Part shown: piece after piece, positions 1-64,000 of the stretch
Layout: each line of letters begins with the position of its first letter
Position numbering within the stretch: the first letter of the stretch is position 1
NCBI GenBank assembly: GCA_016350165.1
Contig: CP066225.1
Location: 1,798,001-1,862,000 of the forward strand
Origin: Planctomycetota bacterium
GTDB lineage: Bacteria > Planctomycetota > Phycisphaerae > Phycisphaerales > Phycisphaeraceae
Length of the DNA: 64,000 nt
Direction: 5' to 3'
The notes under the pieces: model-generated
What the model saw: the letters and a program-made list of their open reading frames with translations, nothing else
What the model was told of the DNA's origin: nothing
Databases searched by the model: none
Program-made: the position numbers and the translations under genes

Positions 1-55
1 GTTAGATTCGTTATACCAACGGAATTTTGATGAGACAGATTAGGTTATCTTAAGG

Positions 56-601
56 CTATAACTCATCCTCATCGGGTGCATTGGGGTCATGTCGTTTGAG
101 GTAGAACATGGAGTCAGTGGCGCGGGGACCAACGAGGTGGAGTGAGAGTGGGTATTTGGGGCTGCTTTCGAGGTAGAGTGAGAGCAGATGCGTGGCGAAT
201 TTGATCTGGTTGTCGATGTTCTTCTCAATACGCGCGGTGTCAGTAGGTGAGAGGAAGGTGGAGGTGAGGAAATCCCAGTTTGGATCGAGGCGAACCATGA
301 GGTGGCCTTCGTCCCATTCAATGGGGTAGCCATGGACATAACCTTCGCCAGTATTTGGGGGATGGAACCAGTAACAGATGAAGCGATCCTTGGAGACGGT
401 AGACGTATCTTGTGTGCCACCAAGGAGTAAGCGAGCATGCGAAACGCGAATTGGGTTATTGCCGATGCGTTTTCTGGCAATCCAGGCATGACGTTCGAAA
501 GCGTCATAGAGGCCGACGTGAGCGTAGCTGGTCACTAGCTTGTCGGTGCAATATTTCGGATTGACCTGCTTCTGAGCAGATTGATCGAGGGGGTTAGACA
601 T
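56..601 (-). CDS. Hypothetical protein, 181 aa
   Basis: I do not recognise this protein. It is an uninterrupted reading frame of 181 codons with no signal peptide and no membrane segment, so it is probably cytoplasmic. The middle is rich in aromatic residues (FICYWFHPPN, then WDEGHLMVRLDPNWDFL), as in a small beta-rich fold. The C-terminus is acidic (DPNAPDEDEL). The next gene, starting at 877, is divergent, so the two may share the 275-bp spacer as a promoter region. Coding status rests on frame length and plausible composition only. Confidence 0.6.
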   Translation of the reverse strand: MSNPLDQSAQKQVNPKYCTDKLVTSYAHVGLYDAFERHAWIARKRIGNNPIRVSHARLLLGGTQDTSTVSKDRFICYWFHPPNTGEGYVHGYPIEWDEGHLMVRLDPNWDFLTSTFLSPTDTARIEKNIDNQIKFATHLLSLYLESSPKYPLSLHLVGPRATDSMFYLKRHDPNAPDEDEL

Positions 602-876
602 AGGCGATCCCTAGGGTGAAACTGACCATGCGAGGGTATTGTAGTGGATTGTGAGAACGGATAAATCAGACTGGGGATTGGGAAGCTGTAATTTGAGCCA
701 AATAACCCCCATTTTGTGCACGATGAGAGGTGAATCACACCCGAAGAAGCTACAAGAAGGTATGATTGTCCATCAGTCGTATGAGCCGATATCCTATTCG
801 GTGAAAAGCTAATATGGGCTCTGATGCCCTGCAGGGGAATAATTTCAGAATTTTGAGACAATCGGAGAGTTTATCA

Positions 877-1293
877 ATGAGCGATGCTCCCATTATCACC
901 GGCCCAAAATCAGTCGGTGTACTAAATAAAGAAGACGATGGCATGGTTACGCTTAAGGTGCCTGGTACTGATTATCAGTTCAAGCTAGTGCCTAAAGGTG
1001 AAACGACCTCCAGCAACGGAGAGATGATCAGCGGCATTATCAGCGCTCAAGCAGAGCGTGTGGATGTGATTACTGCTGGTGGTAAATTTGTTGAGCCGGT
1101 GTATGGTCGCCCACGTCGTGTACAGGGAATGATCACTGGCGGCGATGTGGCTGCAAACGTGATTATCGTCAATGCTGGTGGCGCTGTTGTTCATGCGAAA
1201 CTCATGGACCTTCAGAAAGCTGGCGATTTTATGATTGGCCAGAATGTCAGCTTCGATGTTAAGCCTGGCTCAACTTTCGAGTTATCGAAGTAA
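877..1293 (+). CDS. Hypothetical protein, 138 aa
   Basis: This small, probably cytoplasmic protein begins MSDAPIITGPKSVGV. The ATG at 877 is preferred over the in-frame ATG at 814 because a GGAGAG ribosome-binding site lies about 8 nt before it, and the extra upstream residues look non-coding. The sequence is Gly/Val rich with alternating hydrophobics (VDVITAGGKFVEPVYGRPRRVQGMITGGDVAANVIIVNAGG), which suggests a beta-barrel or OB-like fold; that is inference. It ends 48 bp before the epimerase gene on the same strand and may be co-transcribed with it. No family was recognised. Confidence 0.65.
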   Translation: MSDAPIITGPKSVGVLNKEDDGMVTLKVPGTDYQFKLVPKGETTSSNGEMISGIISAQAERVDVITAGGKFVEPVYGRPRRVQGMITGGDVAANVIIVNAGGAVVHAKLMDLQKAGDFMIGQNVSFDVKPGSTFELSK

Positions 1294-1341
1294 CATCTGT
1301 TCATCACGCAATCATTTATCGCTCATCAGAAAGCAAACACC

Positions 1342-2352
1342 ATGTCGGAAATCATGAAACGAATTCTGGTCACTGGCGGCGCCGGTTTTCTCGGCTCTCA
1401 CCTTTGTGACAGGCTTGTTAAAGCTGGCCATGATGTGATCTGCCTCGACAACTTTTTTACGAGTCAGAAATCTAACGTCGTACATTTATTACAAGCGCCT
1501 AACTTCGAGTTAGTTCGTCATGATGTAACTCATCCGATTTGGCTTGAGGTTGATGAAATCTACAACCTTGCATGCCCTGCCTCGCCGGTACATTACCAGT
1601 ATAACCCAATCAAAACGATGAAGGTTTCGGTAATGGGCGCGATCAACATGCTTGGTCTTGCTAAACGATGTGGTGCTAAGATTTTCCAAGCTTCGACATC
1701 TGAAGTATATGGCGATCCCGATGTGCACCCACAACCTGAATCATACCGCGGCAGCGTCAACCCAATCGGCGTTCGCTCATGTTACGACGAAGGTAAGCGT
1801 GCAGCAGAAACATTGTTCTTTGATTACTACCGTTCAAACAATGTCAATATTCGTGTCGTGCGTATCTTTAATACTTACGGCCCACGTATGCACCCATATG
1901 ATGGGCGAGTTGTTTCGAATTTTATTCTTCAAGCACTTAAAGGCGAAGACATCACCATCTATGGCGATGGTGCTCAGACACGCTCATTCTGCTATGTCGA
2001 TGACCTGATCAACGGTTTTCTTAAGCTTATGAACGGACCTGACGATTTCGTCGGCCCCGTAAACATTGGCAACCCGGGTGAATTCACAATCAAGCAACTT
2101 GCGGAGATGGTGATCAAAAAAACCAACTCTAACTCCAAGTTAATCCATATGCCGCTGCCTGCAGATGATCCAACACAGCGGAAGCCTGACATTACGTTGG
2201 CAAAGAAGCATCTTGATTGGGAGCCACAGGTTAAGCTTGAAGAAGGCCTTGGAAAAACAATTGAGTACTTTGCTTCACTGGACCTCTCCAAATACCGCAA
2301 GCCAACGGATCACACGGCACATAAAAATACCATTGCAGATCAAGGCAACTAA
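1342..2352 (+). CDS. UDP-glucuronate decarboxylase-like NAD-dependent epimerase/dehydratase
   Basis: This is an extended short-chain dehydrogenase of 336 aa, close to the usual size for bacterial UDP-xylose synthase. Family members convert UDP-glucuronate to UDP-xylose in the cytoplasm for cell-surface glycans. The Rossmann NAD-binding motif TGGAGFLG is at residues 11-18, and the catalytic YxxxK is seen as YDEGK near residue 147. Typical UXS stretches are present: [42 protein letters not shown]. The start at 1342 is the longest reasonable one; an ATG at 1354 (MKRILVTGG) is also possible. A rho-independent terminator follows within 30 bp. A related sugar-nucleotide epimerase could look the same, but the [10 protein letters not shown] stretch favours UXS. 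Confidence 0.88.
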
Positions 2353-2377
2353 AATCGCCAATCAATTGAATTCGACA

Positions 2378-2404
2378 CGGCTCACTCTTCAGTGGGCCGT
2401 TTTT
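2378..2404 (+). terminator. Rho-independent terminator after the epimerase gene
   Basis: A 9-bp stem (CGGCTCACT with AGTGGGCCG, one G-T pair) closes a CTTC loop and is followed by a T run. It starts 26 bp after the stop codon. Confidence 0.75.
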
Positions 2405-2555
2405 ATATGATAAATATGCACTTTCGCCCATTTTTTTGAGTACTTCGACCAAACCTTTAACAATTCGAGCACACGTTCAAATCCCGATAGGAACAAACTT
2501 CTGAATGCATTATGCTGATGGATATAAATTCAGCACTTATGGATGGGTATTAAAT

Positions 2556-3371
2556 ATGAGCATTTCAACGAATCTATTTGACCTGACAGGAAAAGTCGCA
2601 TTGATCACTGGCGGTGCAACTGGCATTGGCAAAGCTATTGCAAAGGCATTTCTTGATCATGGCGCGAAAGTTATGATCGGCTCAAGAACGCTTGCCAATG
2701 TTGAACAAACGGTCGCTAAGTTTTCTGAAGATTACGATATAAATCACGTTGCTGGCGTAAGCTTAGACGTCACTGATGACAAGAGCGTTTCTGATGCAGT
2801 CAATAAGACTATTCATCAGTTAGGTGGATTACATATCGTCGTTAACTCTGCTGGCATCATGTGCAAAAAACCAACAGTTGATTTAGCACCATATGACGTT
2901 AACAAACTATACGACATCCATATCACTGGTTCTTTACGTATCAGTCAAGCAGTCCAACCAATCTTCGCAAGTCAAAATGACGGCGTCATCATTAACATTG
3001 CCTCCATTTCTTCATATGTTTCATTAACTGAAGTCACTGCTTACGCTGCTGCAAAAAGTGCAATGATGGGACTTACACGAAGCTTAGCCAATGAATGGGC
3101 AAAGTATGGTATTCGAACGAATGGGATCGCACCGGGTTTCGTGCCAACTGATTTAAACAAAAAATTAATCGAAGGCACTGATCGTGGCAGACGTATTCTT
3201 GAATCCACACCAATGAATCGATTTGGTACGAGCGAGGAAATCGCTGGTGCCGCTGTGTATTTATCTAGTAAAGCAGGTAGTTTCGTAAACGGACACACTA
3301 TTGTTATTGATGGTGGATACCTAGCTTGCGGCATTGGCGACTCAGTCGCACCATGGCAAACCAATACATAA
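2556..3371 (+). CDS. SDR-family oxidoreductase (gluconate/deoxygluconate dehydrogenase-like)
   Basis: This is a classical short-chain dehydrogenase/reductase of 271 aa, cytoplasmic and NAD(P)-dependent. The cofactor motif TGGATGIG is at residues 18-25, NSAG follows near the middle, the catalytic serines lie in IASISSYVS, and the catalytic YxxxK is seen as YAAAK near residue 162. The C-terminal SFVNGHTIVIDGGYLA is typical of the family. The opening FDLTGKVALITGG resembles gluconate 5-dehydrogenase and 2-deoxy-D-gluconate 3-dehydrogenase, but substrate cannot be set from sequence. ATG 2556 is chosen because homology begins just after it, although the frame is open from 2505. It appears monocistronic. 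Confidence 0.85.
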   Translation: MSISTNLFDLTGKVALITGGATGIGKAIAKAFLDHGAKVMIGSRTLANVEQTVAKFSEDYDINHVAGVSLDVTDDKSVSDAVNKTIHQLGGLHIVVNSAGIMCKKPTVDLAPYDVNKLYDIHITGSLRISQAVQPIFASQNDGVIINIASISSYVSLTEVTAYAAAKSAMMGLTRSLANEWAKYGIRTNGIAPGFVPTDLNKKLIEGTDRGRRILESTPMNRFGTSEEIAGAAVYLSSKAGSFVNGHTIVIDGGYLACGIGDSVAPWQTNT

Positions 3372-3400
3372 TCATTTCCTTAGATTCGATCGGTTATTAG

Positions 3401-4030
3401 TTAGAAAGATGGGATATGTTCAGCAGGCATATCATGTCCACATTCAGGACACGACGGACCATTAGAACCGCGAAGATCATAACCACATTTTTTACATCGA
3501 GAATACGGCGAACTTGACGCTTCTATCCACGCCCTGATTTGATCAATTTGTTTTGGTGATAAATCTGAATATTTCAGATGCAATACAAGTCCTACCATGA
3601 AGAGGTGAAGATCCAAACGTCTTTTCTGCCAAACAAAACCGACTTGCCACCAAGGATAAAATCGTTGAGGCATACCGGTTTGTGTAAAACGAACGCCATG
3701 TCTATTGAGCGTAATTTCCTGCGTAAGTAAATCTCCCCACTGTGATCGTTCTTCTATCCCCATCATGCGATAGCGTATATATCTATACAAATAGAAACCG
3801 AGTAATCCAAGCATAGCAAGGCTACCGATTGCCAATCCGCTCCACCATCCCAATTGCGACTCAGCAAACATCATCATCTGCCAACCCCACACAATTGGTG
3901 CAAGCAGCAATAGCCCGATCGTTAACATCAATGCTAACGATTGGTGCCTAGTGGCAAGGAAGCCGTGACGTTGTGAAGTCAACCAACCCGCTTTGAGATC
4001 AACCCGCCTATGGAAAAATACACGTTCCAT
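3401..4030 (-). CDS. Membrane protein with C-terminal zinc ribbon
   Basis: This 209-aa protein has two transmembrane segments near residues 31-54 and 61-83, a cytoplasmic-looking middle domain (QEITLNRHGVRFTQTGMPQRF, bacterial-PH-like in feel), and a C-terminal zinc ribbon CKKCGYDLRG followed by CPECG. The CGYDLRG...CPECG ribbon is common in planctomycete proteins of unknown function, and variants of it recur in the three paralogues at 14.9-20.9 kb, where it is N-terminal. The gene is convergent with the SDR gene and isolated from other minus-strand genes. Function is unknown; the four cysteines should bind one zinc ion. Confidence 0.75.
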   Translation of the reverse strand: MERVFFHRRVDLKAGWLTSQRHGFLATRHQSLALMLTIGLLLLAPIVWGWQMMMFAESQLGWWSGLAIGSLAMLGLLGFYLYRYIRYRMMGIEERSQWGDLLTQEITLNRHGVRFTQTGMPQRFYPWWQVGFVWQKRRLDLHLFMVGLVLHLKYSDLSPKQIDQIRAWIEASSSPYSRCKKCGYDLRGSNGPSCPECGHDMPAEHIPSF

Positions 4031-4277
4031 ACTCAGTCAATCGGACTTTCTAAGCTCTCCCCCAAGCTACTCTCCTATAAGTATTTTCACCCTACATATT
4101 GTGTTTTGATTACCTCTAAACAGATTTCATACAACTTACTTGCTTGAACGTTGCCATTATCATCAAGAAATCCTTGCCCATTGGACAATATCAAGGTAAT
4201 TATTGTTATTGACAGATTGACATTCCGTGCACTTTCAGCTGTTTTTTCTCAAACACTTCATGTAAAGGAGCTTTATC

Positions 4278-4748
4278 ATCGCTGCAAGTGAACTGAAAAT
4301 CCAAACCGTCATCACTGCTTCGCCTGAAACATGCTTTGATCTTGCATGTAGTATTGATTTTCACAAAAGTCTTGATTCCAGTGCAGAGCGAATTATCGGC
4401 GGCAAAACGACCGGCTCGTTACAACTCGGTGATGAGGTGTGTTGGGAATCAACACACTTCGGTATCAAACAAAAATTTATTTCTAAAATCACCCAATTCG
4501 ACAAGCCGAAATTCCTTCAAGACCAGATGATTGAAGGTGCCTTTAAGAGTTATGTTCATGATCACCACTTTACTGCTATCGATGAATCGCATACACGCAT
4601 GACTGACATCGTCACTTACGAAGTTCCAATGTGGGCCATCGGTAGATTACTCGAAGTTGGCTTCATGCATAAATACTTACACTCACTCATTGAATCACGC
4701 TGCGAAGCGATCAAAGAAAAAGCACAACAACTTTCACGCAACACTTAA
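4278..4748 (+). CDS. SRPBCC-fold protein with apparent ATC start codon
   Basis: The frame encodes a Bet v1/START-like (SRPBCC) ligand-binding protein of about 156 aa. It includes an N-terminal strand (LKIQTVITASPETCFDLA), the central GDEVCWESTHFGIKQKF, the KSYVHDHHF segment and a C-terminal amphipathic helix. The frame is open from 4266 to the stop at 4748, but it has no ATG, GTG or TTG before GTG 4434 and ATG 4437, which would cut away the first third of the fold. A strong AAAGGAG (4264-4270) sits 7 nt before ATC at 4278, where ATG is expected. Either ATC is a weak start, as seen rarely elsewhere (infC uses ATT), or the gene has been silenced by a start mutation. The fold call is fairly safe; ligand is unknown. 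It lies 66 bp upstream of the phhB-like gene on the same strand. Confidence 0.65.
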   Translation: MAASELKIQTVITASPETCFDLACSIDFHKSLDSSAERIIGGKTTGSLQLGDEVCWESTHFGIKQKFISKITQFDKPKFLQDQMIEGAFKSYVHDHHFTAIDESHTRMTDIVTYEVPMWAIGRLLEVGFMHKYLHSLIESRCEAIKEKAQQLSRNT

Positions 4749-4814
4749 ACACATAACCAATCAAATACATCAATTAATACAATGAAAACCAACGTCGTAC
4801 TTTGGAGATAAGAG

Positions 4815-5114
4815 ATGAGTACCCCACTAAATGAAAATCAGATTAGCCAAGCTCTAACCGAACTATCCGGCTGGTCATATGACGACAGTAAGATATCCAA
4901 GAAATTTCATTTCAAACACTTCAAAGAAGCTGTTTCATTTATCGTTCGTGTCGCATTCGAAGCCGAATCAGTCAACCATCATCCGACTATTAAAAACACA
5001 TATGATATTGTAAAAATTTCTCTCAACACACACGATGCTGGTAAAAAAGTAACCGAAAAAGATATCGATATGGCCAAGCGTATCGAACACCTTGCTTGGA
5101 CAGATAAAGCCTAA
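4815..5114 (+). CDS. phhB: 4a-hydroxytetrahydrobiopterin dehydratase (pterin-4a-carbinolamine dehydratase)
   Basis: This is a 99-aa PCD/DCoH-family protein of the usual length. Family members dehydrate 4a-hydroxytetrahydrobiopterin in pterin recycling; in bacteria they can also act in other pterin steps. The signature is clear: GWSYDDSKISKKFHFKHF, then AESVNHHPTI with the paired active-site histidines, and VKISLNTHDAGKKVTEKDIDMA at the C-terminus. ATG 4815 follows GGAGATAAGAG, a good ribosome-binding site. No phenylalanine hydroxylase gene is visible in the window, so the pterin partner is unknown. Confidence 0.92.
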   Translation: MSTPLNENQISQALTELSGWSYDDSKISKKFHFKHFKEAVSFIVRVAFEAESVNHHPTIKNTYDIVKISLNTHDAGKKVTEKDIDMAKRIEHLAWTDKA

Positions 5115-5147
5115 ATACCTTTTAAAACAATTTAGTATTATGCATCC

Positions 5148-6104
5148 TTATCGTGACGCCATTTGTTGATTGGTCTCACGATAGGTTTGATGATCCTGCA
5201 CACGGAATGACAACTCAACACCACCATTCACAACTTTCACATTCTCAATTCTTGCTCGCCTGCGATTCTCAATCTCCAATACAGGCTTAATTTCCATATA
5301 TCTAAGCTCTTCAAGCCAACGTTCAACCTTTCTCAGATGCTCTTCATAATCACCCGCCCTACCCTTTGCATACTTCGTAGCTTTTTTTGCAGGAACAGGC
5401 AAACGACCTGCATCAACTGATAACAATTCAAGAACAGCAACGCCGCGTGGTGTTAGTTTATAATTCAGGTGAACAGTAAAATTCTGCGAAACATGATCAT
5501 CAACATATTCAAAAGTAATTGCTAATCGATCTGCACTCACATTAAGCATCGGATGCTCAACTTCTTCAGGCATCTTCAAGCCACGCGTATCAAGCCAACC
5601 ATCAAGCTGTTCTTCCATTAACAAGTTCAATTGCCTTTGAGACATTTTAATTCGCTCTACACGATTAACACGTTTATCTTCCGGAGCAATATTCTCTACT
5701 TCTGCAGTTTCTTCACGATTCAAAATCTGATCAAGTTCTTTCACAGACTGGCGATCACTCATGACCACCTGTTCATCAACCCTTGCATCCTGCTTCGACG
5801 CAACTTGCTCAACCGTTTCAAGAACAACATTCTTGGTATCTCTCAAATCTTTCTGAAAGACAGCATTCATCTTTTCTTTCAGATCATCGATCATCTCCGA
5901 TCGCTCGACAACCGATGTCTCTTCAAAATACGCTTTATGCTCGCGATAACCCGCAGGCTCACTACGAATCAGCGTGTACAGCGTCACCCCTGCCACAACA
6001 ACCATCATCGCCACAACAACAAGCCCATATACAAACCACTTCCCAAAACCGTATCGCTTGCGCACACCATATTCGGTTACGACATACCCTTGATCTTTTA
6101 GCAC
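5148..6104 (-). CDS. Single-pass membrane protein of unknown function, 318 aa
   Basis: No family is recognised. A short basic N-terminus (VRKRYGFGK) precedes one transmembrane helix at about residues 25-48 (WFVYGLVVVAMMVVVAGVTL), giving a type II topology with most of the protein outside the cytoplasm. Residues 55-170 are highly charged and probably helical or coiled coil (VERSEMIDDLKEKMNAVFQKDL, EETAEVENIAPEDKRVNRVE). The C-terminal half looks globular with beta strands (LAITFEYVDDHVSQNFTVHLNYKL). It is convergent with phhB and divergent from the M42 peptidase gene. Coding potential is good because the frame is long and the composition is coherent. Confidence 0.65.
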   Translation of the reverse strand: MLKDQGYVVTEYGVRKRYGFGKWFVYGLVVVAMMVVVAGVTLYTLIRSEPAGYREHKAYFEETSVVERSEMIDDLKEKMNAVFQKDLRDTKNVVLETVEQVASKQDARVDEQVVMSDRQSVKELDQILNREETAEVENIAPEDKRVNRVERIKMSQRQLNLLMEEQLDGWLDTRGLKMPEEVEHPMLNVSADRLAITFEYVDDHVSQNFTVHLNYKLTPRGVAVLELLSVDAGRLPVPAKKATKYAKGRAGDYEEHLRKVERWLEELRYMEIKPVLEIENRRRARIENVKVVNGGVELSFRVQDHQTYRETNQQMASR

Positions 6105-6295
6105 CAGAATGCCTCCACAGATTATTGAATCATCTCAATCAACCAATTCAGAAGCAGATCGTGCAAAATCAATTTCATCCACTTATCCACGATATGTAAA
6201 ACCGTACGATCTATACCGATCAGGCAAGCACAAAACTCCCAAAATCTCATATAAAAAAACATAGCAAACCCCAACCATTGCGATATATTGTCACC

Positions 6296-7351
6296 ATGAA
6301 TACTCAACTTCTTGAAACGTTAACGACCATTCCAGGCGTTGCAGGTCGCGAACACCGCATCCGCCAGTTCATCCTCGATCAAACCAAAGATATCTTCGAC
6401 GAAACCAGCGTCGACGACATAGGCAATCTCCACGGCCTCATCCGCTCAAAATCCTCAAACCCCTCACCAAAAAAAGTTATGATCGCTGCCCACATGGACC
6501 AGATCGGCTTCTTCGTTCGTCACATCGACGACAAAGGCTACGTCTACCTCCAAAACATCGGCATGTTCGATCCACGCAACCTCTTTGCACGCATGGTCAC
6601 CATCTGCCCTGATCTCAACGATCCATCCAAAGATATCACTGCAACCATGAACCCCTCAGGCCTCCCCATCCACCTCTCACGTAACAACCCTGAATCACAA
6701 AAGAAAATCCCAGAAGTTTCAGAATTCATCGTCGATACAGGTCTCCCTATCGATCAGGTCAAAGCCAAACTTAAAGTCGGTGACATGGCTATCCTCAAAG
6801 CTCCACTCTACGAAGTCGGTGACCTTATCGTTGCACAGTGCCTCGACAACCGTGTTTCATGCTACATCGCAGCTGAAGCACTCAAACAAGTCAACAACAA
6901 CGACTGTGAAATCCACATGGTCTTCACCGTTCAGGAAGAAGTTGGTCTTCGTGGTGCAGGCCCAGCCACATATGCAATCCGCCCTGACATTGCGATTTCA
7001 CTCGATACCACATGTTGCTGCGACATCCCAGGTGTTGCATCCAAAGACTACGGCTCCATCCTCGGCGATGGTGTCGGACTCACCATCATGGACGGTGCTG
7101 CAATCGTCGATATCGAACTCCTTGAAGAATTCGAATCACTCGCCAACGCCAACGGCATCAAAGCGCAACGATCCATGCTTTACTCAGGTGGTACAGACGC
7201 AGGCCCAATGCAAAAATCAGACGTTGGCCACCGCATCATGACCCTCCTCACACCAGTGAAACACATCCACACCGTCACCGAAACCATCCACCGAGATGAC
7301 GTCGATGCAGGCATCAAGCTGCTCAAAACTTACCTCGAAACCGTGAAGTAA
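6296..7351 (+). CDS. M42-family metallo-aminopeptidase
   Basis: This 351-aa protein matches the M42 (glutamyl aminopeptidase / endoglucanase M) family of cytoplasmic di-metal aminopeptidases, which trim peptides in large tetrahedral complexes. Visible metal and catalytic sites in order are AAHMDQIGF near residue 65, CLDNRVSC, VQEEVGLRGA with the catalytic Glu pair, the aspartate in SLDTTCC, and the late histidine in VTETIHRDD. ATG 6296 (MNTQLLETLTTIPG) is preferred over the in-frame 6278 because family homology starts there. The gene is flanked downstream by a tRNA, so it is probably monocistronic. Codons end mostly in C, as in the efflux operon after it. Confidence 0.9.
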   Translation: MNTQLLETLTTIPGVAGREHRIRQFILDQTKDIFDETSVDDIGNLHGLIRSKSSNPSPKKVMIAAHMDQIGFFVRHIDDKGYVYLQNIGMFDPRNLFARMVTICPDLNDPSKDITATMNPSGLPIHLSRNNPESQKKIPEVSEFIVDTGLPIDQVKAKLKVGDMAILKAPLYEVGDLIVAQCLDNRVSCYIAAEALKQVNNNDCEIHMVFTVQEEVGLRGAGPATYAIRPDIAISLDTTCCCDIPGVASKDYGSILGDGVGLTIMDGAAIVDIELLEEFESLANANGIKAQRSMLYSGGTDAGPMQKSDVGHRIMTLLTPVKHIHTVTETIHRDDVDAGIKLLKTYLETVK

Positions 7352-7508
7352 TCATTCACACCACCTCCCATTCACGACAATATCCGTCATTTACTCACCC
7401 ACTCATCCACAAAAAAGTGAACACCTTCGGGAAAACTGGCTTTCAAAGGATCTCTTCTTCCCGAATTGGAGCTTTCTTCAGGTTTTGCTATAATTCTCGC
7501 TCACCCAG

Positions 7509-7582
7509 CGGGGTGTAGCTCAGCTTGGCAGAGCGCCTGGTTTGGGACCAGGAGGCCGTAGGTTCAAATCCTATCACCCCGA
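7509..7582 (+). tRNA. tRNA-Pro (anticodon UGG)
   Basis: The 74-nt cloverleaf is complete. The acceptor stem is CGGGGTG with CACCCCG, the D arm is GCTC/GAGC, and the anticodon stem is CCTGG/CCAGG around loop TTTGGGA, which puts TGG at positions 34-36. The T arm carries TTCAAAT and the discriminator is A. CCA is not encoded. Confidence 0.97.
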
Positions 7583-7596
7583 CTTATACAAAAAGA

Positions 7597-7619
7597 CCCA
7601 CCATAAGGTGGGTTTTTTT
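7597..7619 (+). terminator. Terminator after tRNA-Pro
   Basis: The stem CCCACC/GGTGGG encloses an ATAA loop and is followed by seven T residues, 15 nt after the tRNA. Confidence 0.85.
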
Positions 7620-8012
7620 GTGCGCATATCGAAGATGGGTTTGAACCTATAGCAGACAACAAGCAAAACGAAGTTGGCTTTGCCGGAGGCGCCGTGCTGC
7701 GGCGAAGCTCGCAAGCGAAATCCCATCATTTATCCCTGCAACAACTTACGCATTTCAAGACAAACAACGCGGTAGTATCCCACAAGCCACACAACCCCAA
7801 TTCAGGTATCTAGACCAAACAAAATCGCGCCCAATGCTAATATCTTGCCCATCTACTTTTCAACCCTGCAAATATTACCTCCCGCACACCTTAAATCTTT
7901 ATATCCCTAAAACCATATATAAAACATACTTACCACTATTTACTCCACTCTACATTCATCTCCAACCCAAATTTCATGTAAAAAAACCTTCCTGCCCACC
8001 TCAAATCTCCTT
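7620..8012. other. Gene-free spacer between tRNA-Pro and the efflux locus
   Basis: No supported gene is seen in this stretch of about 390 bp. A short GC-rich patch (about 7675-7725) with CGCCG/CGGCG-type local complementarity lies in otherwise AT-rich sequence. From about 7730 to 8000 the plus strand is very poor in G. The promoter of the TetR gene is expected at its right end. Confidence 0.5.
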
Positions 8013-8030
8013 TTCAAATGATTATTTGAA
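8013..8030. promoter_or_regulatory. Candidate TetR operator upstream of the efflux locus
   Basis: A perfect inverted repeat, TTCAAAT-GATT-ATTTGAA, ends 15 bp before the start of the TetR gene. Its position over the expected promoter suggests autoregulation and control of the downstream efflux genes. Binding is inferred from symmetry and place only. Confidence 0.55.
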
Positions 8031-8045
8031 TTGTATATTTCAATT

Positions 8046-8807
8046 ATGCAATTAGATCCCTACAACACAGATTCACTCAAAGAAGGCTCAAGCATCAAGA
8101 TCTTCTCGCCCGAATTTGCTAAAGCGAATCGTCCAGAGCCGGAAATTGATCCGGAAAGCCCCACACGTGATCGGCTTCTACTTGCCGCTTGCCACGTCTT
8201 CTCCAAAAACGGCTACCACGACTCAACAATCTCAGAAATCAGCAAACTCGCAAAAGCAAACATCGCCGCCGTTAACTATCACTTTGGCGACAAGCAAAAC
8301 CTCTACCTGCAAACGATCAAATACGCTTTCAAAATCACCACTGACAAATACGATCCCAACGGCAACCTCCCTGAAACTGCCCCCGCACGTGACCGTCTAA
8401 CCGCACGCATCACCGCGCTGATCCGCCCCTCATTCGACCTCGGACCAGCCGGCTACACAAAAGAACTTTTCGCATGGGAAATGGGTGTACCCACAGGCCT
8501 CTTCGATCAATTCGTCAAAGAGGTACTCGAACCACTCAAAAACCAATTCCATGCCATGCTTCGCGAACTGCTCGGCCCCGACTGCACCCAAGATGACGTC
8601 CACCTCTGTGGATTCAGCATCATCAGTCAATGCCACTCCCCCCTACTACGCATGCACGTTCGCAAAATACTACTCAAATACCGACCAAGCGTTGCTGACG
8701 TCAATTTCATCATCGAGCATGTCATTGACTTCTCACTCGCAGGTATCGAATCACGCAAGCGCATAATTGCAAAGCGCAAGCAAACAAATGACTCACCTGA
8801 CTCGTAA
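8046..8807 (+). CDS. TetR/AcrR-family transcriptional regulator (CecR/YbiH-like)
   Basis: This 253-aa repressor has an N-terminal TetR helix-turn-helix (RDRLLLAACHVFSKNGYHDS, then ISKLAKANIAAVNYHFGDKQNLY) at about residues 40-90, after an unusual leader of about 35 residues. The C-terminal ligand domain (KELFAWEMGVPTGLFDQFV and FSIISQCHSPL) resembles the CecR/YbiH (DUF1956) type, which often sits beside efflux genes. ATG 8046 is used; TTG/ATG choices a few codons upstream would run into the operator. The next three genes on the strand encode a full RND efflux system, so local repression of efflux, relieved by a small molecule, is the likely role. Confidence 0.88.
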   Translation: MQLDPYNTDSLKEGSSIKIFSPEFAKANRPEPEIDPESPTRDRLLLAACHVFSKNGYHDSTISEISKLAKANIAAVNYHFGDKQNLYLQTIKYAFKITTDKYDPNGNLPETAPARDRLTARITALIRPSFDLGPAGYTKELFAWEMGVPTGLFDQFVKEVLEPLKNQFHAMLRELLGPDCTQDDVHLCGFSIISQCHSPLLRMHVRKILLKYRPSVADVNFIIEHVIDFSLAGIESRKRIIAKRKQTNDSPDS

Positions 8808-8907
8808 ACAATAAATATTATTGTCATAACAACACAATAAAACACTCAATCACGCGTTATACCTCATTCCTCAAACCCTCGCCTGGATGAATCGGAAGAA
8901 CAACACA

Positions 8908-10389
8908 ATGACTTGCCAAAGAAACCATAATATATTTGCAGCTATTCTGCGCTTGCAACCAGCCAAGCCCTCACTCCTGCTGCTATCTTCAGCCCTTCTA
9001 ATCAATGGCTGCAACTTCACGACCCCCATTCCAGACACTCCACTCAATCTCCCACAAGATTACTCGCAAACCACCACAGCCGAGCAAACATCCCCTCTGC
9101 CCGACCAGTGGTGGCAAACCTTCAATGACCCCGCTCTAAACCTCATCATTGAAGAAGCACTTGTTCACAACTTCAACATCCGCTCATCATGGGCGCGAAT
9201 CGAACAAGCTCGCGCTACTGCAATCCAGGCAGGCGCAGCACTATATCCGAATGTCGATTTCACCAGCAGAGGTTCACGTACACGCAACGAAATCAATTCA
9301 CCCTCCTCCCCCGGCCAACCAGCAAACACCACCTACTCAAACTCTTTCTCAGTAGGTCTTGCTGCTTCATATGAAATCGATCTGTGGAGTCGCATCCAAA
9401 CATCCCAACAGGCATCTGTTGCCGAACTCAACGCATCAAAACTCGATCTTCAAGCCGCAGCAATCACACTCTCATCACAGATTACAAGTAACTGGTACAA
9501 GCTGATCGATCAGCATCAGCAACGACGCATCCTCAATCAGCAAATCGAAGTCAACGAGAAGCATCTCGAAGTTCTGCAAGTCCGATTCAATGCAGGCCTC
9601 ATCGGTGCTCCAGACATTCTTCAACAGAAACAACTTCTCGAATCAACCATTGCTTCACGTTATCAGGTCGATTCACAAATTGAAGTCATCGAAAATCAGC
9701 TCGCCATCCTGCTCGGCTACCCACCCAATGAAGCGACCTTCGATGTTCCCGAAAATCTCCCCTCACTCCCACCACTTCCAAATACAGGTATCCCTGCGGA
9801 CCTGCTCAACCGTCGCCCTGATGTTCTCGCAGCATACATGCGTGTTGAAGCATCTAACTATCGAATAGCTTCAGCTATCGCTGATCGTCTGCCCAAACTC
9901 AGCCTTACTGTTTCAGGTTCAACAGACGCTGCACATCTCGAAGACCTCTTCGACAATTGGCTCGCAACCTTCGCCGCCAACATCGCCGAACCAATCTTCG
10001 ATGCAGGCCGAAAAGAAGCTGAAGTCGACAAGCAAAAAGCAATCAACGAAATCAACTTCGCATCTTGGAATCAGACAATCCTCACAGCTCTTCAAGATGT
10101 CGAAAACGCATTGGTTCAGGAAAAGAATCAGCAAAGCTATCTCGAATCTCTTCGGTCACAACTCAAAATCGCAACTGCTGTCGAAGAAGAAACGCGAAAC
10201 AACTACTACAAAGGTAACGGCGACTTCCTCCGAGTCCTAAACGCTCAACAGTCGCTACAAAACCTGCAACGCCAAGTCTCAACAGCACACCAACAACTCA
10301 TCGAACACCGCGTTTCACTCTGCCGCGCTCTCGCAGGCGGATGGGATATGCAAAAACCGCAACCACTCACAACAACCAAAACCAACTAA
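8908..10389 (+). CDS. RND efflux outer-membrane factor lipoprotein (NodT/OprM family)
   Basis: This 493-aa protein is the TolC-like outer-membrane channel of the efflux system. A lipoprotein signal peptide runs to a lipobox LINGC, with the acylated Cys at about residue 35. The NodT-family start of the mature part is typical (DQWWQTFNDPALNLIIEEAL), as are the two repeated helical hairpins, NRRPDVLAAYMRVEASNYRI in the middle and LQDVENALVQEKNQQSYLES late. ATG 8908 has a GGAAG 9 nt upstream; ATG 8887 in frame is the alternative. The gene lies 100 bp after the TetR gene and 62 bp before the membrane-fusion gene, which fits a single transcription unit. Confidence 0.92.
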   Translation: MTCQRNHNIFAAILRLQPAKPSLLLLSSALLINGCNFTTPIPDTPLNLPQDYSQTTTAEQTSPLPDQWWQTFNDPALNLIIEEALVHNFNIRSSWARIEQARATAIQAGAALYPNVDFTSRGSRTRNEINSPSSPGQPANTTYSNSFSVGLAASYEIDLWSRIQTSQQASVAELNASKLDLQAAAITLSSQITSNWYKLIDQHQQRRILNQQIEVNEKHLEVLQVRFNAGLIGAPDILQQKQLLESTIASRYQVDSQIEVIENQLAILLGYPPNEATFDVPENLPSLPPLPNTGIPADLLNRRPDVLAAYMRVEASNYRIASAIADRLPKLSLTVSGSTDAAHLEDLFDNWLATFAANIAEPIFDAGRKEAEVDKQKAINEINFASWNQTILTALQDVENALVQEKNQQSYLESLRSQLKIATAVEEETRNNYYKGNGDFLRVLNAQQSLQNLQRQVSTAHQQLIEHRVSLCRALAGGWDMQKPQPLTTTKTN

Positions 10390-10451
10390 AAACAAACAAC
10401 AAAAGATAAAACGAATACATCTATATAAAAGATGACTCACGGAGCATACGG

Positions 10452-11669
10452 ATGACAACTACAGCTTCCCCCAAACAACACACAGAACCAAAACGCAAGA
10501 AAAACGTTTTTCAAAGCGCGATCGCAATCACAATTCAAACCCTCATCACACTCGCAATTATCGCAGGTGGGCTCTTCGCCGCTCAATACCTATTCATGAC
10601 TGCCCCAAAAGCAGATAAAAAAGCTCGCGAAGTAAAACCAGTCCTCGTACAGACGCATGCTGTCAACACAACTAACTTCACCGTCCAGATCGAAGCCTTT
10701 GGCTCCGTTGAAGCTGCACGCTCAGTCAACATTCAGCCTCAAGTCTCAGGCATCATCACTCACATCAACCAAGACCTTGTACCAGGCGGACGCATTGCAA
10801 AAGGTTCAGTCATCTGCACCATCGATCCAGCTGATTACCAAATTACCATCAAACAGCGACAAGCTGATCTCATCAAATCCAAAAACGAACTTGCCATCGA
10901 GCAAGGCCGCCGCAATGTCGCACAACGTGAATACAACCTCCTCAACAAATCTGCTTCACCTGAAGATCTGAAACTCATTCTCCGAGAACCACAACTTCAA
11001 ACCGTCGAAGCAAACATCCTCACTGCACAGTCCGCTCTTGAGTCTGCTCAACTCAATCTTGATCGCACAACCATTCAAATGCCTTTCAACGCAATCGTCC
11101 GCACTAAAAACGCAGACCTCGGCACACTCGCTTCACAATCAACAAACATAGCATCCGTTGTAGGCACCGATGAATTCTGGGTTCGTCTTCTCATTCCGAC
11201 ACGTGATCTCAAGTGGTTCATCAATAGCGATATTACCGACCCACAGATCAATATCTTCAACGACTTTGCATGGAACGGCCAAAGTCGTGACGCATCACTC
11301 ATGCATCTCGTCACCGATCTCGATGACGGCGCACGCATGGCTCAAGTACTCATCAACGTCAACGATCCACTCACCATCAAATCTGAAAACGCAAACAAAC
11401 CACAACTACTCATCGGCATGTATGTCCGCGCAAACATTCAGGGTTCAACCCTTCATGACGTCTTCGCCATCCCAAACAACTCCGTTCATGACAACAATAC
11501 CATTTGGGTTCTCAAGCCAGACAGCACCTTGGACATTCGCACAATCACACCGATTTGGCAGGACAAAAACACCACTGTGTTTAAAAACGTCCTCAACAAC
11601 GGTGAAAAACTCATCGTCAGCCAAATCATCACACCTATCCAAGACATGAAACTTCAACCCGCCAAGTAA
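10452..11669 (+). CDS. RND efflux periplasmic adaptor (membrane-fusion protein)
   Basis: This 405-aa protein is the HlyD/AcrA-like adaptor that joins pump and outer-membrane channel across the periplasm. It has an N-terminal membrane anchor at about residues 24-48 (AIAITIQTLITLAIIAGGLF), then the lipoyl/barrel-sandwich strand VNIQPQVSGIITHIN, a long alpha-hairpin (ITIKQRQADLIKSKNELAIEQ and ILTAQSALESAQLNL), the returning lipoyl half (IQMPFNAIVRTKNADLG) and C-terminal beta-barrel domains. A GGAG lies upstream of ATG 10452. It sits between the outer-membrane factor and the RND pump genes, in the order expected for an efflux operon. Confidence 0.93.
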   Translation: MTTTASPKQHTEPKRKKNVFQSAIAITIQTLITLAIIAGGLFAAQYLFMTAPKADKKAREVKPVLVQTHAVNTTNFTVQIEAFGSVEAARSVNIQPQVSGIITHINQDLVPGGRIAKGSVICTIDPADYQITIKQRQADLIKSKNELAIEQGRRNVAQREYNLLNKSASPEDLKLILREPQLQTVEANILTAQSALESAQLNLDRTTIQMPFNAIVRTKNADLGTLASQSTNIASVVGTDEFWVRLLIPTRDLKWFINSDITDPQINIFNDFAWNGQSRDASLMHLVTDLDDGARMAQVLINVNDPLTIKSENANKPQLLIGMYVRANIQGSTLHDVFAIPNNSVHDNNTIWVLKPDSTLDIRTITPIWQDKNTTVFKNVLNNGEKLIVSQIITPIQDMKLQPAK

Positions 11670-11716
11670 TCTGACACCACGCTCCATGACACAGTTTTAC
11701 TCAACGAAAGATCAAC

Positions 11717-14700
11717 ATGAAAAAGCCCAAACTACATGATAGCGAAAGACGTGGCCCAATCGCGTGGATGTCTACAAACCCTGTCGCAGCGAACCTCATC
11801 ATGGTCGTTCTGCTCATCGGCGGCATCGTCTTCATGCTAAACTCGAAACAGGAAATCTTCCCTGAATTCGAACTTGATTACATCAGCGTAACCATCGCAT
11901 ACCCAGGCGCCTCACCCGAAGAAGTTGAAAACGGCATCGTTCTCGTTGTCGAAGAAGCAATACGTGGCGTCGACGGCATCAAAGAAGTCAATTCCTACGC
12001 CAATGAAGGCTCCGCGCGCGTTCAAGCTGAAGTACTCACCTCTGCAAACAAGCAGCAAGTTTATCAGGACATCAAAGCTGCCGTGGACCGTGTAACAACA
12101 CTTCCCGAAGAAGCTGAAAAACCCGTCATTTCAATCATCGCGCGACGCAATCGCGTCCTTGATGTCGTTGTCTCAGGCAACGTCAGCGATACCATTCTTC
12201 GCGACACTGCAGAAACCGTTCGTTATCGATTGCTCGAATCAAACACGATCACGCAAGTTGAAATGAACTGGATTAAGGATCATGAGATTCGCATTGAAAT
12301 TCCCAATGACACGCTTCGCTCATACAACCTCACTTTAAGCCAAATCGCTTCACGCATTCGCAACAGCGCAATCGAACTTCCCGGCGGTTCAATCAAAACC
12401 TCCTCAGGCGAAATCCTATTACGTATGGATGAACGTCGTGACTACGGCACCGAATTCCTCGACATCCCAATCATAACAACTCCCAATGGCTCAATCCTAA
12501 AACTTCGCGACATTGCAACCATTTACGATGACTTCGAAGACACAGACATCCAGTTCCTCAACAACGGCGTCCCTTCTATAGGAATCACCGTCAACCGAGT
12601 CGGCGATGAGTCTCCTCTTGCAGTCTCCGCCGCAACCTACGAACGCATCGATGCAATTCGAGCCTATCTTCCTGAGGGCATCGAAATCACGGTATCTGAA
12701 GACGATTCAATCATTCTCAAACAGCGTATCAACCTGCTTCTCCGCAACGCCTTCATCGGCCTCGCACTCGTCTTTGGCCTCCTTGGCATCTTCCTCGAAA
12801 TCCGCCTCGCCTTCTGGGTCATGATGGGCATCCCAATCTCATTCCTCGGCACATTCCTCTTTCTCCCCGCAGGCGACATTTCCATCAACATGATTTCACT
12901 CTTCGCTTTCATCATCGCACTCGGCATCGTCGTCGATGACGCGATCGTTGTTGGTGAATCTGTATACGAGTACCACCAGCAAGGCATGTCATTCAAAGAC
13001 GCTGCTATCAAAGGCGCGAAAGACATCGCCATACCGATCACTTTCTCAGTACTCACCAACATCGTCGCATTTATCCCCATGGCTCTCGTCCCTGGACCAA
13101 TGGGTAAGATCTTCCGCGTCATCCCATTCGTTGTCATTTCAACTTTCGCAATCTCACTCTTCGAATCACTCTTCATCCTCCCTGCTCACCTTGCTCACCA
13201 GAAGGAAAAACAATCACGATTCGGCAAACCAATCCATAACATGCAGCAGGCTTTCAGCCATGCATTCGTTAAAGCTGTTAAAACAACCTACCAACCATTC
13301 GTCAAACTTTGCCTCAACAATCGCTACGTCATTCTCTCAATCGGCACAGCAACACTCTTAGTTCTCTTCGGTTACATCGGCAGCGGTCGCATCGCCATGA
13401 CATTCATGCCACGCGTTGAATCCGACGTTTCGCAAGCCGTCGCCGTTCTTCCCTATGGTTCCCCATTTGAATCATCCCAAAAAATCAGCGAAAAAATTGT
13501 TGAAGCTGCAAGTAAAGTCGCTGATAAAAACGGTGGCGAAAAACTCTTCGAACGTTCTCACGCAATGATCAACAATAACACGGTCACCGTCACCGCAATC
13601 CTCACCGATGCAGACACACGACCAATCTCAACCGAAGAATACACAAAACTTTGGCGTAAACAGGTCGGCCAAATACCCGGTCTCGACTCCCTCTCATTCG
13701 CATTCGACCTCAGAGGCCCCGGCTCCGGCAAATCACTCACCGTTAAACTCTCTCACACTGATCTCGACGTGCTCGAAAAAGCATGTGCGAAACTCGCAGC
13801 TGAAATCGAAAAATTCCCTGTCGCTTCTGGTGTCAGTGATGGCTTCCAGGAAGGTAAATCACAACTCTCATTCACCATGACCCCACAAGGTCGTGCCGCA
13901 GGTTTAACCTCAGCCGACGTCGCTCGCCAAGTCCGTAACAACTTCTACGGCGCCGAAGCAATTCGCCAACAACGTGGCCGTAACGAAATCAAAATCATGG
14001 TTCGTCTCCCCGAATCAGAACGTATATCTATCCATCAGTTAGACAACCTGCTCTTGCGTACACCAGCCGGTTACGACATCCCACTCAAAGAAGCAGTCAG
14101 TGTCGAAACCAGTCGCGCATACACCAGTATCGATCGTCGTGACGGCCATCGCATGATCAAAGTCACCGCAAACGTCACACCCGATGCAGAAACTCAAAAA
14201 ATTATTACCTCGCTCACTGAGAAAACGCTCCCCGATTTAGCTCACGAATTCCCCGGCCTCAACTACTCCTTCGGCGGACGTGAACAGGATCGGCAAGACT
14301 CCATGAAAGCACTCATGCTTGGCTTCGTCCTCGCCGTCTTCGCAATCTACGCACTACTCGCCATCCCATTCAAATCATACCTCCAACCAGCCATCATCAT
14401 GGCTGCAATTCCATTCGGTATCGTCGGCGCAATCATCGGGCACATCATCATGGGCTACAATCTCTCAATCATGTCCATGATGGGCATCGTCGCACTCTCC
14501 GGCGTCGTCGTCAATGACTCACTCGTCCTCATCGATTACGCAAACAAACTTCACCGTGAAGGATACAGTGTTCTAGATGCTGTCACCTTCGCAGGTGTTC
14601 GACGTTTCCGTCCAATCATGCTCACAACCCTCACCACCTTCTTCGGCCTCGCCCCAATGATCTTCGAAACCTCAATTCAAGCGAAATTCCTCATCCCCAT

Positions 14701-14863
14701 GGCCATCTCACTCGGCTTCGGCATCCTCTTCGCAACACTTATCTCACTCGTCCTCGTCCCATGCCTCTACGTCATCATCGAAGACCTCAAAAACATCTTC
14801 CTCGGCTGCCCAATTGAACGGTCACACGATGAAGACGCTCTCGAAGAATTGCTCGCCAACTAA
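11717..14863 (+). CDS. RND efflux pump inner-membrane transporter (AcrB/MexB superfamily)
   Basis: This 1048-aa protein has the usual length of a hydrophobe/amphiphile efflux RND pump. Twelve transmembrane helices and two large periplasmic loops are expected. TM1 (NLIMVVLLIGGIVFML) is followed by the pore domain (ITIAYPGASPEEVENGI). TM4 carries the proton-relay Asp pair in IALGIVVDDAIVVGE, and the second half repeats the pattern with SGVVVNDSLVLIDYAN. It should export drugs or other amphiphiles using the proton gradient with the two preceding gene products. The sequence is complete with no frameshift. A weak hairpin with a T run follows the stop. Confidence 0.95.
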   Translation: MKKPKLHDSERRGPIAWMSTNPVAANLIMVVLLIGGIVFMLNSKQEIFPEFELDYISVTIAYPGASPEEVENGIVLVVEEAIRGVDGIKEVNSYANEGSARVQAEVLTSANKQQVYQDIKAAVDRVTTLPEEAEKPVISIIARRNRVLDVVVSGNVSDTILRDTAETVRYRLLESNTITQVEMNWIKDHEIRIEIPNDTLRSYNLTLSQIASRIRNSAIELPGGSIKTSSGEILLRMDERRDYGTEFLDIPIITTPNGSILKLRDIATIYDDFEDTDIQFLNNGVPSIGITVNRVGDESPLAVSAATYERIDAIRAYLPEGIEITVSEDDSIILKQRINLLLRNAFIGLALVFGLLGIFLEIRLAFWVMMGIPISFLGTFLFLPAGDISINMISLFAFIIALGIVVDDAIVVGESVYEYHQQGMSFKDAAIKGAKDIAIPITFSVLTNIVAFIPMALVPGPMGKIFRVIPFVVISTFAISLFESLFILPAHLAHQKEKQSRFGKPIHNMQQAFSHAFVKAVKTTYQPFVKLCLNNRYVILSIGTATLLVLFGYIGSGRIAMTFMPRVESDVSQAVAVLPYGSPFESSQKISEKIVEAASKVADKNGGEKLFERSHAMINNNTVTVTAILTDADTRPISTEEYTKLWRKQVGQIPGLDSLSFAFDLRGPGSGKSLTVKLSHTDLDVLEKACAKLAAEIEKFPVASGVSDGFQEGKSQLSFTMTPQGRAAGLTSADVARQVRNNFYGAEAIRQQRGRNEIKIMVRLPESERISIHQLDNLLLRTPAGYDIPLKEAVSVETSRAYTSIDRRDGHRMIKVTANVTPDAETQKIITSLTEKTLPDLAHEFPGLNYSFGGREQDRQDSMKALMLGFVLAVFAIYALLAIPFKSYLQPAIIMAAIPFGIVGAIIGHIIMGYNLSIMSMMGIVALSGVVVNDSLVLIDYANKLHREGYSVLDAVTFAGVRRFRPIMLTTLTTFFGLAPMIFETSIQAKFLIPMAISLGFGILFATLISLVLVPCLYVIIEDLKNIFLGCPIERSHDEDALEELLAN

Positions 14864-14896
14864 ATCGAATCAACAATTAATCTATCCCCGAAAAGG

Positions 14897-14921
14897 CTGT
14901 GTATTTACTGCACAGTTTTTT
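14897..14921 (+). terminator. Possible weak terminator after the RND pump gene
   Basis: A 5-bp stem CTGTG/CACAG with a 9-nt loop is followed by six T residues. It lies between the efflux operon and the convergent minus-strand gene. The stem is short, so confidence is modest. Confidence 0.45.
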
Positions 14922-14929
14922 CTTTTCAT

Positions 14930-17002
14930 TCATTCTTCCAACTTCGATATCGTCTTTTCGATCTCTTCCAAGCTCGCGTACTCACCCACCTCAACCAAAT
15001 GCTTTTTCGCTCGATCCCTCAAATCAACCCATCGACCAATCGCAGCATCCAATTCCTCATCACTCACCATAAGCAGATTCACATCTTCAAACACAATCTC
15101 CTCACCCAGTATCTTCTCCATATGCTCATAACTATAAGCCCACTTCGGTGCAGGCCTCAAAACAACATCACACTTCTTCGCCTCAACCCCGCTCGGCAAA
15201 CGATACCCATTCATGCGCCATTTCAATTCCTGCCCCACTCGCCCCTGATGATGCGTGACATATGAATACTGATCATACTCTTGACCATCAACACGCAAAA
15301 ACACACGGTAACACCAATCAGACTCGACGCGTCTCTCAATCCTAAACGTGACATGTTCACAATTCTTCCAAACATCAGCTAGCTTCGTACTATTTCTCGC
15401 AAGCACAAAATCCGCATGCCACTCATAATCTTTACCATCAGTCAACCACCACCCACTTTCTGTTTGACGACGTGTCATCACAAACTTATCACCACTATGC
15501 GCATACGGCGCATAATACTCCGTATCGCCCACCCGCTTATCCATCCGTATCTTCATCGCACTGACACACTTCAATTGCTTTCGAACCTTCACCGCCTTCT
15601 CTTCATCATCAACCAGCTCCGCCACTGGCTTCTCTTCAACAAACTCGACTTTATTCCCATCAATCAATACAACATGATTAATCACCTGTGTCTGCCCACC
15701 CAAATCCAACTCTACCTCAACAAGCAAATTCATCTGCATCTCTTCACCCTTAGATCGCGCAGCCACATCCTTAATCCCATCACGAAACTGTCGCATCAAT
15801 TCCCCCTCATCCAACCGACTCACCCCAACAATTGAAGCTTGAAATTCCTTCAGTTCATCCACCTCAATCACTTCATCCCCAAGCTTCAATCCCTTCAATC
15901 TCATACGCCACTCAACACCTCCCCAATTCCTCCCATTCGTTGATCGACTCCCCCTTCGCACAGCCGAACCGCGCATCCGCAAACTCATCGGCGTCCCCTC
16001 ATACCAACCATCCACAAACGATTTCACCCCATTCATATACTGACTATGAACTTTCATCCGCGTCTCATACAAATCCGCCGCGCAAACCTTACGAGGCAAC
16101 CTCACCTGCCAATGACGACACAACAATTCAACCCACCGCTTCTGCTCTTCCTCACTCAAAAACCCCTTCTCATGCAGTTCAAAAAGCGTTACCCCCCAAT
16201 CATTCTCCCAAGTCACTCCCTCAACTTCACTCAAGTCCAGCAATTTATTTCCCATCCCCTCATACAACATATCATTCCTCCCACCCCACATAGCGACACC
16301 ATTCTTTAACACAAAACCCCACGATCCATCCCATTCCAAATCCTTCTCCGCTGCTAAGCGCAAGATAGTCTCATTCACCTCACCCCACTGCCCATCCAAC
16401 GTCCAAGTATCCCCCTTTGGCTCGCCCGCAAGCACATCATTCAAAATCGCCCCCCACCACTTCCACGTCTCAGCCTCTGTATCATGCGCCCGCGCAATCT
16501 TAAGCATTCCATCTCTTACCAAACCCCACTCCTCCACCTTCATCTGCCCCGCCCCAACACCCACACGCTTCCACAACTCTTGACTCACCCCATCAACATC
16601 AAAACTAAGCGTCGGATTCTGCATCTCAAGCACCAACAACCACACAGGCTTCTTCCCATGCGCACCCTTCATTTTCCAATACCCCCAACCCATCACACCA
16701 ATCCCACCAACTCCACTCATCAGCAGCAACACACCCAACCACATCACCCACTTCCTTTTCTTCACATTCCCAACTCGCACACGCCGCCGCTTCTCACCAA
16801 GCTCAGCTCCACACTCCGCGCACACCTCCCCTATCCGTTGATTAGCCTCACGCATATCCTTCTTCATCCCCACCAAATCATATCCACACTTCCTGCAAAC
16901 AGGATGATCATCAACCTTCTTCCCCCACCACCCAATCACCCACATCAACATCCCCACGACAACGCAGCTCACAAGAAAATATGCCCAGAATATCAAATCC
17001 AT
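14930..17002 (-). CDS. Zinc-ribbon membrane protein, tandem paralogue 3 of 3, 690 aa
   Basis: The family is not known to me. Order of parts: transmembrane helix 1 at about residues 5-25; a zinc ribbon at 35-70 (CRKCGYDLVGM then CAECGAELG); transmembrane helix 2 at about 85-107; then a large probably extracytoplasmic region. It contains WGVTLFELHEKGFLSEEEQKRW near the middle and the end motif VVLRPAPKWA...LGEEIVFEDVNLLMVSDEEL, then a charged helix. The same plan and motifs occur in the next two genes upstream, so the three arose by tandem duplication. It is the last gene of the minus-strand run, 31 bp after paralogue 2. The ribbon should lie in the cytoplasm if both helices cross the membrane. 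Confidence 0.75.
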   Translation of the reverse strand: MDLIFWAYFLVSCVVVGMLMWVIGWWGKKVDDHPVCRKCGYDLVGMKKDMREANQRIGEVCAECGAELGEKRRRVRVGNVKKRKWVMWLGVLLLMSGVGGIGVMGWGYWKMKGAHGKKPVWLLVLEMQNPTLSFDVDGVSQELWKRVGVGAGQMKVEEWGLVRDGMLKIARAHDTEAETWKWWGAILNDVLAGEPKGDTWTLDGQWGEVNETILRLAAEKDLEWDGSWGFVLKNGVAMWGGRNDMLYEGMGNKLLDLSEVEGVTWENDWGVTLFELHEKGFLSEEEQKRWVELLCRHWQVRLPRKVCAADLYETRMKVHSQYMNGVKSFVDGWYEGTPMSLRMRGSAVRRGSRSTNGRNWGGVEWRMRLKGLKLGDEVIEVDELKEFQASIVGVSRLDEGELMRQFRDGIKDVAARSKGEEMQMNLLVEVELDLGGQTQVINHVVLIDGNKVEFVEEKPVAELVDDEEKAVKVRKQLKCVSAMKIRMDKRVGDTEYYAPYAHSGDKFVMTRRQTESGWWLTDGKDYEWHADFVLARNSTKLADVWKNCEHVTFRIERRVESDWCYRVFLRVDGQEYDQYSYVTHHQGRVGQELKWRMNGYRLPSGVEAKKCDVVLRPAPKWAYSYEHMEKILGEEIVFEDVNLLMVSDEELDAAIGRWVDLRDRAKKHLVEVGEYASLEEIEKTISKLEE

Positions 17003-17033
17003 AACCCATTAATCCCAAAATAGTTTTATCGAA

Positions 17034-18917
17034 TTAAAAGAACATCCCCATACCGCCATTTCGATCCTCGTCCTCATCCTTCTCAACATACACTCCATCC
17101 GTCTCAATATACGCTTCAACTTCTTCCGTCTTCTCAACAACCCCCTTTTCAACCAGCTGCTTCAAAATCCGAGGTCCAAGTTCCACAAGCCCCAGCGTCT
17201 CACGATCCAAATCCTCTTGTTTCAGCCTCAAAACATGTAACCCCTCATATACAATCTCATTCCCCGCAATATACTCCATATGCATCTTCTGCATCGCATA
17301 CTTCGGTGCAGGCCTCAGTATCAAATCAACCTCTTCAACCTCCAAATCCTGCGGCAAAACAAGGCCCTCTGACGCCAACACAAAACTATCTCGACCTTGC
17401 CACAATTCGCTACTCAAAATAACATACTCATCCTGCTCATACTCCTCCTCCCCAACACGCAGTACCACCTGATAACACACCTGCTCTTCCTGCTCTTCCA
17501 ATTCCACAACCATAAACCGTATTTCAGAGCCGGTAGTACCATTTCTCATCTCATCATTAAACCGTTCATAAAACGGCCTACGCCCCCCGCCTTCAGGCAC
17601 CAATAATACAAACCCATCAACACAATCCGCCCCTATCTCATACTTAGACGTCTCACGCGCATCAAACACAATTAGATCTTCATACTCACCTGTTACATTC
17701 TTTTCGTTCTGCCAATATTCTATTCCCTCCCGACGACGCTTCTGTACCGCTTCACTACCACCAAGCAAATAATAATTCCATGAAATATTCTTATAATATT
17801 CAACACCTAAATGTGCTGCAATCACAGGTCGCAACGTAATCTCATCATACTCCTCATATACACCCTCCTCTGCATCTTCAACAAGCATAAGATCCGCCGC
17901 CGCTTCCCCATTCCCCACCCACTCAAACATAAACTTATTCGAATAAGCCTGGCGTTTATACACCGCCCCACCCTCTTTCGGCTGCACCTCCACATCACAA
18001 ACAAGCTGCAATTCATGCAGTTCCTCTTTATCTAGGTCACGTAGCCCCTCAACTAACTCGCGCTTAGGCAACCAATAAATATCACCATCATTTCGCTCCA
18101 TCACACCATCCCCCACCAATCTGCAATCACCTACAATCTTCCCATCAAGCAACAATTGGCACTTCACAAACTTAATCGGGTTCGTTGCATACCCCGAAAA
18201 CCCACCATCATAGAACTTCTGAAAATTAAACTCACCATACCCCACACTATCATTCCACGCTTCCCATGACAGCTTACTTGGCCACTTTAACTCATTCTTG
18301 ATTTCAATCCGACCCACCCATTCCTCCCAATCCTCATCACTAAGCATCTCTCGACGATCCAACTGCAACATCATTGCACCAAACTCATAGATCCACTCAA
18401 CTTCTTCATCCTTCAACCGCAACATCAACCGTTCTTTAAGCCTCGCCCAATCCTCATCATCTAACTCATTCATAGACACTCTGCGATCCAACTCAAACAT
18501 CGACCAATACCAAAGCTCACCTCGGTAAGTCGCCGTCGCATCATCCACAAGCATCCCCCCCGGCTTCAAACTATTCCAACTAAAACCCTTCTTCGTCATC
18601 ACAATCGGAACAAGCCATCCCAACGCCAAACCAATTACAACCCAAAACACCCACACCCGCCTCACGCGATGCCCCATCTTCACCCCACACTTCAGATCAC
18701 CCAACTCATGCCCACACTCCGTACACTTCGCGTCCTGCCGATTCGCAAACGACCGCATATTCTTCGTCATCCCAACCAGATCATAACCACACTTCCCACA
18801 CAAAGGATGATCATTAATCCGCTTCCCCCGCCACGCCCAAACCATAAAAAACACACCAACAAAAATGATTCCAAATTCAATCGCACACAGCAAAAACAAC
18901 AACAACATGGAATACAT
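17034..18917 (-). CDS. Zinc-ribbon membrane protein, tandem paralogue 2 of 3, 627 aa
   Basis: This protein has the same plan as its neighbours: transmembrane helix 1 (residues 5-28), zinc ribbon (CGKCGYDLVGM, CTECGHELG), transmembrane helix 2 (VFWVVIGLALGWLVPIV), then a large unknown domain ending in LILRPAPKYAMQKMHMEYIAGNEIVYEG-type sequence. It is the most diverged copy: it is shorter, its middle lacks the clear WGxxLxxLHxxG segment of the other two, and it has an acidic C-terminal tail (VYVEKDEDEDRNGG). It lies between the other two copies with spacers of 45 and 31 bp, which suggests one transcript. Function is unknown. Confidence 0.75.
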   Translation of the reverse strand: MYSMLLLFLLCAIEFGIIFVGVFFMVWAWRGKRINDHPLCGKCGYDLVGMTKNMRSFANRQDAKCTECGHELGDLKCGVKMGHRVRRVWVFWVVIGLALGWLVPIVMTKKGFSWNSLKPGGMLVDDATATYRGELWYWSMFELDRRVSMNELDDEDWARLKERLMLRLKDEEVEWIYEFGAMMLQLDRREMLSDEDWEEWVGRIEIKNELKWPSKLSWEAWNDSVGYGEFNFQKFYDGGFSGYATNPIKFVKCQLLLDGKIVGDCRLVGDGVMERNDGDIYWLPKRELVEGLRDLDKEELHELQLVCDVEVQPKEGGAVYKRQAYSNKFMFEWVGNGEAAADLMLVEDAEEGVYEEYDEITLRPVIAAHLGVEYYKNISWNYYLLGGSEAVQKRRREGIEYWQNEKNVTGEYEDLIVFDARETSKYEIGADCVDGFVLLVPEGGGRRPFYERFNDEMRNGTTGSEIRFMVVELEEQEEQVCYQVVLRVGEEEYEQDEYVILSSELWQGRDSFVLASEGLVLPQDLEVEEVDLILRPAPKYAMQKMHMEYIAGNEIVYEGLHVLRLKQEDLDRETLGLVELGPRILKQLVEKGVVEKTEEVEAYIETDGVYVEKDEDEDRNGGMGMFF

Positions 18918-18962
18918 CAGTAGCTCCCTCGAAATTTTACTTACTTCTTAACATTCACCCCC

Positions 18963-20918
18963 TCACTCAACTTCCTCCAAACTATCATACTCGCCCACCT
19001 CAACCAAATGTTTCTTTGCACGTTCTTTCAAATCAACCACATCATTCTCCCTCACCAGCGCAATATCGTCATCACTCACCATCAACACGTTCACATCCTC
19101 ATAAACAATCTCATTCCCCAAAATCTCTTTCATTCCCACCTTTTGCGCATACTCCGGTGCGGGCCTCAAAATCAAATCGCACTGTTTCGCACTCACCCCA
19201 TGAGGCAGCACATACCTTCCCAACATCATCGCTGGCAACCTCCCCTTACCATCACTCGTCACATAAATATCCTGCGCATATGCCTCCTCACCAACCTTTA
19301 TCACAACCTGATAACACATCGGCCAATTAATCTTTCCCAAACCGACAAAAGATTCATCAACACCCATCATCGCTAAATCCCTCAAATCACCCTTCCCAAG
19401 CTGCCCCTGATTCATCGCAACCACAAAATAAAAATGATGCGCATAACTCGCACCAGACCACGACTTCAAAACCTTCTTATTACCAAGCTGCCCATCTCTC
19501 ACCGTGTAACCCGCAACATAAGGCTCACCAAAACTCAAACTACCCTTATACATCAACCTCATCTGACTGCTAGGCACCAAATTCTCTCGTACCTGCCGAG
19601 CACCTTCCGAATCCATTACCAACTTCGCCACAGGCGTCTCCCTACCCAACTTCACCTTCACACCATCACTCACGAGTTCATATTTAAACGCAAGCGTCTT
19701 AACATTCGAAAACAATTCAACTTCCACTTTCATCCCCAACTCAACCTCACGCTCTTCTTCCTCACCACGAACCGCCGCCAATTCATCACGATACGCAATC
19801 AAAGGCTGCGAACTCGTCAACTTACTCATTAACATCAGCCCCCGCTTCATTTCCACTTCCTCCTCCTTCAACACCTCACCATCACACACCAACCTTCGCT
19901 TCTCCGCCATCAGCAAATACTGATACCGCTCAGGATGCCCATTCCCCAACCAACCCCGATCATCTTTAGAACCACCATAAACCTCTTTAAATTGCACCCC
20001 TTCCATATCATCAACATTCACAACATCAGGAAACTCAACACGCCAGCCATCCAAAAGCATCTTCGCCCAACGCCCCTTTTCCTCATCATTCAACAATCCC
20101 TCTTTATGGAGCGCCAATAGTGCCTGCCCCCATTCACCCTGCCAAGCAATTTTCGCATCCTCACCCAACTTAAGAATCGCATCAGCATAACCCGCCATCA
20201 CCTTCGGATGCGTCCTCCCATACATCGGCACAAAATCGCGCATGCACTTACCCCACGATCGCTGCCACTGCACCTGCGTATCATTCGCCAAACCAATAAA
20301 CAGTTTCTTTAACCGTTCACGATCTTCCGGATACAGCCCCTGATTCATAATCGCTTCATACATAATCTTTCCCCACAACTCACCACCACCATCACTCTCC
20401 CCTGTCACCTTTTCACCCATCTCAAACATCCCCGCAACGATTAAATCCCATTCTTCCCTGCTAAGCCCATTCGCCTTAAACACCCGCGCCCATAACTCTT
20501 CCTTCGCGCCCTCAACGTCAAAACTATATTCAGGTCGTTTCATCTCCCACACCAACAACCACGTCGGCTTCACCTTATGTGCCGCCGACAATTTCATCAC
20601 GCCGCCTCCAATAACCCCACCACCCAGCAAACCAACCATCAGCACCATCACACCAAAACCCAACATCCATTTACGTTTCTTACGATGTCCAACGATCACC
20701 CCCAGCTTCCTTCCCAAATCCGCACCACACTCCGCGCACGCCTCTCCCTCACGCTTCGACACATTTCGCAAATCCACCTTCATCCCCGACAAGTCATACC
20801 TGCACGCACTGCAAATCGGATGATCATCTACCCTGCGACCCCACAATCCCTTCACTACCATCAACAACCCCAAAACAAGCAAGCACATAAACACAATCAG
20901 AATTACCATTGCCATCAC
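18963..20918 (-). CDS. Zinc-ribbon membrane protein, tandem paralogue 1 of 3, 651 aa
   Basis: This is the first gene of the tandem set in the direction of transcription. It has transmembrane helix 1 at about residues 3-23, a zinc ribbon with one changed residue (CSACRYDLSGM in place of CGYDL, then CAECGADLG), transmembrane helix 2 at about 85-107, then the large domain. It shares with paralogue 3 the segment WGQALLALHKEGLLNDEEKG, the end motif LILRPAPEYA...ILGNEIVYEDVNVLMVSDDDI, and the C-terminal KKHLVEVGEYDSLEEVE, which is almost identical in the two. The repeat-rich, G-poor spacer at 20.9-22.8 kb lies directly upstream and must hold its promoter. Function is unknown. Confidence 0.75.
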   Translation of the reverse strand: MMAMVILIVFMCLLVLGLLMVVKGLWGRRVDDHPICSACRYDLSGMKVDLRNVSKREGEACAECGADLGRKLGVIVGHRKKRKWMLGFGVMVLMVGLLGGGVIGGGVMKLSAAHKVKPTWLLVWEMKRPEYSFDVEGAKEELWARVFKANGLSREEWDLIVAGMFEMGEKVTGESDGGGELWGKIMYEAIMNQGLYPEDRERLKKLFIGLANDTQVQWQRSWGKCMRDFVPMYGRTHPKVMAGYADAILKLGEDAKIAWQGEWGQALLALHKEGLLNDEEKGRWAKMLLDGWRVEFPDVVNVDDMEGVQFKEVYGGSKDDRGWLGNGHPERYQYLLMAEKRRLVCDGEVLKEEEVEMKRGLMLMSKLTSSQPLIAYRDELAAVRGEEEEREVELGMKVEVELFSNVKTLAFKYELVSDGVKVKLGRETPVAKLVMDSEGARQVRENLVPSSQMRLMYKGSLSFGEPYVAGYTVRDGQLGNKKVLKSWSGASYAHHFYFVVAMNQGQLGKGDLRDLAMMGVDESFVGLGKINWPMCYQVVIKVGEEAYAQDIYVTSDGKGRLPAMMLGRYVLPHGVSAKQCDLILRPAPEYAQKVGMKEILGNEIVYEDVNVLMVSDDDIALVRENDVVDLKERAKKHLVEVGEYDSLEEVE

Positions 20919-21314
20919 TTGGTCCCAGCTTCATTTCAAACTTCAATTAGCCCCACATCATCACCAATCCACCCACCCCACATAACCAAGACGTTTAGGT
21001 ACCCCCCAAGTTGCACCTCATTTTTTTTAATTCTCTCCATTCATAATTCATCCATCTAATACACCATTAGACACACTCCTAACCACCAATTCAACCACTA
21101 AACCAACGAACCACCACCATCAACACAGACCAATCCTATAACATTCAAAACGTTCAACCCACCTCATCTCTCTTATAAAATCTCTACCGCACAGTTTTCA
21201 TCCCCCTCATCATCATAAAACCTCTCACCTCCCCACCCTTTATCAACACTCCTCCATCTCCCCATCCTCCCATCTCTCTATTTCCCTATTTCCCTATTTT
21301 TCTAATTCTCTAAC
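20919..21314. other. Gene-free, G-poor spacer upstream of the paralogue array
   Basis: No gene is supported here. The plus strand is almost without G, for example throughout 21060-21310, and shows short CTATTTCC tandem steps near 21280-21300. Open frames in it have Pro/His/Thr/Ser-only composition and are artefacts of base bias. The promoter of the minus-strand paralogue array should lie at its left end. Confidence 0.6.
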
Positions 21315-22212
21315 CAACGATACGCTGTAGTGAAACAACTCAACTCAAAACAATGCACCACTCCTCAACCGCATACCTCACAACATTCTCTCCACCCCTC
21401 GTCCTACTTCTCTTCTCTTTTACCCAACCAACGACACGCTGCAGTGATACAACTTCCCCCCATAAAAACCTTCTACTACACACCCACCAAGCATCCCTAA
21501 CTTCACGATCACACCCCCACCCGAAAATACATACCGAAAACCCATCCCCCCATTTAACGTACGCTCTAATCAAACAACTCAGCCTCACAATACACAAACC
21601 ATACCACCACCAACACCTTCATTCCCCTGCACGTCATCCATTCTTTCCAACCAACGATACGTTCTAGTGATACAACCCAAACGACACACCACTCCTCAAC
21701 CTCACCCTCCACAACCATCAGCCACAACATTTGCCATTCTCAAATAACGACACAAGCTAGTGAACAACTTTCCCCCTATAAAAACCTTTTAAAACACACC
21801 CCCACACATCCTCACCTTCACGATCACACCGCCACCTGAAAATATATCAAAACCCCATCCCTCCATTTAACGATACGCTCTAGTGAAACAACTCAACCTC
21901 ACAAAGCACAAACCACCCCACCACCAACACCTTCATTCCCCTACACGCCATCCCCTCTTCCCAACCAACGATACGTTCTAGTGATACAACACAACCCAAA
22001 CAACACACCACTCCTCAACCTCGCCCTCCAAAACCATCAGCCGCTACATTTCCCATTCTCAACCAACCAACCACCAACGATACGCTACAGTGAACAATTC
22101 AGCCCCAAACAACGCATCACTCCTCAACCGCATACCTCACAACATTCTCTCCACCCCTCGTCCGACTTCTCTTCTCTTTTTCCCAACCAACGACACGCTG
22201 CAGTGATACAAC
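21315..22212. repeat. Nine-copy array of a 25-bp core in a higher-order repeat
   Basis: A core of the form CAACGAYACGYT, two variable bases, then AGTGAWACAAC occurs at about 21315, 21429, 21555, 21652, 21745, 21868, 21966, 22075 and 22188. Spacing is 93-126 bp. The linkers are also repeated: 21429-21744 matches 21745-22060, a unit of about 316 bp with three cores, and 22075-22212 repeats 21315-21453. All copies are in the same direction. The third copy (21555) is the most degenerate. The linkers are nearly free of G on the plus strand. No gene is seen. The structure is that of a tandem array that has undergone segmental duplication; its role is unknown. Confidence 0.85.
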
Positions 22213-22369
22213 TCAGTTCCCTAAACAACGTACAAAAACTTCAGCCATAAATTTAGTCGCTACCAAATGATCTTGATTCTCACTCACCATACCCCGCCTT
22301 GCCACACTTCCAACTAACCCGAAAACTGCTAACACCATATGAATCTGAGTCTCACTCACTCCGCCATAT

Positions 22370-22600
22370 CACATTTGTGCGCACAAATTGTTCCGTCCAT
22401 CGTTTTCGCGCGCACAAAAGCGCACAAAACTCACCGATTCCAAACCATTTCGACTCATTTCCAACCCATTTCAGCTCAAAGCGCGCGATTCTTGGCTCCG
22501 TAAAACCCCCTAGAAATGCACTTTTATGCGCGCAAACCCGTCTCCCCCGCGCGCTTTCGTGCGCAAATCCCCATCGCCCCAACGCGCTTTTCTGCGCGTC
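22370..22600. repeat. Cluster of small GCGC hairpin/palindrome motifs
   Basis: Within about 230 bp there are several short inverted repeats built on GCGC: the palindrome TGTGCGCACA near 22377, GCGC-ACAAAA-GCGC near 22412, GCGC-TTTCGT-GCGC near 22551, and ACGCGC-TTTTCT-GCGCGT near 22583. Related unpaired pieces such as TATGCGCGCAAA lie between them. The patch contrasts sharply with the G-poor sequence on its left. It contains no supported gene and precedes the PEP-CTERM gene by about 230 bp. Confidence 0.6.
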
Positions 22601-22832
22601 AGCACATCAACAAAAACAAATATCTATCCACCAGTTAGACCGCACATACACCAACCTGATCACCTTAAACAACCCATCTTCCCATGCCCGCAAAATCCAT
22701 CTGAAACGAGCACACGAACCACAACACACACACTGCTAAAAATGCGCTATAAACTTCCAAATTGATTAGAACCAGGCAGAAACATCAGCTAATCTTTAAA
22801 ACTCAAACACCTATCTCTTGGAGGAGAGAAGA

Positions 22833-24026
22833 ATGATTCAACCAAGCCGGATCGGCAAAGCTGCCGCTGTATCTGCAGCGATCTCTTTAACCACAGTTAC
22901 TTACAGCTACACATTCACCAACCTTAATGACATCATTGATAGTTCATACACCATCAATGACCTTGTCACCTCCGATCAAGGCCCCGACATCATCGTCGGC
23001 CGCACACAAACTCCACAAGGCAATCTCATATACAAGTGGACACCATCAACCGGTGCCATCGTTTTACCAAATCAGGACGCCCCACTGTATGCCAGTAGCA
23101 GCCCAAGCGTTTACACTTCCGACGATGGCAATACCCTTGCCTCCGAAGCTTTCGACGGTGGTCAATCCTCAACTTACCGCTGGTCCGCAAACAATGGGTT
23201 CAACTATCCCACTATCCCATCAAGTTTTATGCACAATGGGCAATGGTACGGCGCGCAAGAAAATGGGTCATCAGATATCTCTGGCGACGGCAGCACCATT
23301 GTCGGCAGCATCTTCACCGTCAACCAATTTCAGGATGACTACCTCAATCGCGCCTATCGCTGGACTGCCCACAACGACAAGGAATTGCTCAATGGCGCAG
23401 ACAGCAACTACTTCTGCTCATTCGCTTTCGATACCTCACACGACGGTTCCGTCATCGTTGGACGCGGCTTCAACACCAACAACAATCAAAACACAGCCTA
23501 CCGCTGGACCTCCCAAACCGGCGGTGTCAGCCTCGGCGATCTCGACGGCGGTAGCATATACAGCCACGCCAGCGCTGTTTCTTCCGATGGCAATATCGTC
23601 ACCGGTTCATCAAAATCTGAACTCGGGTTAGAAGCATTCATCTGGACCGAAAATGATGGCATGATCGGACTCGGCGACCTTGATGGCGGCCAATATAACA
23701 GCCACGCTTACGACCTTTCAGATGATGGAAATATTGTGACAGGCATCGGTTATAACGATGATGGGAGTACCGGCTTCGTCTGGATTACGGATCAGGGCAT
23801 GATGAGCGTACGTGAACTGCTCGAAGCCCAAGGGCTAGCCGATCAAATCGACGGCTGGAGTTTCGACAACGCTTACGTCAGCGATGATGGCAACTGGCTT
23901 TGGGGTCGTGGCAACGACGCAAACAACAGCGAAACCTACTGGTTCGCGCAAGTGCCAGAACCCGGAATGAGCCTTTTGTTGGGCACTGCTGCTGGGTTGC
24001 TGGTAATGCGTCGCAAGCGTGCATAA
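22833..24026 (+). CDS. HAF-repeat protein with PEP-CTERM sorting signal
   Basis: This 397-aa exported protein has an N-terminal signal peptide (IGKAAAVSAAISLTTVTYSY), repeated HAF-type units of the pattern YRWT...GGVSLGDLDGG...SHASAVSSDGNIVTG spread over residues 40-350, and a C-terminal PEP-CTERM anchor: VPEPGMSLLLGTAAGLLVMRRKR, that is PEP, a hydrophobic helix and an Arg/Lys cluster. PEP-CTERM proteins are processed by an exosortase and are usually surface or matrix proteins. ATG 22833 has GGAGGAG 6 nt upstream; a TTG at 22818 in frame lies before that site and is rejected. A strong terminator follows. No exosortase gene is in the window. Confidence 0.9.
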   Translation: MIQPSRIGKAAAVSAAISLTTVTYSYTFTNLNDIIDSSYTINDLVTSDQGPDIIVGRTQTPQGNLIYKWTPSTGAIVLPNQDAPLYASSSPSVYTSDDGNTLASEAFDGGQSSTYRWSANNGFNYPTIPSSFMHNGQWYGAQENGSSDISGDGSTIVGSIFTVNQFQDDYLNRAYRWTAHNDKELLNGADSNYFCSFAFDTSHDGSVIVGRGFNTNNNQNTAYRWTSQTGGVSLGDLDGGSIYSHASAVSSDGNIVTGSSKSELGLEAFIWTENDGMIGLGDLDGGQYNSHAYDLSDDGNIVTGIGYNDDGSTGFVWITDQGMMSVRELLEAQGLADQIDGWSFDNAYVSDDGNWLWGRGNDANNSETYWFAQVPEPGMSLLLGTAAGLLVMRRKRA

Positions 24027-24075
24027 TCGCAGATTGCTCAACAGAAAAACATCAGCATGAATTTACAATTCACTA

Positions 24076-24108
24076 AAAGCACTTGTGGTAACCACAAGTG
24101 CTTTCTTT
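24076..24108 (+). terminator. Terminator after the PEP-CTERM gene
   Basis: A perfect 12-bp stem, AGCACTTGTGGT with ACCACAAGTGCT, is followed by a T-rich tract about 50 bp after the stop codon. Confidence 0.85.
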
Positions 24109-24157
24109 ACATAATCTCCTATAACTACGCCGATCAAATACCCTTAATTTAGCGCAC

Positions 24158-24190
24158 AAAAAAAGACTCGCCGAGTGACGGCAAGTCTTT
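24158..24190 (-). terminator. Original terminator of tRNA-Val, now separated from it by the island
   Basis: Read on the minus strand, a 12-bp stem (AAAGACTTGCCG with CGGCGAGTCTTT, one mismatch) is followed by seven T residues. It lies directly downstream of the tRNA-Val 3' fragment at 24198-24221, so it was probably the tRNA terminator before insertion. Confidence 0.7.
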
Positions 24191-24197
24191 CTAACTA

Positions 24198-24221
24198 ATG
24201 GACCATACTGGACTCGAACCA
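24198..24221 (-). repeat. Left attachment site: 3' end of tRNA-Val duplicated by island insertion
   Basis: These 24 bp match 36681-36704, the 3' end of the intact tRNA-Val(GAC) gene, at 23 positions (ACTCGAACC here, ACTTGAACC there). They cover the T arm and acceptor 3' strand. No other part of a tRNA lies next to them. This is the pattern left when an integrative element recombines into a tRNA gene: the intact tRNA stays at one end and a copy of its 3' end at the other. Confidence 0.85.
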
Positions 24222-24530
24222 ATCCATCTAAAAACTGTAATTTCAGCAGATTAAGCAATCAACATAGTTCAGACAATGCAATATCCGGTGCATTTTCAAA
24301 ACAGACACTTCAAATAGCTCGAATCGTTGATTCCTTTTGCTCCGCAGAGCGAAAAATTGTTTTAAAGTGGCTACAGATGTTCTTTGATTCGCCATAGAGA
24401 ACCAACTTGGCATTTAACGCAAAGCTGTGTGCGCTGATATCCGACAGATGGAATTACAATGTCCCCAGTCAACCAACAACCCCAATACTAATTCTTATAA
24501 CTTCATGGATATCTAAACTTCTAAATTATT
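24222..24530. other. Gene-free left end of the island
   Basis: No supported gene, tRNA or clear repeat is seen in this AT-rich stretch of about 310 bp, which follows the left attachment site. It is probably degraded island sequence. Confidence 0.5.
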
Positions 24531-25022
24531 CTATTTTCCTATAACAATTCTTTGTTCTTTCGCCCATTCGATCCAATCTGAACGACTATCACGCAAAACG
24601 ATCTCATCAAGTAACTCTCACAACTGATCATTCTTCAAACCTTACCGAACATAATTACGTGTAAAGTTGCCGATAATCTGAACATTGTTTGGATCTGCTT
24701 CACACGCTCTCTCGTAATACCCTTGCGTTTTGCGACCCGCCCCACGGCTTCGCTTGCTACGCACATGCTTTGAACCAAAGTAAGATTCATCTATTTCTAT
24801 TTCTCCCGGGAAGAGATTTTGGCCTTCACAAAATTTGGCCAAACGCACACGGATTTTGAGGCAGATCGGGTTCACTGAACGCACAGACATACCGGTAAAT
24901 TCAGCAGCTTGGATAGCGGTCAGATCCATTGAAAATACTTTGATCAGATGCCTGAAAATCTTCTCTGTGATTCGGGAACGGCAATAGTATCGGTTTATGC
25001 CTTGTTTCACAGGACCAAACAT
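24531..25022 (-). pseudogene. Chimeric pseudogene: IS1595-like transposase fragment joined to a TPR-like fragment
   Basis: The first part (from 25022) resembles an ISXO2/IS1595 transposase: a helical segment (GINRYYCRSRITEKIF, TAIQAAEFTGMSVRSVN) and the catalytic-region start EIEIDESYFGSKHV...RSRGAGRKT with the first DDE Asp. The N-terminal zinc ribbon and everything after RGAGRKT are missing. The frame then runs into YYERACEADPNNVQIIGNF, which looks like a tetratricopeptide repeat. It meets TAA after NYVR and TGA soon after, although the frame continues as coding-like sequence (ELLDEIVLRDSRSDWIEWA) to a TAG at 24531. A deletion fused two genes and the product has decayed. Confidence 0.7.
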
Positions 25023-25044
25023 ACCTTAAAGCATGATTCGCTTT

Positions 25045-25434
25045 CTAAGACCTTATACTTATTATTTCATTATCAACATGAACTTGTTCTCGCAGTAGAT
25101 CTAAGATGTCTTTTGAATCATAAAGATGCCAACGTATAATTTTGCCATCATACATTTGAAGTATGCTAATTGCCTCACCGACATCCCGCAGCAACAAAAA
25201 CTGATGATTTTGTTTGATCTGGTTCTGATCCGTCAAAGCTTGATAAACCAGCACAATCTCTGGGCAAATACCGCCAACCATAATACCTTGCAATTCAAGA
25301 TCATTGATCGCCTGTTTGATCGGCTTACTTTCAACAGCACAACCTATAGCTGTACGTTTATGCGAATCAACTTCGAATGAGGTTGTCAGCATTTCTGAAT
25401 CCATTAGTAAATACTCTTCAAGTTGATAGAGCAT
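25045..25434 (-). CDS. Hypothetical protein, possible PilM/GspL-like fragment, 129 aa
   Basis: No firm family is recognised. The stretch AINDLELQGIMVGGICPEIVLVYQAL followed by LLLRDVGEAISILQMYDGKIIRW resembles the actin-like fold of PilM/GspL-type pilus assembly proteins, where a domain-linking helix precedes a strand pair. The protein is far too short for that family (usually over 300 aa), so it would be a remnant. It lies among decayed genes at the left end of the island, just upstream of the transposase pseudogene on the same strand. It could also be a random long frame. Confidence 0.35.
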   Translation of the reverse strand: MLYQLEEYLLMDSEMLTTSFEVDSHKRTAIGCAVESKPIKQAINDLELQGIMVGGICPEIVLVYQALTDQNQIKQNHQFLLLRDVGEAISILQMYDGKIIRWHLYDSKDILDLLREQVHVDNEIISIRS

Positions 25435-26231
25435 GGTCTCATAGCGCGGCTTACACCTAAATCATCCAAGTTGAATATAGCAGCATAACACCAAGTCGAA
25501 GGTAATGTAAGCAATGGAGTATTGATGACATTTTACCCTGCAAGATCTGCATATTGTGCATTCAATTCACCCTCCGCGATGAATGTATTAAACGGAGTTG
25601 ATCCCTGTTTCCAGCAACAAACGACCAACACCCCTCACAAAGCGAGATTGCATGTAGTTTCTCTTCTGTCGTCTTTACATGAATTCTATATTAAAGGTCT
25701 ATTGTTCTTGATCGCTTTAGTCTGCAAATTCGGCATCGCTGCGACGCCGGATGCACATATTCCATTTCACACCAACTACATTATGCTTGGCGCAACTCTT
25801 GTCCTCGCCTTTACTGGAGCAAAACGCTTTAGTGTTGATCATGCTATAACAATCATCTAGCCAAACAAATTCGAAAACCATATAGAAATTTCTTGAATTA
25901 AACAATTCTCGTATTATTTGCCGGCATCGATGATGCGTTATTGTATAGATTAACGATTCCCTTTGGTCTTAAATGTAACTAAACCGTCACTATGCCAATA
26001 AACATTGTATTACATAAAGCAACTACATACTCCCTCATAAAAAACACTCTAAGTACGCAATTACATAACCTTTACATCGAATACTCTTATGGCATAAATA
26101 TTCTTCAACAATTGAATAGATTTGTGCCAACTTTAATCTACTACACACGAACTTTCACCAAAAGAAGAACGGCCAGAAGATTCTGACCGTTCTTTACAAT
26201 TAGTACAATATTACCATACCCAGTAAATCAT
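25435..26231. other. Island spacer with a possible DoxX-like remnant
   Basis: This stretch of about 800 bp has no convincing intact gene. A plus-strand frame at 25522-25860 (112 codons) ends with FHTNYIMLGATLVLAFTGAKRFSVDHAI, which resembles the last helix of DoxX-family membrane proteins, preceded by one hydrophobic segment. The first half looks non-coding. It may be the tail of a broken gene. The rest is AT-rich without recognised signals. A GAACGGTCAGAA / TTCTGACCGTTCTT inverted repeat with a T run near 26168-26197 may terminate transcription. Confidence 0.35.
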
Positions 26232-29200
26232 CTATTTATCTTTATCTGAATCAGAATAACGTTGGAGTACATCGCGTAACTTAAATTCACCTTTGACTGG
26301 GTTAAACGTACGAGCACGGTTGTAGATTAGGCCACCTTTGATGCCGACTAGGTTTTCGTCGTGCATCAAGCCTTGATGACCAAACTCATTGAGCGTAGCC
26401 ATGTAATTAACGTAGCCATCACCACGTGTCGGTTGCGATCTGAAGATTTGTGTTGTCAGCCTCGGATCACTCTTCTTCAAATTATCCACACTACCCGGAT
26501 AACTCGGTGAATAGAAGCCAAATGGCTCATCCGCATAACCTGGTGTATTTGAGAACGTAAATACAATTCGCTCTCCGTATGGCGTATATTCGTATCTTTC
26601 AATCAAAGTACCATATGGGTTTACAATGCCGAGAATATTGTAATTGGCATCCTGCAAAGCATATGTCGTGATATATTCTTCCATCTCAAAGCCAGAATAA
26701 ATTCTAACGGTGCGACTTTCTACAAGCTCATCGACATAATTCAGTCCCCAGACATTTTGCTTGAGGATTTCATCACTATCATCACGTACTTCGATCTGAC
26801 GCATACCTTCGTAGTAATAGTGATATGTATTGTCTAGATTATCACTGTTATGCACCTGCTTGATGATACGCTTACCAAGTGCATCATATTGATTGCTTTG
26901 AACAAGTGCACCATTCTCTACATTGCCTAACGTGTTACGGTGAGCTTTGTAGACCTGAGTCATGCGGTTCCAAGCATCGTAAGTGTATGCATACACACCA
27001 TCGAATGTCATGTTGCCAGCAGCATCATATTCATAAGTGTTTTGAGCATAGCTATCGGTCACTTCAAAATCATCAAAGTGCTCAACTCGGTCGAAAGTGC
27101 CGTCACCATTGGAATCGGTACGGACTAAGAAGTCATCAACATAAGAGGTGGCTCCTGTTGAGAGCAAGCCAACCTGACCACCTTCATCGCCAAGACCTGT
27201 AACGGTATAACAAACAGAAGCACTATTCAGAGCTGAATCGATCGATGCATCATAATTGACTGATGCTGCTGACTTCACGATACGGACTTCGATAACACCA
27301 TTCACACGCTGTACGCGAACCCACAGTTTGTCGGACTCTGTGACATCTGGGTAATTCGCACTGGTATATGTACCACTCGCATATTGAATTGTTCCGCCAT
27401 TATCGATTGTGTAGGATCGTATCGTCGAGGAACTCGTTTTTTTGGTCACATCATTATGTGAGAAGATCAGTGCTTTAAAGTTATTGATATCTCTTGCACC
27501 AAACACGAGCTGCATCATGTGGGTATGGGTATCACTTGTTTTACGCTCAAAACTGAAGGTTGTTTCAAAGTCATCAAGGTATGAACCCTTCATGAGCAGT
27601 GGATATGTTTGATAGCCATAACTCCAAGATAATTGAACTCGGTTCTTCCCGCCTTCTGTGTTAAGTGGCATCAGGCTGTAGTTCGCCCAACGTCCCAAGA
27701 AATCTTGAGCGGTAAAACTATCCATATGCAGGAAGGAGTCGAACTTTACACCACTTTGCGTCGTGAACAAGCCAACACGACCAGCTGGATAACCATCAGG
27801 TATACTTCGCCACATCTTAATCGAATGAGCCCGACTGTTGGTGTAAAGGAACTGCTTCGAATTGAGCGTGACTGTGGTATTACCTGATTGCACCTCATTC
27901 TTTACGCCATTCTCGACATGGTAAAGTTTAACATATGACTGAGCCGCATTGTACTGCCTGACATAAAGCCAATAGTCATTCACTGATTTGTAGCCAAACA
28001 CAAGACCCGCTTCAGCTCCGTCAACAGTTCCTGTTGGGAATTGTGTATAGCAGCCGATATTACTTTGCCCTGTTTCCGGCATCGCCAGCAGAATCGTCGC
28101 CTCTGAACCTGCAACATTCGTAACCTCAAGCATACTTGAGCCGCCGGAGTTAAAGACGAACTGGTCGCTGACATCTAGTTGCTCCCAATCAGCTGCTTGG
28201 GTTGTATTGCTGAATCCCGAGACAAAACGTGGATTACGACCTGCCAAAGTCTTGCGGTACTCATATTCATTGGCTTTATTTACAGCTTGTTTATGACGGA
28301 CTTCTCTATCCTTATAAACATTAAGCTTTTTGATTTCCAGTTGATTACCAAGTTGATCAAGTTTCCATTCTGTCAGGTCAACAATACCAACCTTCTTAAT
28401 GTCGGGTGATGTTGGTAAACCTGTAATGGTACCCGCTTCATAACCTTTCAGGCGGTGTAAATCATCGTAGCTGTAAAGGTGCGATGCTCTTGGATACTCA
28501 ACACGGTCAGCATAGAGCCGATTCGATGCTCTATCGTATGCGTGATTAATATTAAAAATATCATCCACCACATCACCGTTATCATCATATCGTTCCCATT
28601 TGAGCTTATTGATACGGCTAAATCGATCCAGGTGTTCATCACCAGTAGAGCCTGCAAAATCAAGACGTACCTGTGGCTTCGGATAGGCCTTGGCAATCAC
28701 ACGTCCATCACCGTCACGCTCATATGAGACAATCACGTTCGCATCATCAGTCCCACGTGTTGCATTGCCTGAGATGGAGGTAATACGGTTAATGTAGTGA
28801 GAAAGACCATTTGCATCGCCTGCATCGCTATATAAGTAATGCACACCTCGGCCGTTCGGATACGTAATCTTCTTTAGACGCACACCTTTAACTGTGTCTG
28901 ATCCATCTTCATATTCGTAAGATACCGTATGAGTAAAACCATCTTCACTTGAATCTGGTGTTTGAGTATTTGATGTCAACTGTCCAAAATCGTTATATGA
29001 ATATACTGTTTCATTAACAGCTGTACCATTTTCTGGATCTGCATCATCGTAACTCGTTACTTTACCCAACAAACCACGCTTGTTGTAGCCATAGCTTAAT
29101 GATTCCACTGAACCATCAACAGCACTATCCCATTCCGTCACTTTATCGAGCAGCAAACGTCCCAGGATATCTCTTTCAAATTCACGCTTAACACCACGCT

Positions 29201-32200
29201 GGTCTTTAGATGACGTAACCCGGCCAAAACGGTCATACGTCAATTTCACGCGGTCATTAGCATCCTCTGAATCTGGATATTGAATTTCTGTCAGCAGTGT
29301 ATTGCTTGCAACATCAGAATCAGCCAAAGTCGTGCCGTAGACATATGTTGTCACCTGATCATCTGAATAATCACCATCTGCATTAGGATCGATGGCTGTA
29401 ATCGTTTTGATCTTACCACCTGCCGTATACGTATACTTCGTAGCGCGGTTGACATCATTATCACGACTCATCGGCAGGTTACTGGATGAATTCCAAGTAG
29501 AAGACTGGTAATTTTCAATGACATAAATCTTCTGACCAATATCATTAAAAATGACTTTTGTACTGACCCCTTCCGGATCTGTCATTATTTGAGCCCGAAC
29601 AACTATGTCTTGAGTGTTATACTCATGACTTGAGACCAAAACACTTGCAGTCGACGACGGGACTGATGCTGAACGTGTAAACGCAGCACCATCATTGTCA
29701 CCATAATTCGCACTCGCTATTCGGTTGCCTTCTTGGTCATACCAATACGCAAGATAGGTCGCATGGGCATTCGCAGAATCCAGAGCACCCACCGTGCTTT
29801 GATCGTCATGTTTACGTGAATATGTTTCACTGGATAGAAGTTGCCCCGCAATATTGTATGCGTATTGCGTCTGCGTAAGAATTGTGTCTCCTGTTGTCAG
29901 CTTGACCTCTGGGTATGCCGATTCCGATGGAGAGTTATCGTATCCACTATACACCGCAACTTGGCGACCAAGATCGTCGTATTGGATCTTTGCAAACCGT
30001 ACGCCATCACCTGCATTTCTTGACTTGATAACATTGCCTGTATCGTCATACCAATAGTTAGATGACAGGCTATTACCCACAACACCTGTATCCGGATTCA
30101 CCGCGAACTTGGTTTCACGATATTTACGACCACGAGCATCGTACCCATACTCTGTTTTACTCAACAACGTGCCTGTTGAAGTCGTTTCTACCTTATCTAA
30201 CAATTCCGTTTGTACATTTCGGCCAATATTGTCGTACGTACTCTTTGCATAACGTGCATATGTGTCACTATCATCAAAATTGCCATCTTGATTCTGATCG
30301 ACAGCACCCGTACCTTCAACAACACGGCGACCTAACCAGTCATAATCGTAAACAGTAACAAGCTTATCGGTATCGCTTGCGTACCGAGTGATCTTGGTGA
30401 TTTGCCCTTCATCTGAATATGTACCATTATCGTACTCATATTCCGCGACAATACGCATATCATTATTTGATGCACCACCAGCGGAAGGATCTGCTGATGT
30501 TGCGCCAGTATCATCGGTGCCAACATACTCTTTGACTAGATATCCTAGTTCATCATAAACATAACGCGTCACCGTACCATCCTGCGCTTCGTAGCGAGCT
30601 TTCTTACCTGTAACCGCATCATACTCATAATACGTTTCCAGATAATTATTGCTCACGCCAAGCTGGCCATCACCAGTTGTTCCTTCGCTGCCCATTGGGA
30701 TGTCATGATAAACTCTTGTTGTAACGAGCTGATTCTTATCGTTGTAAAAATTCTCTGTCCATGACTCAATGTCAGCGGGCGTCGGATTCAAGCCATCAAT
30801 TCCACCATCTGCCAAATCTGCGCAAACAAGCGTTTTATGCACTCGCTTACCATCTTTGCTTACCCACTGTATCGTGAATGATTCAGACATATAGCTTTCA
30901 TGATTTGAACCTGCAACACTATATCCCTGTGCTGTTCTGAGTTGATCTAGTTCGTTATATGCACTATCAACATACACATAATGCGTGACACTCTGAATAT
31001 TAGTTGCTGTACCCGACTTTATAACTTCATGTGCTGGCCCGACTTCGTAAGTCAAACGGGCTTTATGGTCATACTCGTAGATCCATCCCTGATGCAAACC
31101 CGCGTAGCTGCTGGAGACCCATGATGGATGTTCTGAAACACCGAGTGATGACACGATCGGATCTATAACCCTTTTGATGGGTTTACCGATGAACGGGTCA
31201 TATTCGATATATGTAACAACACCATTCTCGTCTTTTCGCCATGTCAAATTGCCGAATCGATCGAATGCCTCGTAACGTTGAACGACCGCGCCTGAACCGT
31301 TTTCATCTGTCATAACGGTTGGCAAGATCGTAATACGTTCTTTAATGTTTGTAGAATTCTCATGCAAAACATACTGATACTCAGTTGTATTCTGAACCAA
31401 CTGATCATCAGCATCTGGGTACTTGATAAGTTTCTTCAATCGAACCACAGGTTCATAACCTGTTAATACATTACCCTGATCATCTTTTGGATAATGAGAT
31501 TCGTATTCTCTCTTTTCACTCAAGATCTCTGTTGGTGCAGTATATACACCACCATCGTAAGAGCCCTGCCCCTTCTGATATGAACGTTTTTCTATTTTGC
31601 CATGAGTACCGTATTCAAATTGCTCAATAATCCCATCATTTGACTTTAAATTTGTATAAAGTGGATTTCCTTTGTCATCTGTTATAACTTCGCCATTTCC
31701 ATCGGTTTCTTTTTCCATCACATGGCTAGCGTTCCAATCTACCGGCATAGAACTATAGTTAATGCTACTATTATGTATCTTTCTTGTTTTTTTACCCTTC
31801 GAATTATATTCATAAAAAGTTGTAGTACTAATACTTTGATAATCATTACTGCTGCCAGATGGCAATTTATGATTCACCTTTTTTGACCGGTAGATTGGTC
31901 TATTATTTAGATTTCCATAAAATGTAGTTTGTGTTCGCGGCGGCAGGATCCCACCAGTACCCCCATTACTTGTACCTCGTGGTAATGACATTGATGTGCT
32001 ATTTATCGTTGTGTTATACTTACCTTTCCTCACCGATGCACTATCTGACGTTTGCATCTTGGGATACGGGTTCATATTCGTATAACTAAACTGATCTCCT
32101 AAAATATTAGTACCACCTGAACTACCTGAACAAGAACCACAACCTGCCTTGGCAATCTCTTTCGAAATTGCTCTCTTATAAAACATATTCGCGGAACTAT

Positions 32201-33620
32201 CTTGGGCATATTCAAATTGGTAGTCTGCAAATTTCAACCACTCTGCAAGCGGTATAGTATTGCTACTTTGTGTAGCATTTGCCATCAAACCTAATGATTG
32301 CATGCTACTTACACCACTGCTCTCTACAGACATCTGTCGGTACGCGTCTGAGTTAATAATGTATTTTATCTGCGTTCTAGCAAGATTATAGTTACTACCA
32401 TCACCGCCGGCGTATTTGCCCTCATCATATTTATACATTGATATTCTTGACGCGGTATCCTGAAAATTTGTTTGCGCAGAGTTAGGCTCAAATACTTCCA
32501 CCTTTTCAAGCATAAAATATTGATGATCACTCACAACATCCTCATAATCACCTAACTCCGAACCTAAATAGTACACTACTTTACCAATTTTCATCTCCTG
32601 ATATTCATCATTGATTTTTATGTAACGGCTCATTGAGGCTTCTTTTAGCGTAAAGCCAAAAGCCGTTATTAAATCATACAAATCAGCGTAGCTATAGGTA
32701 ATTAGGTCATACGCAACGCCATCATGCGGAAATATTCGCTTCAACTGTTTTGGGAAACCGCGTATCCACGGAATTTGTTCGATAATAAAGCCCTGATCAT
32801 ATGTTCTTTCAGACACACCTATAATTATGCCACTTGAATCTTCATATCTTAGAAAGGTTCCAACAGGAGTATGATCAGTAATACCTAATTCGCCATTATC
32901 ATGCTTTACATAACCATCGTATTCAGCCTTATCTGATACGAACCCCCCTGACGGGTCGTCTAAATCACCATCATCACCGCCATCATCATAAAAATCACGG
33001 AAAATATATCTACCACCATTATATTGATATATATATTCATGCCGTACGATATCATGTGTTAATGAAATACCATCGCCATCGCCTTCTAATGTATAGGCAC
33101 CGTTCTCATACACAAATACCTTAGTTCCATAAGGATGCAATGTGATGTAGATTTTATCTCCATCACTTATATCTACTATTTGATTACTGCTGTGCGTTTT
33201 CTCCCCTATACGTGGCATCCCCGGTGTATAAAGATATGGCCATTGCGTGAGAAACCATCCCGCACCAACATGCCCCTGCCCATTCTCGGTAAGTACAGTA
33301 TAAGGATCATTATAATCAATATTTTTTATATCACTTGGATGTATTCTAGTAATACCAAACTGCGACATTCCCAACGGATCTGCCACATCAACTGCTGTGA
33401 TATTTTTTCCACCAGACCCTAAAGTAACGGGGTAATCTGATTTCCCCTCACAAGAACCGTCATCACCAGAATCAATACTCGGCGTATGGCCAATCTGACC
33501 ATAAGGCTTAGCATTTAGTTCATTACCCCCAACCAAGGAGATAATAAATGATCCTATCAAAATTAAATAAAAGTGAATTACAGATAAATGTGATTGTCTA
33601 TCAAAATTTGAAGTTTTCAT
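26232..33620 (-). CDS. Giant secreted YD/RHS-repeat protein, 2462 aa
   Basis: The N-terminus is a signal peptide with a hydrophobic core (FYLILIGSFIISLVGG). Residues to about 550 are unique, with a Cys/Gly/Ser cluster GCGSCSGSSGG near residue 490. From about 570 to 1760 there are many YD repeats (such as TEYGYDARGRKYRETKF, YDELGYLVKEYVG). At about 1800-2190 two beta-rich modules of about 190 aa interrupt the repeats; they resemble LamG/GH16-type jelly-roll modules (FVFNSGGSSMLEV..., LDDFETTFSFERKTSD...). The RHS core then resumes (YDAWNRMTQVY, YNILGIVNPYGTLIERYEYTPYGERI) and ends GGLIYNRARTFNPVKGEFKLRD. Only about 15 residues follow, so no C-terminal toxin is present. It overlaps the stop of the upstream gene (ATGA). 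Likely role is a surface or secreted encapsulating shell; cargo is unknown. Confidence 0.9.
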   Translation of the reverse strand: MKTSNFDRQSHLSVIHFYLILIGSFIISLVGGNELNAKPYGQIGHTPSIDSGDDGSCEGKSDYPVTLGSGGKNITAVDVADPLGMSQFGITRIHPSDIKNIDYNDPYTVLTENGQGHVGAGWFLTQWPYLYTPGMPRIGEKTHSSNQIVDISDGDKIYITLHPYGTKVFVYENGAYTLEGDGDGISLTHDIVRHEYIYQYNGGRYIFRDFYDDGGDDGDLDDPSGGFVSDKAEYDGYVKHDNGELGITDHTPVGTFLRYEDSSGIIIGVSERTYDQGFIIEQIPWIRGFPKQLKRIFPHDGVAYDLITYSYADLYDLITAFGFTLKEASMSRYIKINDEYQEMKIGKVVYYLGSELGDYEDVVSDHQYFMLEKVEVFEPNSAQTNFQDTASRISMYKYDEGKYAGGDGSNYNLARTQIKYIINSDAYRQMSVESSGVSSMQSLGLMANATQSSNTIPLAEWLKFADYQFEYAQDSSANMFYKRAISKEIAKAGCGSCSGSSGGTNILGDQFSYTNMNPYPKMQTSDSASVRKGKYNTTINSTSMSLPRGTSNGGTGGILPPRTQTTFYGNLNNRPIYRSKKVNHKLPSGSSNDYQSISTTTFYEYNSKGKKTRKIHNSSINYSSMPVDWNASHVMEKETDGNGEVITDDKGNPLYTNLKSNDGIIEQFEYGTHGKIEKRSYQKGQGSYDGGVYTAPTEILSEKREYESHYPKDDQGNVLTGYEPVVRLKKLIKYPDADDQLVQNTTEYQYVLHENSTNIKERITILPTVMTDENGSGAVVQRYEAFDRFGNLTWRKDENGVVTYIEYDPFIGKPIKRVIDPIVSSLGVSEHPSWVSSSYAGLHQGWIYEYDHKARLTYEVGPAHEVIKSGTATNIQSVTHYVYVDSAYNELDQLRTAQGYSVAGSNHESYMSESFTIQWVSKDGKRVHKTLVCADLADGGIDGLNPTPADIESWTENFYNDKNQLVTTRVYHDIPMGSEGTTGDGQLGVSNNYLETYYEYDAVTGKKARYEAQDGTVTRYVYDELGYLVKEYVGTDDTGATSADPSAGGASNNDMRIVAEYEYDNGTYSDEGQITKITRYASDTDKLVTVYDYDWLGRRVVEGTGAVDQNQDGNFDDSDTYARYAKSTYDNIGRNVQTELLDKVETTSTGTLLSKTEYGYDARGRKYRETKFAVNPDTGVVGNSLSSNYWYDDTGNVIKSRNAGDGVRFAKIQYDDLGRQVAVYSGYDNSPSESAYPEVKLTTGDTILTQTQYAYNIAGQLLSSETYSRKHDDQSTVGALDSANAHATYLAYWYDQEGNRIASANYGDNDGAAFTRSASVPSSTASVLVSSHEYNTQDIVVRAQIMTDPEGVSTKVIFNDIGQKIYVIENYQSSTWNSSSNLPMSRDNDVNRATKYTYTAGGKIKTITAIDPNADGDYSDDQVTTYVYGTTLADSDVASNTLLTEIQYPDSEDANDRVKLTYDRFGRVTSSKDQRGVKREFERDILGRLLLDKVTEWDSAVDGSVESLSYGYNKRGLLGKVTSYDDADPENGTAVNETVYSYNDFGQLTSNTQTPDSSEDGFTHTVSYEYEDGSDTVKGVRLKKITYPNGRGVHYLYSDAGDANGLSHYINRITSISGNATRGTDDANVIVSYERDGDGRVIAKAYPKPQVRLDFAGSTGDEHLDRFSRINKLKWERYDDNGDVVDDIFNINHAYDRASNRLYADRVEYPRASHLYSYDDLHRLKGYEAGTITGLPTSPDIKKVGIVDLTEWKLDQLGNQLEIKKLNVYKDREVRHKQAVNKANEYEYRKTLAGRNPRFVSGFSNTTQAADWEQLDVSDQFVFNSGGSSMLEVTNVAGSEATILLAMPETGQSNIGCYTQFPTGTVDGAEAGLVFGYKSVNDYWLYVRQYNAAQSYVKLYHVENGVKNEVQSGNTTVTLNSKQFLYTNSRAHSIKMWRSIPDGYPAGRVGLFTTQSGVKFDSFLHMDSFTAQDFLGRWANYSLMPLNTEGGKNRVQLSWSYGYQTYPLLMKGSYLDDFETTFSFERKTSDTHTHMMQLVFGARDINNFKALIFSHNDVTKKTSSSTIRSYTIDNGGTIQYASGTYTSANYPDVTESDKLWVRVQRVNGVIEVRIVKSAASVNYDASIDSALNSASVCYTVTGLGDEGGQVGLLSTGATSYVDDFLVRTDSNGDGTFDRVEHFDDFEVTDSYAQNTYEYDAAGNMTFDGVYAYTYDAWNRMTQVYKAHRNTLGNVENGALVQSNQYDALGKRIIKQVHNSDNLDNTYHYYYEGMRQIEVRDDSDEILKQNVWGLNYVDELVESRTVRIYSGFEMEEYITTYALQDANYNILGIVNPYGTLIERYEYTPYGERIVFTFSNTPGYADEPFGFYSPSYPGSVDNLKKSDPRLTTQIFRSQPTRGDGYVNYMATLNEFGHQGLMHDENLVGIKGGLIYNRARTFNPVKGEFKLRDVLQRYSDSDKDK

Positions 33621-34996
33621 CTGATAGGCCCCTCAAGATGATTAAGTTGCGCTTTAAGTTCATGCAAACGTTTTGTTAACTGTTTTAGACCTTCCTCGTT
33701 GGTCGGGTCATATTTTTCGATACGTTTTATCTGCTGCCTGACAACTTTCAGATTGGCCACAATCTCGTTGTACTGGCGCATGTAATCTTGCTGCTTCTGC
33801 TCTGCAGCATAAAGATCACGCAAATAGGCTATATTTTGCTTATTACCTTCCAACCGCTCAGTAATAGCAGGATCTGTCGTCGTTACTTTTTCACTTAGCT
33901 GACTTGCATTATCAAAATCACGCAATGCTGAATACGATTCAATCTGATTTAGCAATGCTTCCTGTTTCAAAACTTCAGACACAGACAAACCGATCGCTTT
34001 CTTTTCCCACTCCAAACCCGCCAAAGCACGCGGCGCGTAAGAATTTATCTGCTCGGTATACGATCTAATTTGCAACCAGATGTACTTTTCTTCATCACTA
34101 GTCGCAGCATCAAGCCGACTCTGAATCTGCTCGACCCATTTCTGATAACTCTCTGTTGCATTAGAAACAACAACCGTACCCTTACCGCGTTTAAAAATGG
34201 TTTTTTGTCTAGTATAAAAATGAGACGCCAGCTTATACCCAACCAACCTGTCTTCCAACCGTTCCAAGCTATCAACCGAACTGACAAAATCTTCGATATC
34301 TGTAATCATTAATGCCAAAAAATACGCTTCTGCGTATTGATTCATCTTGCGTATCGGTGACACCAAACCTCGATAATATGGACAAGCACTATCATCGATA
34401 GTGCTACGTATATCTTCATGCCAGAACGGGTTAAGAAATGCGAGAATCGTACTGTCCACCCGAATACGGTCCTCATCCTTGTCAAAACCATCTATCAGCG
34501 GCAAAACCGCTCGTCCCAATTCCGGCCCCCGATTAATTGAATCTACTAATTCTTCTTGTCTATATTGTAATGATTCTAGCTTTAACGATTTTCCAGATAT
34601 AACATCAAGGAAAGAACATAGAATCACCCACTGCCGACGCTCAATATCCGAACCAACACTGGCTTGAAATTCTTCTGAATCAAGATATTCATGTATCACA
34701 TCAGACGCTATAACTCGCTGGGCTTCTGTAACTAACGTTGAACCACCCAATATGGCTACGAGAACATTTTTCGGAGAATGCTGTGCCAGCCCCTGATAAC
34801 CACCATCAAAATATTGCCCCCAATTCGATTTCGCTAAATCTCGAACCGCAGCATCATTCGTATTACCGCAAATCACCTTCTGATACACATCACCACTAGC
34901 TATTACTTCTTTTGCACCTTGTCCCAAACCTAAAACACCCACGTACAAAGACGCACCCAGCAATGCCACTAATAGAACAATTAAATACTTTGCCAT
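33617..34996 (-). CDS. Exported hypothetical protein coupled to the YD/RHS gene, 459 aa
   Basis: No family is recognised. A hydrophobic N-terminus (YLIVLLVALLGASLYVGVLGLG) acts as signal peptide or anchor. The rest is helical and hydrophilic, with a C-terminal coiled coil at about residues 390-455 (YMRQYNEIVANLKVVRQQIKRIEKYD..., LTKRLHELKAQLNHLEG). The stop codon overlaps the ATG of the giant YD/RHS gene as ATGA, so translation of the two is probably coupled and they likely act together outside the cytoplasm. This is the first gene of the pair, with an AT-rich spacer of about 190 bp before it for the promoter. It is the best candidate for a dedicated partner of the YD/RHS protein. Confidence 0.8.
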   Translation of the reverse strand: MAKYLIVLLVALLGASLYVGVLGLGQGAKEVIASGDVYQKVICGNTNDAAVRDLAKSNWGQYFDGGYQGLAQHSPKNVLVAILGGSTLVTEAQRVIASDVIHEYLDSEEFQASVGSDIERRQWVILCSFLDVISGKSLKLESLQYRQEELVDSINRGPELGRAVLPLIDGFDKDEDRIRVDSTILAFLNPFWHEDIRSTIDDSACPYYRGLVSPIRKMNQYAEAYFLALMITDIEDFVSSVDSLERLEDRLVGYKLASHFYTRQKTIFKRGKGTVVVSNATESYQKWVEQIQSRLDAATSDEEKYIWLQIRSYTEQINSYAPRALAGLEWEKKAIGLSVSEVLKQEALLNQIESYSALRDFDNASQLSEKVTTTDPAITERLEGNKQNIAYLRDLYAAEQKQQDYMRQYNEIVANLKVVRQQIKRIEKYDPTNEEGLKQLTKRLHELKAQLNHLEGPIR

Positions 34997-35207
34997 TTTG
35001 CCCTAAATTCGCTTAGAGAATAATCTATTTACATGCAGACTAAATTCTACAGATGGTTATGAATTTACTTTAGCAAGCAAGATATTTCAAGCATTTTCTT
35101 ATATACATCCACCACAAACAAGCTAACCTCTCATCTCTTCAATAAACAAAATTTTACGACTACCGTAATTGCTCGACGCACTCTAGTTGCTATATAAAAT
35201 CACAACC

Positions 35208-35966
35208 ATGCAGAAACATAGCATCATCATCCAAGCACTCGGCCTATTCTTGATCAGCACCGGGGCTTTCAAGTTTTTCACTGATCAATCTACCATCAAC
35301 CTGTGGCTTGTTGTACCGCTTGAAATTATCGTTGGCGTATTTTCGCTACTACGTCCCAAACTAAACGCAACTCATTGGACACTACTATTCTTATTTGCCA
35401 CATTCTCGATATACACCGCAACCAACATTTTTCAAAACAACAATGACTGCGGCTGCCTCGGAGCAATCACCATCAACCCATGGTTTACGCTGATATTTGA
35501 TATTTCAGTTTTTATATACTTAATCGCAATCAAACAAATTGACGATCAAAACATAAAACTGTTAACCCCTACTTGCATCACAATAGCCGCTTCATTGATG
35601 GCAACGACCATTTACTTTCAACTCAACAAAGCGACAACTCCACCCGCACAAACATCTACCACAAACAATACAAATTTTCCTGAAATATCATCGCTGAATA
35701 TTTCCAATCCACTTAGCAGTACAAATCCGAAGACAGAAAAAACAATTTTCATATACGATCAGCATTGCCCACTATGCCTTAACATTGCTTCCCAATCAAT
35801 ATTAGATGCAATAGATATTTCGCAAGCTCAAGATTACATACAAAACGATTCTAGCAACACCAATCAAAGCAACCGCTCTTTATTACCATGGCTACTAACA
35901 AACAACGACACTAGTCCAACAATTCTATTGAAGCCAACCCATTCAAGCATCGGGACATTAAGGTAA
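35208..35966 (+). pseudogene. MauE/DoxX-like redox membrane protein, 3' truncated at the integrase junction
   Basis: The frame from ATG 35208 starts with four hydrophobic helices (IIIQALGLFLISTGAFKF and others) and the motif CGCLGAITINPWF, typical of MauE-like membrane proteins that handle disulfides. After a linker there is FIYDQHCPLCLNIASQS, with a CPLC pair like a thioredoxin active site. The last codons (from about 35924) overlap, in another frame, sequence that encodes the integrase remnant, so the natural C-terminus was lost by a deletion. A TTG at 35187 is in frame but ATG 35208 is more likely. The product may still be made but lacks much of the second domain. Confidence 0.55.
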
Positions 35967-36700
35967 CGATTCGAGGCAACAAGGAAGACAGAACCTATAT
36001 CCCTCATGATGTGATTGCGTAATTGCTGAAATATGCTCAGTCGAGCGAATGGCGGCTGTTGATCCTGATGGGGCGATACTGCGGAGTACGTGTGCCGAGC
36101 GAGATCAAGGGGCTAACGTGGGGGGATGTGAATTTCGCAGAGGGCCGATTGAGGGTGTACGCTCCCAAAACTCGTACAGAACGGATTGTGCCGATCTTCC
36201 CAGAGGTAAGGGATGAGCTGATGAACATCTACGAGGCGACCTCTGAGAGGCGCGTTAACGTATTCAGCGAGGAAATCACCAAACACGCCAACCTTGGAAC
36301 CCCATTAAAGCGGCTGGCGAAGCGTGCAGAGTTGGTCAATTCAGAGGGATTCAGGTGGAAGGTTATGAGGGCGAGCAGATCAACGGAGATCCTGCAGCAA
36401 TACGGACCACATATCGAGAGCGACTGGATCGGACGCGGCGCCGATGTGGCACTTGAGCATTACGCCATGACCCTGAATGAAGATTTCGCACAGGCCACAA
36501 GTGGGGAATCCAGCCTGTCTGAATTTGATGAAAAAAGCGCGCTGCAAAATCCGGTGCAAAATGTGCATTTGTTAGGTGGATTCACGGGGAATGAAGAGGA
36601 AGGCGAAAACTCAGAATTCCTCTCTATTCCGCTAGAATCTCATAAAAATAACCCCTTGCTATTACAAGGGGTTGCGTCTGATGGACCATACTGGACTTGA
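35924..36700 (+). pseudogene. Tyrosine recombinase (integrase), N-terminally truncated, with in-frame stop
   Basis: The frame reads NPFKHRDIKVTIRGNKEDR..., then YIPHDVIA, a TAA stop at 36020-36022, then LLKYAQSSEWRLLILMGRYCGVR. The catalytic domain follows: RYCGVRVPSEIKGLTWGDV (Arg I), MRASRSTEIL (HxxR-type region, with M-R where H-x-L-R is usual), DWIGRGADVALEHYAMT (His/Tyr region). It is of the integrase type common in planctomycetes. The N-terminal SAM-like domain is missing because the MauE-like gene is joined directly to it. Its own stop, TGA at 36698-36700, lies inside the tRNA-Val T arm, which is normal for elements integrated in tRNA genes. A shorter product from TTG 36023 could be made but should be inactive. 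Confidence 0.8.
36650..36673 (-). terminator. Island-borne terminator for tRNA-Val
   Basis: A perfect 9-bp stem AACCCCTTG/CAAGGGGTT with a 6-nt loop is followed, on the minus strand, by an ATTTTTA tract. It lies 9 bp after the tRNA 3' end and inside the integrase remnant, so the island supplies a replacement for the tRNA terminator it displaced. Confidence 0.7.
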
Positions 36701-36755
36701 ACCAGTGACCTCCTCGATGTCAACGAGGCGCGCTAGCCAACTGCGCCAATGGTCC
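36682..36755 (-). tRNA. tRNA-Val (anticodon GAC)
   Basis: On the minus strand the 74-nt cloverleaf is complete: acceptor GGACCAT/ATGGTCC, D arm GCGC/GCGC, anticodon stem CCTCG/CGAGG around loop TTGACAT (GAC), T arm ACTGG-TTCAAGT-CCAGT, discriminator A. CCA is not encoded. Its 3' half end from the T arm onward is the right attachment site of the island and was probably brought by the element. Confidence 0.95.
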
Positions 36756-37163
36756 TCCTTATTCAGGGGCTCAAAGTATACACCTACTCAGCTTCCTTGC
36801 CAACCTCAGATGCGACGCACAGATTTCAACGAGTTTTGCACACATTACTTCTGTCACATTCCCAGTTTAAGTCCACCCTCATTACTAACCTAAAAAGCCC
36901 ATTATCCGGCTCATTACCCATTTCTTCATTGACACAAACAGCCCTCGAATGTTATATAAAACTATATAATCCGCCCTCCTCAGGCAGGTTATAACTGCAT
37001 GTGTGACAGAAACCTGCGCTTTTTCGCCTGTATCACTTTTAAAACAAGCGCATTACAGAAACGCTCCGTAGCGTCGAAGCGATCAATCGCTCTGCCGCCG
37101 GATTCATATAACCCGCGTTCAGTACGTCACTTAATCGTTTTCTAGGTCTAGCACGGATATTTT
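36756..37163. other. Spacer between tRNA-Val and spmA
   Basis: No gene is supported in this stretch of about 410 bp. It should hold the promoters of the tRNA (left end, minus strand) and of spmA (right end, plus strand). Nothing else was recognised. Confidence 0.5.
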
Positions 37164-38255
37164 ATGAACTACGTTTGGGCTGCATTAATCGTCATGAGTC
37201 TCGGGTTTGCCATCTGGGCAGACGCCGGCGACTTAGCCTCTGATAAATACCGCAACAAGGTCCCCTTCCCAATCAATATTGAGATGGTCGATAACGATTT
37301 CTCAGAAGGGCCACAACAAGCAACCATCCACATCGATGCTGAAGAGTACATGACTTTTTATCACCTCGATGAAGGTAAAACTGCTGAACAGAAAGAAGCT
37401 GACCTGATCGCTCTCAAGTCTGTTTTTGATAAACCCTTTACAGGTAAGGTTTCACAAACAGAGAGTGGTGCCTATGAACTTCGCTTCCCACTGAACAGCA
37501 CAAAGTTGCCTGAGCCAATGGCGACTGTTTACCTCGAAAACAAAGCCAAAAACGGCGACTTCCTCACCAAACTCGACAGCATCCCTGAAGGCAAAGTTGG
37601 CGAGGCCACCATGGCACTCACCCCAACCCGCTTCTTGGGTATCAAAAACATCACCGACGCAGCATTCGATTTCGCAGATGTCGCAGTCACCATCTCCCTC
37701 AGCCTGATCGGCGTCCTGGCGATGTGGCTGGGCCTGATGAACATCGCTGACAAAGCGGGCTTGATCAATGCGTTCTGCAGACTGATTTCGCCGATCCTAC
37801 GGCCTTTGTTCCCAGAGGTACCAAAGGGTCACCCGGCATTCGGGATGCTCGCTCTGGCCTGTGCTGCAAATGCATTGGGCACAGGTAATGCCGCGACGCC
37901 GATGGGCATCAAGGCGATGGAAGAGCTACAGAAGCTGAGTAAGCAAAAAGACACAGCAACGAACTCGATGGTTATGTTGCTTGCGGTGAGTACTGCGAGT
38001 TTGCAGATCACACCATCGGCGACATTGCTTGCGGTTCTGGGTGTTGCAGCAGCTGACCTGTTGGTTGCGATTTTGATTGTTACAGGAATCTCGGCTGTGG
38101 TTGCAATTATCACAGCACGTTTGATGGGCAAGCTTCCAATGTTTGTGAAAACCGATCCGGGTCATATCGACTGGAAACCGGGTGATGACCCTGAGGGTGG
38201 ACGGATTGTAAAGAGCAAGGAAGCAAAGGACGAGCCGGAGACGGTGGACGCCTGA
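37164..38255 (+). CDS. spmA: SpmA-like nucleoside-recognition (gate) domain membrane protein with insertion
   Basis: This 363-aa membrane protein matches spore maturation protein A / the nucleoside-recognition gate domain in its second half: FCRLISPILRPLFPEVPKGHPAFG, then ANALGTGNAATPMGIKAMEEL, and LQITPSATLLAVLG. SpmA is normally near 200 aa. Here an extra hydrophilic region of about 140 residues (residues 30-165, KVPFPINIEMVDNDF to ITDAAFDF) lies between the first helix and the gate helices; it should be outside the membrane. Six or so helices are visible. Paired with spmB 130 bp downstream. In Firmicutes the pair affects spore core dehydration; in non-sporulating bacteria the transport role is unknown. 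Confidence 0.88.
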   Translation: MNYVWAALIVMSLGFAIWADAGDLASDKYRNKVPFPINIEMVDNDFSEGPQQATIHIDAEEYMTFYHLDEGKTAEQKEADLIALKSVFDKPFTGKVSQTESGAYELRFPLNSTKLPEPMATVYLENKAKNGDFLTKLDSIPEGKVGEATMALTPTRFLGIKNITDAAFDFADVAVTISLSLIGVLAMWLGLMNIADKAGLINAFCRLISPILRPLFPEVPKGHPAFGMLALACAANALGTGNAATPMGIKAMEELQKLSKQKDTATNSMVMLLAVSTASLQITPSATLLAVLGVAAADLLVAILIVTGISAVVAIITARLMGKLPMFVKTDPGHIDWKPGDDPEGGRIVKSKEAKDEPETVDA

Positions 38256-38385
38256 GTGAATGCCAGCAAGTCTAATTTAATAATTAGACAGCTTAAAAGC
38301 TCTTTGAGTGAGAGCTGATTGAATCGTCAAACGAAGAGATCTGAAAGTAATAAGAAGCTGACCACGGTCAGAAGGAATAAGCGAA

Positions 38386-38928
38386 ATGGATTCGATTAAA
38401 GAATTACTGAACATGGCTTCACTGTTCATCATCCCAGCCATGTTATTGTTCATCCCGGTGTATGGGATCTTTAAGCGGGTACCTGTTTATGAGGTATTCG
38501 TTGAGGGTGCGAAAGAAGGTTTTGATATTGCGGTGATGATCATCCCGTATTTGGTCGCGATTCTGTTTGCGATCGGGATGTTCCGAGCGAGCGGTGCAAT
38601 GGATTACCTGATGGACATGCTACGCCCTGGATTGATGGCGATGGGTATACCGCCAGAAGTTTTACCGATGGCGATTGCACGGCCTTTGACGGGGTCTGGT
38701 GCGACTGCGATCCTAGTTGATATCGTAAATGAACACGGCACGGAATCATTGATTTCACGTATGGCTGCGGTCATCTCTGGTTCAACAGAGACGACGTTTT
38801 ACGTAATCGCGGTTTACTTTGGTGCTGTTGGCGTTAAGAAGATTCGTCACGCATTGGTCGTTGGCTTGATCGCTGATGTGACTGCGATTCTGCTTGCGAT
38901 TTATGTCGTGAAATGGTTGTTTGGCTAA
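38386..38928 (+). CDS. spmB: SpmB-like nucleoside-recognition membrane protein
   Basis: This 180-aa membrane protein has the usual SpmB length and motifs: FVEGAKEGFDIAVMIIPYLVAIL, FRASGAMDYL, PPEVLPMAIARPLTGSGA and STETTFYVIAVYFGAVGVKKIRHAL. Five transmembrane helices are likely. It follows spmA on the same strand, and the two products are expected to act as a complex in the inner membrane. A good terminator lies 30 bp after the stop, which closes the unit. Confidence 0.93.
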   Translation: MDSIKELLNMASLFIIPAMLLFIPVYGIFKRVPVYEVFVEGAKEGFDIAVMIIPYLVAILFAIGMFRASGAMDYLMDMLRPGLMAMGIPPEVLPMAIARPLTGSGATAILVDIVNEHGTESLISRMAAVISGSTETTFYVIAVYFGAVGVKKIRHALVVGLIADVTAILLAIYVVKWLFG

Positions 38929-38954
38929 ATCAGCTTGAATAAAAATGAAGATCA

Positions 38955-38983
38955 AAAAACCCGCTCTTTGAAGCGGGTTTTTT
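38955..38983 (+). terminator. Terminator after spmB
   Basis: An 8-bp perfect stem AACCCGCT/AGCGGGTT with a 6-nt loop is flanked by A and T runs, so it may work in both directions. Confidence 0.88.
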
Positions 38984-39061
38984 GCTGGCTATAGGCCAAC
39001 TCGCGTATCTTTTATTTATGCATAACGTTTTGGTGAAATACGAAAACGTTCTAATCGCCCA

Positions 39062-39694
39062 TTAGATATCAACTTTACAGGATTGAATATTACCTGCTAA
39101 TTCAAGAAGTGATTCAGATTCACATTTAGTAAGGATATTGGCACGGTGCGATGCAATGGTTTTGCTGCTGAGCTTCAGTTCAGCGCTAATCTGCTTATTA
39201 CTTTTGCAGTCGAGGAGACTTTTGAGAACTTGACGTTCACGGATGGTGAGGCGTTCGAGGCCGCTGGAAATGCGCTCACTGAGTGCATGTAGAGAGCGGT
39301 TTTCCTGATCGATCATGAGTGCTTTCTGAACCTGATCAATGAGGTCTTGCGGGATAAAAGGTTTTTCGAGAAAGTCGATGACGCCGTTTTTGATCGCAGA
39401 GACGGCGGTGGGTACATCTGCATAGCCGGAAATCATGATGGTTGGCGGGCAGTAACCGAATTTTTCAATAGCACGTTCGACGACCTGCAAACCACTGATA
39501 TCGGGGAGTCGCAGGTCGGTGACGACGCAGCCGATGGAATCAAGTGATTGAGTATCAAGGAAGTCACTACCAGCGTTGAAGACAATAGTTTCGAGGCCGA
39601 TAGAGGCCATCATTGCTTTGATGGACATGCACATTTCAGGATCATCTTCGACAAGAGCGATACAAGTTCTGGTTGGTACTTTATTACTTAACAT
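39062..39694 (-). CDS. FixJ/NarL-type response regulator
   Basis: This 210-aa protein has an N-terminal receiver domain and a C-terminal LuxR-type helix-turn-helix. The receiver shows the acidic pair in LVEDDPEM, the phospho-acceptor Asp in VVTDLRLPDISGL, the conserved Ser in MISGYAD and the Lys in FLEKPF. The output domain LTIRERQVLKSLLDCKSNKQIS...KTIASHRANI is typical of FixJ/TodT regulators. It lies 63 bp after the histidine kinase gene on the same strand and is its likely partner. Target genes are unknown. Confidence 0.92.
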   Translation of the reverse strand: MLSNKVPTRTCIALVEDDPEMCMSIKAMMASIGLETIVFNAGSDFLDTQSLDSIGCVVTDLRLPDISGLQVVERAIEKFGYCPPTIMISGYADVPTAVSAIKNGVIDFLEKPFIPQDLIDQVQKALMIDQENRSLHALSERISSGLERLTIRERQVLKSLLDCKSNKQISAELKLSSKTIASHRANILTKCESESLLELAGNIQSCKVDI

Positions 39695-39757
39695 CTTGAT
39701 ATGAACTTTCGTATATAACTAACTGGTGATTAGACTCAAAAACCGTATGTGCGAGAA

Positions 39758-40963
39758 TTATGAGTGGTTTTTAAGTGCGGTTTTGAACAGGCATTCAAAT
39801 GTTGTGCCCTGCTCGTCTGATTTAACAAGAGAAATGTCGCCACCACTTTGGCGGATGAGGTTTCGACAGATCCACAGTCCCATACCGAGGCCTTCAGGTT
39901 TGCTGGTATGGAAAGCTTTAAAGAGGACCGAAGCGATATCGGGGTTAATGCCTGTGCCTGTATCGGCAATGGTGAGGTGTATGCTGCCGTCGTCTTGGAC
40001 GGATGAACGGATGTCAATATCACGGACGGAGCATTGGCCGTGATCGATCGCATCGATGGCATTGGTGAGAAGGTTACAGACGATTTGTTCAATGATGATG
40101 TTACTACCATGAACGAGGGGATTGGTTTCGCAGAGAAAAAGGCGGACGTTAACGTCTTTGGCAAAAGCGAGTTCTTTGAGCATACGCGTGGCTCGTTTAA
40201 CTGCTTTATTCAATTCGCCGACTTCAGGCTTGACGTTCATTTTCCGCATGAGTGAGCGTGTACTCTTAGTAATTTCGCCAGTTTTAACGACGAGCTCGAG
40301 TGAGTGCGTTAGCGGACTGAGGTCTTGCTCCTCGATGTCATATTTATTGCGAAGCGTGCGTATGGTTGAGTCGAGATAGTTAGCGATAGCGCTGAGGGGT
40401 TGGTTTATTTCGTGTGAGACAGCGGCGGACATTTGTCCTGCAAGCATGAGTTTATTGAGGGTGGCCATGTGAAAACGGTCGCGGGTTGAAGCGTCGTTTT
40501 CGAGTTTTTGTTCTGTGATGTCGATTGCTAGAACACTCAAAACGCTTTGATTGTTGAGCGTGCTGCATGGGCCAAGACTAAACCACCACCAACATTCATC
40601 TTTACAACGAACCATGACACGAATGACATCGTTTGATTCGGAAGCACGTTGATATGCCCAGTCGTATTGTGGTAATGATTCTTCGCAAATCCAATCGCGA
40701 AGCTTACTGCCTATGACTTGTTCGGGTTCGAAAGCGATTTTAATGAAGTTGATATGAATGATGGTTTGTTCGATATCAATGAGAAAAAGATGTGCCGGTG
40801 AATTTGCAAGGAGGTGAAGTCGCCAATCTTGCTCGGAGGTATTGAGGCCATCAACGCGGGTGATGGGGTAGCGTTTTTTAATGCAGCACTGATCGAGTTG
40901 AGGCGCGTCATTTGCGTCCAGATCGATGGCTGTAGTTTGAGGATGATCGGCAATATGATTCAA
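39758..40963 (-). CDS. PAS-domain sensor histidine kinase (FixL/TodS-type)
   Basis: This 401-aa kinase has no clear membrane segment, so it is probably cytoplasmic. A PAS domain covers about residues 45-150 (LLANSPAHLFLIDIEQTIIHIN ... CKDECWWWFSLGPC). The H box is MSAAVSHEINQPLSAIANYL near residue 185, followed by the N box (CNLLTNAIDAID), G1 box (DTGTGI) and the GLGMGLWICRNL box. The EINQPL form of the H box is typical of FixL-like kinases that pair with FixJ-like regulators, as found in the next gene. No heme-binding signature was verified, so the signal is unknown. Confidence 0.92.
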   Translation of the reverse strand: MNHIADHPQTTAIDLDANDAPQLDQCCIKKRYPITRVDGLNTSEQDWRLHLLANSPAHLFLIDIEQTIIHINFIKIAFEPEQVIGSKLRDWICEESLPQYDWAYQRASESNDVIRVMVRCKDECWWWFSLGPCSTLNNQSVLSVLAIDITEQKLENDASTRDRFHMATLNKLMLAGQMSAAVSHEINQPLSAIANYLDSTIRTLRNKYDIEEQDLSPLTHSLELVVKTGEITKSTRSLMRKMNVKPEVGELNKAVKRATRMLKELAFAKDVNVRLFLCETNPLVHGSNIIIEQIVCNLLTNAIDAIDHGQCSVRDIDIRSSVQDDGSIHLTIADTGTGINPDIASVLFKAFHTSKPEGLGMGLWICRNLIRQSGGDISLVKSDEQGTTFECLFKTALKNHS

Positions 40964-41389
40964 AAGTTCTCTTCCGTTGATTCAGTTGCATAATCGACGA
41001 GACAGGTAGAAATCGACGTTGCAACTTTAATGTACTAGAACCTGCCAAAACTAAAGACACAAAAACAGATTCCGAGCCAGCAAAAGGCTAGCGTAACAAA
41101 CTATCACATGCCCACGGATAGATTCAATAAAAAGATTTGCTCAGTTTCATCTAAGTAAACGTTTTGAAAGGGAAGTCGTTCACATCGAGCTAAAACATGG
41201 TGCGATTAATTAAGTGCTTCAAATCGCGAATCAAATCAAATTCATACAAGCCTAGAAGGCTTTGACCACAAGAGTTCTTCAAACAAAAACTTCAGAACTG
41301 ATGCCTATATCGTATTTGATACAGGATAAACCGTATAAATGCAAAACATATTCTTAGATGTTTATAAATATCTTGCAAATTGTTAATTG
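40964..41389. other. Spacer between the kinase gene and rfbB
   Basis: About 425 bp with no supported gene, RNA or clear terminator. It must contain the promoter of the kinase-regulator operon at its left end and the 3' end signals of the rfbB transcript at its right end. Confidence 0.5.
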
Positions 41390-42403
41390 TTAAGAGGATT
41401 GTTGATCTTTAAGAGATGACCACCAATTGGTGTTGTTGTTATACCAATTGATTGTATTTGTTAAGTGTTGATCGAATCTGGAAGAATCTACATTCCAATT
41501 AAGCTCGTTTTGCAGTTTTTTTGTATCAAGTGCATAACGCCGATCATGCGCTAAACGATCTGCAACATGTTGAATCATCTCTTGACTTACGTTAAGTAAA
41601 TTTAAAATTTGATGTGTTAATTCAATGTTTGATTTTTCGCAATTCGCACCGATGTTGTAAATGCTTCCATTTTCTGCAAATTCCAAGATACATAACAAGG
41701 CTTTGACATGATCATCGACGTAAATCCAGTCACGGACATTGAGGCCATCACCATAAAGAGGTAGTTTTTTACCTTGTAAAATGTTCGTCACGAACAATGG
41801 AATGATTTTTTCCGGGTATTGGTACGGCCCAAAATTATTAGAACAACGAGTAATAAGCGTTTGCTGATTGAAAGTGTGATGAGCTGCGTGAACGATTAAA
41901 TCGCCGGCAGCTTTGCTTGCAGCATAGGGGCTGCGTGGCTGAAGGGGCGAAAGCTCGTGAAATTTTTCAGCAGTGTTTAAAGGAAGCTCGCCATAAACTT
42001 CATCAGTTGAAACGTAAAGAAGACGTTTATTATTTTGTGGATCGACATGTTTAAGCGCATCAAGAATTGTCTGTGTGCCTACGACATTTGTTTGAATAAA
42101 AGGCTTTGCGTGGGCAATTGAGCGATCGACGTGAGATTCAGCGGCCATATGAACGATGGTGTCGCATGGTTTGATGAGTTCAGTTAACAAATCAAAATCA
42201 CAAACATCGCCTTGTACGAATTGATAGCGATCTGATGATTCGAATTCGATTAAGTTTTCCCGTTGACCTGCGTATGTCAGCAAATCGAGATTTATTATTT
42301 TAATCTTAGGCTTGTTTTTTAGAATAAAACGTACAAAATTTGTACCGATGAAACCACAGCCGCCAGTTATGAGAATATGTTTTATATGATGCTGAGGCTT
42401 CAT
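41390..42403 (-). CDS. rfbB: dTDP-glucose 4,6-dehydratase
   Basis: This 337-aa extended SDR makes dTDP-4-keto-6-deoxyglucose from dTDP-glucose for surface polysaccharide sugars. It shows the NAD motif GGCGFIGTNF near residue 14, HMAAESHVDRSI, STDEVYGEL, the catalytic YxxxK as SPYAASKAAGDLIV, and NNFGPYQYPEKIIPLF, YGDGLNVRDWIYVDDH, all hallmarks of RmlB/RfbB. It starts 4 bp after the stop of the nucleotidyltransferase gene, so the two are one operon. No rmlC or rmlD is adjacent, so the final sugar is not clear. Confidence 0.93.
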   Translation of the reverse strand: MKPQHHIKHILITGGCGFIGTNFVRFILKNKPKIKIINLDLLTYAGQRENLIEFESSDRYQFVQGDVCDFDLLTELIKPCDTIVHMAAESHVDRSIAHAKPFIQTNVVGTQTILDALKHVDPQNNKRLLYVSTDEVYGELPLNTAEKFHELSPLQPRSPYAASKAAGDLIVHAAHHTFNQQTLITRCSNNFGPYQYPEKIIPLFVTNILQGKKLPLYGDGLNVRDWIYVDDHVKALLCILEFAENGSIYNIGANCEKSNIELTHQILNLLNVSQEMIQHVADRLAHDRRYALDTKKLQNELNWNVDSSRFDQHLTNTINWYNNNTNWWSSLKDQQSS

Positions 42404-42407
42404 GTTT

Positions 42408-43163
42408 TTATTTATTCATCCTGTTTATGCCTTGCGACTGAACCATTTGTCTGGCGTAATCGAGGCTTTCAAAAGTGCCTACATCGGCCCACCAATCTTC
42501 GAGTGTAACGAAATTCATTTTACCTTGTTTGATGTAATGATTGTTAACGTCGGTGATTTCATATTCGCCACGGATGGATGGTTGAATAGATTTACAGATT
42601 TTGAATACGCTTTCATCGAAGAAGTAGATGCCCGCAACGGCGAGATTTGATTTGGGATTGACTGGTTTTTCTTCGATGTTGATAAGCTTGTTATTTTGGA
42701 TTTGCGCGACACCGAAACGTGAGGGATCAGGTACTTGCTTAATGAAAACAAGTGCACCGCTATGTTGTGTTAAAAATGCGTTAGCAGCATGAGCAATGTT
42801 AGAGCCAAGAAGTTGATCGCCAAGCATAACACAGAGTCGACCTTGAACGTGGCTCTCGACTTGGAGTAAAGCGTCTGCAATGCCCGCTGGCTTGTCTTGG
42901 GGAATAAAGTCCAACTGCGAGAAGCCTAGTTGCTCAGGAGCATCTTTAAGGGCGTCCTGAAAAGCTGGGATATGTTCTTTACCTGTGACAATGATGATGC
43001 GTTTGATGCTGAGGTTGGCGAGAGCTTGGAGAGGGTAGTAGATCATGGGATGGGGGCCGATGGGGAGCAAGTGCTTGTTGAGATTATCGGTGAGCGGTTT
43101 GAGGCGCGTACCTTGCCCACCTGCAAGGATGATGCCTGTGAGCTGTTCGGTGTGTTGGTGCAA
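42408..43163 (-). CDS. Sugar-nucleotidyltransferase (glucose-1-phosphate thymidylyltransferase-like)
   Basis: This 251-aa protein has the nucleotidyltransferase start GIILAGGQGTRLKPLTDNLNKHLLPIG with the GGxGTRL and downstream Lys. Later motifs are MLGDQLLGSN, FGVAQIQNNKLINIEEKP and GTFESL. It activates a sugar 1-phosphate to dTDP- or another NDP-sugar and sits directly upstream of rfbB, which suggests glucose 1-phosphate and dTTP as substrates. The length is at the short end (RmlA is near 290 aa), closer to RmlA-long/archaeal-type enzymes without the last helices. A tract of eleven C residues on its coding strand lies about 20 bp before the ATG. Confidence 0.87.
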   Translation of the reverse strand: MHQHTEQLTGIILAGGQGTRLKPLTDNLNKHLLPIGPHPMIYYPLQALANLSIKRIIIVTGKEHIPAFQDALKDAPEQLGFSQLDFIPQDKPAGIADALLQVESHVQGRLCVMLGDQLLGSNIAHAANAFLTQHSGALVFIKQVPDPSRFGVAQIQNNKLINIEEKPVNPKSNLAVAGIYFFDESVFKICKSIQPSIRGEYEITDVNNHYIKQGKMNFVTLEDWWADVGTFESLDYARQMVQSQGINRMNK

Positions 43164-43182
43164 TCGTAGCCCTTTGAGTATT

Positions 43183-43193
43183 GGGGGGGGGGG
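43183..43193. repeat. Run of eleven G residues upstream of the nucleotidyltransferase gene
   Basis: The plus strand has G11 at 43183-43193 (C11 on the strand of the downstream gene), starting 20 bp before its start codon. Homopolymers this long are prone to slippage. It could alter spacing in the promoter or leader. Confidence 0.9.
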
Positions 43194-43658
43194 ATGGCGT
43201 GTCAGGTTTGTCTGCCTGAAGACATATTACCGCCCCTGAGGTTATCTGTCGGCCTTATGTGGCGGCGAGATGATTTTGGCATGTGAGCAACTTATCCACC
43301 ATAGATATTAGTTGGGGTAGAGGAAGGGCGCTGGTGTCGCCTGAGACAGATAAGTAGGGGTGCTGATGCAATCAGGTCATATTACTGTAAGTACTTAGTA
43401 GTACGCCTGATACATAGACATCGCCATATTGAATTTCTTTACGGACTGCCGATGCTAGACGTATCATGAGAGGATCTATATGGCCACAAGTCTTAGTTGG
43501 CCGAGCCCTAGCGAGGAAGTTGGATTTTTGTGTTAGAGCTGGGGTGACGAGCACGCCTGATCGTCCATGGAAACGAAGCTGCAGCGAAGAGATTGAGTTC
43601 GCTTGTATTTTGGATGTTGCACGATTTGGTCGCTGCTGAGATATGTTCACGGAACCCA
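43194..43658. other. Divergent spacer between sugar-nucleotide operon and glycosyltransferase
   Basis: About 465 bp without a supported gene. Both divergent genes need promoters here. The frame of the glycosyltransferase is open up to 43593 but the added residues look unrelated to the family, so this part is taken as leader. Confidence 0.45.
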
Positions 43659-46091
43659 ATGACCATGCTCCAAAAAGCCAAACCAAGTTCATGGGACGCG
43701 CTAGAAACGCTGGCGTTGATCGGTACGTACACACCCAGGCGTTGCGGTATTGCGACGTTTACAAATGATCTAACGGAGGCACTGAGTGGTGCGGCTCCGA
43801 AGATAAACACGACGGCTGTGGCGATGAATGATCGGCCGGAGGGATATCGGTACAACAAACGAGTGTGGTTTGAAGTAAACCAGTCAAGGCTGGTGGAATA
43901 TCGGTTAGCGGCTGATTTTTTGAATATGTCATCTGTGGATGTGGTCTCGCTGCAACACGAGTTTGGGATTTTTGGTGGGCATGATGGTGCGTACATACTG
44001 GAGTTGCTGAGGCGGCTGCGAATGCCTGTGGTGACGACATTACATACAGTGCTACGTGAGCCGACGGATGGGCAGTTGCGCGTGATGCGTCAGTTGAGTG
44101 ACCTGTCTGATCAGTTTGTAGTAATGGCGTATCGTGCTGAGGAGTTTTTGAGGGACATATACAAGATACCTGCGGACAAGATTACGGTGATACCGCATGG
44201 GATACCGGATGTGCCGTTTGTTGATCCGAACTATTACAAGGATTTGTTTGGAGTTGAAGGTAAGAAGGTGATCCTGACGTTTGGATTACTCGGGCCTTCA
44301 AAGGGTTTGGAAAACATGATCGAGGCGATGCCTGCGATTGTGAAGCAGCATCCTGATGCGGTTTATATCGTACTGGGTGCGACGCATCCGGGCGTGATCG
44401 CGCATCAAGGGGAAGAGTATCGTTTGGGCTTGCAACGTCGGGCTAAGGAGTTGGGTATTGCGGACAATATTATTTGGGTGAACAGGTATGTTGATCTGGA
44501 TGAATTGTTGGAATTTTTAGGGTCTGCGGATGTTTATGTGACGCCTTATTTGAATGAAGCGCAGATTACTTCAGGTACGTTGTGCTATGCGTTGGGGTGT
44601 GGGAAGCCGGTGGTTTCAACGCCTTATTGGCACGCACAAGAGTTGCTAGAAGATGGTCGCGGGAAATTGGTGCCGTTTGGTGATACGAATGAGTTAGCGA
44701 ACGCGGTGAATGAATTATTTACAAATGAAGCTGAGCGACATGCGATTCGTAAAAGGGCGTATCAATATACGCGGCCGATGGCGTGGAAGAGTGTTGCGCA
44801 AAAGTATTTGAATCTTTTCCAAACAGTGAGAGAGCATCGAAACAATTCGCCGAAGCCAACACTGCTTGCCAGACCGTCAGGGTTGTCGAATTTAAAAACG
44901 CCTGAACTGACAGAGATAAAGCTTGATCAATTAATTAATCTGACGGATGGCACGGGGATTATACAGGCTGCACAATCCACGATACCGGATCGACATGTTG
45001 GGTATACAACGGATGACAATGCAAGAGCTTTGATTGCAACGATCATTGCGCAAGATCACTTGCCGACGCTAAACGTTCCAGCAACAAGAAGACTGCGACC
45101 TGCTGCACAGGTGGAATCATCGATGCTTGTGCCGAACGCGTTGGAGGATTTAACGACGAGGTATCTGTCGTTCATTGGTCATGCATTTAATTCTGAGACG
45201 GGTCGATTCAGACATCGCATGAATTATGCGCGACAGTGGCAAGATGAGGTTGGGTCTGAAGAATCACACGGACGGTCTATTTGGGCGTTAGGCGAGACGG
45301 TTGCAAGATCTTCAATGCGCGGTCATATGACGTTTGCTGCGAATCTGTTCCAGCAAGCTTTAGATACGTGCGCAAAGCTGCAAACGCCTCATGGGATTGC
45401 GTATTCGTTGATTGGAATTCATGCTTATTTAAGGCGTTTTTCAGGGGATTCGCACGCAAGAAGGTTGAGGGAACAGCTTGCGGATAAGTTGATGACGGCG
45501 TTCAGATCGCATATGGATGATGATTGGCCTTGGCTGTCGGATAAGCTGACGTATGCGAATGCGCAGATACCACATGCGCTATTACTATCTGGGCGATGGA
45601 TGTTTAATAATGAGATGATTCAGATGGCGCTGCGTGTTTTGGATTGGCTGTATAACATACAAATTGGTGAGGATGATCATTTTGCACCGATTGGCTCAGA
45701 TGGTTGGCTGAGAAGGAATCACAATAAGGCAAGGTTTAATCAGTTACCGATTGAAGCGTCGGGGATGATTAATGCTGCACTCGAAGCATATCGCGTCACG
45801 AATGATAAGACGTGGTTAGAAAGAGCATATGGCTGCTTAAATTGGTTCCTGGGTGATAACGATTTACATCAACCGCTTTACGATCCATCGACCGGTGGTT
45901 GTGCTGAGGTACTATTACCACATGGTGTATCGGAGAATCAATCAGCAGAATCGACAACTGTTTGGCTGATTGGTTTGCTGTCACTATATGATCATGTACA
46001 GAGCGAAGAGTCTTCAGCGACAAGTACAGAGAGTGTACCTGCACCAGAGGCAACGAACCCACAGCCTGCAGCAAGCAGTGAGCCTAAATAA
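43659..46091 (+). CDS. Family 4 glycosyltransferase with C-terminal (alpha/alpha)-type domain
   Basis: This 810-aa protein has two parts. Residues about 15-400 are a GT-B glycosyltransferase: IGTYTPRRCGIATFTNDLTEAL at the start, SLQHEFGIFGGHDGAY, IPHGIPDVPF, LTFGLLGPSKGLENMIEAMP, and the nucleotide-sugar site SADVYVTPYLNEAQITSGTL. Residues about 440-790 are a helical domain (TDDNARALIATI, GRFRHRMNYARQWQDEVGSEESHGRSIWALG, LLSGRWMFNNEMIQMALRVLDWL) like those seen fused to mannosyl-type transferases in other bacteria and resembling an alpha/alpha barrel. The start ATG 43659 is chosen because family homology begins near there. Donor and acceptor are unknown. The location beside sugar-nucleotide genes fits a role in surface or storage glycans. 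Confidence 0.87.
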   Translation: MTMLQKAKPSSWDALETLALIGTYTPRRCGIATFTNDLTEALSGAAPKINTTAVAMNDRPEGYRYNKRVWFEVNQSRLVEYRLAADFLNMSSVDVVSLQHEFGIFGGHDGAYILELLRRLRMPVVTTLHTVLREPTDGQLRVMRQLSDLSDQFVVMAYRAEEFLRDIYKIPADKITVIPHGIPDVPFVDPNYYKDLFGVEGKKVILTFGLLGPSKGLENMIEAMPAIVKQHPDAVYIVLGATHPGVIAHQGEEYRLGLQRRAKELGIADNIIWVNRYVDLDELLEFLGSADVYVTPYLNEAQITSGTLCYALGCGKPVVSTPYWHAQELLEDGRGKLVPFGDTNELANAVNELFTNEAERHAIRKRAYQYTRPMAWKSVAQKYLNLFQTVREHRNNSPKPTLLARPSGLSNLKTPELTEIKLDQLINLTDGTGIIQAAQSTIPDRHVGYTTDDNARALIATIIAQDHLPTLNVPATRRLRPAAQVESSMLVPNALEDLTTRYLSFIGHAFNSETGRFRHRMNYARQWQDEVGSEESHGRSIWALGETVARSSMRGHMTFAANLFQQALDTCAKLQTPHGIAYSLIGIHAYLRRFSGDSHARRLREQLADKLMTAFRSHMDDDWPWLSDKLTYANAQIPHALLLSGRWMFNNEMIQMALRVLDWLYNIQIGEDDHFAPIGSDGWLRRNHNKARFNQLPIEASGMINAALEAYRVTNDKTWLERAYGCLNWFLGDNDLHQPLYDPSTGGCAEVLLPHGVSENQSAESTTVWLIGLLSLYDHVQSEESSATSTESVPAPEATNPQPAASSEPK

Positions 46092-46343
46092 CATTTAATC
46101 GCTTGTTTTCCAGGTAAATCTGAAATTGTCTAATTTCAGATCAGTTCTTTATCAGGCATATCGTAGTGTAACAGTTCATAATCTTAGTTCATAAAAATAT
46201 ATCTAAAATTTACTCAACTAATCGTTGATTAGATGTTATTCATATACATGAAATATTGGGTTGCGATTCTTTACATAAGACCAAAGAAACTGTAGTTTAG
46301 CAAACCCTTTATCGTGCGCCTGCGATTTGGTTTTAGATTGGAT

Positions 46344-46901
46344 ATGGCTATGAAATACATCATCGCATCAATCATTTTGGTAGTCGGTTTAATTACTGCA
46401 TGCCATTTTGGACATGAGAGCATGGCAAGGGCGTCACAAGTTTTGAGTGCGAAAGCAAAACAACCTTACAGCAATGTACATGCGATCTATGAAGGTAAAG
46501 CGTTTGGGTTGGTTGGTCGCGCTGTGGCGTGGGAAGAATCGCAGACGGTTGGTGTGAAGCGATTGAGGATGCAGATGGTTTCGGAGAAACCAATTAAGAT
46601 CAAGGGATATACGCTTGAGGTTTTTGATGAGAATGAAAATCTGATAGCGAGGGCTGGTGGGAAACACCGAACACATGTGTATACGTTTACGAATTCGGGT
46701 GGGAATGTTGAGAATACATCAACGAATGACCATCAGTATTGGACGGAACTTGGGGCGGGCTCGCCGACGGAGTTTACATTCACATTCCCATCGAACGTTG
46801 CGTTTTACAATGCACCACAGGGAAAGGAATTTCCAAGGCAACCATTACATCAAATTCGGCTGACAATTCGTGAATATGAAGAAATAAAAGCTGGGGAATG
46901 A
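46344..46901 (+). CDS. Exported hypothetical protein, possible lipoprotein, 185 aa
   Basis: No family is recognised. The N-terminus is a signal peptide (MAMKYIIASIILVVGLITAC) whose ITAC could serve as a lipobox with Cys 20. The mature part is beta-rich (KPIKIKGYTLEVFDENENLI, HVYTFTNSGGNVENTS, PTEFTFTFPSNVAFYN, HQIRLTIREYEEI), as in a small beta-sandwich. The frame is open from GTG 46314, but ATG 46344 directly before the signal peptide is preferred. It lies 117 bp upstream of trxB on the same strand; a functional link is not evident. Confidence 0.7.
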   Translation: MAMKYIIASIILVVGLITACHFGHESMARASQVLSAKAKQPYSNVHAIYEGKAFGLVGRAVAWEESQTVGVKRLRMQMVSEKPIKIKGYTLEVFDENENLIARAGGKHRTHVYTFTNSGGNVENTSTNDHQYWTELGAGSPTEFTFTFPSNVAFYNAPQGKEFPRQPLHQIRLTIREYEEIKAGE

Positions 46902-47018
46902 GGATTAGCTCTAAGCGTGGGGGACACGTTGTAGCCGAATGCAACAGGCGTAACCGATCATATAGAGTGGTCGGGCTGGCTGTGCTACTTTCCCAGTCTC
47001 GAACAACCCCGTACAATC

Positions 47019-48062
47019 ATGCACATGAGCGATAAATCAACAGAATCAGTCGAAAAAGTCGTGATCATCGGTTCTGGCCCGGCGGGCTGGACTGCGGCGA
47101 TCTATGCAGCCAGAGCGAATCTCAATCCGTTAGTCTTTCCGGGCAGAGCGGTTGGCAAGGATTTGCTGCCGGGTGGTCAATTAATGCTGACGACAGACGT
47201 AGAAAATTTCCCGGGATTCCCGAAGGGTGTGATGGGACCTGAGATGATGCAGCAGTTTTTTGACCAGGCGTTACGATTTGGAACACGAATTGTGACGGAT
47301 AAAGGGATTGTCGATCAGGAAGGCATTAGCATGGGACTGTACACACCGTTCCAGAATGCGACTTCGGTGGATCTGTCGAAGCGGCCGTTTACCGTGAAGG
47401 GTGACAATGGGGTTAAAGTAAAGACTGAGTCGGTAATCGTTGCGACGGGTGCAAAGGCGAACTGGTTGGGTTTGGAAAATGAAATAAGACTCGCACAAAG
47501 TGGCGGCGGTGTATCTGCATGCGCTGTGTGCGATGGCGCGTTGCCGATGTTCCGCGATCAGCCGTTGGCGGTAGTTGGCGGTGGCGACTCAGCGGTCGAA
47601 GAAGCATCGTATCTGACGAAGTTCGCATCGAAGGTTTACATGATCGTAAGACGTGACGCATTGCGTGCATCAAAGATTATGGCTGACCGTGCAAAGAATA
47701 ATCCGAAGATCGAATTACTTTGGAATACACGTGTGGTTGATGTTCATGGTGAAGAGAAGATCACTGGCGTGAAGCTTGAGGATACGAAGACTGGTAAGCA
47801 GCGTGATCTTGATCTGTCGGGTTTGTTTATGGCGATTGGCCACACGCCGATTACTGAATTCCTCGATGGACAGGTTGATACTGATGAAACGGGATTCATT
47901 ACGTTAGCTGATCCGGGCCGTTCGTATACATCGGTCGAAGGTGTGTTTGCGGCAGGCGATGTGGCTGACCATGTTTACAAGCAGGCGATCACCGCAGCGG
48001 GCATGGGATGTAAAGCTGCTATTGATGCTGAGCGATGGCTGGCGGAACAGGGTATTGATTGA
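47019..48062 (+). CDS. trxB: Thioredoxin-disulfide reductase
   Basis: This 347-aa FAD/NADPH flavoenzyme keeps thioredoxin reduced in the cytoplasm. It has the FAD motif [19 protein letters not shown] near residue 17, then [18 protein letters not shown], the redox pair in [11 protein letters not shown] (CAVC, where E. coli has CATC), the NADPH motif [23 protein letters not shown], and the C-terminal FAD site [24 protein letters not shown]. It is slightly longer than the usual 310-320 aa, with the additional residues between the FAD domain strands ([15 protein letters not shown]). ATG 47019 or 47025 may be used. A terminator follows closely. Confidence 0.95.
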
Positions 48063-48090
48063 TCCTGCTGCGATGAAAATGAGAATGAAG

Positions 48091-48119
48091 AGCCTGCCTG
48101 AAGAGGTGGGCTTTTTTTT
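48091..48119 (+). terminator. Terminator after trxB
   Basis: A 9-bp stem AGCCTGCCT/AGGTGGGCT with one G-T type mismatch and a GAAG loop is followed by a run of T residues, 28 bp after the stop. Confidence 0.82.
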
Positions 48120-48313
48120 ATTGATAATAAATTGTGAATATGTGAAAAGATGGGGTTAATCAGTAGAAAAATTGCGTGTTGTAAATCTGAGAATCGCAAG
48201 AAAAATGATTGCTATTATGTGTTTAAAGTGGGAAAATAGAGTAAAAGTATTTTGACTATTTACTTATATATAAGCCAGCAGTTTCGGTAAGCGAAGGGCT
48301 CCGGAGCTCCATC

Positions 48314-48778
48314 ATGTCAACAACCAGCAATCAGGATCTCACACTCAAATTACAACGCACGATCAATGCGTCTGCGGATGAGTTATTCGATGCATGGCTG
48401 AACCCGGATACGCTTGCGGCTTGGTTTAAGCCTGAACCTGTACTTGACTGTGATGATTGCCAAATCAATCCGACAGAGACGGGGATTTTTCGGATCACAC
48501 TTCTGAATAGAGATACTGGTGAACACTATATTGTGACGGGTCATTTTATTGATCTGGACGAACCAAACACGTTATCGTTTACGTGGTCGTGGGAACTGCC
48601 TCAAAATGGGATACGCGATACGATCTGCACAGTCCTGTTTGATCCGATTACTACAGATCCCGACCAGACAGTGCTGACGTTCATTCATACCGGATTCCCT
48701 GACCAAGATGCTTGCGACGATCACGAGCAAGGCTGGAAGGGCTGCCTAGATTCACTTGCTGAACATTTCTCATCCTAA
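48314..48778 (+). CDS. SRPBCC (AHSA1-like) domain protein
   Basis: This 154-aa protein has the Aha1-C/CalC-like SRPBCC fold: LKLQRTINASADELFDAWLNPDTLAAWFKPEP at the start, GIFRITLLNRDTGEHYIVTGHFIDLDEPNTLSFTW in the middle and TVLTFIHTGFPDQDACDDHEQGWKGCLDSL at the end. The length is normal for a single domain. The ligand is unknown; such proteins are often paired with ArsR-type regulators, but none is present here. It is flanked by a terminator on the left and appears monocistronic. Confidence 0.9.
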   Translation: MSTTSNQDLTLKLQRTINASADELFDAWLNPDTLAAWFKPEPVLDCDDCQINPTETGIFRITLLNRDTGEHYIVTGHFIDLDEPNTLSFTWSWELPQNGIRDTICTVLFDPITTDPDQTVLTFIHTGFPDQDACDDHEQGWKGCLDSLAEHFSS

Positions 48779-49070
48779 GCTAACATTTCATCTAATCGTG
48801 CGTTAGTACATGCCGGGATATCGGTGAATACATACAACTACTGAGAAACAAATCGCTGCGATAGCATGTTATTTTTGCATTGGCATTAAATTTTCGTTAT
48901 CGCGAAATTATCTCATTGCATCTATTGAACGTACGTGATATGATGTTCGCCCGATACCTAACATACACCTTACAATTAATAGTTGGATATCGATAAAACA
49001 GATGTCGATTCACTGGTTTCATAACCACCAAACAAGATGGGGCGATCCCCAGCACAAGGAGATTATTTGT

Positions 49071-49442
49071 ATGACCACTGCAACGATTGATATCGCCAAT
49101 CAATTGGCGGAGTTTTGCCGCGAAGAAAAGTACATCGAAGCTGTCGAGACGCTATACGATGAAAACATCGTTTCACTTGAGCCGGTAGGAACTGAGGAAA
49201 TGCCTGCACGTCTAGAAGGGAAGCAGGATGTGATGAATAAGAATAAATGGTTTATCGACAATTTTGAAGTTGTTGAATCAACTGTTTACGGACCCTACCC
49301 TAACGGAGATCGCTTTGCACTGGCATTTTGCTTGACTGCAAAAAATAAAGAAACAGAGGAAACATCAAAGATGGAAGAAGTTGCACTCTATACCGTTAAC
49401 AACGGTAAAATCGTGCAAGAAGAATTCTTCCACGCTTGCTAA
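49071..49442 (+). CDS. SnoaL/NTF2-like protein
   Basis: This 123-aa protein fits the SnoaL-like/NTF2 fold: helix IANQLAEFCREEKYIEAVETLYDENIVSLEP, then GKQDVMNKNKWFIDNFEVVESTVYGPYPNGDRFALAFCLTA-type strands and the final VALYTVNNGKIVQEEFF. ATG 49071 is chosen because AAGGAG lies 9 nt upstream; the in-frame ATG at 49002 is before that site. The fold occurs in many small enzymes and ligand binders and does not define a function. A long hairpin terminator follows. Confidence 0.88.
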   Translation: MTTATIDIANQLAEFCREEKYIEAVETLYDENIVSLEPVGTEEMPARLEGKQDVMNKNKWFIDNFEVVESTVYGPYPNGDRFALAFCLTAKNKETEETSKMEEVALYTVNNGKIVQEEFFHAC

Positions 49443-49460
49443 TTCAATTTCAAAACGATC

Positions 49461-49504
49461 AGTACACCACGCGATAGGTCACTATCACGTGGTGTACTTT
49501 TTTT
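49461..49504 (+). terminator. Strong terminator after the SnoaL-like gene
   Basis: A long hairpin, AGTACACCACG with CGTGGTGTACT, extended inward by GATAG/CTATC, is followed by seven T residues. The convergent aldo/keto reductase gene ends just beyond it. Confidence 0.88.
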
Positions 49505-49524
49505 ACTAATCAATGATTAGGCGT

Positions 49525-50517
49525 TTATACGTTGATGCCGATCATACCCGCTTCTGGGTATCTGCCACCGCTAAAGAAACCGATCGGAAAACTATCGTCG
49601 AGTGTTTTGATTTCATCTGCAGTGAGTTGAATTTGGGTTGCATGAATATTCTGGTCAAGGTATTTGATACGTTTGGTGCCGGGTATTGGAATAATGGATG
49701 TTGGACGATGAAGTAGCCATGCGATTGCAAGCGTGCTGAGTGTGCAGTTTTTAATTGCTGCGATTTCTTTGAGGGTATCCAAACGTTTAAGATTTTGCTG
49801 CAGATTTTTCTCTGAAAAACGAGGCCCAATACGACGGAAGTCTTTCTCGTCAAGATCGTTGAGCGAGGTAATTTGACCTGTAAGAAGACCTCGTCCTAGT
49901 GGTGAATAGCTGACAAAACCAATACCAAGTTTATCGCAAGTTTGAAGAATGCCTGTTTCAACATCACGTGTACTGAGTGAATATTCAGTTTGTAGTGCTG
50001 CAACGGGCGCGATGGCACAAGCTTTTTTAAGAGTTTCTGAAGAAACCTCAGAGAGACCGATGTGCTTGATTTTTCCTTGCGTCTGCAGATCGATTAACGC
50101 CTGCATGACTTCTTCGATTACCGTTTGGCCAGTAAAACGATGAATATAGTACAGATCAATGCAGTCCGTTTCGAGTCTCTTTAGCGAAGCGTCGCATGCT
50201 TGGCGGATGTATTCAGGCGAGTTGTTGATTTCGCGTGTGTAGGCGCCGGGCTTGCGGACAATTGCGCATTTGGTTGCGAGAATGATTTGCTCACGTTTGT
50301 TTTTCATAAATTTGGCAAGCAGTCTTTCATTGTGTCCGCTGCCATACATATCAGCGGTATCGTAGAAATTGATACCGTGACTGAGTGCATGTTCGAGAAC
50401 ACTAAGTGAATGAGATTCATCTGATGTAGGCCCATAGAACTCGGATAGCCCCATGCAGCCGAAACCGATGGCCGAAACATTGAGGCCGCTCTTTCCAAGC
50501 GTAGTCATTTTCATCAT
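49525..50517 (-). CDS. Aldo/keto reductase
   Basis: This 330-aa NADPH-dependent oxidoreductase has the family TIM-barrel motifs: LGKSGLNVSAIGFGCMGLSEFYG, NFYDTADMYGSGHNERLLAK with the catalytic Asp and Tyr, the Lys in ILATKCAIV, YYIHRFTGQTVIEE with the His, SEVSSETLKKA, QTEYSLSTRDVETGIL, SYSPLGRGLLTG and the C-terminal PIPGTKR. It resembles the AKR13 (YakC) group. ATG options at 50517, 50514 and 50508 are close together. A perfect palindrome 33 bp upstream matches one in front of the MarR gene, so it is probably repressed by that regulator. Confidence 0.93.
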   Translation of the reverse strand: MMKMTTLGKSGLNVSAIGFGCMGLSEFYGPTSDESHSLSVLEHALSHGINFYDTADMYGSGHNERLLAKFMKNKREQIILATKCAIVRKPGAYTREINNSPEYIRQACDASLKRLETDCIDLYYIHRFTGQTVIEEVMQALIDLQTQGKIKHIGLSEVSSETLKKACAIAPVAALQTEYSLSTRDVETGILQTCDKLGIGFVSYSPLGRGLLTGQITSLNDLDEKDFRRIGPRFSEKNLQQNLKRLDTLKEIAAIKNCTLSTLAIAWLLHRPTSIIPIPGTKRIKYLDQNIHATQIQLTADEIKTLDDSFPIGFFSGGRYPEAGMIGINV

Positions 50518-50549
50518 TATTTCCTTAATATTTCCCAGTGCCTATATTT

Positions 50550-50567
50550 TAATTAGCTTGCTAATTA
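50550..50567. promoter_or_regulatory. Candidate MarR operator 1, upstream of the aldo/keto reductase gene
   Basis: The perfect inverted repeat TAATTAGC-TT-GCTAATTA lies 33 bp before the reductase start. The same half-sites with the same 2-bp spacer recur at 51161-51178. AT-rich palindromes of this size are typical MarR-family sites. Confidence 0.75.
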
Positions 50568-50643
50568 TATTGGCCAATAAAATTTGAATTCACAGTCTCT
50601 TGTATCCGACCAAACATATGCGTCCCCTACATCAACCGAAACC

Positions 50644-51153
50644 TTAATGTGAAAGATATTCTTCTGTCTTTTGCGATAACTGTTCTAATAGCTTGGCTGT
50701 AGCTTTGAGTTGTCTTTCAGAAATTTCTTTGGTGATTTTATTGATTAGCTCATAGTATTGAGGCATGATTTTGTTGAGTAGCTGCACACCTTTGCGTGTG
50801 AGTGTGATTTGTGTCGCTCTCGAATCAACCGGATGCTCGACACGTTTAATATAACTGTCATTTTCAAGACTATTTAGCAGATTTGTCATTGTAGCGCGAG
50901 TAACACCCTGCTTTTTCGAAAGCTCTGATGGGGTCGTCGTGCGCATTGGTTCGCGGATAAGTAGAACCAATGTAATCCAGCGGCCGTGCTTGAGGCCGTA
51001 TGTAGCAAGAAATTGATCTAGATTATTGAGAAGATCAGAGCCGGTTTTTAAAGTTTTCAGAAAAAGTAAGACGCCATCCTGATTAACGGGGCCATACATT
51101 TGCTCCGCGTTATCGAGCGTCTCCTGATCGGGTAGGTCTTGAAGTAGAAACAT
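50644..51153 (-). CDS. MarR-family transcriptional regulator
   Basis: This 169-aa protein has the winged-helix MarR fold: LATYGLKHGRWITLVLLIREP, then helix-turn-helix TPSELSKKQGVTRATMTNLLNSLENDSYIKRVEHPVDSRATQITLTRKG with the wing DSRA, and a C-terminal dimer helix. It usually acts as a dimeric repressor released by phenolic or electrophilic ligands. Palindromes of one sequence lie just before its own start and before the reductase gene downstream, which indicates autoregulation and control of the reductase. The ATG at 51153 is only 4 bp from the palindrome; a later Met at 51099 is possible. Confidence 0.92.
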   Translation of the reverse strand: MFLLQDLPDQETLDNAEQMYGPVNQDGVLLFLKTLKTGSDLLNNLDQFLATYGLKHGRWITLVLLIREPMRTTTPSELSKKQGVTRATMTNLLNSLENDSYIKRVEHPVDSRATQITLTRKGVQLLNKIMPQYYELINKITKEISERQLKATAKLLEQLSQKTEEYLSH

Positions 51154-51157
51154 ACCT

Positions 51158-51181
51158 ATATAATTAGCAGGCTAATTATAT
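51158..51181. promoter_or_regulatory. Candidate MarR operator 2, upstream of the MarR gene
   Basis: A perfect inverted repeat with 11-bp arms, ATATAATTAGC and GCTAATTATAT, around AG. Its inner TAATTAGC/GCTAATTA equals operator 1. It begins 4 bp before the annotated MarR start. Confidence 0.8.
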
Positions 51182-51279
51182 CTTGTCAAGGGGATACGAT
51201 TCCTTCGACGGGAACACAAAATCATTTAATTCAGAATATTCCGTATATTGTGACAAGTAAAAAGATTTCACGCCACGCT

Positions 51280-52380
51280 TCATCGTGCGTGACGCGTTGC
51301 GTCGATGGGGAATTGCCAAATGAGAGTGTGATCATTTTTAAATACGGTTCGAACTTGGATTTGCCACTCGATACGCGGATAGTCAATGCGTGAGTATGGC
51401 GTGGTTGGACGTTGCTTGGAACTTGGTATTGCGACACGGATTGATCCAGCAAAAGTTTGGCCGGGCTTTACGACTGTGTGATGTTGTATGGTGTGTATGT
51501 CTTCGTAAAGCAATTGTTTTGATGTGCCAGTGAGGCGATTGCAGACAAGTGCGAGGTCAACACGTTTGATCGTGACATGATGCACAAAGAACAGATCAGC
51601 CCGCATTGCAATCGGTGAGGACAAATGAATCGCAGGCAGACTGGTATACGCATGAACAGCTTTCACATACTTCGCAAGCTTAATCAAGCGGAAACCCATA
51701 AATGCGGGGATCAATGTGATAACTGAAGCGATGAATGTGAGCGTAATCGGGAAGGCAAGTGGATCTGGGATATAAGGCGAGAAAGCAAAAATCAAATAGT
51801 GCATCAACGGCAAGATCACCAGCGCGAAACATAGTAGTGGTATCAAAATCATGGCAACGGCATACAGTTGCGGAACATGTTCGGGCATCAGTTGATACCA
51901 CTGAAATTGTCCGGGCAATGCTGGTGGTGGCGGTTTGGCGGAGAACACACCTGCATTTCTAATTGCTAAGAGCGTGATGAATACGGCCAGGATACTGACG
52001 ATCACTGCAACGTATGGAGTAAACGATGCATTGGGAGAAAGGTAAGCAAGCGTGGGATTATCTGGTGAAACGAAAACAGTGATTTCTCTATCCATCGCGT
52101 AGCCGGATGTGATGCTTGAAGCCCAACGCCTGGAACCCACTAGATGGAGCGGTGCGTATTGGGAGGAGGAATATAAGCGACTGCCGATCTGGTAACGGTA
52201 GGTGATGTAAGGGGCATAGAATCCGAAACCGTCACGCTGAGCTTGCGAGTGTAAAACAACAGCACGCGCAGGCTCATATGTCGAGATCAGGTGTGATTGA
52301 TGATGGATACGCAACACACCCCAGCCAAGGAATGTGGCAGCCACCAGACCAACGATGATGATCAGACTCAGAAATCGCAC
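51280..52380 (-). CDS. DUF3592-like membrane protein, 366 aa
   Basis: An N-terminal helix (SLIIIVGLVAATFLGWGVL) is followed by an extracytoplasmic domain of about 100 aa, ARAVVLHSQAQRDGFGFYAPYITYRYQIGSRLYSSSQY ... TVFVSPDNPTLAYLSPN, which matches the DUF3592 pattern (a beta-rich domain ending in a PxNPxxAxL-like motif). Three more hydrophobic segments follow (VAVIVSILAVFITLLAI, LYAVAMILIPLLCFALVIL, LTFIASVITLIPAFMGF), then a C-terminal hydrophilic domain. Function is unknown. It is divergent from ruvA and separated from it by a shared promoter region. Confidence 0.8.
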   Translation of the reverse strand: MRFLSLIIIVGLVAATFLGWGVLRIHHQSHLISTYEPARAVVLHSQAQRDGFGFYAPYITYRYQIGSRLYSSSQYAPLHLVGSRRWASSITSGYAMDREITVFVSPDNPTLAYLSPNASFTPYVAVIVSILAVFITLLAIRNAGVFSAKPPPPALPGQFQWYQLMPEHVPQLYAVAMILIPLLCFALVILPLMHYLIFAFSPYIPDPLAFPITLTFIASVITLIPAFMGFRLIKLAKYVKAVHAYTSLPAIHLSSPIAMRADLFFVHHVTIKRVDLALVCNRLTGTSKQLLYEDIHTIQHHTVVKPGQTFAGSIRVAIPSSKQRPTTPYSRIDYPRIEWQIQVRTVFKNDHTLIWQFPIDATRHAR

Positions 52381-52572
52381 GTAGATTGTATCCCTACCAC
52401 TTGACCCGCTGGTGAGTATTTCCTCATTATTTGAAGCTGATTGCAGCCAGCCAATCGAAAATGCCCCCAGCCATGTACCGCTATGGTTAATGATCGGTCA
52501 AAACTTGCGGCCATGTGGGGAGAAGACGGCGGGGGTGTGCGAAGTGACTCACCCAAGGTATCATCTGTAACG

Positions 52573-53277
52573 ATGATAGCGCAAATCAAAGGTAAATTAG
52601 TTGGAATCGATGGCGGCTCAGCATTGGTCGAAATGCAGGGTGACATGATTTATGAGGTATTATTGCCCACTTTTGTCGTAAACCGGCTAGGTGGAATGAT
52701 CGGACGTGAAGTGCGACTGTATACCATGCACTATCTTGAAGGTCAGGGTCAGGGAACAAGCTTCATTCCAAGATTGGCAGGCTTCCTCACGCGTCAGGAT
52801 AAAGCTTTTTATGAGCTATTCACCTCAGTCAAAGGCATTGGTAACCGTAAAGCATTGAGAGCGATGGCCCTTGCGAGTCATCAGATCGCCAGTGCAATTG
52901 CTGATCGCGACACCGCCACGCTGCAGAGTCTGCCTGAAATCGGAAAGCGAACAGCGGAAACGATCGTGGTCACGCTCAAAGGCAAAGTCGATGCTTATAT
53001 CGCTCCAGCACGTGAAGCTGAGTTGGCTGATCCTATGGATGAAGGTGACGGCGAGGTCGTGGCGACCCTCGAAACTGAACCAAGCGCAGAAAAGAAAACA
53101 ACATTAAAAGCTGCAAGTAGTGGTAATTTGATACGCGATGCACTGGGTGTTCTGGTCGAGCTTGGTGAGAATCGCATCGCAGCAATGGAAAGGATCGATA
53201 TGATCATGAACGAAGATCCTCGCCCAGATTCCGTGGATGAAATTATCGCCAGTTATTATCGGGTGCAACAGCACTAA
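52573..53277 (+). CDS. ruvA: Holliday junction branch-migration protein RuvA
   Basis: RuvA binds four-way DNA junctions and loads the RuvB motor during recombination repair. The 234-aa product begins with the OB-fold domain MIAQIKGKLVGIDGGSALVEMQGDMIYEV, continues with the helix-hairpin-helix domain (FYELFTSVKGIGNRKALRAM, then LPEIGKRTAETIVVTLKGKV), a longer than usual acidic linker (LADPMDEGDGEVVATLETEPS) and C-terminal domain III (IRDALGVLVELGENRIAAMERI). ATG 52573 fits the standard MIAxIKG start although the frame is open from 52441. No ruvB or ruvC is adjacent. Confidence 0.94.
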   Translation: MIAQIKGKLVGIDGGSALVEMQGDMIYEVLLPTFVVNRLGGMIGREVRLYTMHYLEGQGQGTSFIPRLAGFLTRQDKAFYELFTSVKGIGNRKALRAMALASHQIASAIADRDTATLQSLPEIGKRTAETIVVTLKGKVDAYIAPAREAELADPMDEGDGEVVATLETEPSAEKKTTLKAASSGNLIRDALGVLVELGENRIAAMERIDMIMNEDPRPDSVDEIIASYYRVQQH

Positions 53278-53466
53278 TTTACTTAAACCTGACGAGATAA
53301 TGCGACTAAGCCGGAAATCACTTCTCAGTTTTACCTGATTTTTTACGTTCGTTCTAAAGTAGAAACCTCCGATACACGAATACCGGAATACAGGTGAAGT
53401 CCCTAACCGTTTTGGGGATTTTGCCAAAATCTAGTTTCTTGTACGCGTCTGTGTGGAGGCAATGAA

Positions 53467-55485
53467 ATGCGTAATCTATCGATACGGATGAAGGTTGTGG
53501 TGTGGTGTGGTTTAACGATGCTGGTAGCCATGGCTTGCGGCTTTGGCTTCTCTGGCTACCGAATATGGGAGGAAACCAAAGCTGGGGCAGAGCAGGAAGC
53601 AATGAAAATTGCTGCAGCTGCTGCCAATAAAATGAAGGGTGACATGGATGGCAAGGTCAAAGCTGTCGAGACGTATGTTGCCACACTTTCTGACGCTGAG
53701 TTAACAACGCCCATTTCAGGTAAACATGGTGCAGAGCTAACCTTGCGTGTTTGTAAAGCAAACCCCTCTGTGTTTGGTGCATGGTCATGGATCAACGTTA
53801 AAGCAGTGGACCTAGCAGGCTTAGAGTTTGATGAAGAAATAAACAAGGACAAAATCTTCTCAATCTCTGGCACAAGAGATAAAGGTCAAAGCAAAGTTAT
53901 TACACGTGTCAATCGAACTGTTGCAGCAAGCGATGCTTGGTTTCATGATGCAGTAACGAACAATCGCACGAACTTCAGTGAGCCTTATTTCTGGGACTAC
54001 GGCGACGGCGTCAATAGATTCGTCTCAAGTCTTGCGACACCATTTCATCATAACGGCAAAATCATCGGCGTTGGTGGCATGGATATCTCCATGGATCAAA
54101 TGCAAGTGGTTGCTGACGGATGTGATGATTTTGATGGACAAGCAGCGTTAATCATGCTCTCGCCATCAGGCACGATCATGGGATATAAAAACAATCCGGA
54201 TCGCATTGGCAAAGACCTCTCTGAATTCAGTGATATTTATAAAGAAGTGAAAGATCGCGTACTTGGCGGCGAAGCACTTTCCGCATGGGCTAAAACGGGT
54301 GACCTTGTACTTTACTACCCATTCGAAATTGGCCAAACGGGTCAATACATCGTTTCATGTATGCGTATCTCTGAAAGCGTTATTGTGGCTCCCGCAAAAG
54401 CTGCGCTTATCAAAATAGTCGGCATCGGCATCATATGCCTGATCGGTGCTGGCTTCCTCATGTGGTTTGTCGCTGGCAAGATCAGTAACCCTATTAGTGA
54501 AGTCGTCGACAACCTCAACGAAATCTCACAAGGTGAAGGCGACTTGACCGTGAGACTCAACGCAACCTCTAAAGATGAACTCGGCGATCTCGCAAACGCA
54601 TTCAATCAATTCGTCGAAAAAGTTCATGACACGATCGCTGACGTCATGCGTCTGACACTCGACGTCGCAAGCGCATCAACACAGATTGCTGCATCCAGCG
54701 AAGAAATTGCAGCAGGTATGGAAGAACAGGCTGGCCAAGTCCAGGAAATCTCGACTGCTGTTGAGGAGATGAGTTCTTCGATCACAGAAGTTGCACAGAA
54801 GAGTCATGAAGCTAATAGCAGTGCTGGTGAATCTAAATCAGTCGCACTCGAAGGTGGTGAGATCGTTGGCCAAACAATGTCTGGCATGAACGAAATCGAA
54901 ACCGTCGTCCGTGATTCCAGCAGTGCCATTGGCGAACTCGGTAAGCAAGGCGAACGCATCGGCGAGATCATTGAAGTCATTAACGACATCGCAGATCAAA
55001 CCAACCTCTTAGCACTCAATGCCGCAATTGAAGCTGCTCGTGCAGGCGAACATGGTCGAGGCTTCGCTGTTGTCGCTGATGAAGTTCGCAAGCTTGCTGA
55101 CCGAACAACCAAAGCAACCGATGGTGTCAGTGAATTGATCAGTGGCATCCAATCTGGAACACATGCTGCGGTTGAAAAAATGGGTAGCGGCACGGAAATC
55201 GTCTCACATGGTGTGAGTTCAGCTCAACAAGCCGGAGAATCTCTCAACAATATCGTAGGTAGTGCAGAGAATGTTGCGGAAATGGTGCAGTCAATCGCTG
55301 CAGCTTCCGAAGAGCAATCAGCAGCCGCTGAGCAAATCTCTAAGAACATTCAAAGCATTGCTGCTGTCACTCACCAGTCCAAAGAAGGCACACAACAAGC
55401 CAGCGTGGCTGCTGCCGGCTTGTCCGAGAAAGCTGAATCCCTAAAACAGCTCGTCGGCCAGTTTAAAGTCAGTGATGCTGCCTGA
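53467..55485 (+). CDS. Methyl-accepting chemotaxis protein with Cache-type sensor
   Basis: This 672-aa receptor has transmembrane helix 1 (residues 10-30), a periplasmic double-Cache-like sensor at about 40-300 ([58 protein letters not shown]), transmembrane helix 2 at about 312-333, a HAMP domain ([27 protein letters not shown]) and a long signalling coiled coil. Its hairpin tip is [48 protein letters not shown], spread over about residues 497-545. It should signal to CheA/CheW, which are not in this window. A GGAGG-type site lies 7 nt before ATG 53467. The ligand is unknown. A long hairpin terminator follows. Confidence 0.95.
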
Positions 55486-55545
55486 TCCTTCATTTAGATA
55501 TACACACGCACATAACTGCAAGTGGTAACGTGTGAAAAAGAGTAG

Positions 55546-55579
55546 AGCATGACCTATCATATGATAAGTCATGCTTTTT
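55546..55579 (+). terminator. Terminator after the chemoreceptor gene
   Basis: A 15-bp stem AGCATGACCTATCAT/ATGATAAGTCATGCT with one mismatch and almost no loop is followed by five T residues. Confidence 0.75.
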
Positions 55580-55660
55580 CTATTCATCGATTAGTACATA
55601 TAAAAACAAGCAGCAAGCCAACTGACCTACTGCTTATAAAATATATTTAATACGATAAAA

Positions 55661-56128
55661 TCAGTGCCCCGTATGCCCAAACCCACCTGCTCCACGTTCC
55701 GTATCAGGCAGTTCATCTACTTCATCCCACTCAACCATTGGCACACGTTTCACAACCATCTGCGCAACACGCATACCATCTTCAATAACAAAATCTACTT
55801 TACTGAAGTTCACCAATGCAACCTTCACCTCACCACGATAATCCGCATCAATCGTACCCGGTCCATTTGGCACACCAATCCCATGCTTCACAGCCAACCC
55901 ACTTCGTGGGCGAATTTGTGCTTCCCAGCCAATCGGCAAAGCCATCGCAAAACCTGTGGGCACCAAACCTATCTCACCTGCTTTCAAGACCATAGGATCA
56001 TCTAATTTCGCATAAACATCCATTCCCGCCGCATGCTCACTATGATATTCAGGCAATTTCCCATCCACGTTACCTTCTAACCGCTTAATAGAAACTTTCA
56101 CCGTTTCAACTTCAACACTTTCCATCAT
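55661..56128 (-). CDS. dut: dUTP diphosphatase (dUTPase)
   Basis: This 155-aa trimeric-type dUTPase hydrolyses dUTP to dUMP and keeps uracil out of DNA. All five family motifs are visible: [42 protein letters not shown] and the C-terminal P-loop-like [11 protein letters not shown] that closes over the substrate. It is the last gene of a three-gene minus-strand run (cls, HAD phosphatase, dut) with spacers near 50 bp. Confidence 0.96.
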
Positions 56129-56181
56129 CCATATCCTCTCATGATCTTTTCAAATCACTATAAATTTCAAACATTAGCAAA

Positions 56182-57042
56182 CTACCATTCACCATTTAGC
56201 ATCTTATCAATCGCAAACGCTACACCATCTTGGTCATTTCTCAAAGTACGCTGATCAGCCACTACCGCTGCCTGCTCCACAGCATTCCCCATTGCTACTC
56301 CTAACTGTGCATTAGACAGCATTGAAATATCATTAATCTCATCACCAATACACGCAATTTTTTCCTGAGATATCCCACGTTTTTCAGCAAGCCATTTAAT
56401 ACCCCGCCATTTATCAACCCCGTTCGCAAACACCTCAAGAATATATACCGTGTCTACCGGATCAGGCATCTGCACCCCCATAAAATGCTGTACCAAAACG
56501 CGATCCCCAAATTGTTCGCGTATTTTATTTTCCATCACACCCAATCGTGGCCCGCACGCAACCATACCAACACGCAATACTGCACGTAATTCTTCAACAC
56601 TCAAATTCGCCTGCGTATGCACACGTGATTGCGTCACTTCAAACCACCATGCACTATTTCCAACTAGGTCACAACTCCCCGTCACAAGATAATCATGCCC
56701 AACGACATTCGCATCACGAAAACACAAAATCGCTTCAGGCTCATCCTTCAAAAAATCAATCACATCATGCGCAAGGTGAGGTTCAAGCTCAGCAATCTCA
56801 ATACTTGCACCTGTTGAGATTTCGTTGATCATCGCACCTGTCACAAAGATCCCCAACTCAAGCACATCTTCCATCTCATCAAGTGAATACTTCGCTTCAC
56901 GCCACCCTCTCCCCGTGCAAGGCACGACCATCGTACCTGCATCCACCGCTCGACGAATCGCTTCACGATTCGTCTTACTCACAACGCCATCCTTACCCAA
57001 CAGCGTTCCATCCATATCAATTGCAATCAACTCGTATTTCAT
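56182..57042 (-). CDS. Cof-type HAD phosphatase (HAD-IIB)
   Basis: This 286-aa cytoplasmic phosphatase begins YELIAIDMDGTLLGKDGVVS with the catalytic DxD pair, followed by VVPCTGR (motif II), GVDKWRGIKWLAEKRGIS with the motif III Lys and GDEINDISMLSNAQLGVAMGNA (motif IV), ending in DGVAFAIDKML. The large C2B cap lies between motifs II and III. Typical substrates are sugar phosphates or FMN, which sequence does not resolve. ATG 57042 is used because homology begins there; the longer frame to 57159 would overlap the cls gene. It is probably co-transcribed with cls and dut. Confidence 0.92.
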   Translation of the reverse strand: MKYELIAIDMDGTLLGKDGVVSKTNREAIRRAVDAGTMVVPCTGRGWREAKYSLDEMEDVLELGIFVTGAMINEISTGASIEIAELEPHLAHDVIDFLKDEPEAILCFRDANVVGHDYLVTGSCDLVGNSAWWFEVTQSRVHTQANLSVEELRAVLRVGMVACGPRLGVMENKIREQFGDRVLVQHFMGVQMPDPVDTVYILEVFANGVDKWRGIKWLAEKRGISQEKIACIGDEINDISMLSNAQLGVAMGNAVEQAAVVADQRTLRNDQDGVAFAIDKMLNGEW

Positions 57043-57094
57043 CCCCACATCATAATCCCCACCAATACCCCTGTCATATACGCCTCTCCCTACA

Positions 57095-58558
57095 TCACAA
57101 CAACGGAGACGCCAACGCACACACCGCCTCACCCAACTGCTTCCAAGCACTACGATCATTCCAATGATCCAAATGCACCATCGTTGAATAAGTCATATAT
57201 GACTTCTGTTCATCACGTAGCCGCCTCGTTACTTCTTCGCCATACAAAAGTACATTCACCTCAAAATTCAGATGAAAACTCCGCATATCAATATTCGCAC
57301 TTCCCAACAATCCAAACGCATCATCCACCGTTACCGTCTTTGAATGTAGCAAACCACCTTCAAACTCAAATATCTTCACACCCGACGTCAGCAAATATTC
57401 GTAGTAATACTCACCAGCAGCCTTCACCAACGGATGATTATTTTCTTTAGGCACAACCACGCGCACATCAACATTACGATCCGCTGCCATACTCAGCGCC
57501 AACAACGTCGGCTCATCCGGCACAAAATACGGCGTCGTCAACACAATACGTTTTTGCGCACTGTTTAAAGCCGCAATCAACACTCGCCTAAAAGTTTCAG
57601 CCTCATAGTTAGGGCCAGTCGGCACAACTTGGCTACTAATTCTTCCAACCTTCTTCACTTCAGGGAACAAACTCGCATTATCCAATTGTCGCTGTGTTTT
57701 ATAAACCCAGTCATCCAAAAACACGCGTTGCAATTGCCAAACCACTGGCCCTTCAAACCGCCCACTTAAATCAACCCACTTTGGATTCTTCTCACTCCCA
57801 TAATGCTCTTCAACAATATTGTGACTCCCCACATACGCCGCCTCGCCATCAATCACCGCGATTTTACGATGATTGCGCATATCAATACGTGACAATTTAT
57901 GCCTGATCAGATTTACAGGCAAAACCGCATGTACATCAATACCATTCTTTGTCAGTTCACTAAATGCTGCACTTCTCACAAACCGTCGGCTCCCCGCTGC
58001 ATCCACCAACATCCGGCAAGATACCCCCCGCTGCCTTGCTCTAATCAACGCATTGATAATTGCTCTACCATTATCATCATCGACAAAAATATAGTATAGC
58101 AAATGTACATGATCCTTCGCCCGATCAATATCCTCTACCAATAGCTCTATGTAGCGCTTAGTCTGCGAGATAAATCTCACATCTGACCCGGTCACGATCG
58201 GATTCCCACTCATACTCCTCGCCTGCAACATCATCGCTTTCTGCTCAGGATTTACCTTGTACACCTCACCACCACCGCCGCCTGCTTCCTTATCCTTCTG
58301 CATCTTCGAATGGATACCAACCTGACTTTGCGCGCTCGCCAGATCCAAAACATACTTATGTTCCTGTTTCCTTCGCCACCCCAAATGATCCACCGCCAAA
58401 ATCAAATACAAGATCAAACCTAATTCAGGCAGTAGCAACACCACCACCAGCCAACTCATCATCACTCCCGGCAACATCCGCTTACGCAAGATCACTACCG
58501 CCATCACTATCCGAAGCACCCACTCAAATACAAAATATAGTGTCAGCCACGACATCAA
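57095..58558 (-). CDS. cls: Cardiolipin synthase (phospholipase D family)
   Basis: This 487-aa membrane enzyme condenses phosphatidylglycerol or related lipids to cardiolipin. Two N-terminal helices (LTLYFVFEWVLRIVMAVVIL and WLVVVLLLPELGLILYLIL) are followed by two PLD active sites: NHRKIAVIDGEAAYVGSHNI and HSKTVTVDDAFGLLGSANIDMRSFHLNFE, both with the HxKxxxxD pattern. The C-terminus is near the usual LDHWN-type ending of the family. An unusual Gly-rich stretch GGGGGEVYKV lies between the helices and the first domain. It heads the cls-HAD-dut run. Confidence 0.94.
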   Translation of the reverse strand: MMSWLTLYFVFEWVLRIVMAVVILRKRMLPGVMMSWLVVVLLLPELGLILYLILAVDHLGWRRKQEHKYVLDLASAQSQVGIHSKMQKDKEAGGGGGEVYKVNPEQKAMMLQARSMSGNPIVTGSDVRFISQTKRYIELLVEDIDRAKDHVHLLYYIFVDDDNGRAIINALIRARQRGVSCRMLVDAAGSRRFVRSAAFSELTKNGIDVHAVLPVNLIRHKLSRIDMRNHRKIAVIDGEAAYVGSHNIVEEHYGSEKNPKWVDLSGRFEGPVVWQLQRVFLDDWVYKTQRQLDNASLFPEVKKVGRISSQVVPTGPNYEAETFRRVLIAALNSAQKRIVLTTPYFVPDEPTLLALSMAADRNVDVRVVVPKENNHPLVKAAGEYYYEYLLTSGVKIFEFEGGLLHSKTVTVDDAFGLLGSANIDMRSFHLNFEVNVLLYGEEVTRRLRDEQKSYMTYSTMVHLDHWNDRSAWKQLGEAVCALASPLL

Positions 58559-59186
58559 TTAACCGCCCAGATTTCTTAACAATGTTAGAGGCATCACACT
58601 CACCCCCGCTGATCCCCACTCATCTCCCCCAACACAAAATCTATCGTCCTATTACACAACCTGCCTAACAAGACATCTCAACATCTTATCCCCTTCCCTC
58701 TCACCTTCCACAACTTCGTCTAAATAACCACATATTCTCCCACAAACATCTATAAGCCCCCCGGACCCCTCGAGTCCAATCCCATTCCGCCTGATTCGTT
58801 AATACCAACCTGCAATCATCATCAAAATGCAATATACCCACAACCAATGTCAAAATTATTTACACTTCCACTCAAACAAATACACACATCAAAACATTTT
58901 TCTTTTTAATCAAAATTTGAACGAACGTATAATATATAACCTAATCAGCGCATATAGTCCAGACTTATCTACACTTATAAAAACACTGCATTTTTCCCTA
59001 CAAATCACACACGCGCTTTTTCTCATTAGTCACATAAAATCTCTTCTATTCAGGTTGCAGCTTTTTACACAGCACATCACAATACTACCCACTGGCTTCG
59101 GCCAACATGTTCCCGCTTCACACAACATCAAGCTTCCGCGCCTGTTGTTTTTGTATCCGCCGCGACCTTCTTTTACTGAGGCAAAC
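58559..59186. other. Divergent spacer between cls and the second TetR gene
   Basis: About 630 bp with no supported gene. The plus strand is G-poor. The TetR frame is open from 58827, but residues before ATG 59187 are a low-complexity mix that does not resemble the family, so this part is treated as leader. It should hold promoters for both divergent units; no clear palindrome was found. Confidence 0.5.
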
Positions 59187-59936
59187 ATGTCCGATCTTGA
59201 ACATACCACCCTCGACACAAAACCTCGTATTCTTCAACTCGCCATTCAACTCTTCGCACAAAAAGGTCCTGACGCCGTTGGTATCCGTGAAATCGCCGCC
59301 GCCGCTAACGTTTCACTCAACACCGTCATGTACCATTTCAAATCAAAGGAAAATCTTTATAACCAAACGCTTCTCTACGTCCTTTCGCAAATCCGTAATC
59401 AGGATTCAATCATTGCGAAAAACAAACCTCATGATCCATCTGATCCACTGCAAGTTGCAAACGCAATCGCAAACACATTCAACGACTTCATGATGGACTT
59501 AATCCAAGATCATAAAATGCAGTTCGTCGATTTGCTCGCGCGTGCAATCTATTCTCAACAACCAGCCGCACAACAAATCATTCTTGATGTGCCCGACACA
59601 ATTCCTCAACTATTATTTGATTACATCAAACCCGCTGCCCCAAACACAAATCTCGGCGAAATACATTTCCTCATCAACATCTTCTGGACTCAAGCCATCC
59701 TCTACATCTCAGGACGCACACTCATCAACATTAAAAACCAAAGACCAGTCGATTCCCAAATCCCCGCAATCGCATACAAACATGCAGCATTCCAACTCAG
59801 CATACTTTTCTGTCGCCACATCAACCTGCCCGACCCACAAAAAAGTGATGAACTCCAAAGCACTTCATACACCGCCGAGCAAGGCCCCTTCAGCAACACA
59901 AACATCAACACACAAGCACAAACATCCGTCATCTGA
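59187..59936 (+). CDS. TetR/AcrR-family transcriptional regulator
   Basis: This 249-aa regulator has the TetR DNA-binding domain at about residues 12-60: KPRILQLAIQLFAQKGPDAVGIREIAAAANVSLNTVMYHFKSKENLY. The ligand domain follows (NTFNDFMMDLIQDHKMQFVDLLARAIYSQQPAAQQIILD), with a polar tail. ATG 59187 is chosen because the fold begins just after it. The N-terminal domain resembles that of the efflux regulator at 8 kb. No target gene is obvious: the neighbours are a divergent cls operon and a convergent kinase gene. A terminator follows. Confidence 0.88.
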   Translation: MSDLEHTTLDTKPRILQLAIQLFAQKGPDAVGIREIAAAANVSLNTVMYHFKSKENLYNQTLLYVLSQIRNQDSIIAKNKPHDPSDPLQVANAIANTFNDFMMDLIQDHKMQFVDLLARAIYSQQPAAQQIILDVPDTIPQLLFDYIKPAAPNTNLGEIHFLINIFWTQAILYISGRTLINIKNQRPVDSQIPAIAYKHAAFQLSILFCRHINLPDPQKSDELQSTSYTAEQGPFSNTNINTQAQTSVI

Positions 59937-59959
59937 TCTAACACATTATTAGAACAAAA

Positions 59960-59987
59960 AAAACCTCCTATTATCAGGAGGTTTTTT
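59960..59987. terminator. Bidirectional terminator between the TetR and kinase genes
   Basis: A perfect 8-bp stem AACCTCCT/AGGAGGTT with a 6-nt loop has A residues on the left and T residues on the right, so it can stop both convergent transcripts. The last codons and stop of the kinase gene (stop at 59974-59976) lie within it. Confidence 0.85.
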
Positions 59988-60591
59988 CATTATTTTCACA
60001 TCGCACCAACTGTCCACTCTCGCCGCTATACACAAAATCAAATCTCTCTAAATTTACCAGTTGCTCCACATACCAATCCTCTGATGCCGCCCACCGCTTT
60101 ATCCAAACCTCTTCATTTTCACCGCGATCTCTAACCCTTTGCGTCGCCACCCCACGTGGCACATCAATCCAAATCTTTAAATCATACACCGCAATCGTTG
60201 GTAAACACGAATAAACTCCCTCGACAATAAGAACATCCTTAATATTGATCTCACGTATGTCACCTAACTGATTTTTAGACCAATCATACGCTTCATAGTA
60301 AAGATGTCTGCAACCCTTAAGAGCCTTAAAAACAACTGAAATACGTAATCGCTCCCAATCAAAGTACCGCCACACCCCCTCTTCCAGCGATAACCTCGCT
60401 CGCTTCTCTTCATCCATCACACGATAAAAATCATCCATCCCAACAATCGGCTCACCAATCGCTTCTGCCAATTCCCTCGCAAACGTGCTCTTACCACAGC
60501 CGCCCACACCATCAACACCAACCAAAACCGGGCGTGACAGTTTCTCAGATAATTCACGTATCCTCTTAACCACCATCTCAATATCAAACAA
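59974..60591 (-). CDS. Uridine kinase-like P-loop kinase
   Basis: This 205-aa protein has the uridine kinase/phosphoribulokinase-type P-loop VLVGVDGVGGCGKSTFARELAEAI near residue 22, then VGMDDFYRVMDEEKR with the substrate-side Asp, a YFDWERL motif, and VLIVEGVYSCLP, followed by DLKIWIDVPRGVATQRVRDRGEN with the lid arginines. Cytoplasmic nucleoside phosphorylation is the likely role, but the substrate is not certain. It is 27 bp downstream of the DNA polymerase delta' gene and likely in its operon. The C-terminus runs into the bidirectional terminator. Confidence 0.85.
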   Translation of the reverse strand: MFDIEMVVKRIRELSEKLSRPVLVGVDGVGGCGKSTFARELAEAIGEPIVGMDDFYRVMDEEKRARLSLEEGVWRYFDWERLRISVVFKALKGCRHLYYEAYDWSKNQLGDIREINIKDVLIVEGVYSCLPTIAVYDLKIWIDVPRGVATQRVRDRGENEEVWIKRWAASEDWYVEQLVNLERFDFVYSGESGQLVRCENNEKTS

Positions 60592-60618
60592 CCCTCACCT
60601 CATTCCTTCCAAACACAA

Positions 60619-61797
60619 TCACCCACCTGCTTCGCAACGATAAATCGCCTGCGTCATCTTCATCACCAAGTGATCACACACCATATCTATCTTCACATTA
60701 GACCGATACAAATCCTCTGCTTCCGTGATCGCTTCAATCACTTTCACCCAAGGGCCCATCACCCCTTCACCACCTTCCAAATCACCCACACCAACAACAT
60801 CCACATTCCCCATCATCTTCCTTCTTGCATGCTCCGACACCATTCCCCACATCAGCCCAGCCCCCATCTTATTCGCAGCCTCTTTACTCGCACCCTTATG
60901 CGCATCCACCCAACCCTTTGCAAATTCATCAACCCGCGCTGCCATCATGCCACCCAACTCACCATCAGCCTTCCCCTGTGCGAGCCCTTCAATCCGTGGC
61001 AAAATATCATTCGCCCACGCCATCAACCCAAACCGGATCGTCATCCCCGCGCGACCCAAACTTCCACCACTAAAACCAATCAACCATTCACGCATCGCAT
61101 CGTCTAACCCGCGCATAGTCTCTGTCTCATGTCCTTCCAACCATCGTCTCACCACACCATCATCCAAAGGCACAAAACCAATCCGCTGACACCGCGACTT
61201 AATCGTCGGCAGCAACCGATCCTCACTACTCGTCACCAGAATAAACACGCTCCCCGGTGCAGGCTCTTCCAATGTCTTCAGCAAAGCATTCTGCCCAAAC
61301 GGATTCATCAACTCCGCTTCATCAATAATAAAAACCTTCCCCTTCCCCATCGCCGGCTTATGATACGCCTTCTCCAGCACCGCCTCTTGAATCACCTGCA
61401 CAGGTATACTCGTCAGTTTCCTGTTCCTCACATTCGCATCATCGCTGTACCGTGCAAGCTCTTTCACCACCACATGCAAATCAGGATGCGCCCCCTTCAA
61501 ACCGCCCTCATCTTCTTCCTCACCCTTCTTATTTACTTCCTTCAAACCACCATCAAACGTCGCATCGTCCACCATCTTGAACAACTTGCAACTCTCACAA
61601 TGACCGCACGCATGTACCTTCCCATGCAAATCCACCACCTGATCCAGACAAAGCACCACCTTCGCAAACGCAACAGCCGTACTGTACTTTCCAACCCCCA
61701 CAGGCCCATGAAACATATACGCATGATGCAGCTTCCCACTGCACAACGCCGCCTCCAACACACCCACCGCCTTACTCTGTCCTTGAATTCTGTCCAT
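60619..61797 (-). CDS. holB: DNA polymerase III subunit delta' (HolB-like clamp-loader ATPase)
   Basis: This 392-aa AAA+ protein resembles the clamp-loader delta' subunit. It shows the start IQGQSKAVGVLEAALCSGKLHHAYMFHGPVGVGKYSTAVAFA with a Walker A, a four-Cys zinc module (CGHCESC with an earlier Cys), KVFIIDEAELMNPFGQNALLKTLEEP with the Walker B-like region, and the sensor segment LVTSSEDRLLPTIKSRCQRIGF (SRC motif). Residues 63-110 hold an additional charged linker (KGEEEDEGGLKGAHPDLHVV) in the zinc region. The gene sits between the monooxygenase and kinase genes in a tight minus-strand run. The dnaX tau/gamma subunit also has these motifs but is longer, so holB is preferred. Confidence 0.88.
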   Translation of the reverse strand: MDRIQGQSKAVGVLEAALCSGKLHHAYMFHGPVGVGKYSTAVAFAKVVLCLDQVVDLHGKVHACGHCESCKLFKMVDDATFDGGLKEVNKKGEEEDEGGLKGAHPDLHVVVKELARYSDDANVRNRKLTSIPVQVIQEAVLEKAYHKPAMGKGKVFIIDEAELMNPFGQNALLKTLEEPAPGSVFILVTSSEDRLLPTIKSRCQRIGFVPLDDGVVRRWLEGHETETMRGLDDAMREWLIGFSGGSLGRAGMTIRFGLMAWANDILPRIEGLAQGKADGELGGMMAARVDEFAKGWVDAHKGASKEAANKMGAGLMWGMVSEHARRKMMGNVDVVGVGDLEGGEGVMGPWVKVIEAITEAEDLYRSNVKIDMVCDHLVMKMTQAIYRCEAGG

Positions 61798-61841
61798 ACC
61801 CCCATCATAATCCCCCTTCCTTCACCTGTCTCCCCGCCCCA

Positions 61842-62990
61842 TCAAATCGGCTCCCTCAATCCCTTCACCACCATCCGTGTCATCAACCGTCGAGGCAGCA
61901 CTCTCATCTTCAAAAACCGCATCCGCATCGCCCAATCCGTCGTCTTAATCATCATCCCAGCAATTGATCGCGACTGATCCACAACCTTTTTTACCTGCCT
62001 TTTACGTCTTTTCTCATACAACATCAGCGCCCTCTCCACACACACCTCATCTACACGCAACAGTTCATCCGCAAGTACAGCAGCACTCTCCATCGCCATC
62101 GAAGCTCCTGCCCCAGCCGTCGGCAAAACCGCACTCCCCGAATCTCCCACCAGCACCACCCGCTTCGTGTGCCATTTCCTACTCCAACAATCCTTCAATC
62201 GCCAATACACCACCTCATCTTCATCTTCCGGAAACGCATCCATCACTCCCTCATACGCTGCCCCCAACCCACCCAAATACCGCTTCACTTTTTCCTTTCT
62301 TCCATCACCATGAATCTCTATCTCTTGATTAGGGCCAAACACCGCGATACACATCCGTCTATCTGTCGGATAGAATCCTAAAAATCGGCCTCTTCCCCAA
62401 TTCTCAACAATATCCCCATGTTTCCCCTTTTCATTCAGGTCCATCCACCACACCCAGCCACCCCACTCCGGATCAAACGATTCACCCTTCTTAAAACATA
62501 TCTGCCTCACCTTCGAATGCAGCCCATCCGCACCGACCACCAAATCAAACACCTCTTCAACCCCATCATCAAATTTAACGCCAACCATGTTCTCCTTCTC
62601 ATCAATCGTCTCAACCGTACGCCCCATTCTGACATCCACCCCATCACCAACCCCACCGTGTAGCACATTCACCAACTCACTTCGCGCAATCAATCGCGTT
62701 TGGCCATACTGTTCTCCCACCTTCTCCCAATCAAACCGCCGCACCAATTTCCCCGCATCATCATGCACCTCATACCCCTTCATCTCCCGACTTCGCTTCA
62801 CAAACTCATCAAACACACCTAGCCCATGCATCACCCGACTTCCCATCGGATACAACCCAATCGCAAACCCGCCCAATTCTTCAAACCGCTCCGCCCGCTC
62901 AACCAACACGATCTCCATCCCTGGCCGCCTCTGCAGCAACCCCGCCAACGTCAAACCCGCTATGCCACCACCAACAATCAACACCTTCAT
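61842..62990 (-). CDS. FAD-dependent monooxygenase (PHBH/UbiH superfamily)
   Basis: This 382-aa flavoprotein begins with the FAD Rossmann motif MKVLIVGGGIAGLTLAGLLQRR, continues with GFAIGLYPMGSRVMHGLG and DLVVGADGLHSKVRQICF (the DG motif), and the second FAD motif VVLVGDSGSAVLPTAGAGASMAMESAAVLADEL. Members hydroxylate aromatic or polyketide substrates using NADPH and oxygen; the substrate here is unknown. ATG 62990 is used, since the open frame to 63080 adds residues unlike the family. It is the first gene of the run with holB and the kinase gene (44-bp spacer). Confidence 0.92.
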   Translation of the reverse strand: MKVLIVGGGIAGLTLAGLLQRRPGMEIVLVERAERFEELGGFAIGLYPMGSRVMHGLGVFDEFVKRSREMKGYEVHDDAGKLVRRFDWEKVGEQYGQTRLIARSELVNVLHGGVGDGVDVRMGRTVETIDEKENMVGVKFDDGVEEVFDLVVGADGLHSKVRQICFKKGESFDPEWGGWVWWMDLNEKGKHGDIVENWGRGRFLGFYPTDRRMCIAVFGPNQEIEIHGDGRKEKVKRYLGGLGAAYEGVMDAFPEDEDEVVYWRLKDCWSRKWHTKRVVLVGDSGSAVLPTAGAGASMAMESAAVLADELLRVDEVCVERALMLYEKRRKRQVKKVVDQSRSIAGMMIKTTDWAMRMRFLKMRVLPRRLMTRMVVKGLREPI

Positions 62991-63191
62991 ATTCGTACCC
63001 TTCAACCAGCAGTTATCACCCCATAACCAAACGCATAACCCTCTACCCTTACCTGAATTACATCGACCAAAAACACCCATACATGCGACTATCTCGCACA
63101 GAAAAGATCACAAATAAACCTCCTCTTCGATGTAAAAATTTGGTATCATTGCCCCTCGCGACTCATCTCAAATCCAAAGAGGAGTATATGG

Positions 63192-64000
63192 ATGATGCTT
63201 AAACTGCGATCCACAATAAGCACATTAACTAGCCTGTATACAAGCACTTATAGCCTAGCGATTGCCGCCGTCTGCCTCTCAGTTCTTATCACAGCAACCG
63301 CCTCAGCCGCACCATACATCGTCAAGGTCGGCCGCTCACCTCTCGTCCAGCCCGGCGAAGACATCTCTACACCATTCCCTGTACGCAGACTCATGCCACT
63401 CGAGTCCGAACGCGAACCCGCACCATCCGAAGGCGAAGTCGTCCCATGGTACATAGCCCCACTACACCTCGGCCGCACCATCACCATCGAAGGCAACATC
63501 GTTCGCGCTAACGACATCGGCAACCTCACCTTCCTCAACTTCACAGACCAAATGAATGACTTCACCGTCGTCTGCTACCGCAACATGTACAACTCCGCCC
63601 CCTTTGGTAAACCCGAAGAAGCATACAAAAATAAAACCGTCCAAATCACCGGCCGCGTTACCGCATACCGTGGCAAACCCCAAATCGGTGTTCATGAAGG
63701 TGGTCGAATCAAAATCGTTGGCACGCACGCAACGCCAAAACCCGCTGGCTTCGTCACTCCAAACATCGTGCCCCCACCAACAGTCTCCAAAGGCGATCTC
63801 CCAATCGTCAACAACGCAATCCCATGGGATCAAGCAAAACGCCATATCGGTAAAAAAATCACCATACAAGGCAAAGTCGTTGCAGCAAAGAACTTAGGAA
63901 CTATCGCATTCCTCAACTTCGACACCGAATGGAAAGGTAAATTCTCCGTCGTCATCTACGGCTCCGTCTTCTCAGATATCGTCGGAGGCGACCCAGAATC
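63192..64000 (+). CDS. Secreted protein with repeated OB-fold-like domains, 3' end outside window
   Basis: The frame is open from ATG 63192 to the window end (269 codons plus two bases) with no stop. A GGAG-rich site lies 7 nt upstream. The signal peptide is long (MMLKLRSTIS..., core YSLAIAAVCLSVLITATASA). Two similar segments follow: HLGRTITIEGNIVRANDIGN-LTFLNF with a strand/helix tail at about residues 93-170, and HIGKKITIQGKVVAAKNLGT-IAFLNF from about residue 218. Each looks like a small beta-barrel OB-fold of the kind seen in exported nucleic-acid-binding or DUF-type planctomycete proteins. Sequence GRVTAYRGKPQIGVHEGGRI is typical of OB strands 4-5. Function is unknown. Confidence 0.75.
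   Translation, partial: MMLKLRSTISTLTSLYTSTYSLAIAAVCLSVLITATASAAPYIVKVGRSPLVQPGEDISTPFPVRRLMPLESEREPAPSEGEVVPWYIAPLHLGRTITIEGNIVRANDIGNLTFLNFTDQMNDFTVVCYRNMYNSAPFGKPEEAYKNKTVQITGRVTAYRGKPQIGVHEGGRIKIVGTHATPKPAGFVTPNIVPPPTVSKGDLPIVNNAIPWDQAKRHIGKKITIQGKVVAAKNLGTIAFLNFDTEWKGKFSVVIYGSVFSDIVGGDPE

What the first reader, a model, noticed from the sequence alone, without database searches (positions are those of the whole stretch)
24198..36704. 12.5-kb decayed island in tRNA-Val(GAC) with one apparently intact two-gene cargo
A 24-bp copy of the tRNA-Val 3' end (23/24 identical) lies at 24198-24221. The intact tRNA lies at 36682-36755 with an integrase remnant reading into it. The original tRNA terminator is stranded beside the left repeat and an island-borne terminator sits beside the tRNA. 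Genes at both ends are broken, while the 7.4-kb YD/RHS gene and its partner are uninterrupted, which suggests that selection keeps the cargo.
Basis: partly seen in the sequence, partly recalled or inferred. Interest (0 to 1): 0.8.

Follow-up and report, generated by a model that had tools for sequence, protein, structure and literature searches.

The report
Island whose integrase splits on integration
This is a real but partly ruined DNA island parked in a transfer-RNA gene of a planctomycete bacterium; it carries a spare copy of a giant repeat-protein gene, and it belongs to a family of islands that appear to cut the tail off their own integrase gene each time they insert.

Summary
The island is real: the tRNA-Val 3' end (24-bp core, 23/24) flanks 24198-36704, and sister species G001 has the empty site, tRNA-Val(GAC) followed directly by the terminator. 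The PEP-CTERM gene is not beside it in G001.

Cargo: the YD/RHS gene and partner have a second copy at 981-990 kb, beside a T2SS operon. The island keeps colinear remnants of that locus without most T2SS genes; RHS1 lacks RHS2's C-terminal domain. The copies are a mosaic of exact runs (up to 1,137 nt) and diverged blocks: gene conversion. Pairwise dN/dS of 0.09-0.33 in measurable unconverted blocks supports constraint. In relatives, 9 of 63 RHS loci lie within 15 kb of a T2SS secretin, 0.39 expected.

Integration: the integrase frame stays open across the displaced repeat into a conserved tail; the core's single mismatch removes a stop codon. In 17 of 17 other islands with a located displaced repeat the frame is also open, 53-100 codons. 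So attP lies inside the integrase gene, and integration replaces its tail. A 2021 review calls self-disrupting integrases exclusively archaeal (PMC8371274). What the tail does is unknown.

The parts
24158..24190 (-). original terminator of tRNA-Val(GAC), stranded at the left end
   Evidence: hairpin plus T-run by eye; counterpart lies directly after tRNA-Val in G001
24198..24221 (-). displaced tRNA-Val 3' end (attL core), 23/24
24197..24397 (+). integrase tail codons at the left end, in the integrase frame (66 codons plus TAG)
   Evidence: homologous to the left end of the tRNA-Tyr island; leave-one-out profile 11.5 bits against 2.7 for the best of 200 shuffles
24534..24743 (-). remnant of the TPR gene that ends the T2SS operon
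   Evidence: tblastn 70% over 70 aa
25054..25714 (-). remnant of g444 (frame-shifted) and the end of the GspC-like gene
   Evidence: 79% DNA identity to 970.156-970.810 kb; tblastn in three pieces
25705..25851 (+). remnant of the DoxX-like gene
26232..33620 (-). RHS1, giant YD/RHS gene, 2462 aa, signal-peptide-like start, no C-terminal variable domain
   Evidence: PF05593; paralogue RHS2 2647 aa
33617..34996 (-). partner gene, 459 aa, 88% identical to its paralogue
   Evidence: no Pfam family
29067..30206 (-). longest exact gene-conversion tract with RHS2 (1,137 nt); others lie at about 31170-31610, 28413-28817 and 26745-27314
   Evidence: coordinates computed from R1 residue numbers
35193..35930 (+). 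MauE-like gene, truncated: paralogue residues 9-255 of 375 remain, the DUF1573-like part is gone
35927..36700 (+). tyrosine integrase remnant (sister residues from 185 on), TAA at 36020-36022, ends at TGA inside the tRNA core
36651..36673 (-). island-borne terminator now beside the tRNA
   Evidence: by eye; the same hairpin follows the tRNA-Tyr gene beside its integrase
36682..36755 (-). intact tRNA-Val(GAC), integration target (attR)

Best explanation
The 12.5-kb stretch is the decayed remnant of an integrative element that inserted at the 3' end of tRNA-Val(GAC). It belongs to a family of tyrosine-integrase islands found across this class of planctomycetes. In that family the attachment site lies inside the integrase gene, near its 3' end. 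In the circular element the integrase frame runs through the tRNA-like core into a conserved tail of roughly 50-80 residues. Integration moves the tail codons to the far end of the island and puts a few codons read antisense from the tRNA in their place; the catalytic part stays whole beside the tRNA. The window keeps both halves (tail 24197-24397, catalytic remnant 35927-36700). The element carried a copy of a T2SS-RHS locus whose other copy stands at 968-992 kb. Most T2SS genes and the RHS C-terminal domain were lost. RHS1 and partner stay open through constraint, helped by gene conversion with the second copy. SHOWN by sequence: island, empty site, second copy, colinearity, conversion tracts, low pairwise dN/dS, RHS-T2SS linkage, open and conserved integrase frame across displaced repeats. 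INFERRED: that the tailed protein is made from the circular form and differs in activity (most likely favouring integration), and that RHS proteins are exported by the T2SS.
For: Empty site in G001. Sister island at tRNA-Tyr with an intact integrase, exact displaced repeat and homologous left end, alignment score 107 against 32 for the best of 200 shuffles. Integrase frame open across the window's displaced repeat, closed at the tRNA. 28 of 30 related integrase frames end past an antisense tRNA 3' end. Of 21 islands examined outside the window, 17 had a located displaced repeat and all 17 have the integrase frame open for 53-100 codons. Tails share a motif: leave-one-out profiles beat the best of 200 shuffles in 19 of 19, clearly in 17. 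Uninterrupted integrase-plus-tail frame in G442, and one with a decayed front in G465. Second cargo copy, colinear remnants, mosaic identity and dN/dS. RHS-T2SS linkage 9 of 63 against 0.39 expected.
Against: No circular form, transcript or protein was seen. G442's frame starts at a contig edge. 4 of 21 islands gave no test: three without a displaced repeat of 14 nt or more, one without a tRNA call. Some repeats are only 14-18 nt long, and other frames at these sites can also be long (up to 269 codons) in GC-rich genomes. The tRNA-Ile tail is not recognised by the profile of the others (1.9 bits against 1.8), and G064 only narrowly (15.1 against 12.4). In window against tRNA-Tyr tails, 11 of the 19 differing codons among 36 change the residue. 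Post-conversion differences are too few to prove selection on RHS1 alone (7 synonymous and 6 non-synonymous codons in strict tracts; 5 and 3 after dropping tract edges).
Confidence: 0.82

Rival explanations
1. The tail is a separate small gene of the element (for example a regulator) that happens to start at the left end and is not part of the integrase.
For: In the integrated islands it is physically separate from the integrase, and no joint product was observed.
Against: It lies in the integrase's frame relative to the core in 17 of 17 islands outside the window and in the window and tRNA-Ile cases; G442 and G465 have both parts in one frame.
Confidence: 0.1
2. The cargo is a segmental copy of the 968-992 kb locus that recombined into an older tRNA-Val island, not cargo that travelled with the element.
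For: The T2SS operon beside tRNA-Ile is also present in G001 without RHS, and this genome copies such DNA readily: 9,128 identical bp in two T2SS operons.
Against: The copies share T2SS remnants, RHS, partner and MauE-like gene in one order, and both an island left end and a second T2SS 3' piece at 992.7 kb place the TPR gene about 270-310 bp from a displaced tRNA end.
Confidence: 0.4
3. RHS1 and partner are not under selection; they look intact because recent gene conversion from the second copy keeps erasing mutations.
For: Exact tracts cover much of RHS and one end of partner; RHS1 lost its C-terminal domain.
Against: Unconverted parts are open too, with pairwise dN/dS 0.09-0.33 where measurable, while the neighbouring g444, DoxX-like and MauE-like genes have decayed.
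Confidence: 0.2
4. An ordinary tRNA island; the open frame at the left repeat is chance.
For: Open frames of 50-80 codons are common in GC-rich DNA; other frames at the same sites reach 269 codons.
Against: Frame and motif are shared across islands, in AT-rich and GC-rich genomes alike.
Confidence: 0.04

Closest known systems
SSV-type ('suicidal') archaeal integrases (PMC8371274, passages read)
   Same: Attachment site inside the integrase gene; integration divides the gene between the two ends of the element, next to tRNA genes.
   Different: There the gene is cut into two parts said to be inactive, with the catalytic part in the C-terminal fragment, and the family carries Phage_integr_3; here only a C-terminal tail moves, the catalytic domain (PF00589) stays whole, and the host is a bacterium.
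tRNA-integrated genomic islands (Islander, PMC4383910, abstract seen in listings)
   Same: Displaced tRNA 3' fragment, regenerated tRNA, tyrosine integrase, empty site in a relative.
   Different: Integrase gene points into the tRNA and its frame continues on the far side of the attachment site.
Integration-dependent immunity of mycobacteriophages (recalled, no call)
   Same: Attachment site inside a coding gene, so that integration changes the C-terminus of a control protein.
   Different: There the repressor gene is cut; here the integrase gene.
RHS polymorphic toxins (PMC3150448, abstract start seen in listing)
   Same: RHS/YD repeats, conserved core end with DPxG, variable C-terminal domain followed by a small ORF in RHS2 and relatives.
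   Different: Linked to T2SS operons; window copy lacks the variable domain; toxicity and immunity untested.

Membership tests
tRNA-integrated genomic island | displaced tRNA 3' fragment at the far end | tested here: met
tRNA-integrated genomic island | empty site in a relative | tested here: met
   G001
tRNA-integrated genomic island | integrase gene next to the tRNA | tested here: met
   remnant only; PF00589
SSV-type (suicidal) integrase | attachment site inside the integrase gene | tested here: met
   by reading frame: window, 17 of 17 testable islands, uninterrupted frame in G442
SSV-type (suicidal) integrase | catalytic domain separated from the N-terminal part on integration | tested here: not met
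   integrated integrases keep the catalytic match; only the tail is elsewhere
SSV-type (suicidal) integrase | Phage_integr_3 domain | tested here: not met
   window remnant matches PF00589 only; intact sisters were not scanned with Pfam
RHS polymorphic toxin | RHS/YD repeats | tested here: met
   PF05593, E 1.2e-17
RHS polymorphic toxin | variable C-terminal domain after the core | tested here: not met
   absent in window RHS1; present in RHS2 and in relatives
RHS polymorphic toxin | cognate immunity gene downstream | tested here: inconclusive
   orf215 overlaps the end of RHS2, no Pfam family; none downstream of RHS1
T2SS substrate | secretion lost in T2SS mutants | not testable with these tools
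   genetic linkage only

The most novel reading that the evidence does not exclude
A class-wide family of bacterial tyrosine integrases carries its attachment site inside its own gene, so that integration swaps a conserved C-terminal tail for a tRNA-encoded stub. The circular element makes a tailed, integration-proficient enzyme and the integrated element a tailless one with different activity: a built-in directionality switch written into the enzyme itself.
Probability: 0.45. Interest if true: 0.87.

Novelty: new variant of a known kind. Interest (0 to 1): 0.72.

Why it matters
[quoted passage not shown] Here 17 of 17 testable planctomycete islands outside the window, and the window itself, show what looks like a bacterial version in which the enzyme is not destroyed but re-tailed. 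If the two forms differ in activity, the integration state would be written into the enzyme, a directly testable answer to how such islands control direction. The cargo matters as well: giant YD/RHS genes sit beside T2SS operons far more often than random placement gives, which suggests an export route for RHS proteins; two library searches (listings only) showed no report of it. And two copies about 0.84 Mb apart keep exchanging sequence.

Tried and rejected
Partner-gene relatives: a search of 101 genomes (own included) gave the two copies of this genome and one weak hit in G030; the genome-contig scan gave none. So no outgroup for branch-specific selection was at hand. Calling 24642-25022 a transposase: its front part resembles an IS1595-type transposase (recalled motif), but Pfam gave no family, and its end is the TPR remnant. 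Left part of the island as genes of unknown kind: rejected, it is T2SS-locus DNA. First count of differences in converted tracts (14 synonymous, 5 non-synonymous by Nei-Gojobori) used looser tract borders; strict tracts give 7 and 6 codons, and 5 and 3 after I dropped those at tract edges. I therefore do not use it as proof of selection. A further displaced tRNA-Ile copy left of the RHS module was looked for with up to 4 mismatches in 24 and not found, so whether locus 2 is itself an island stays open. The unsplit G442 frame found nothing in the plasmid and phage records. One search picked a wrong ORF for L126 and skipped L132; the recount by frame is. Papers on an attachment site inside a bacterial integrase gene: searches (listings) and passages of PMC3218068, PMC12884075 and PMC10111431 showed no such description; most subscription journals are not in the library. 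Regions around the flank gene in G008, G019, G021, G038 and G039 hold no tRNA and were not used further. Structure prediction and fold search were not run.
Full report
OBSERVATION. The window is bases 1,798,001-1,862,000 of a one-contig 5.23-Mb genome. tRNA-Val(GAC) is at 36682-36755 on the minus strand. Its 3' end recurs at 24195-24221 with 25 of 27 identical bases, the 24-bp core 23 of 24. Across the genome, with up to two mismatches, the pattern occurs at these two places and at a separate tRNA-Val(TAC) pair; the reversed control finds none. In G001, the one other genome of the genus among those searched, tRNA-Val(GAC) stands at L028:13083-13156 and the counterpart of the left terminator follows its 3' end directly: window 24152-24221 and 36681-36842 align to overlapping parts of one stretch, L028 13039-13105 and 13082-13243. 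That is the empty site. The blocks right of the tRNA are in the same order in both genomes. Island GC is 0.418, flanks 0.484 and 0.461, 234 kb of other loci 0.456.

CARGO. The RHS gene and its partner have a second copy in this genome at 981,053-990,369. It follows a T2SS operon: Pfam names the secretin, ATPase, F and G proteins, and pseudopilin-like and accessory genes, named by me from sequence, run on to a TPR gene at 968.3 kb. The window island carries, in the same order and orientation, remnants of the TPR gene, of g444 with the GspC-like end, and of the DoxX-like gene, then RHS1, partner and a MauE-like gene cut where the integrase remnant begins. The T2SS genes between g444/GspC and DoxX are missing. 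RHS1 ends right after the RHS core; RHS2 goes on for 207 residues from DPYG, and orf215 overlaps its end. The cargo is open but not complete.

GENE CONVERSION AND SELECTION. RHS1 and RHS2 alternate between exact runs (438, 83, 266, 206, 1,137, 404, 63, 63 and 569 nt) and blocks that are 41-91% identical per 30 codons; partner codons 330-418 differ by one base, while codons 1-325 are mostly 79-87% identical with one window at 70%. Converted RHS parts have dS 0.018, unconverted parts 1.65. Pairwise dN/dS is 0.09 for partner 1-325 and 0.09, 0.10, 0.21 and 0.33 for four unconverted RHS blocks; the first 640 codons are saturated at synonymous sites, with dN 0.49. If one copy had been neutral throughout, the pairwise value should be near 0.5 or above (inference), so both were constrained for most of their separate history. 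Within strict converted tracts 13 codons differ, 7 synonymous and 6 not, or 5 and 3 without those at tract edges: too few to decide. The genome shows a more extreme case: 9,128 bp of T2SS operon are identical at 968,287-977,414 and 4,480,360-4,489,487, while the adjoining secretins are 41% identical.

RHS NEXT TO T2SS. In the 61 genomes searched for both, 63 RHS loci were counted in 31 genomes; 9 lie within 15 kb of a strong secretin hit on the same contig (G000, G006, G071, G026, G070 twice, G060, G061, G053) against 0.39 expected by random placement, Poisson P 4e-10. One of the nine is the pair that suggested the idea. Gene maps show T2SS genes beside RHS in G071, G006, both G070 loci, G053, G060 and G061; in G061 only secretin and ATPase precede a recombinase gene, and contig ends cut G026, G053 and one G070 locus. 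Of 12 long frames with a DPxG motif compared after the last such motif, two are not RHS C-termini (a giant ORF of locus 2 and the first G006 frame); among all 12, BLASTP links only G060 with G061. This fits RHS proteins with variable tips that leave by the T2SS, but export is inferred.

HOW THE ISLAND FAMILY INTEGRATES. The integrase remnant is 50% identical to an intact 450-aa integrase of a 26-kb island at tRNA-Tyr with an exact displaced 3' end at 2,762,539. That island holds ORFs that look like type I restriction-modification genes and a small excisionase-like protein (by eye; not scanned). The left ends of the two islands are homologous: alignment score 107, best of 200 shuffles 32. The window's left end did not match the tRNA-Ile left end in that test (17 against a shuffle maximum of 27). 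The integrase frame explains the match. At the tRNA end of the window it stops inside the core (TGA). At the left repeat the one mismatched core base makes this CGA, and the frame continues to codon 66, GPYWTRTN...AISGAFSKQTLQIARIV..., matching the left-end frame of the tRNA-Tyr island. Over 36 codons the two differ at 7, 3 and 13 first, second and third positions; 8 differing codons are synonymous, 11 are not.

I tested this on relatives. In 28 of 30 integrase loci the integrase frame ends past an antisense tRNA 3' end (one search was a rougher first count). For 19 of them with long enough contigs, and for the tRNA-Leu and tRNA-Tyr integrases of this genome, I examined 19-65 kb. One (G014) had no tRNA call, three (G021, G038, G001) had no displaced copy of at least 14 nt, and all 17 others have the integrase frame open from the displaced core for 53-100 codons. 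Many of the peptides share a motif of the kind GGAxCGAL...DPDLAxLVxAWPxLPPAIRAGIVAMV. With the window and the tRNA-Ile copy there are 19; leave-one-out profiles without the first 12 residues beat the best of 200 shuffles in 19 of 19, clearly in 17, narrowly for G064, and not meaningfully for tRNA-Ile. Other frames at these sites can be long too (up to 269 codons), so frame plus motif carries the case, not length. Catalytic domain and tail lie in one frame in G442, at a contig edge, and in G465 with a decayed front. That is what one expects if nearly all chromosomal copies are integrated.

I conclude that the attachment site lies inside the integrase gene in this family, and that integration removes the tail and substitutes tRNA-antisense codons. 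What the tail does is not shown. C-terminal segments of tyrosine recombinases are known to regulate subunit exchange (recalled), so a change of activity with integration state is the most likely consequence; I give it about even odds.

NOVELTY. [quoted passage not shown] Here the host is bacterial, the window's enzyme matches another integrase family, and only the tail moves; so this is not a member of the SSV type but a variant of the same idea. Searches and passages of three papers showed no bacterial description; the library lacks most subscription journals.

LIMITS. No circular molecule, transcript or protein was observed. The taxon is unnamed; full-length matches to the flank gene in named records include a Phycisphaerae MAG at 43%. 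Whether the module travelled with the element or was copied in later is unresolved.

Noticed in passing
L037:4854-14173 (G000:C1:3819854-3829172): A 9.2-kb element in tRNA-Val(TAC) with an exact 24-bp displaced 3' end looks like a filamentous prophage: Zot-like ATPase, secretin-like protein, small coat-like protein, integrase (named by eye).
   Followed up: partly
G000:C1:992386-1083590 (L035, L069, L107-L109, L041): An exact 24-bp copy of the tRNA-Ile 3' end lies 91 kb from the intact gene and its own integrase; right beside the copy are an integrase-tail remnant and a second 1.56-kb piece of the T2SS operon end (81%), and the stretch holds several giant ORFs similar to a 5338-aa one.
   Followed up: partly
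G000:C1:968287-977414 and 4480360-4489487 (L034, L068, L106): Two T2SS operons share 9,128 identical bp, yet their secretins are only about 41% identical; recent conversion that stops at the secretin gene.
   Followed up: partly
window 14900-24150: This stretch, with the PEP-CTERM gene, has no counterpart beside tRNA-Val in G001, and GC skew falls to -0.5 to -0.76 over 15-22 kb.
   Followed up: no
L102:3407-16142 (G062:C28): A full RHS gene is followed by two RHS end fragments, each followed by a small ORF, like the orphan cassettes of polymorphic toxins.
   Followed up: no
L105+L104+L039 (G000:C1:2762539-2788573): 26-kb tRNA-Tyr island with an intact sister integrase and ORFs resembling a type I restriction-modification system: a good living model for the split-integrase question.
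   Followed up: partly
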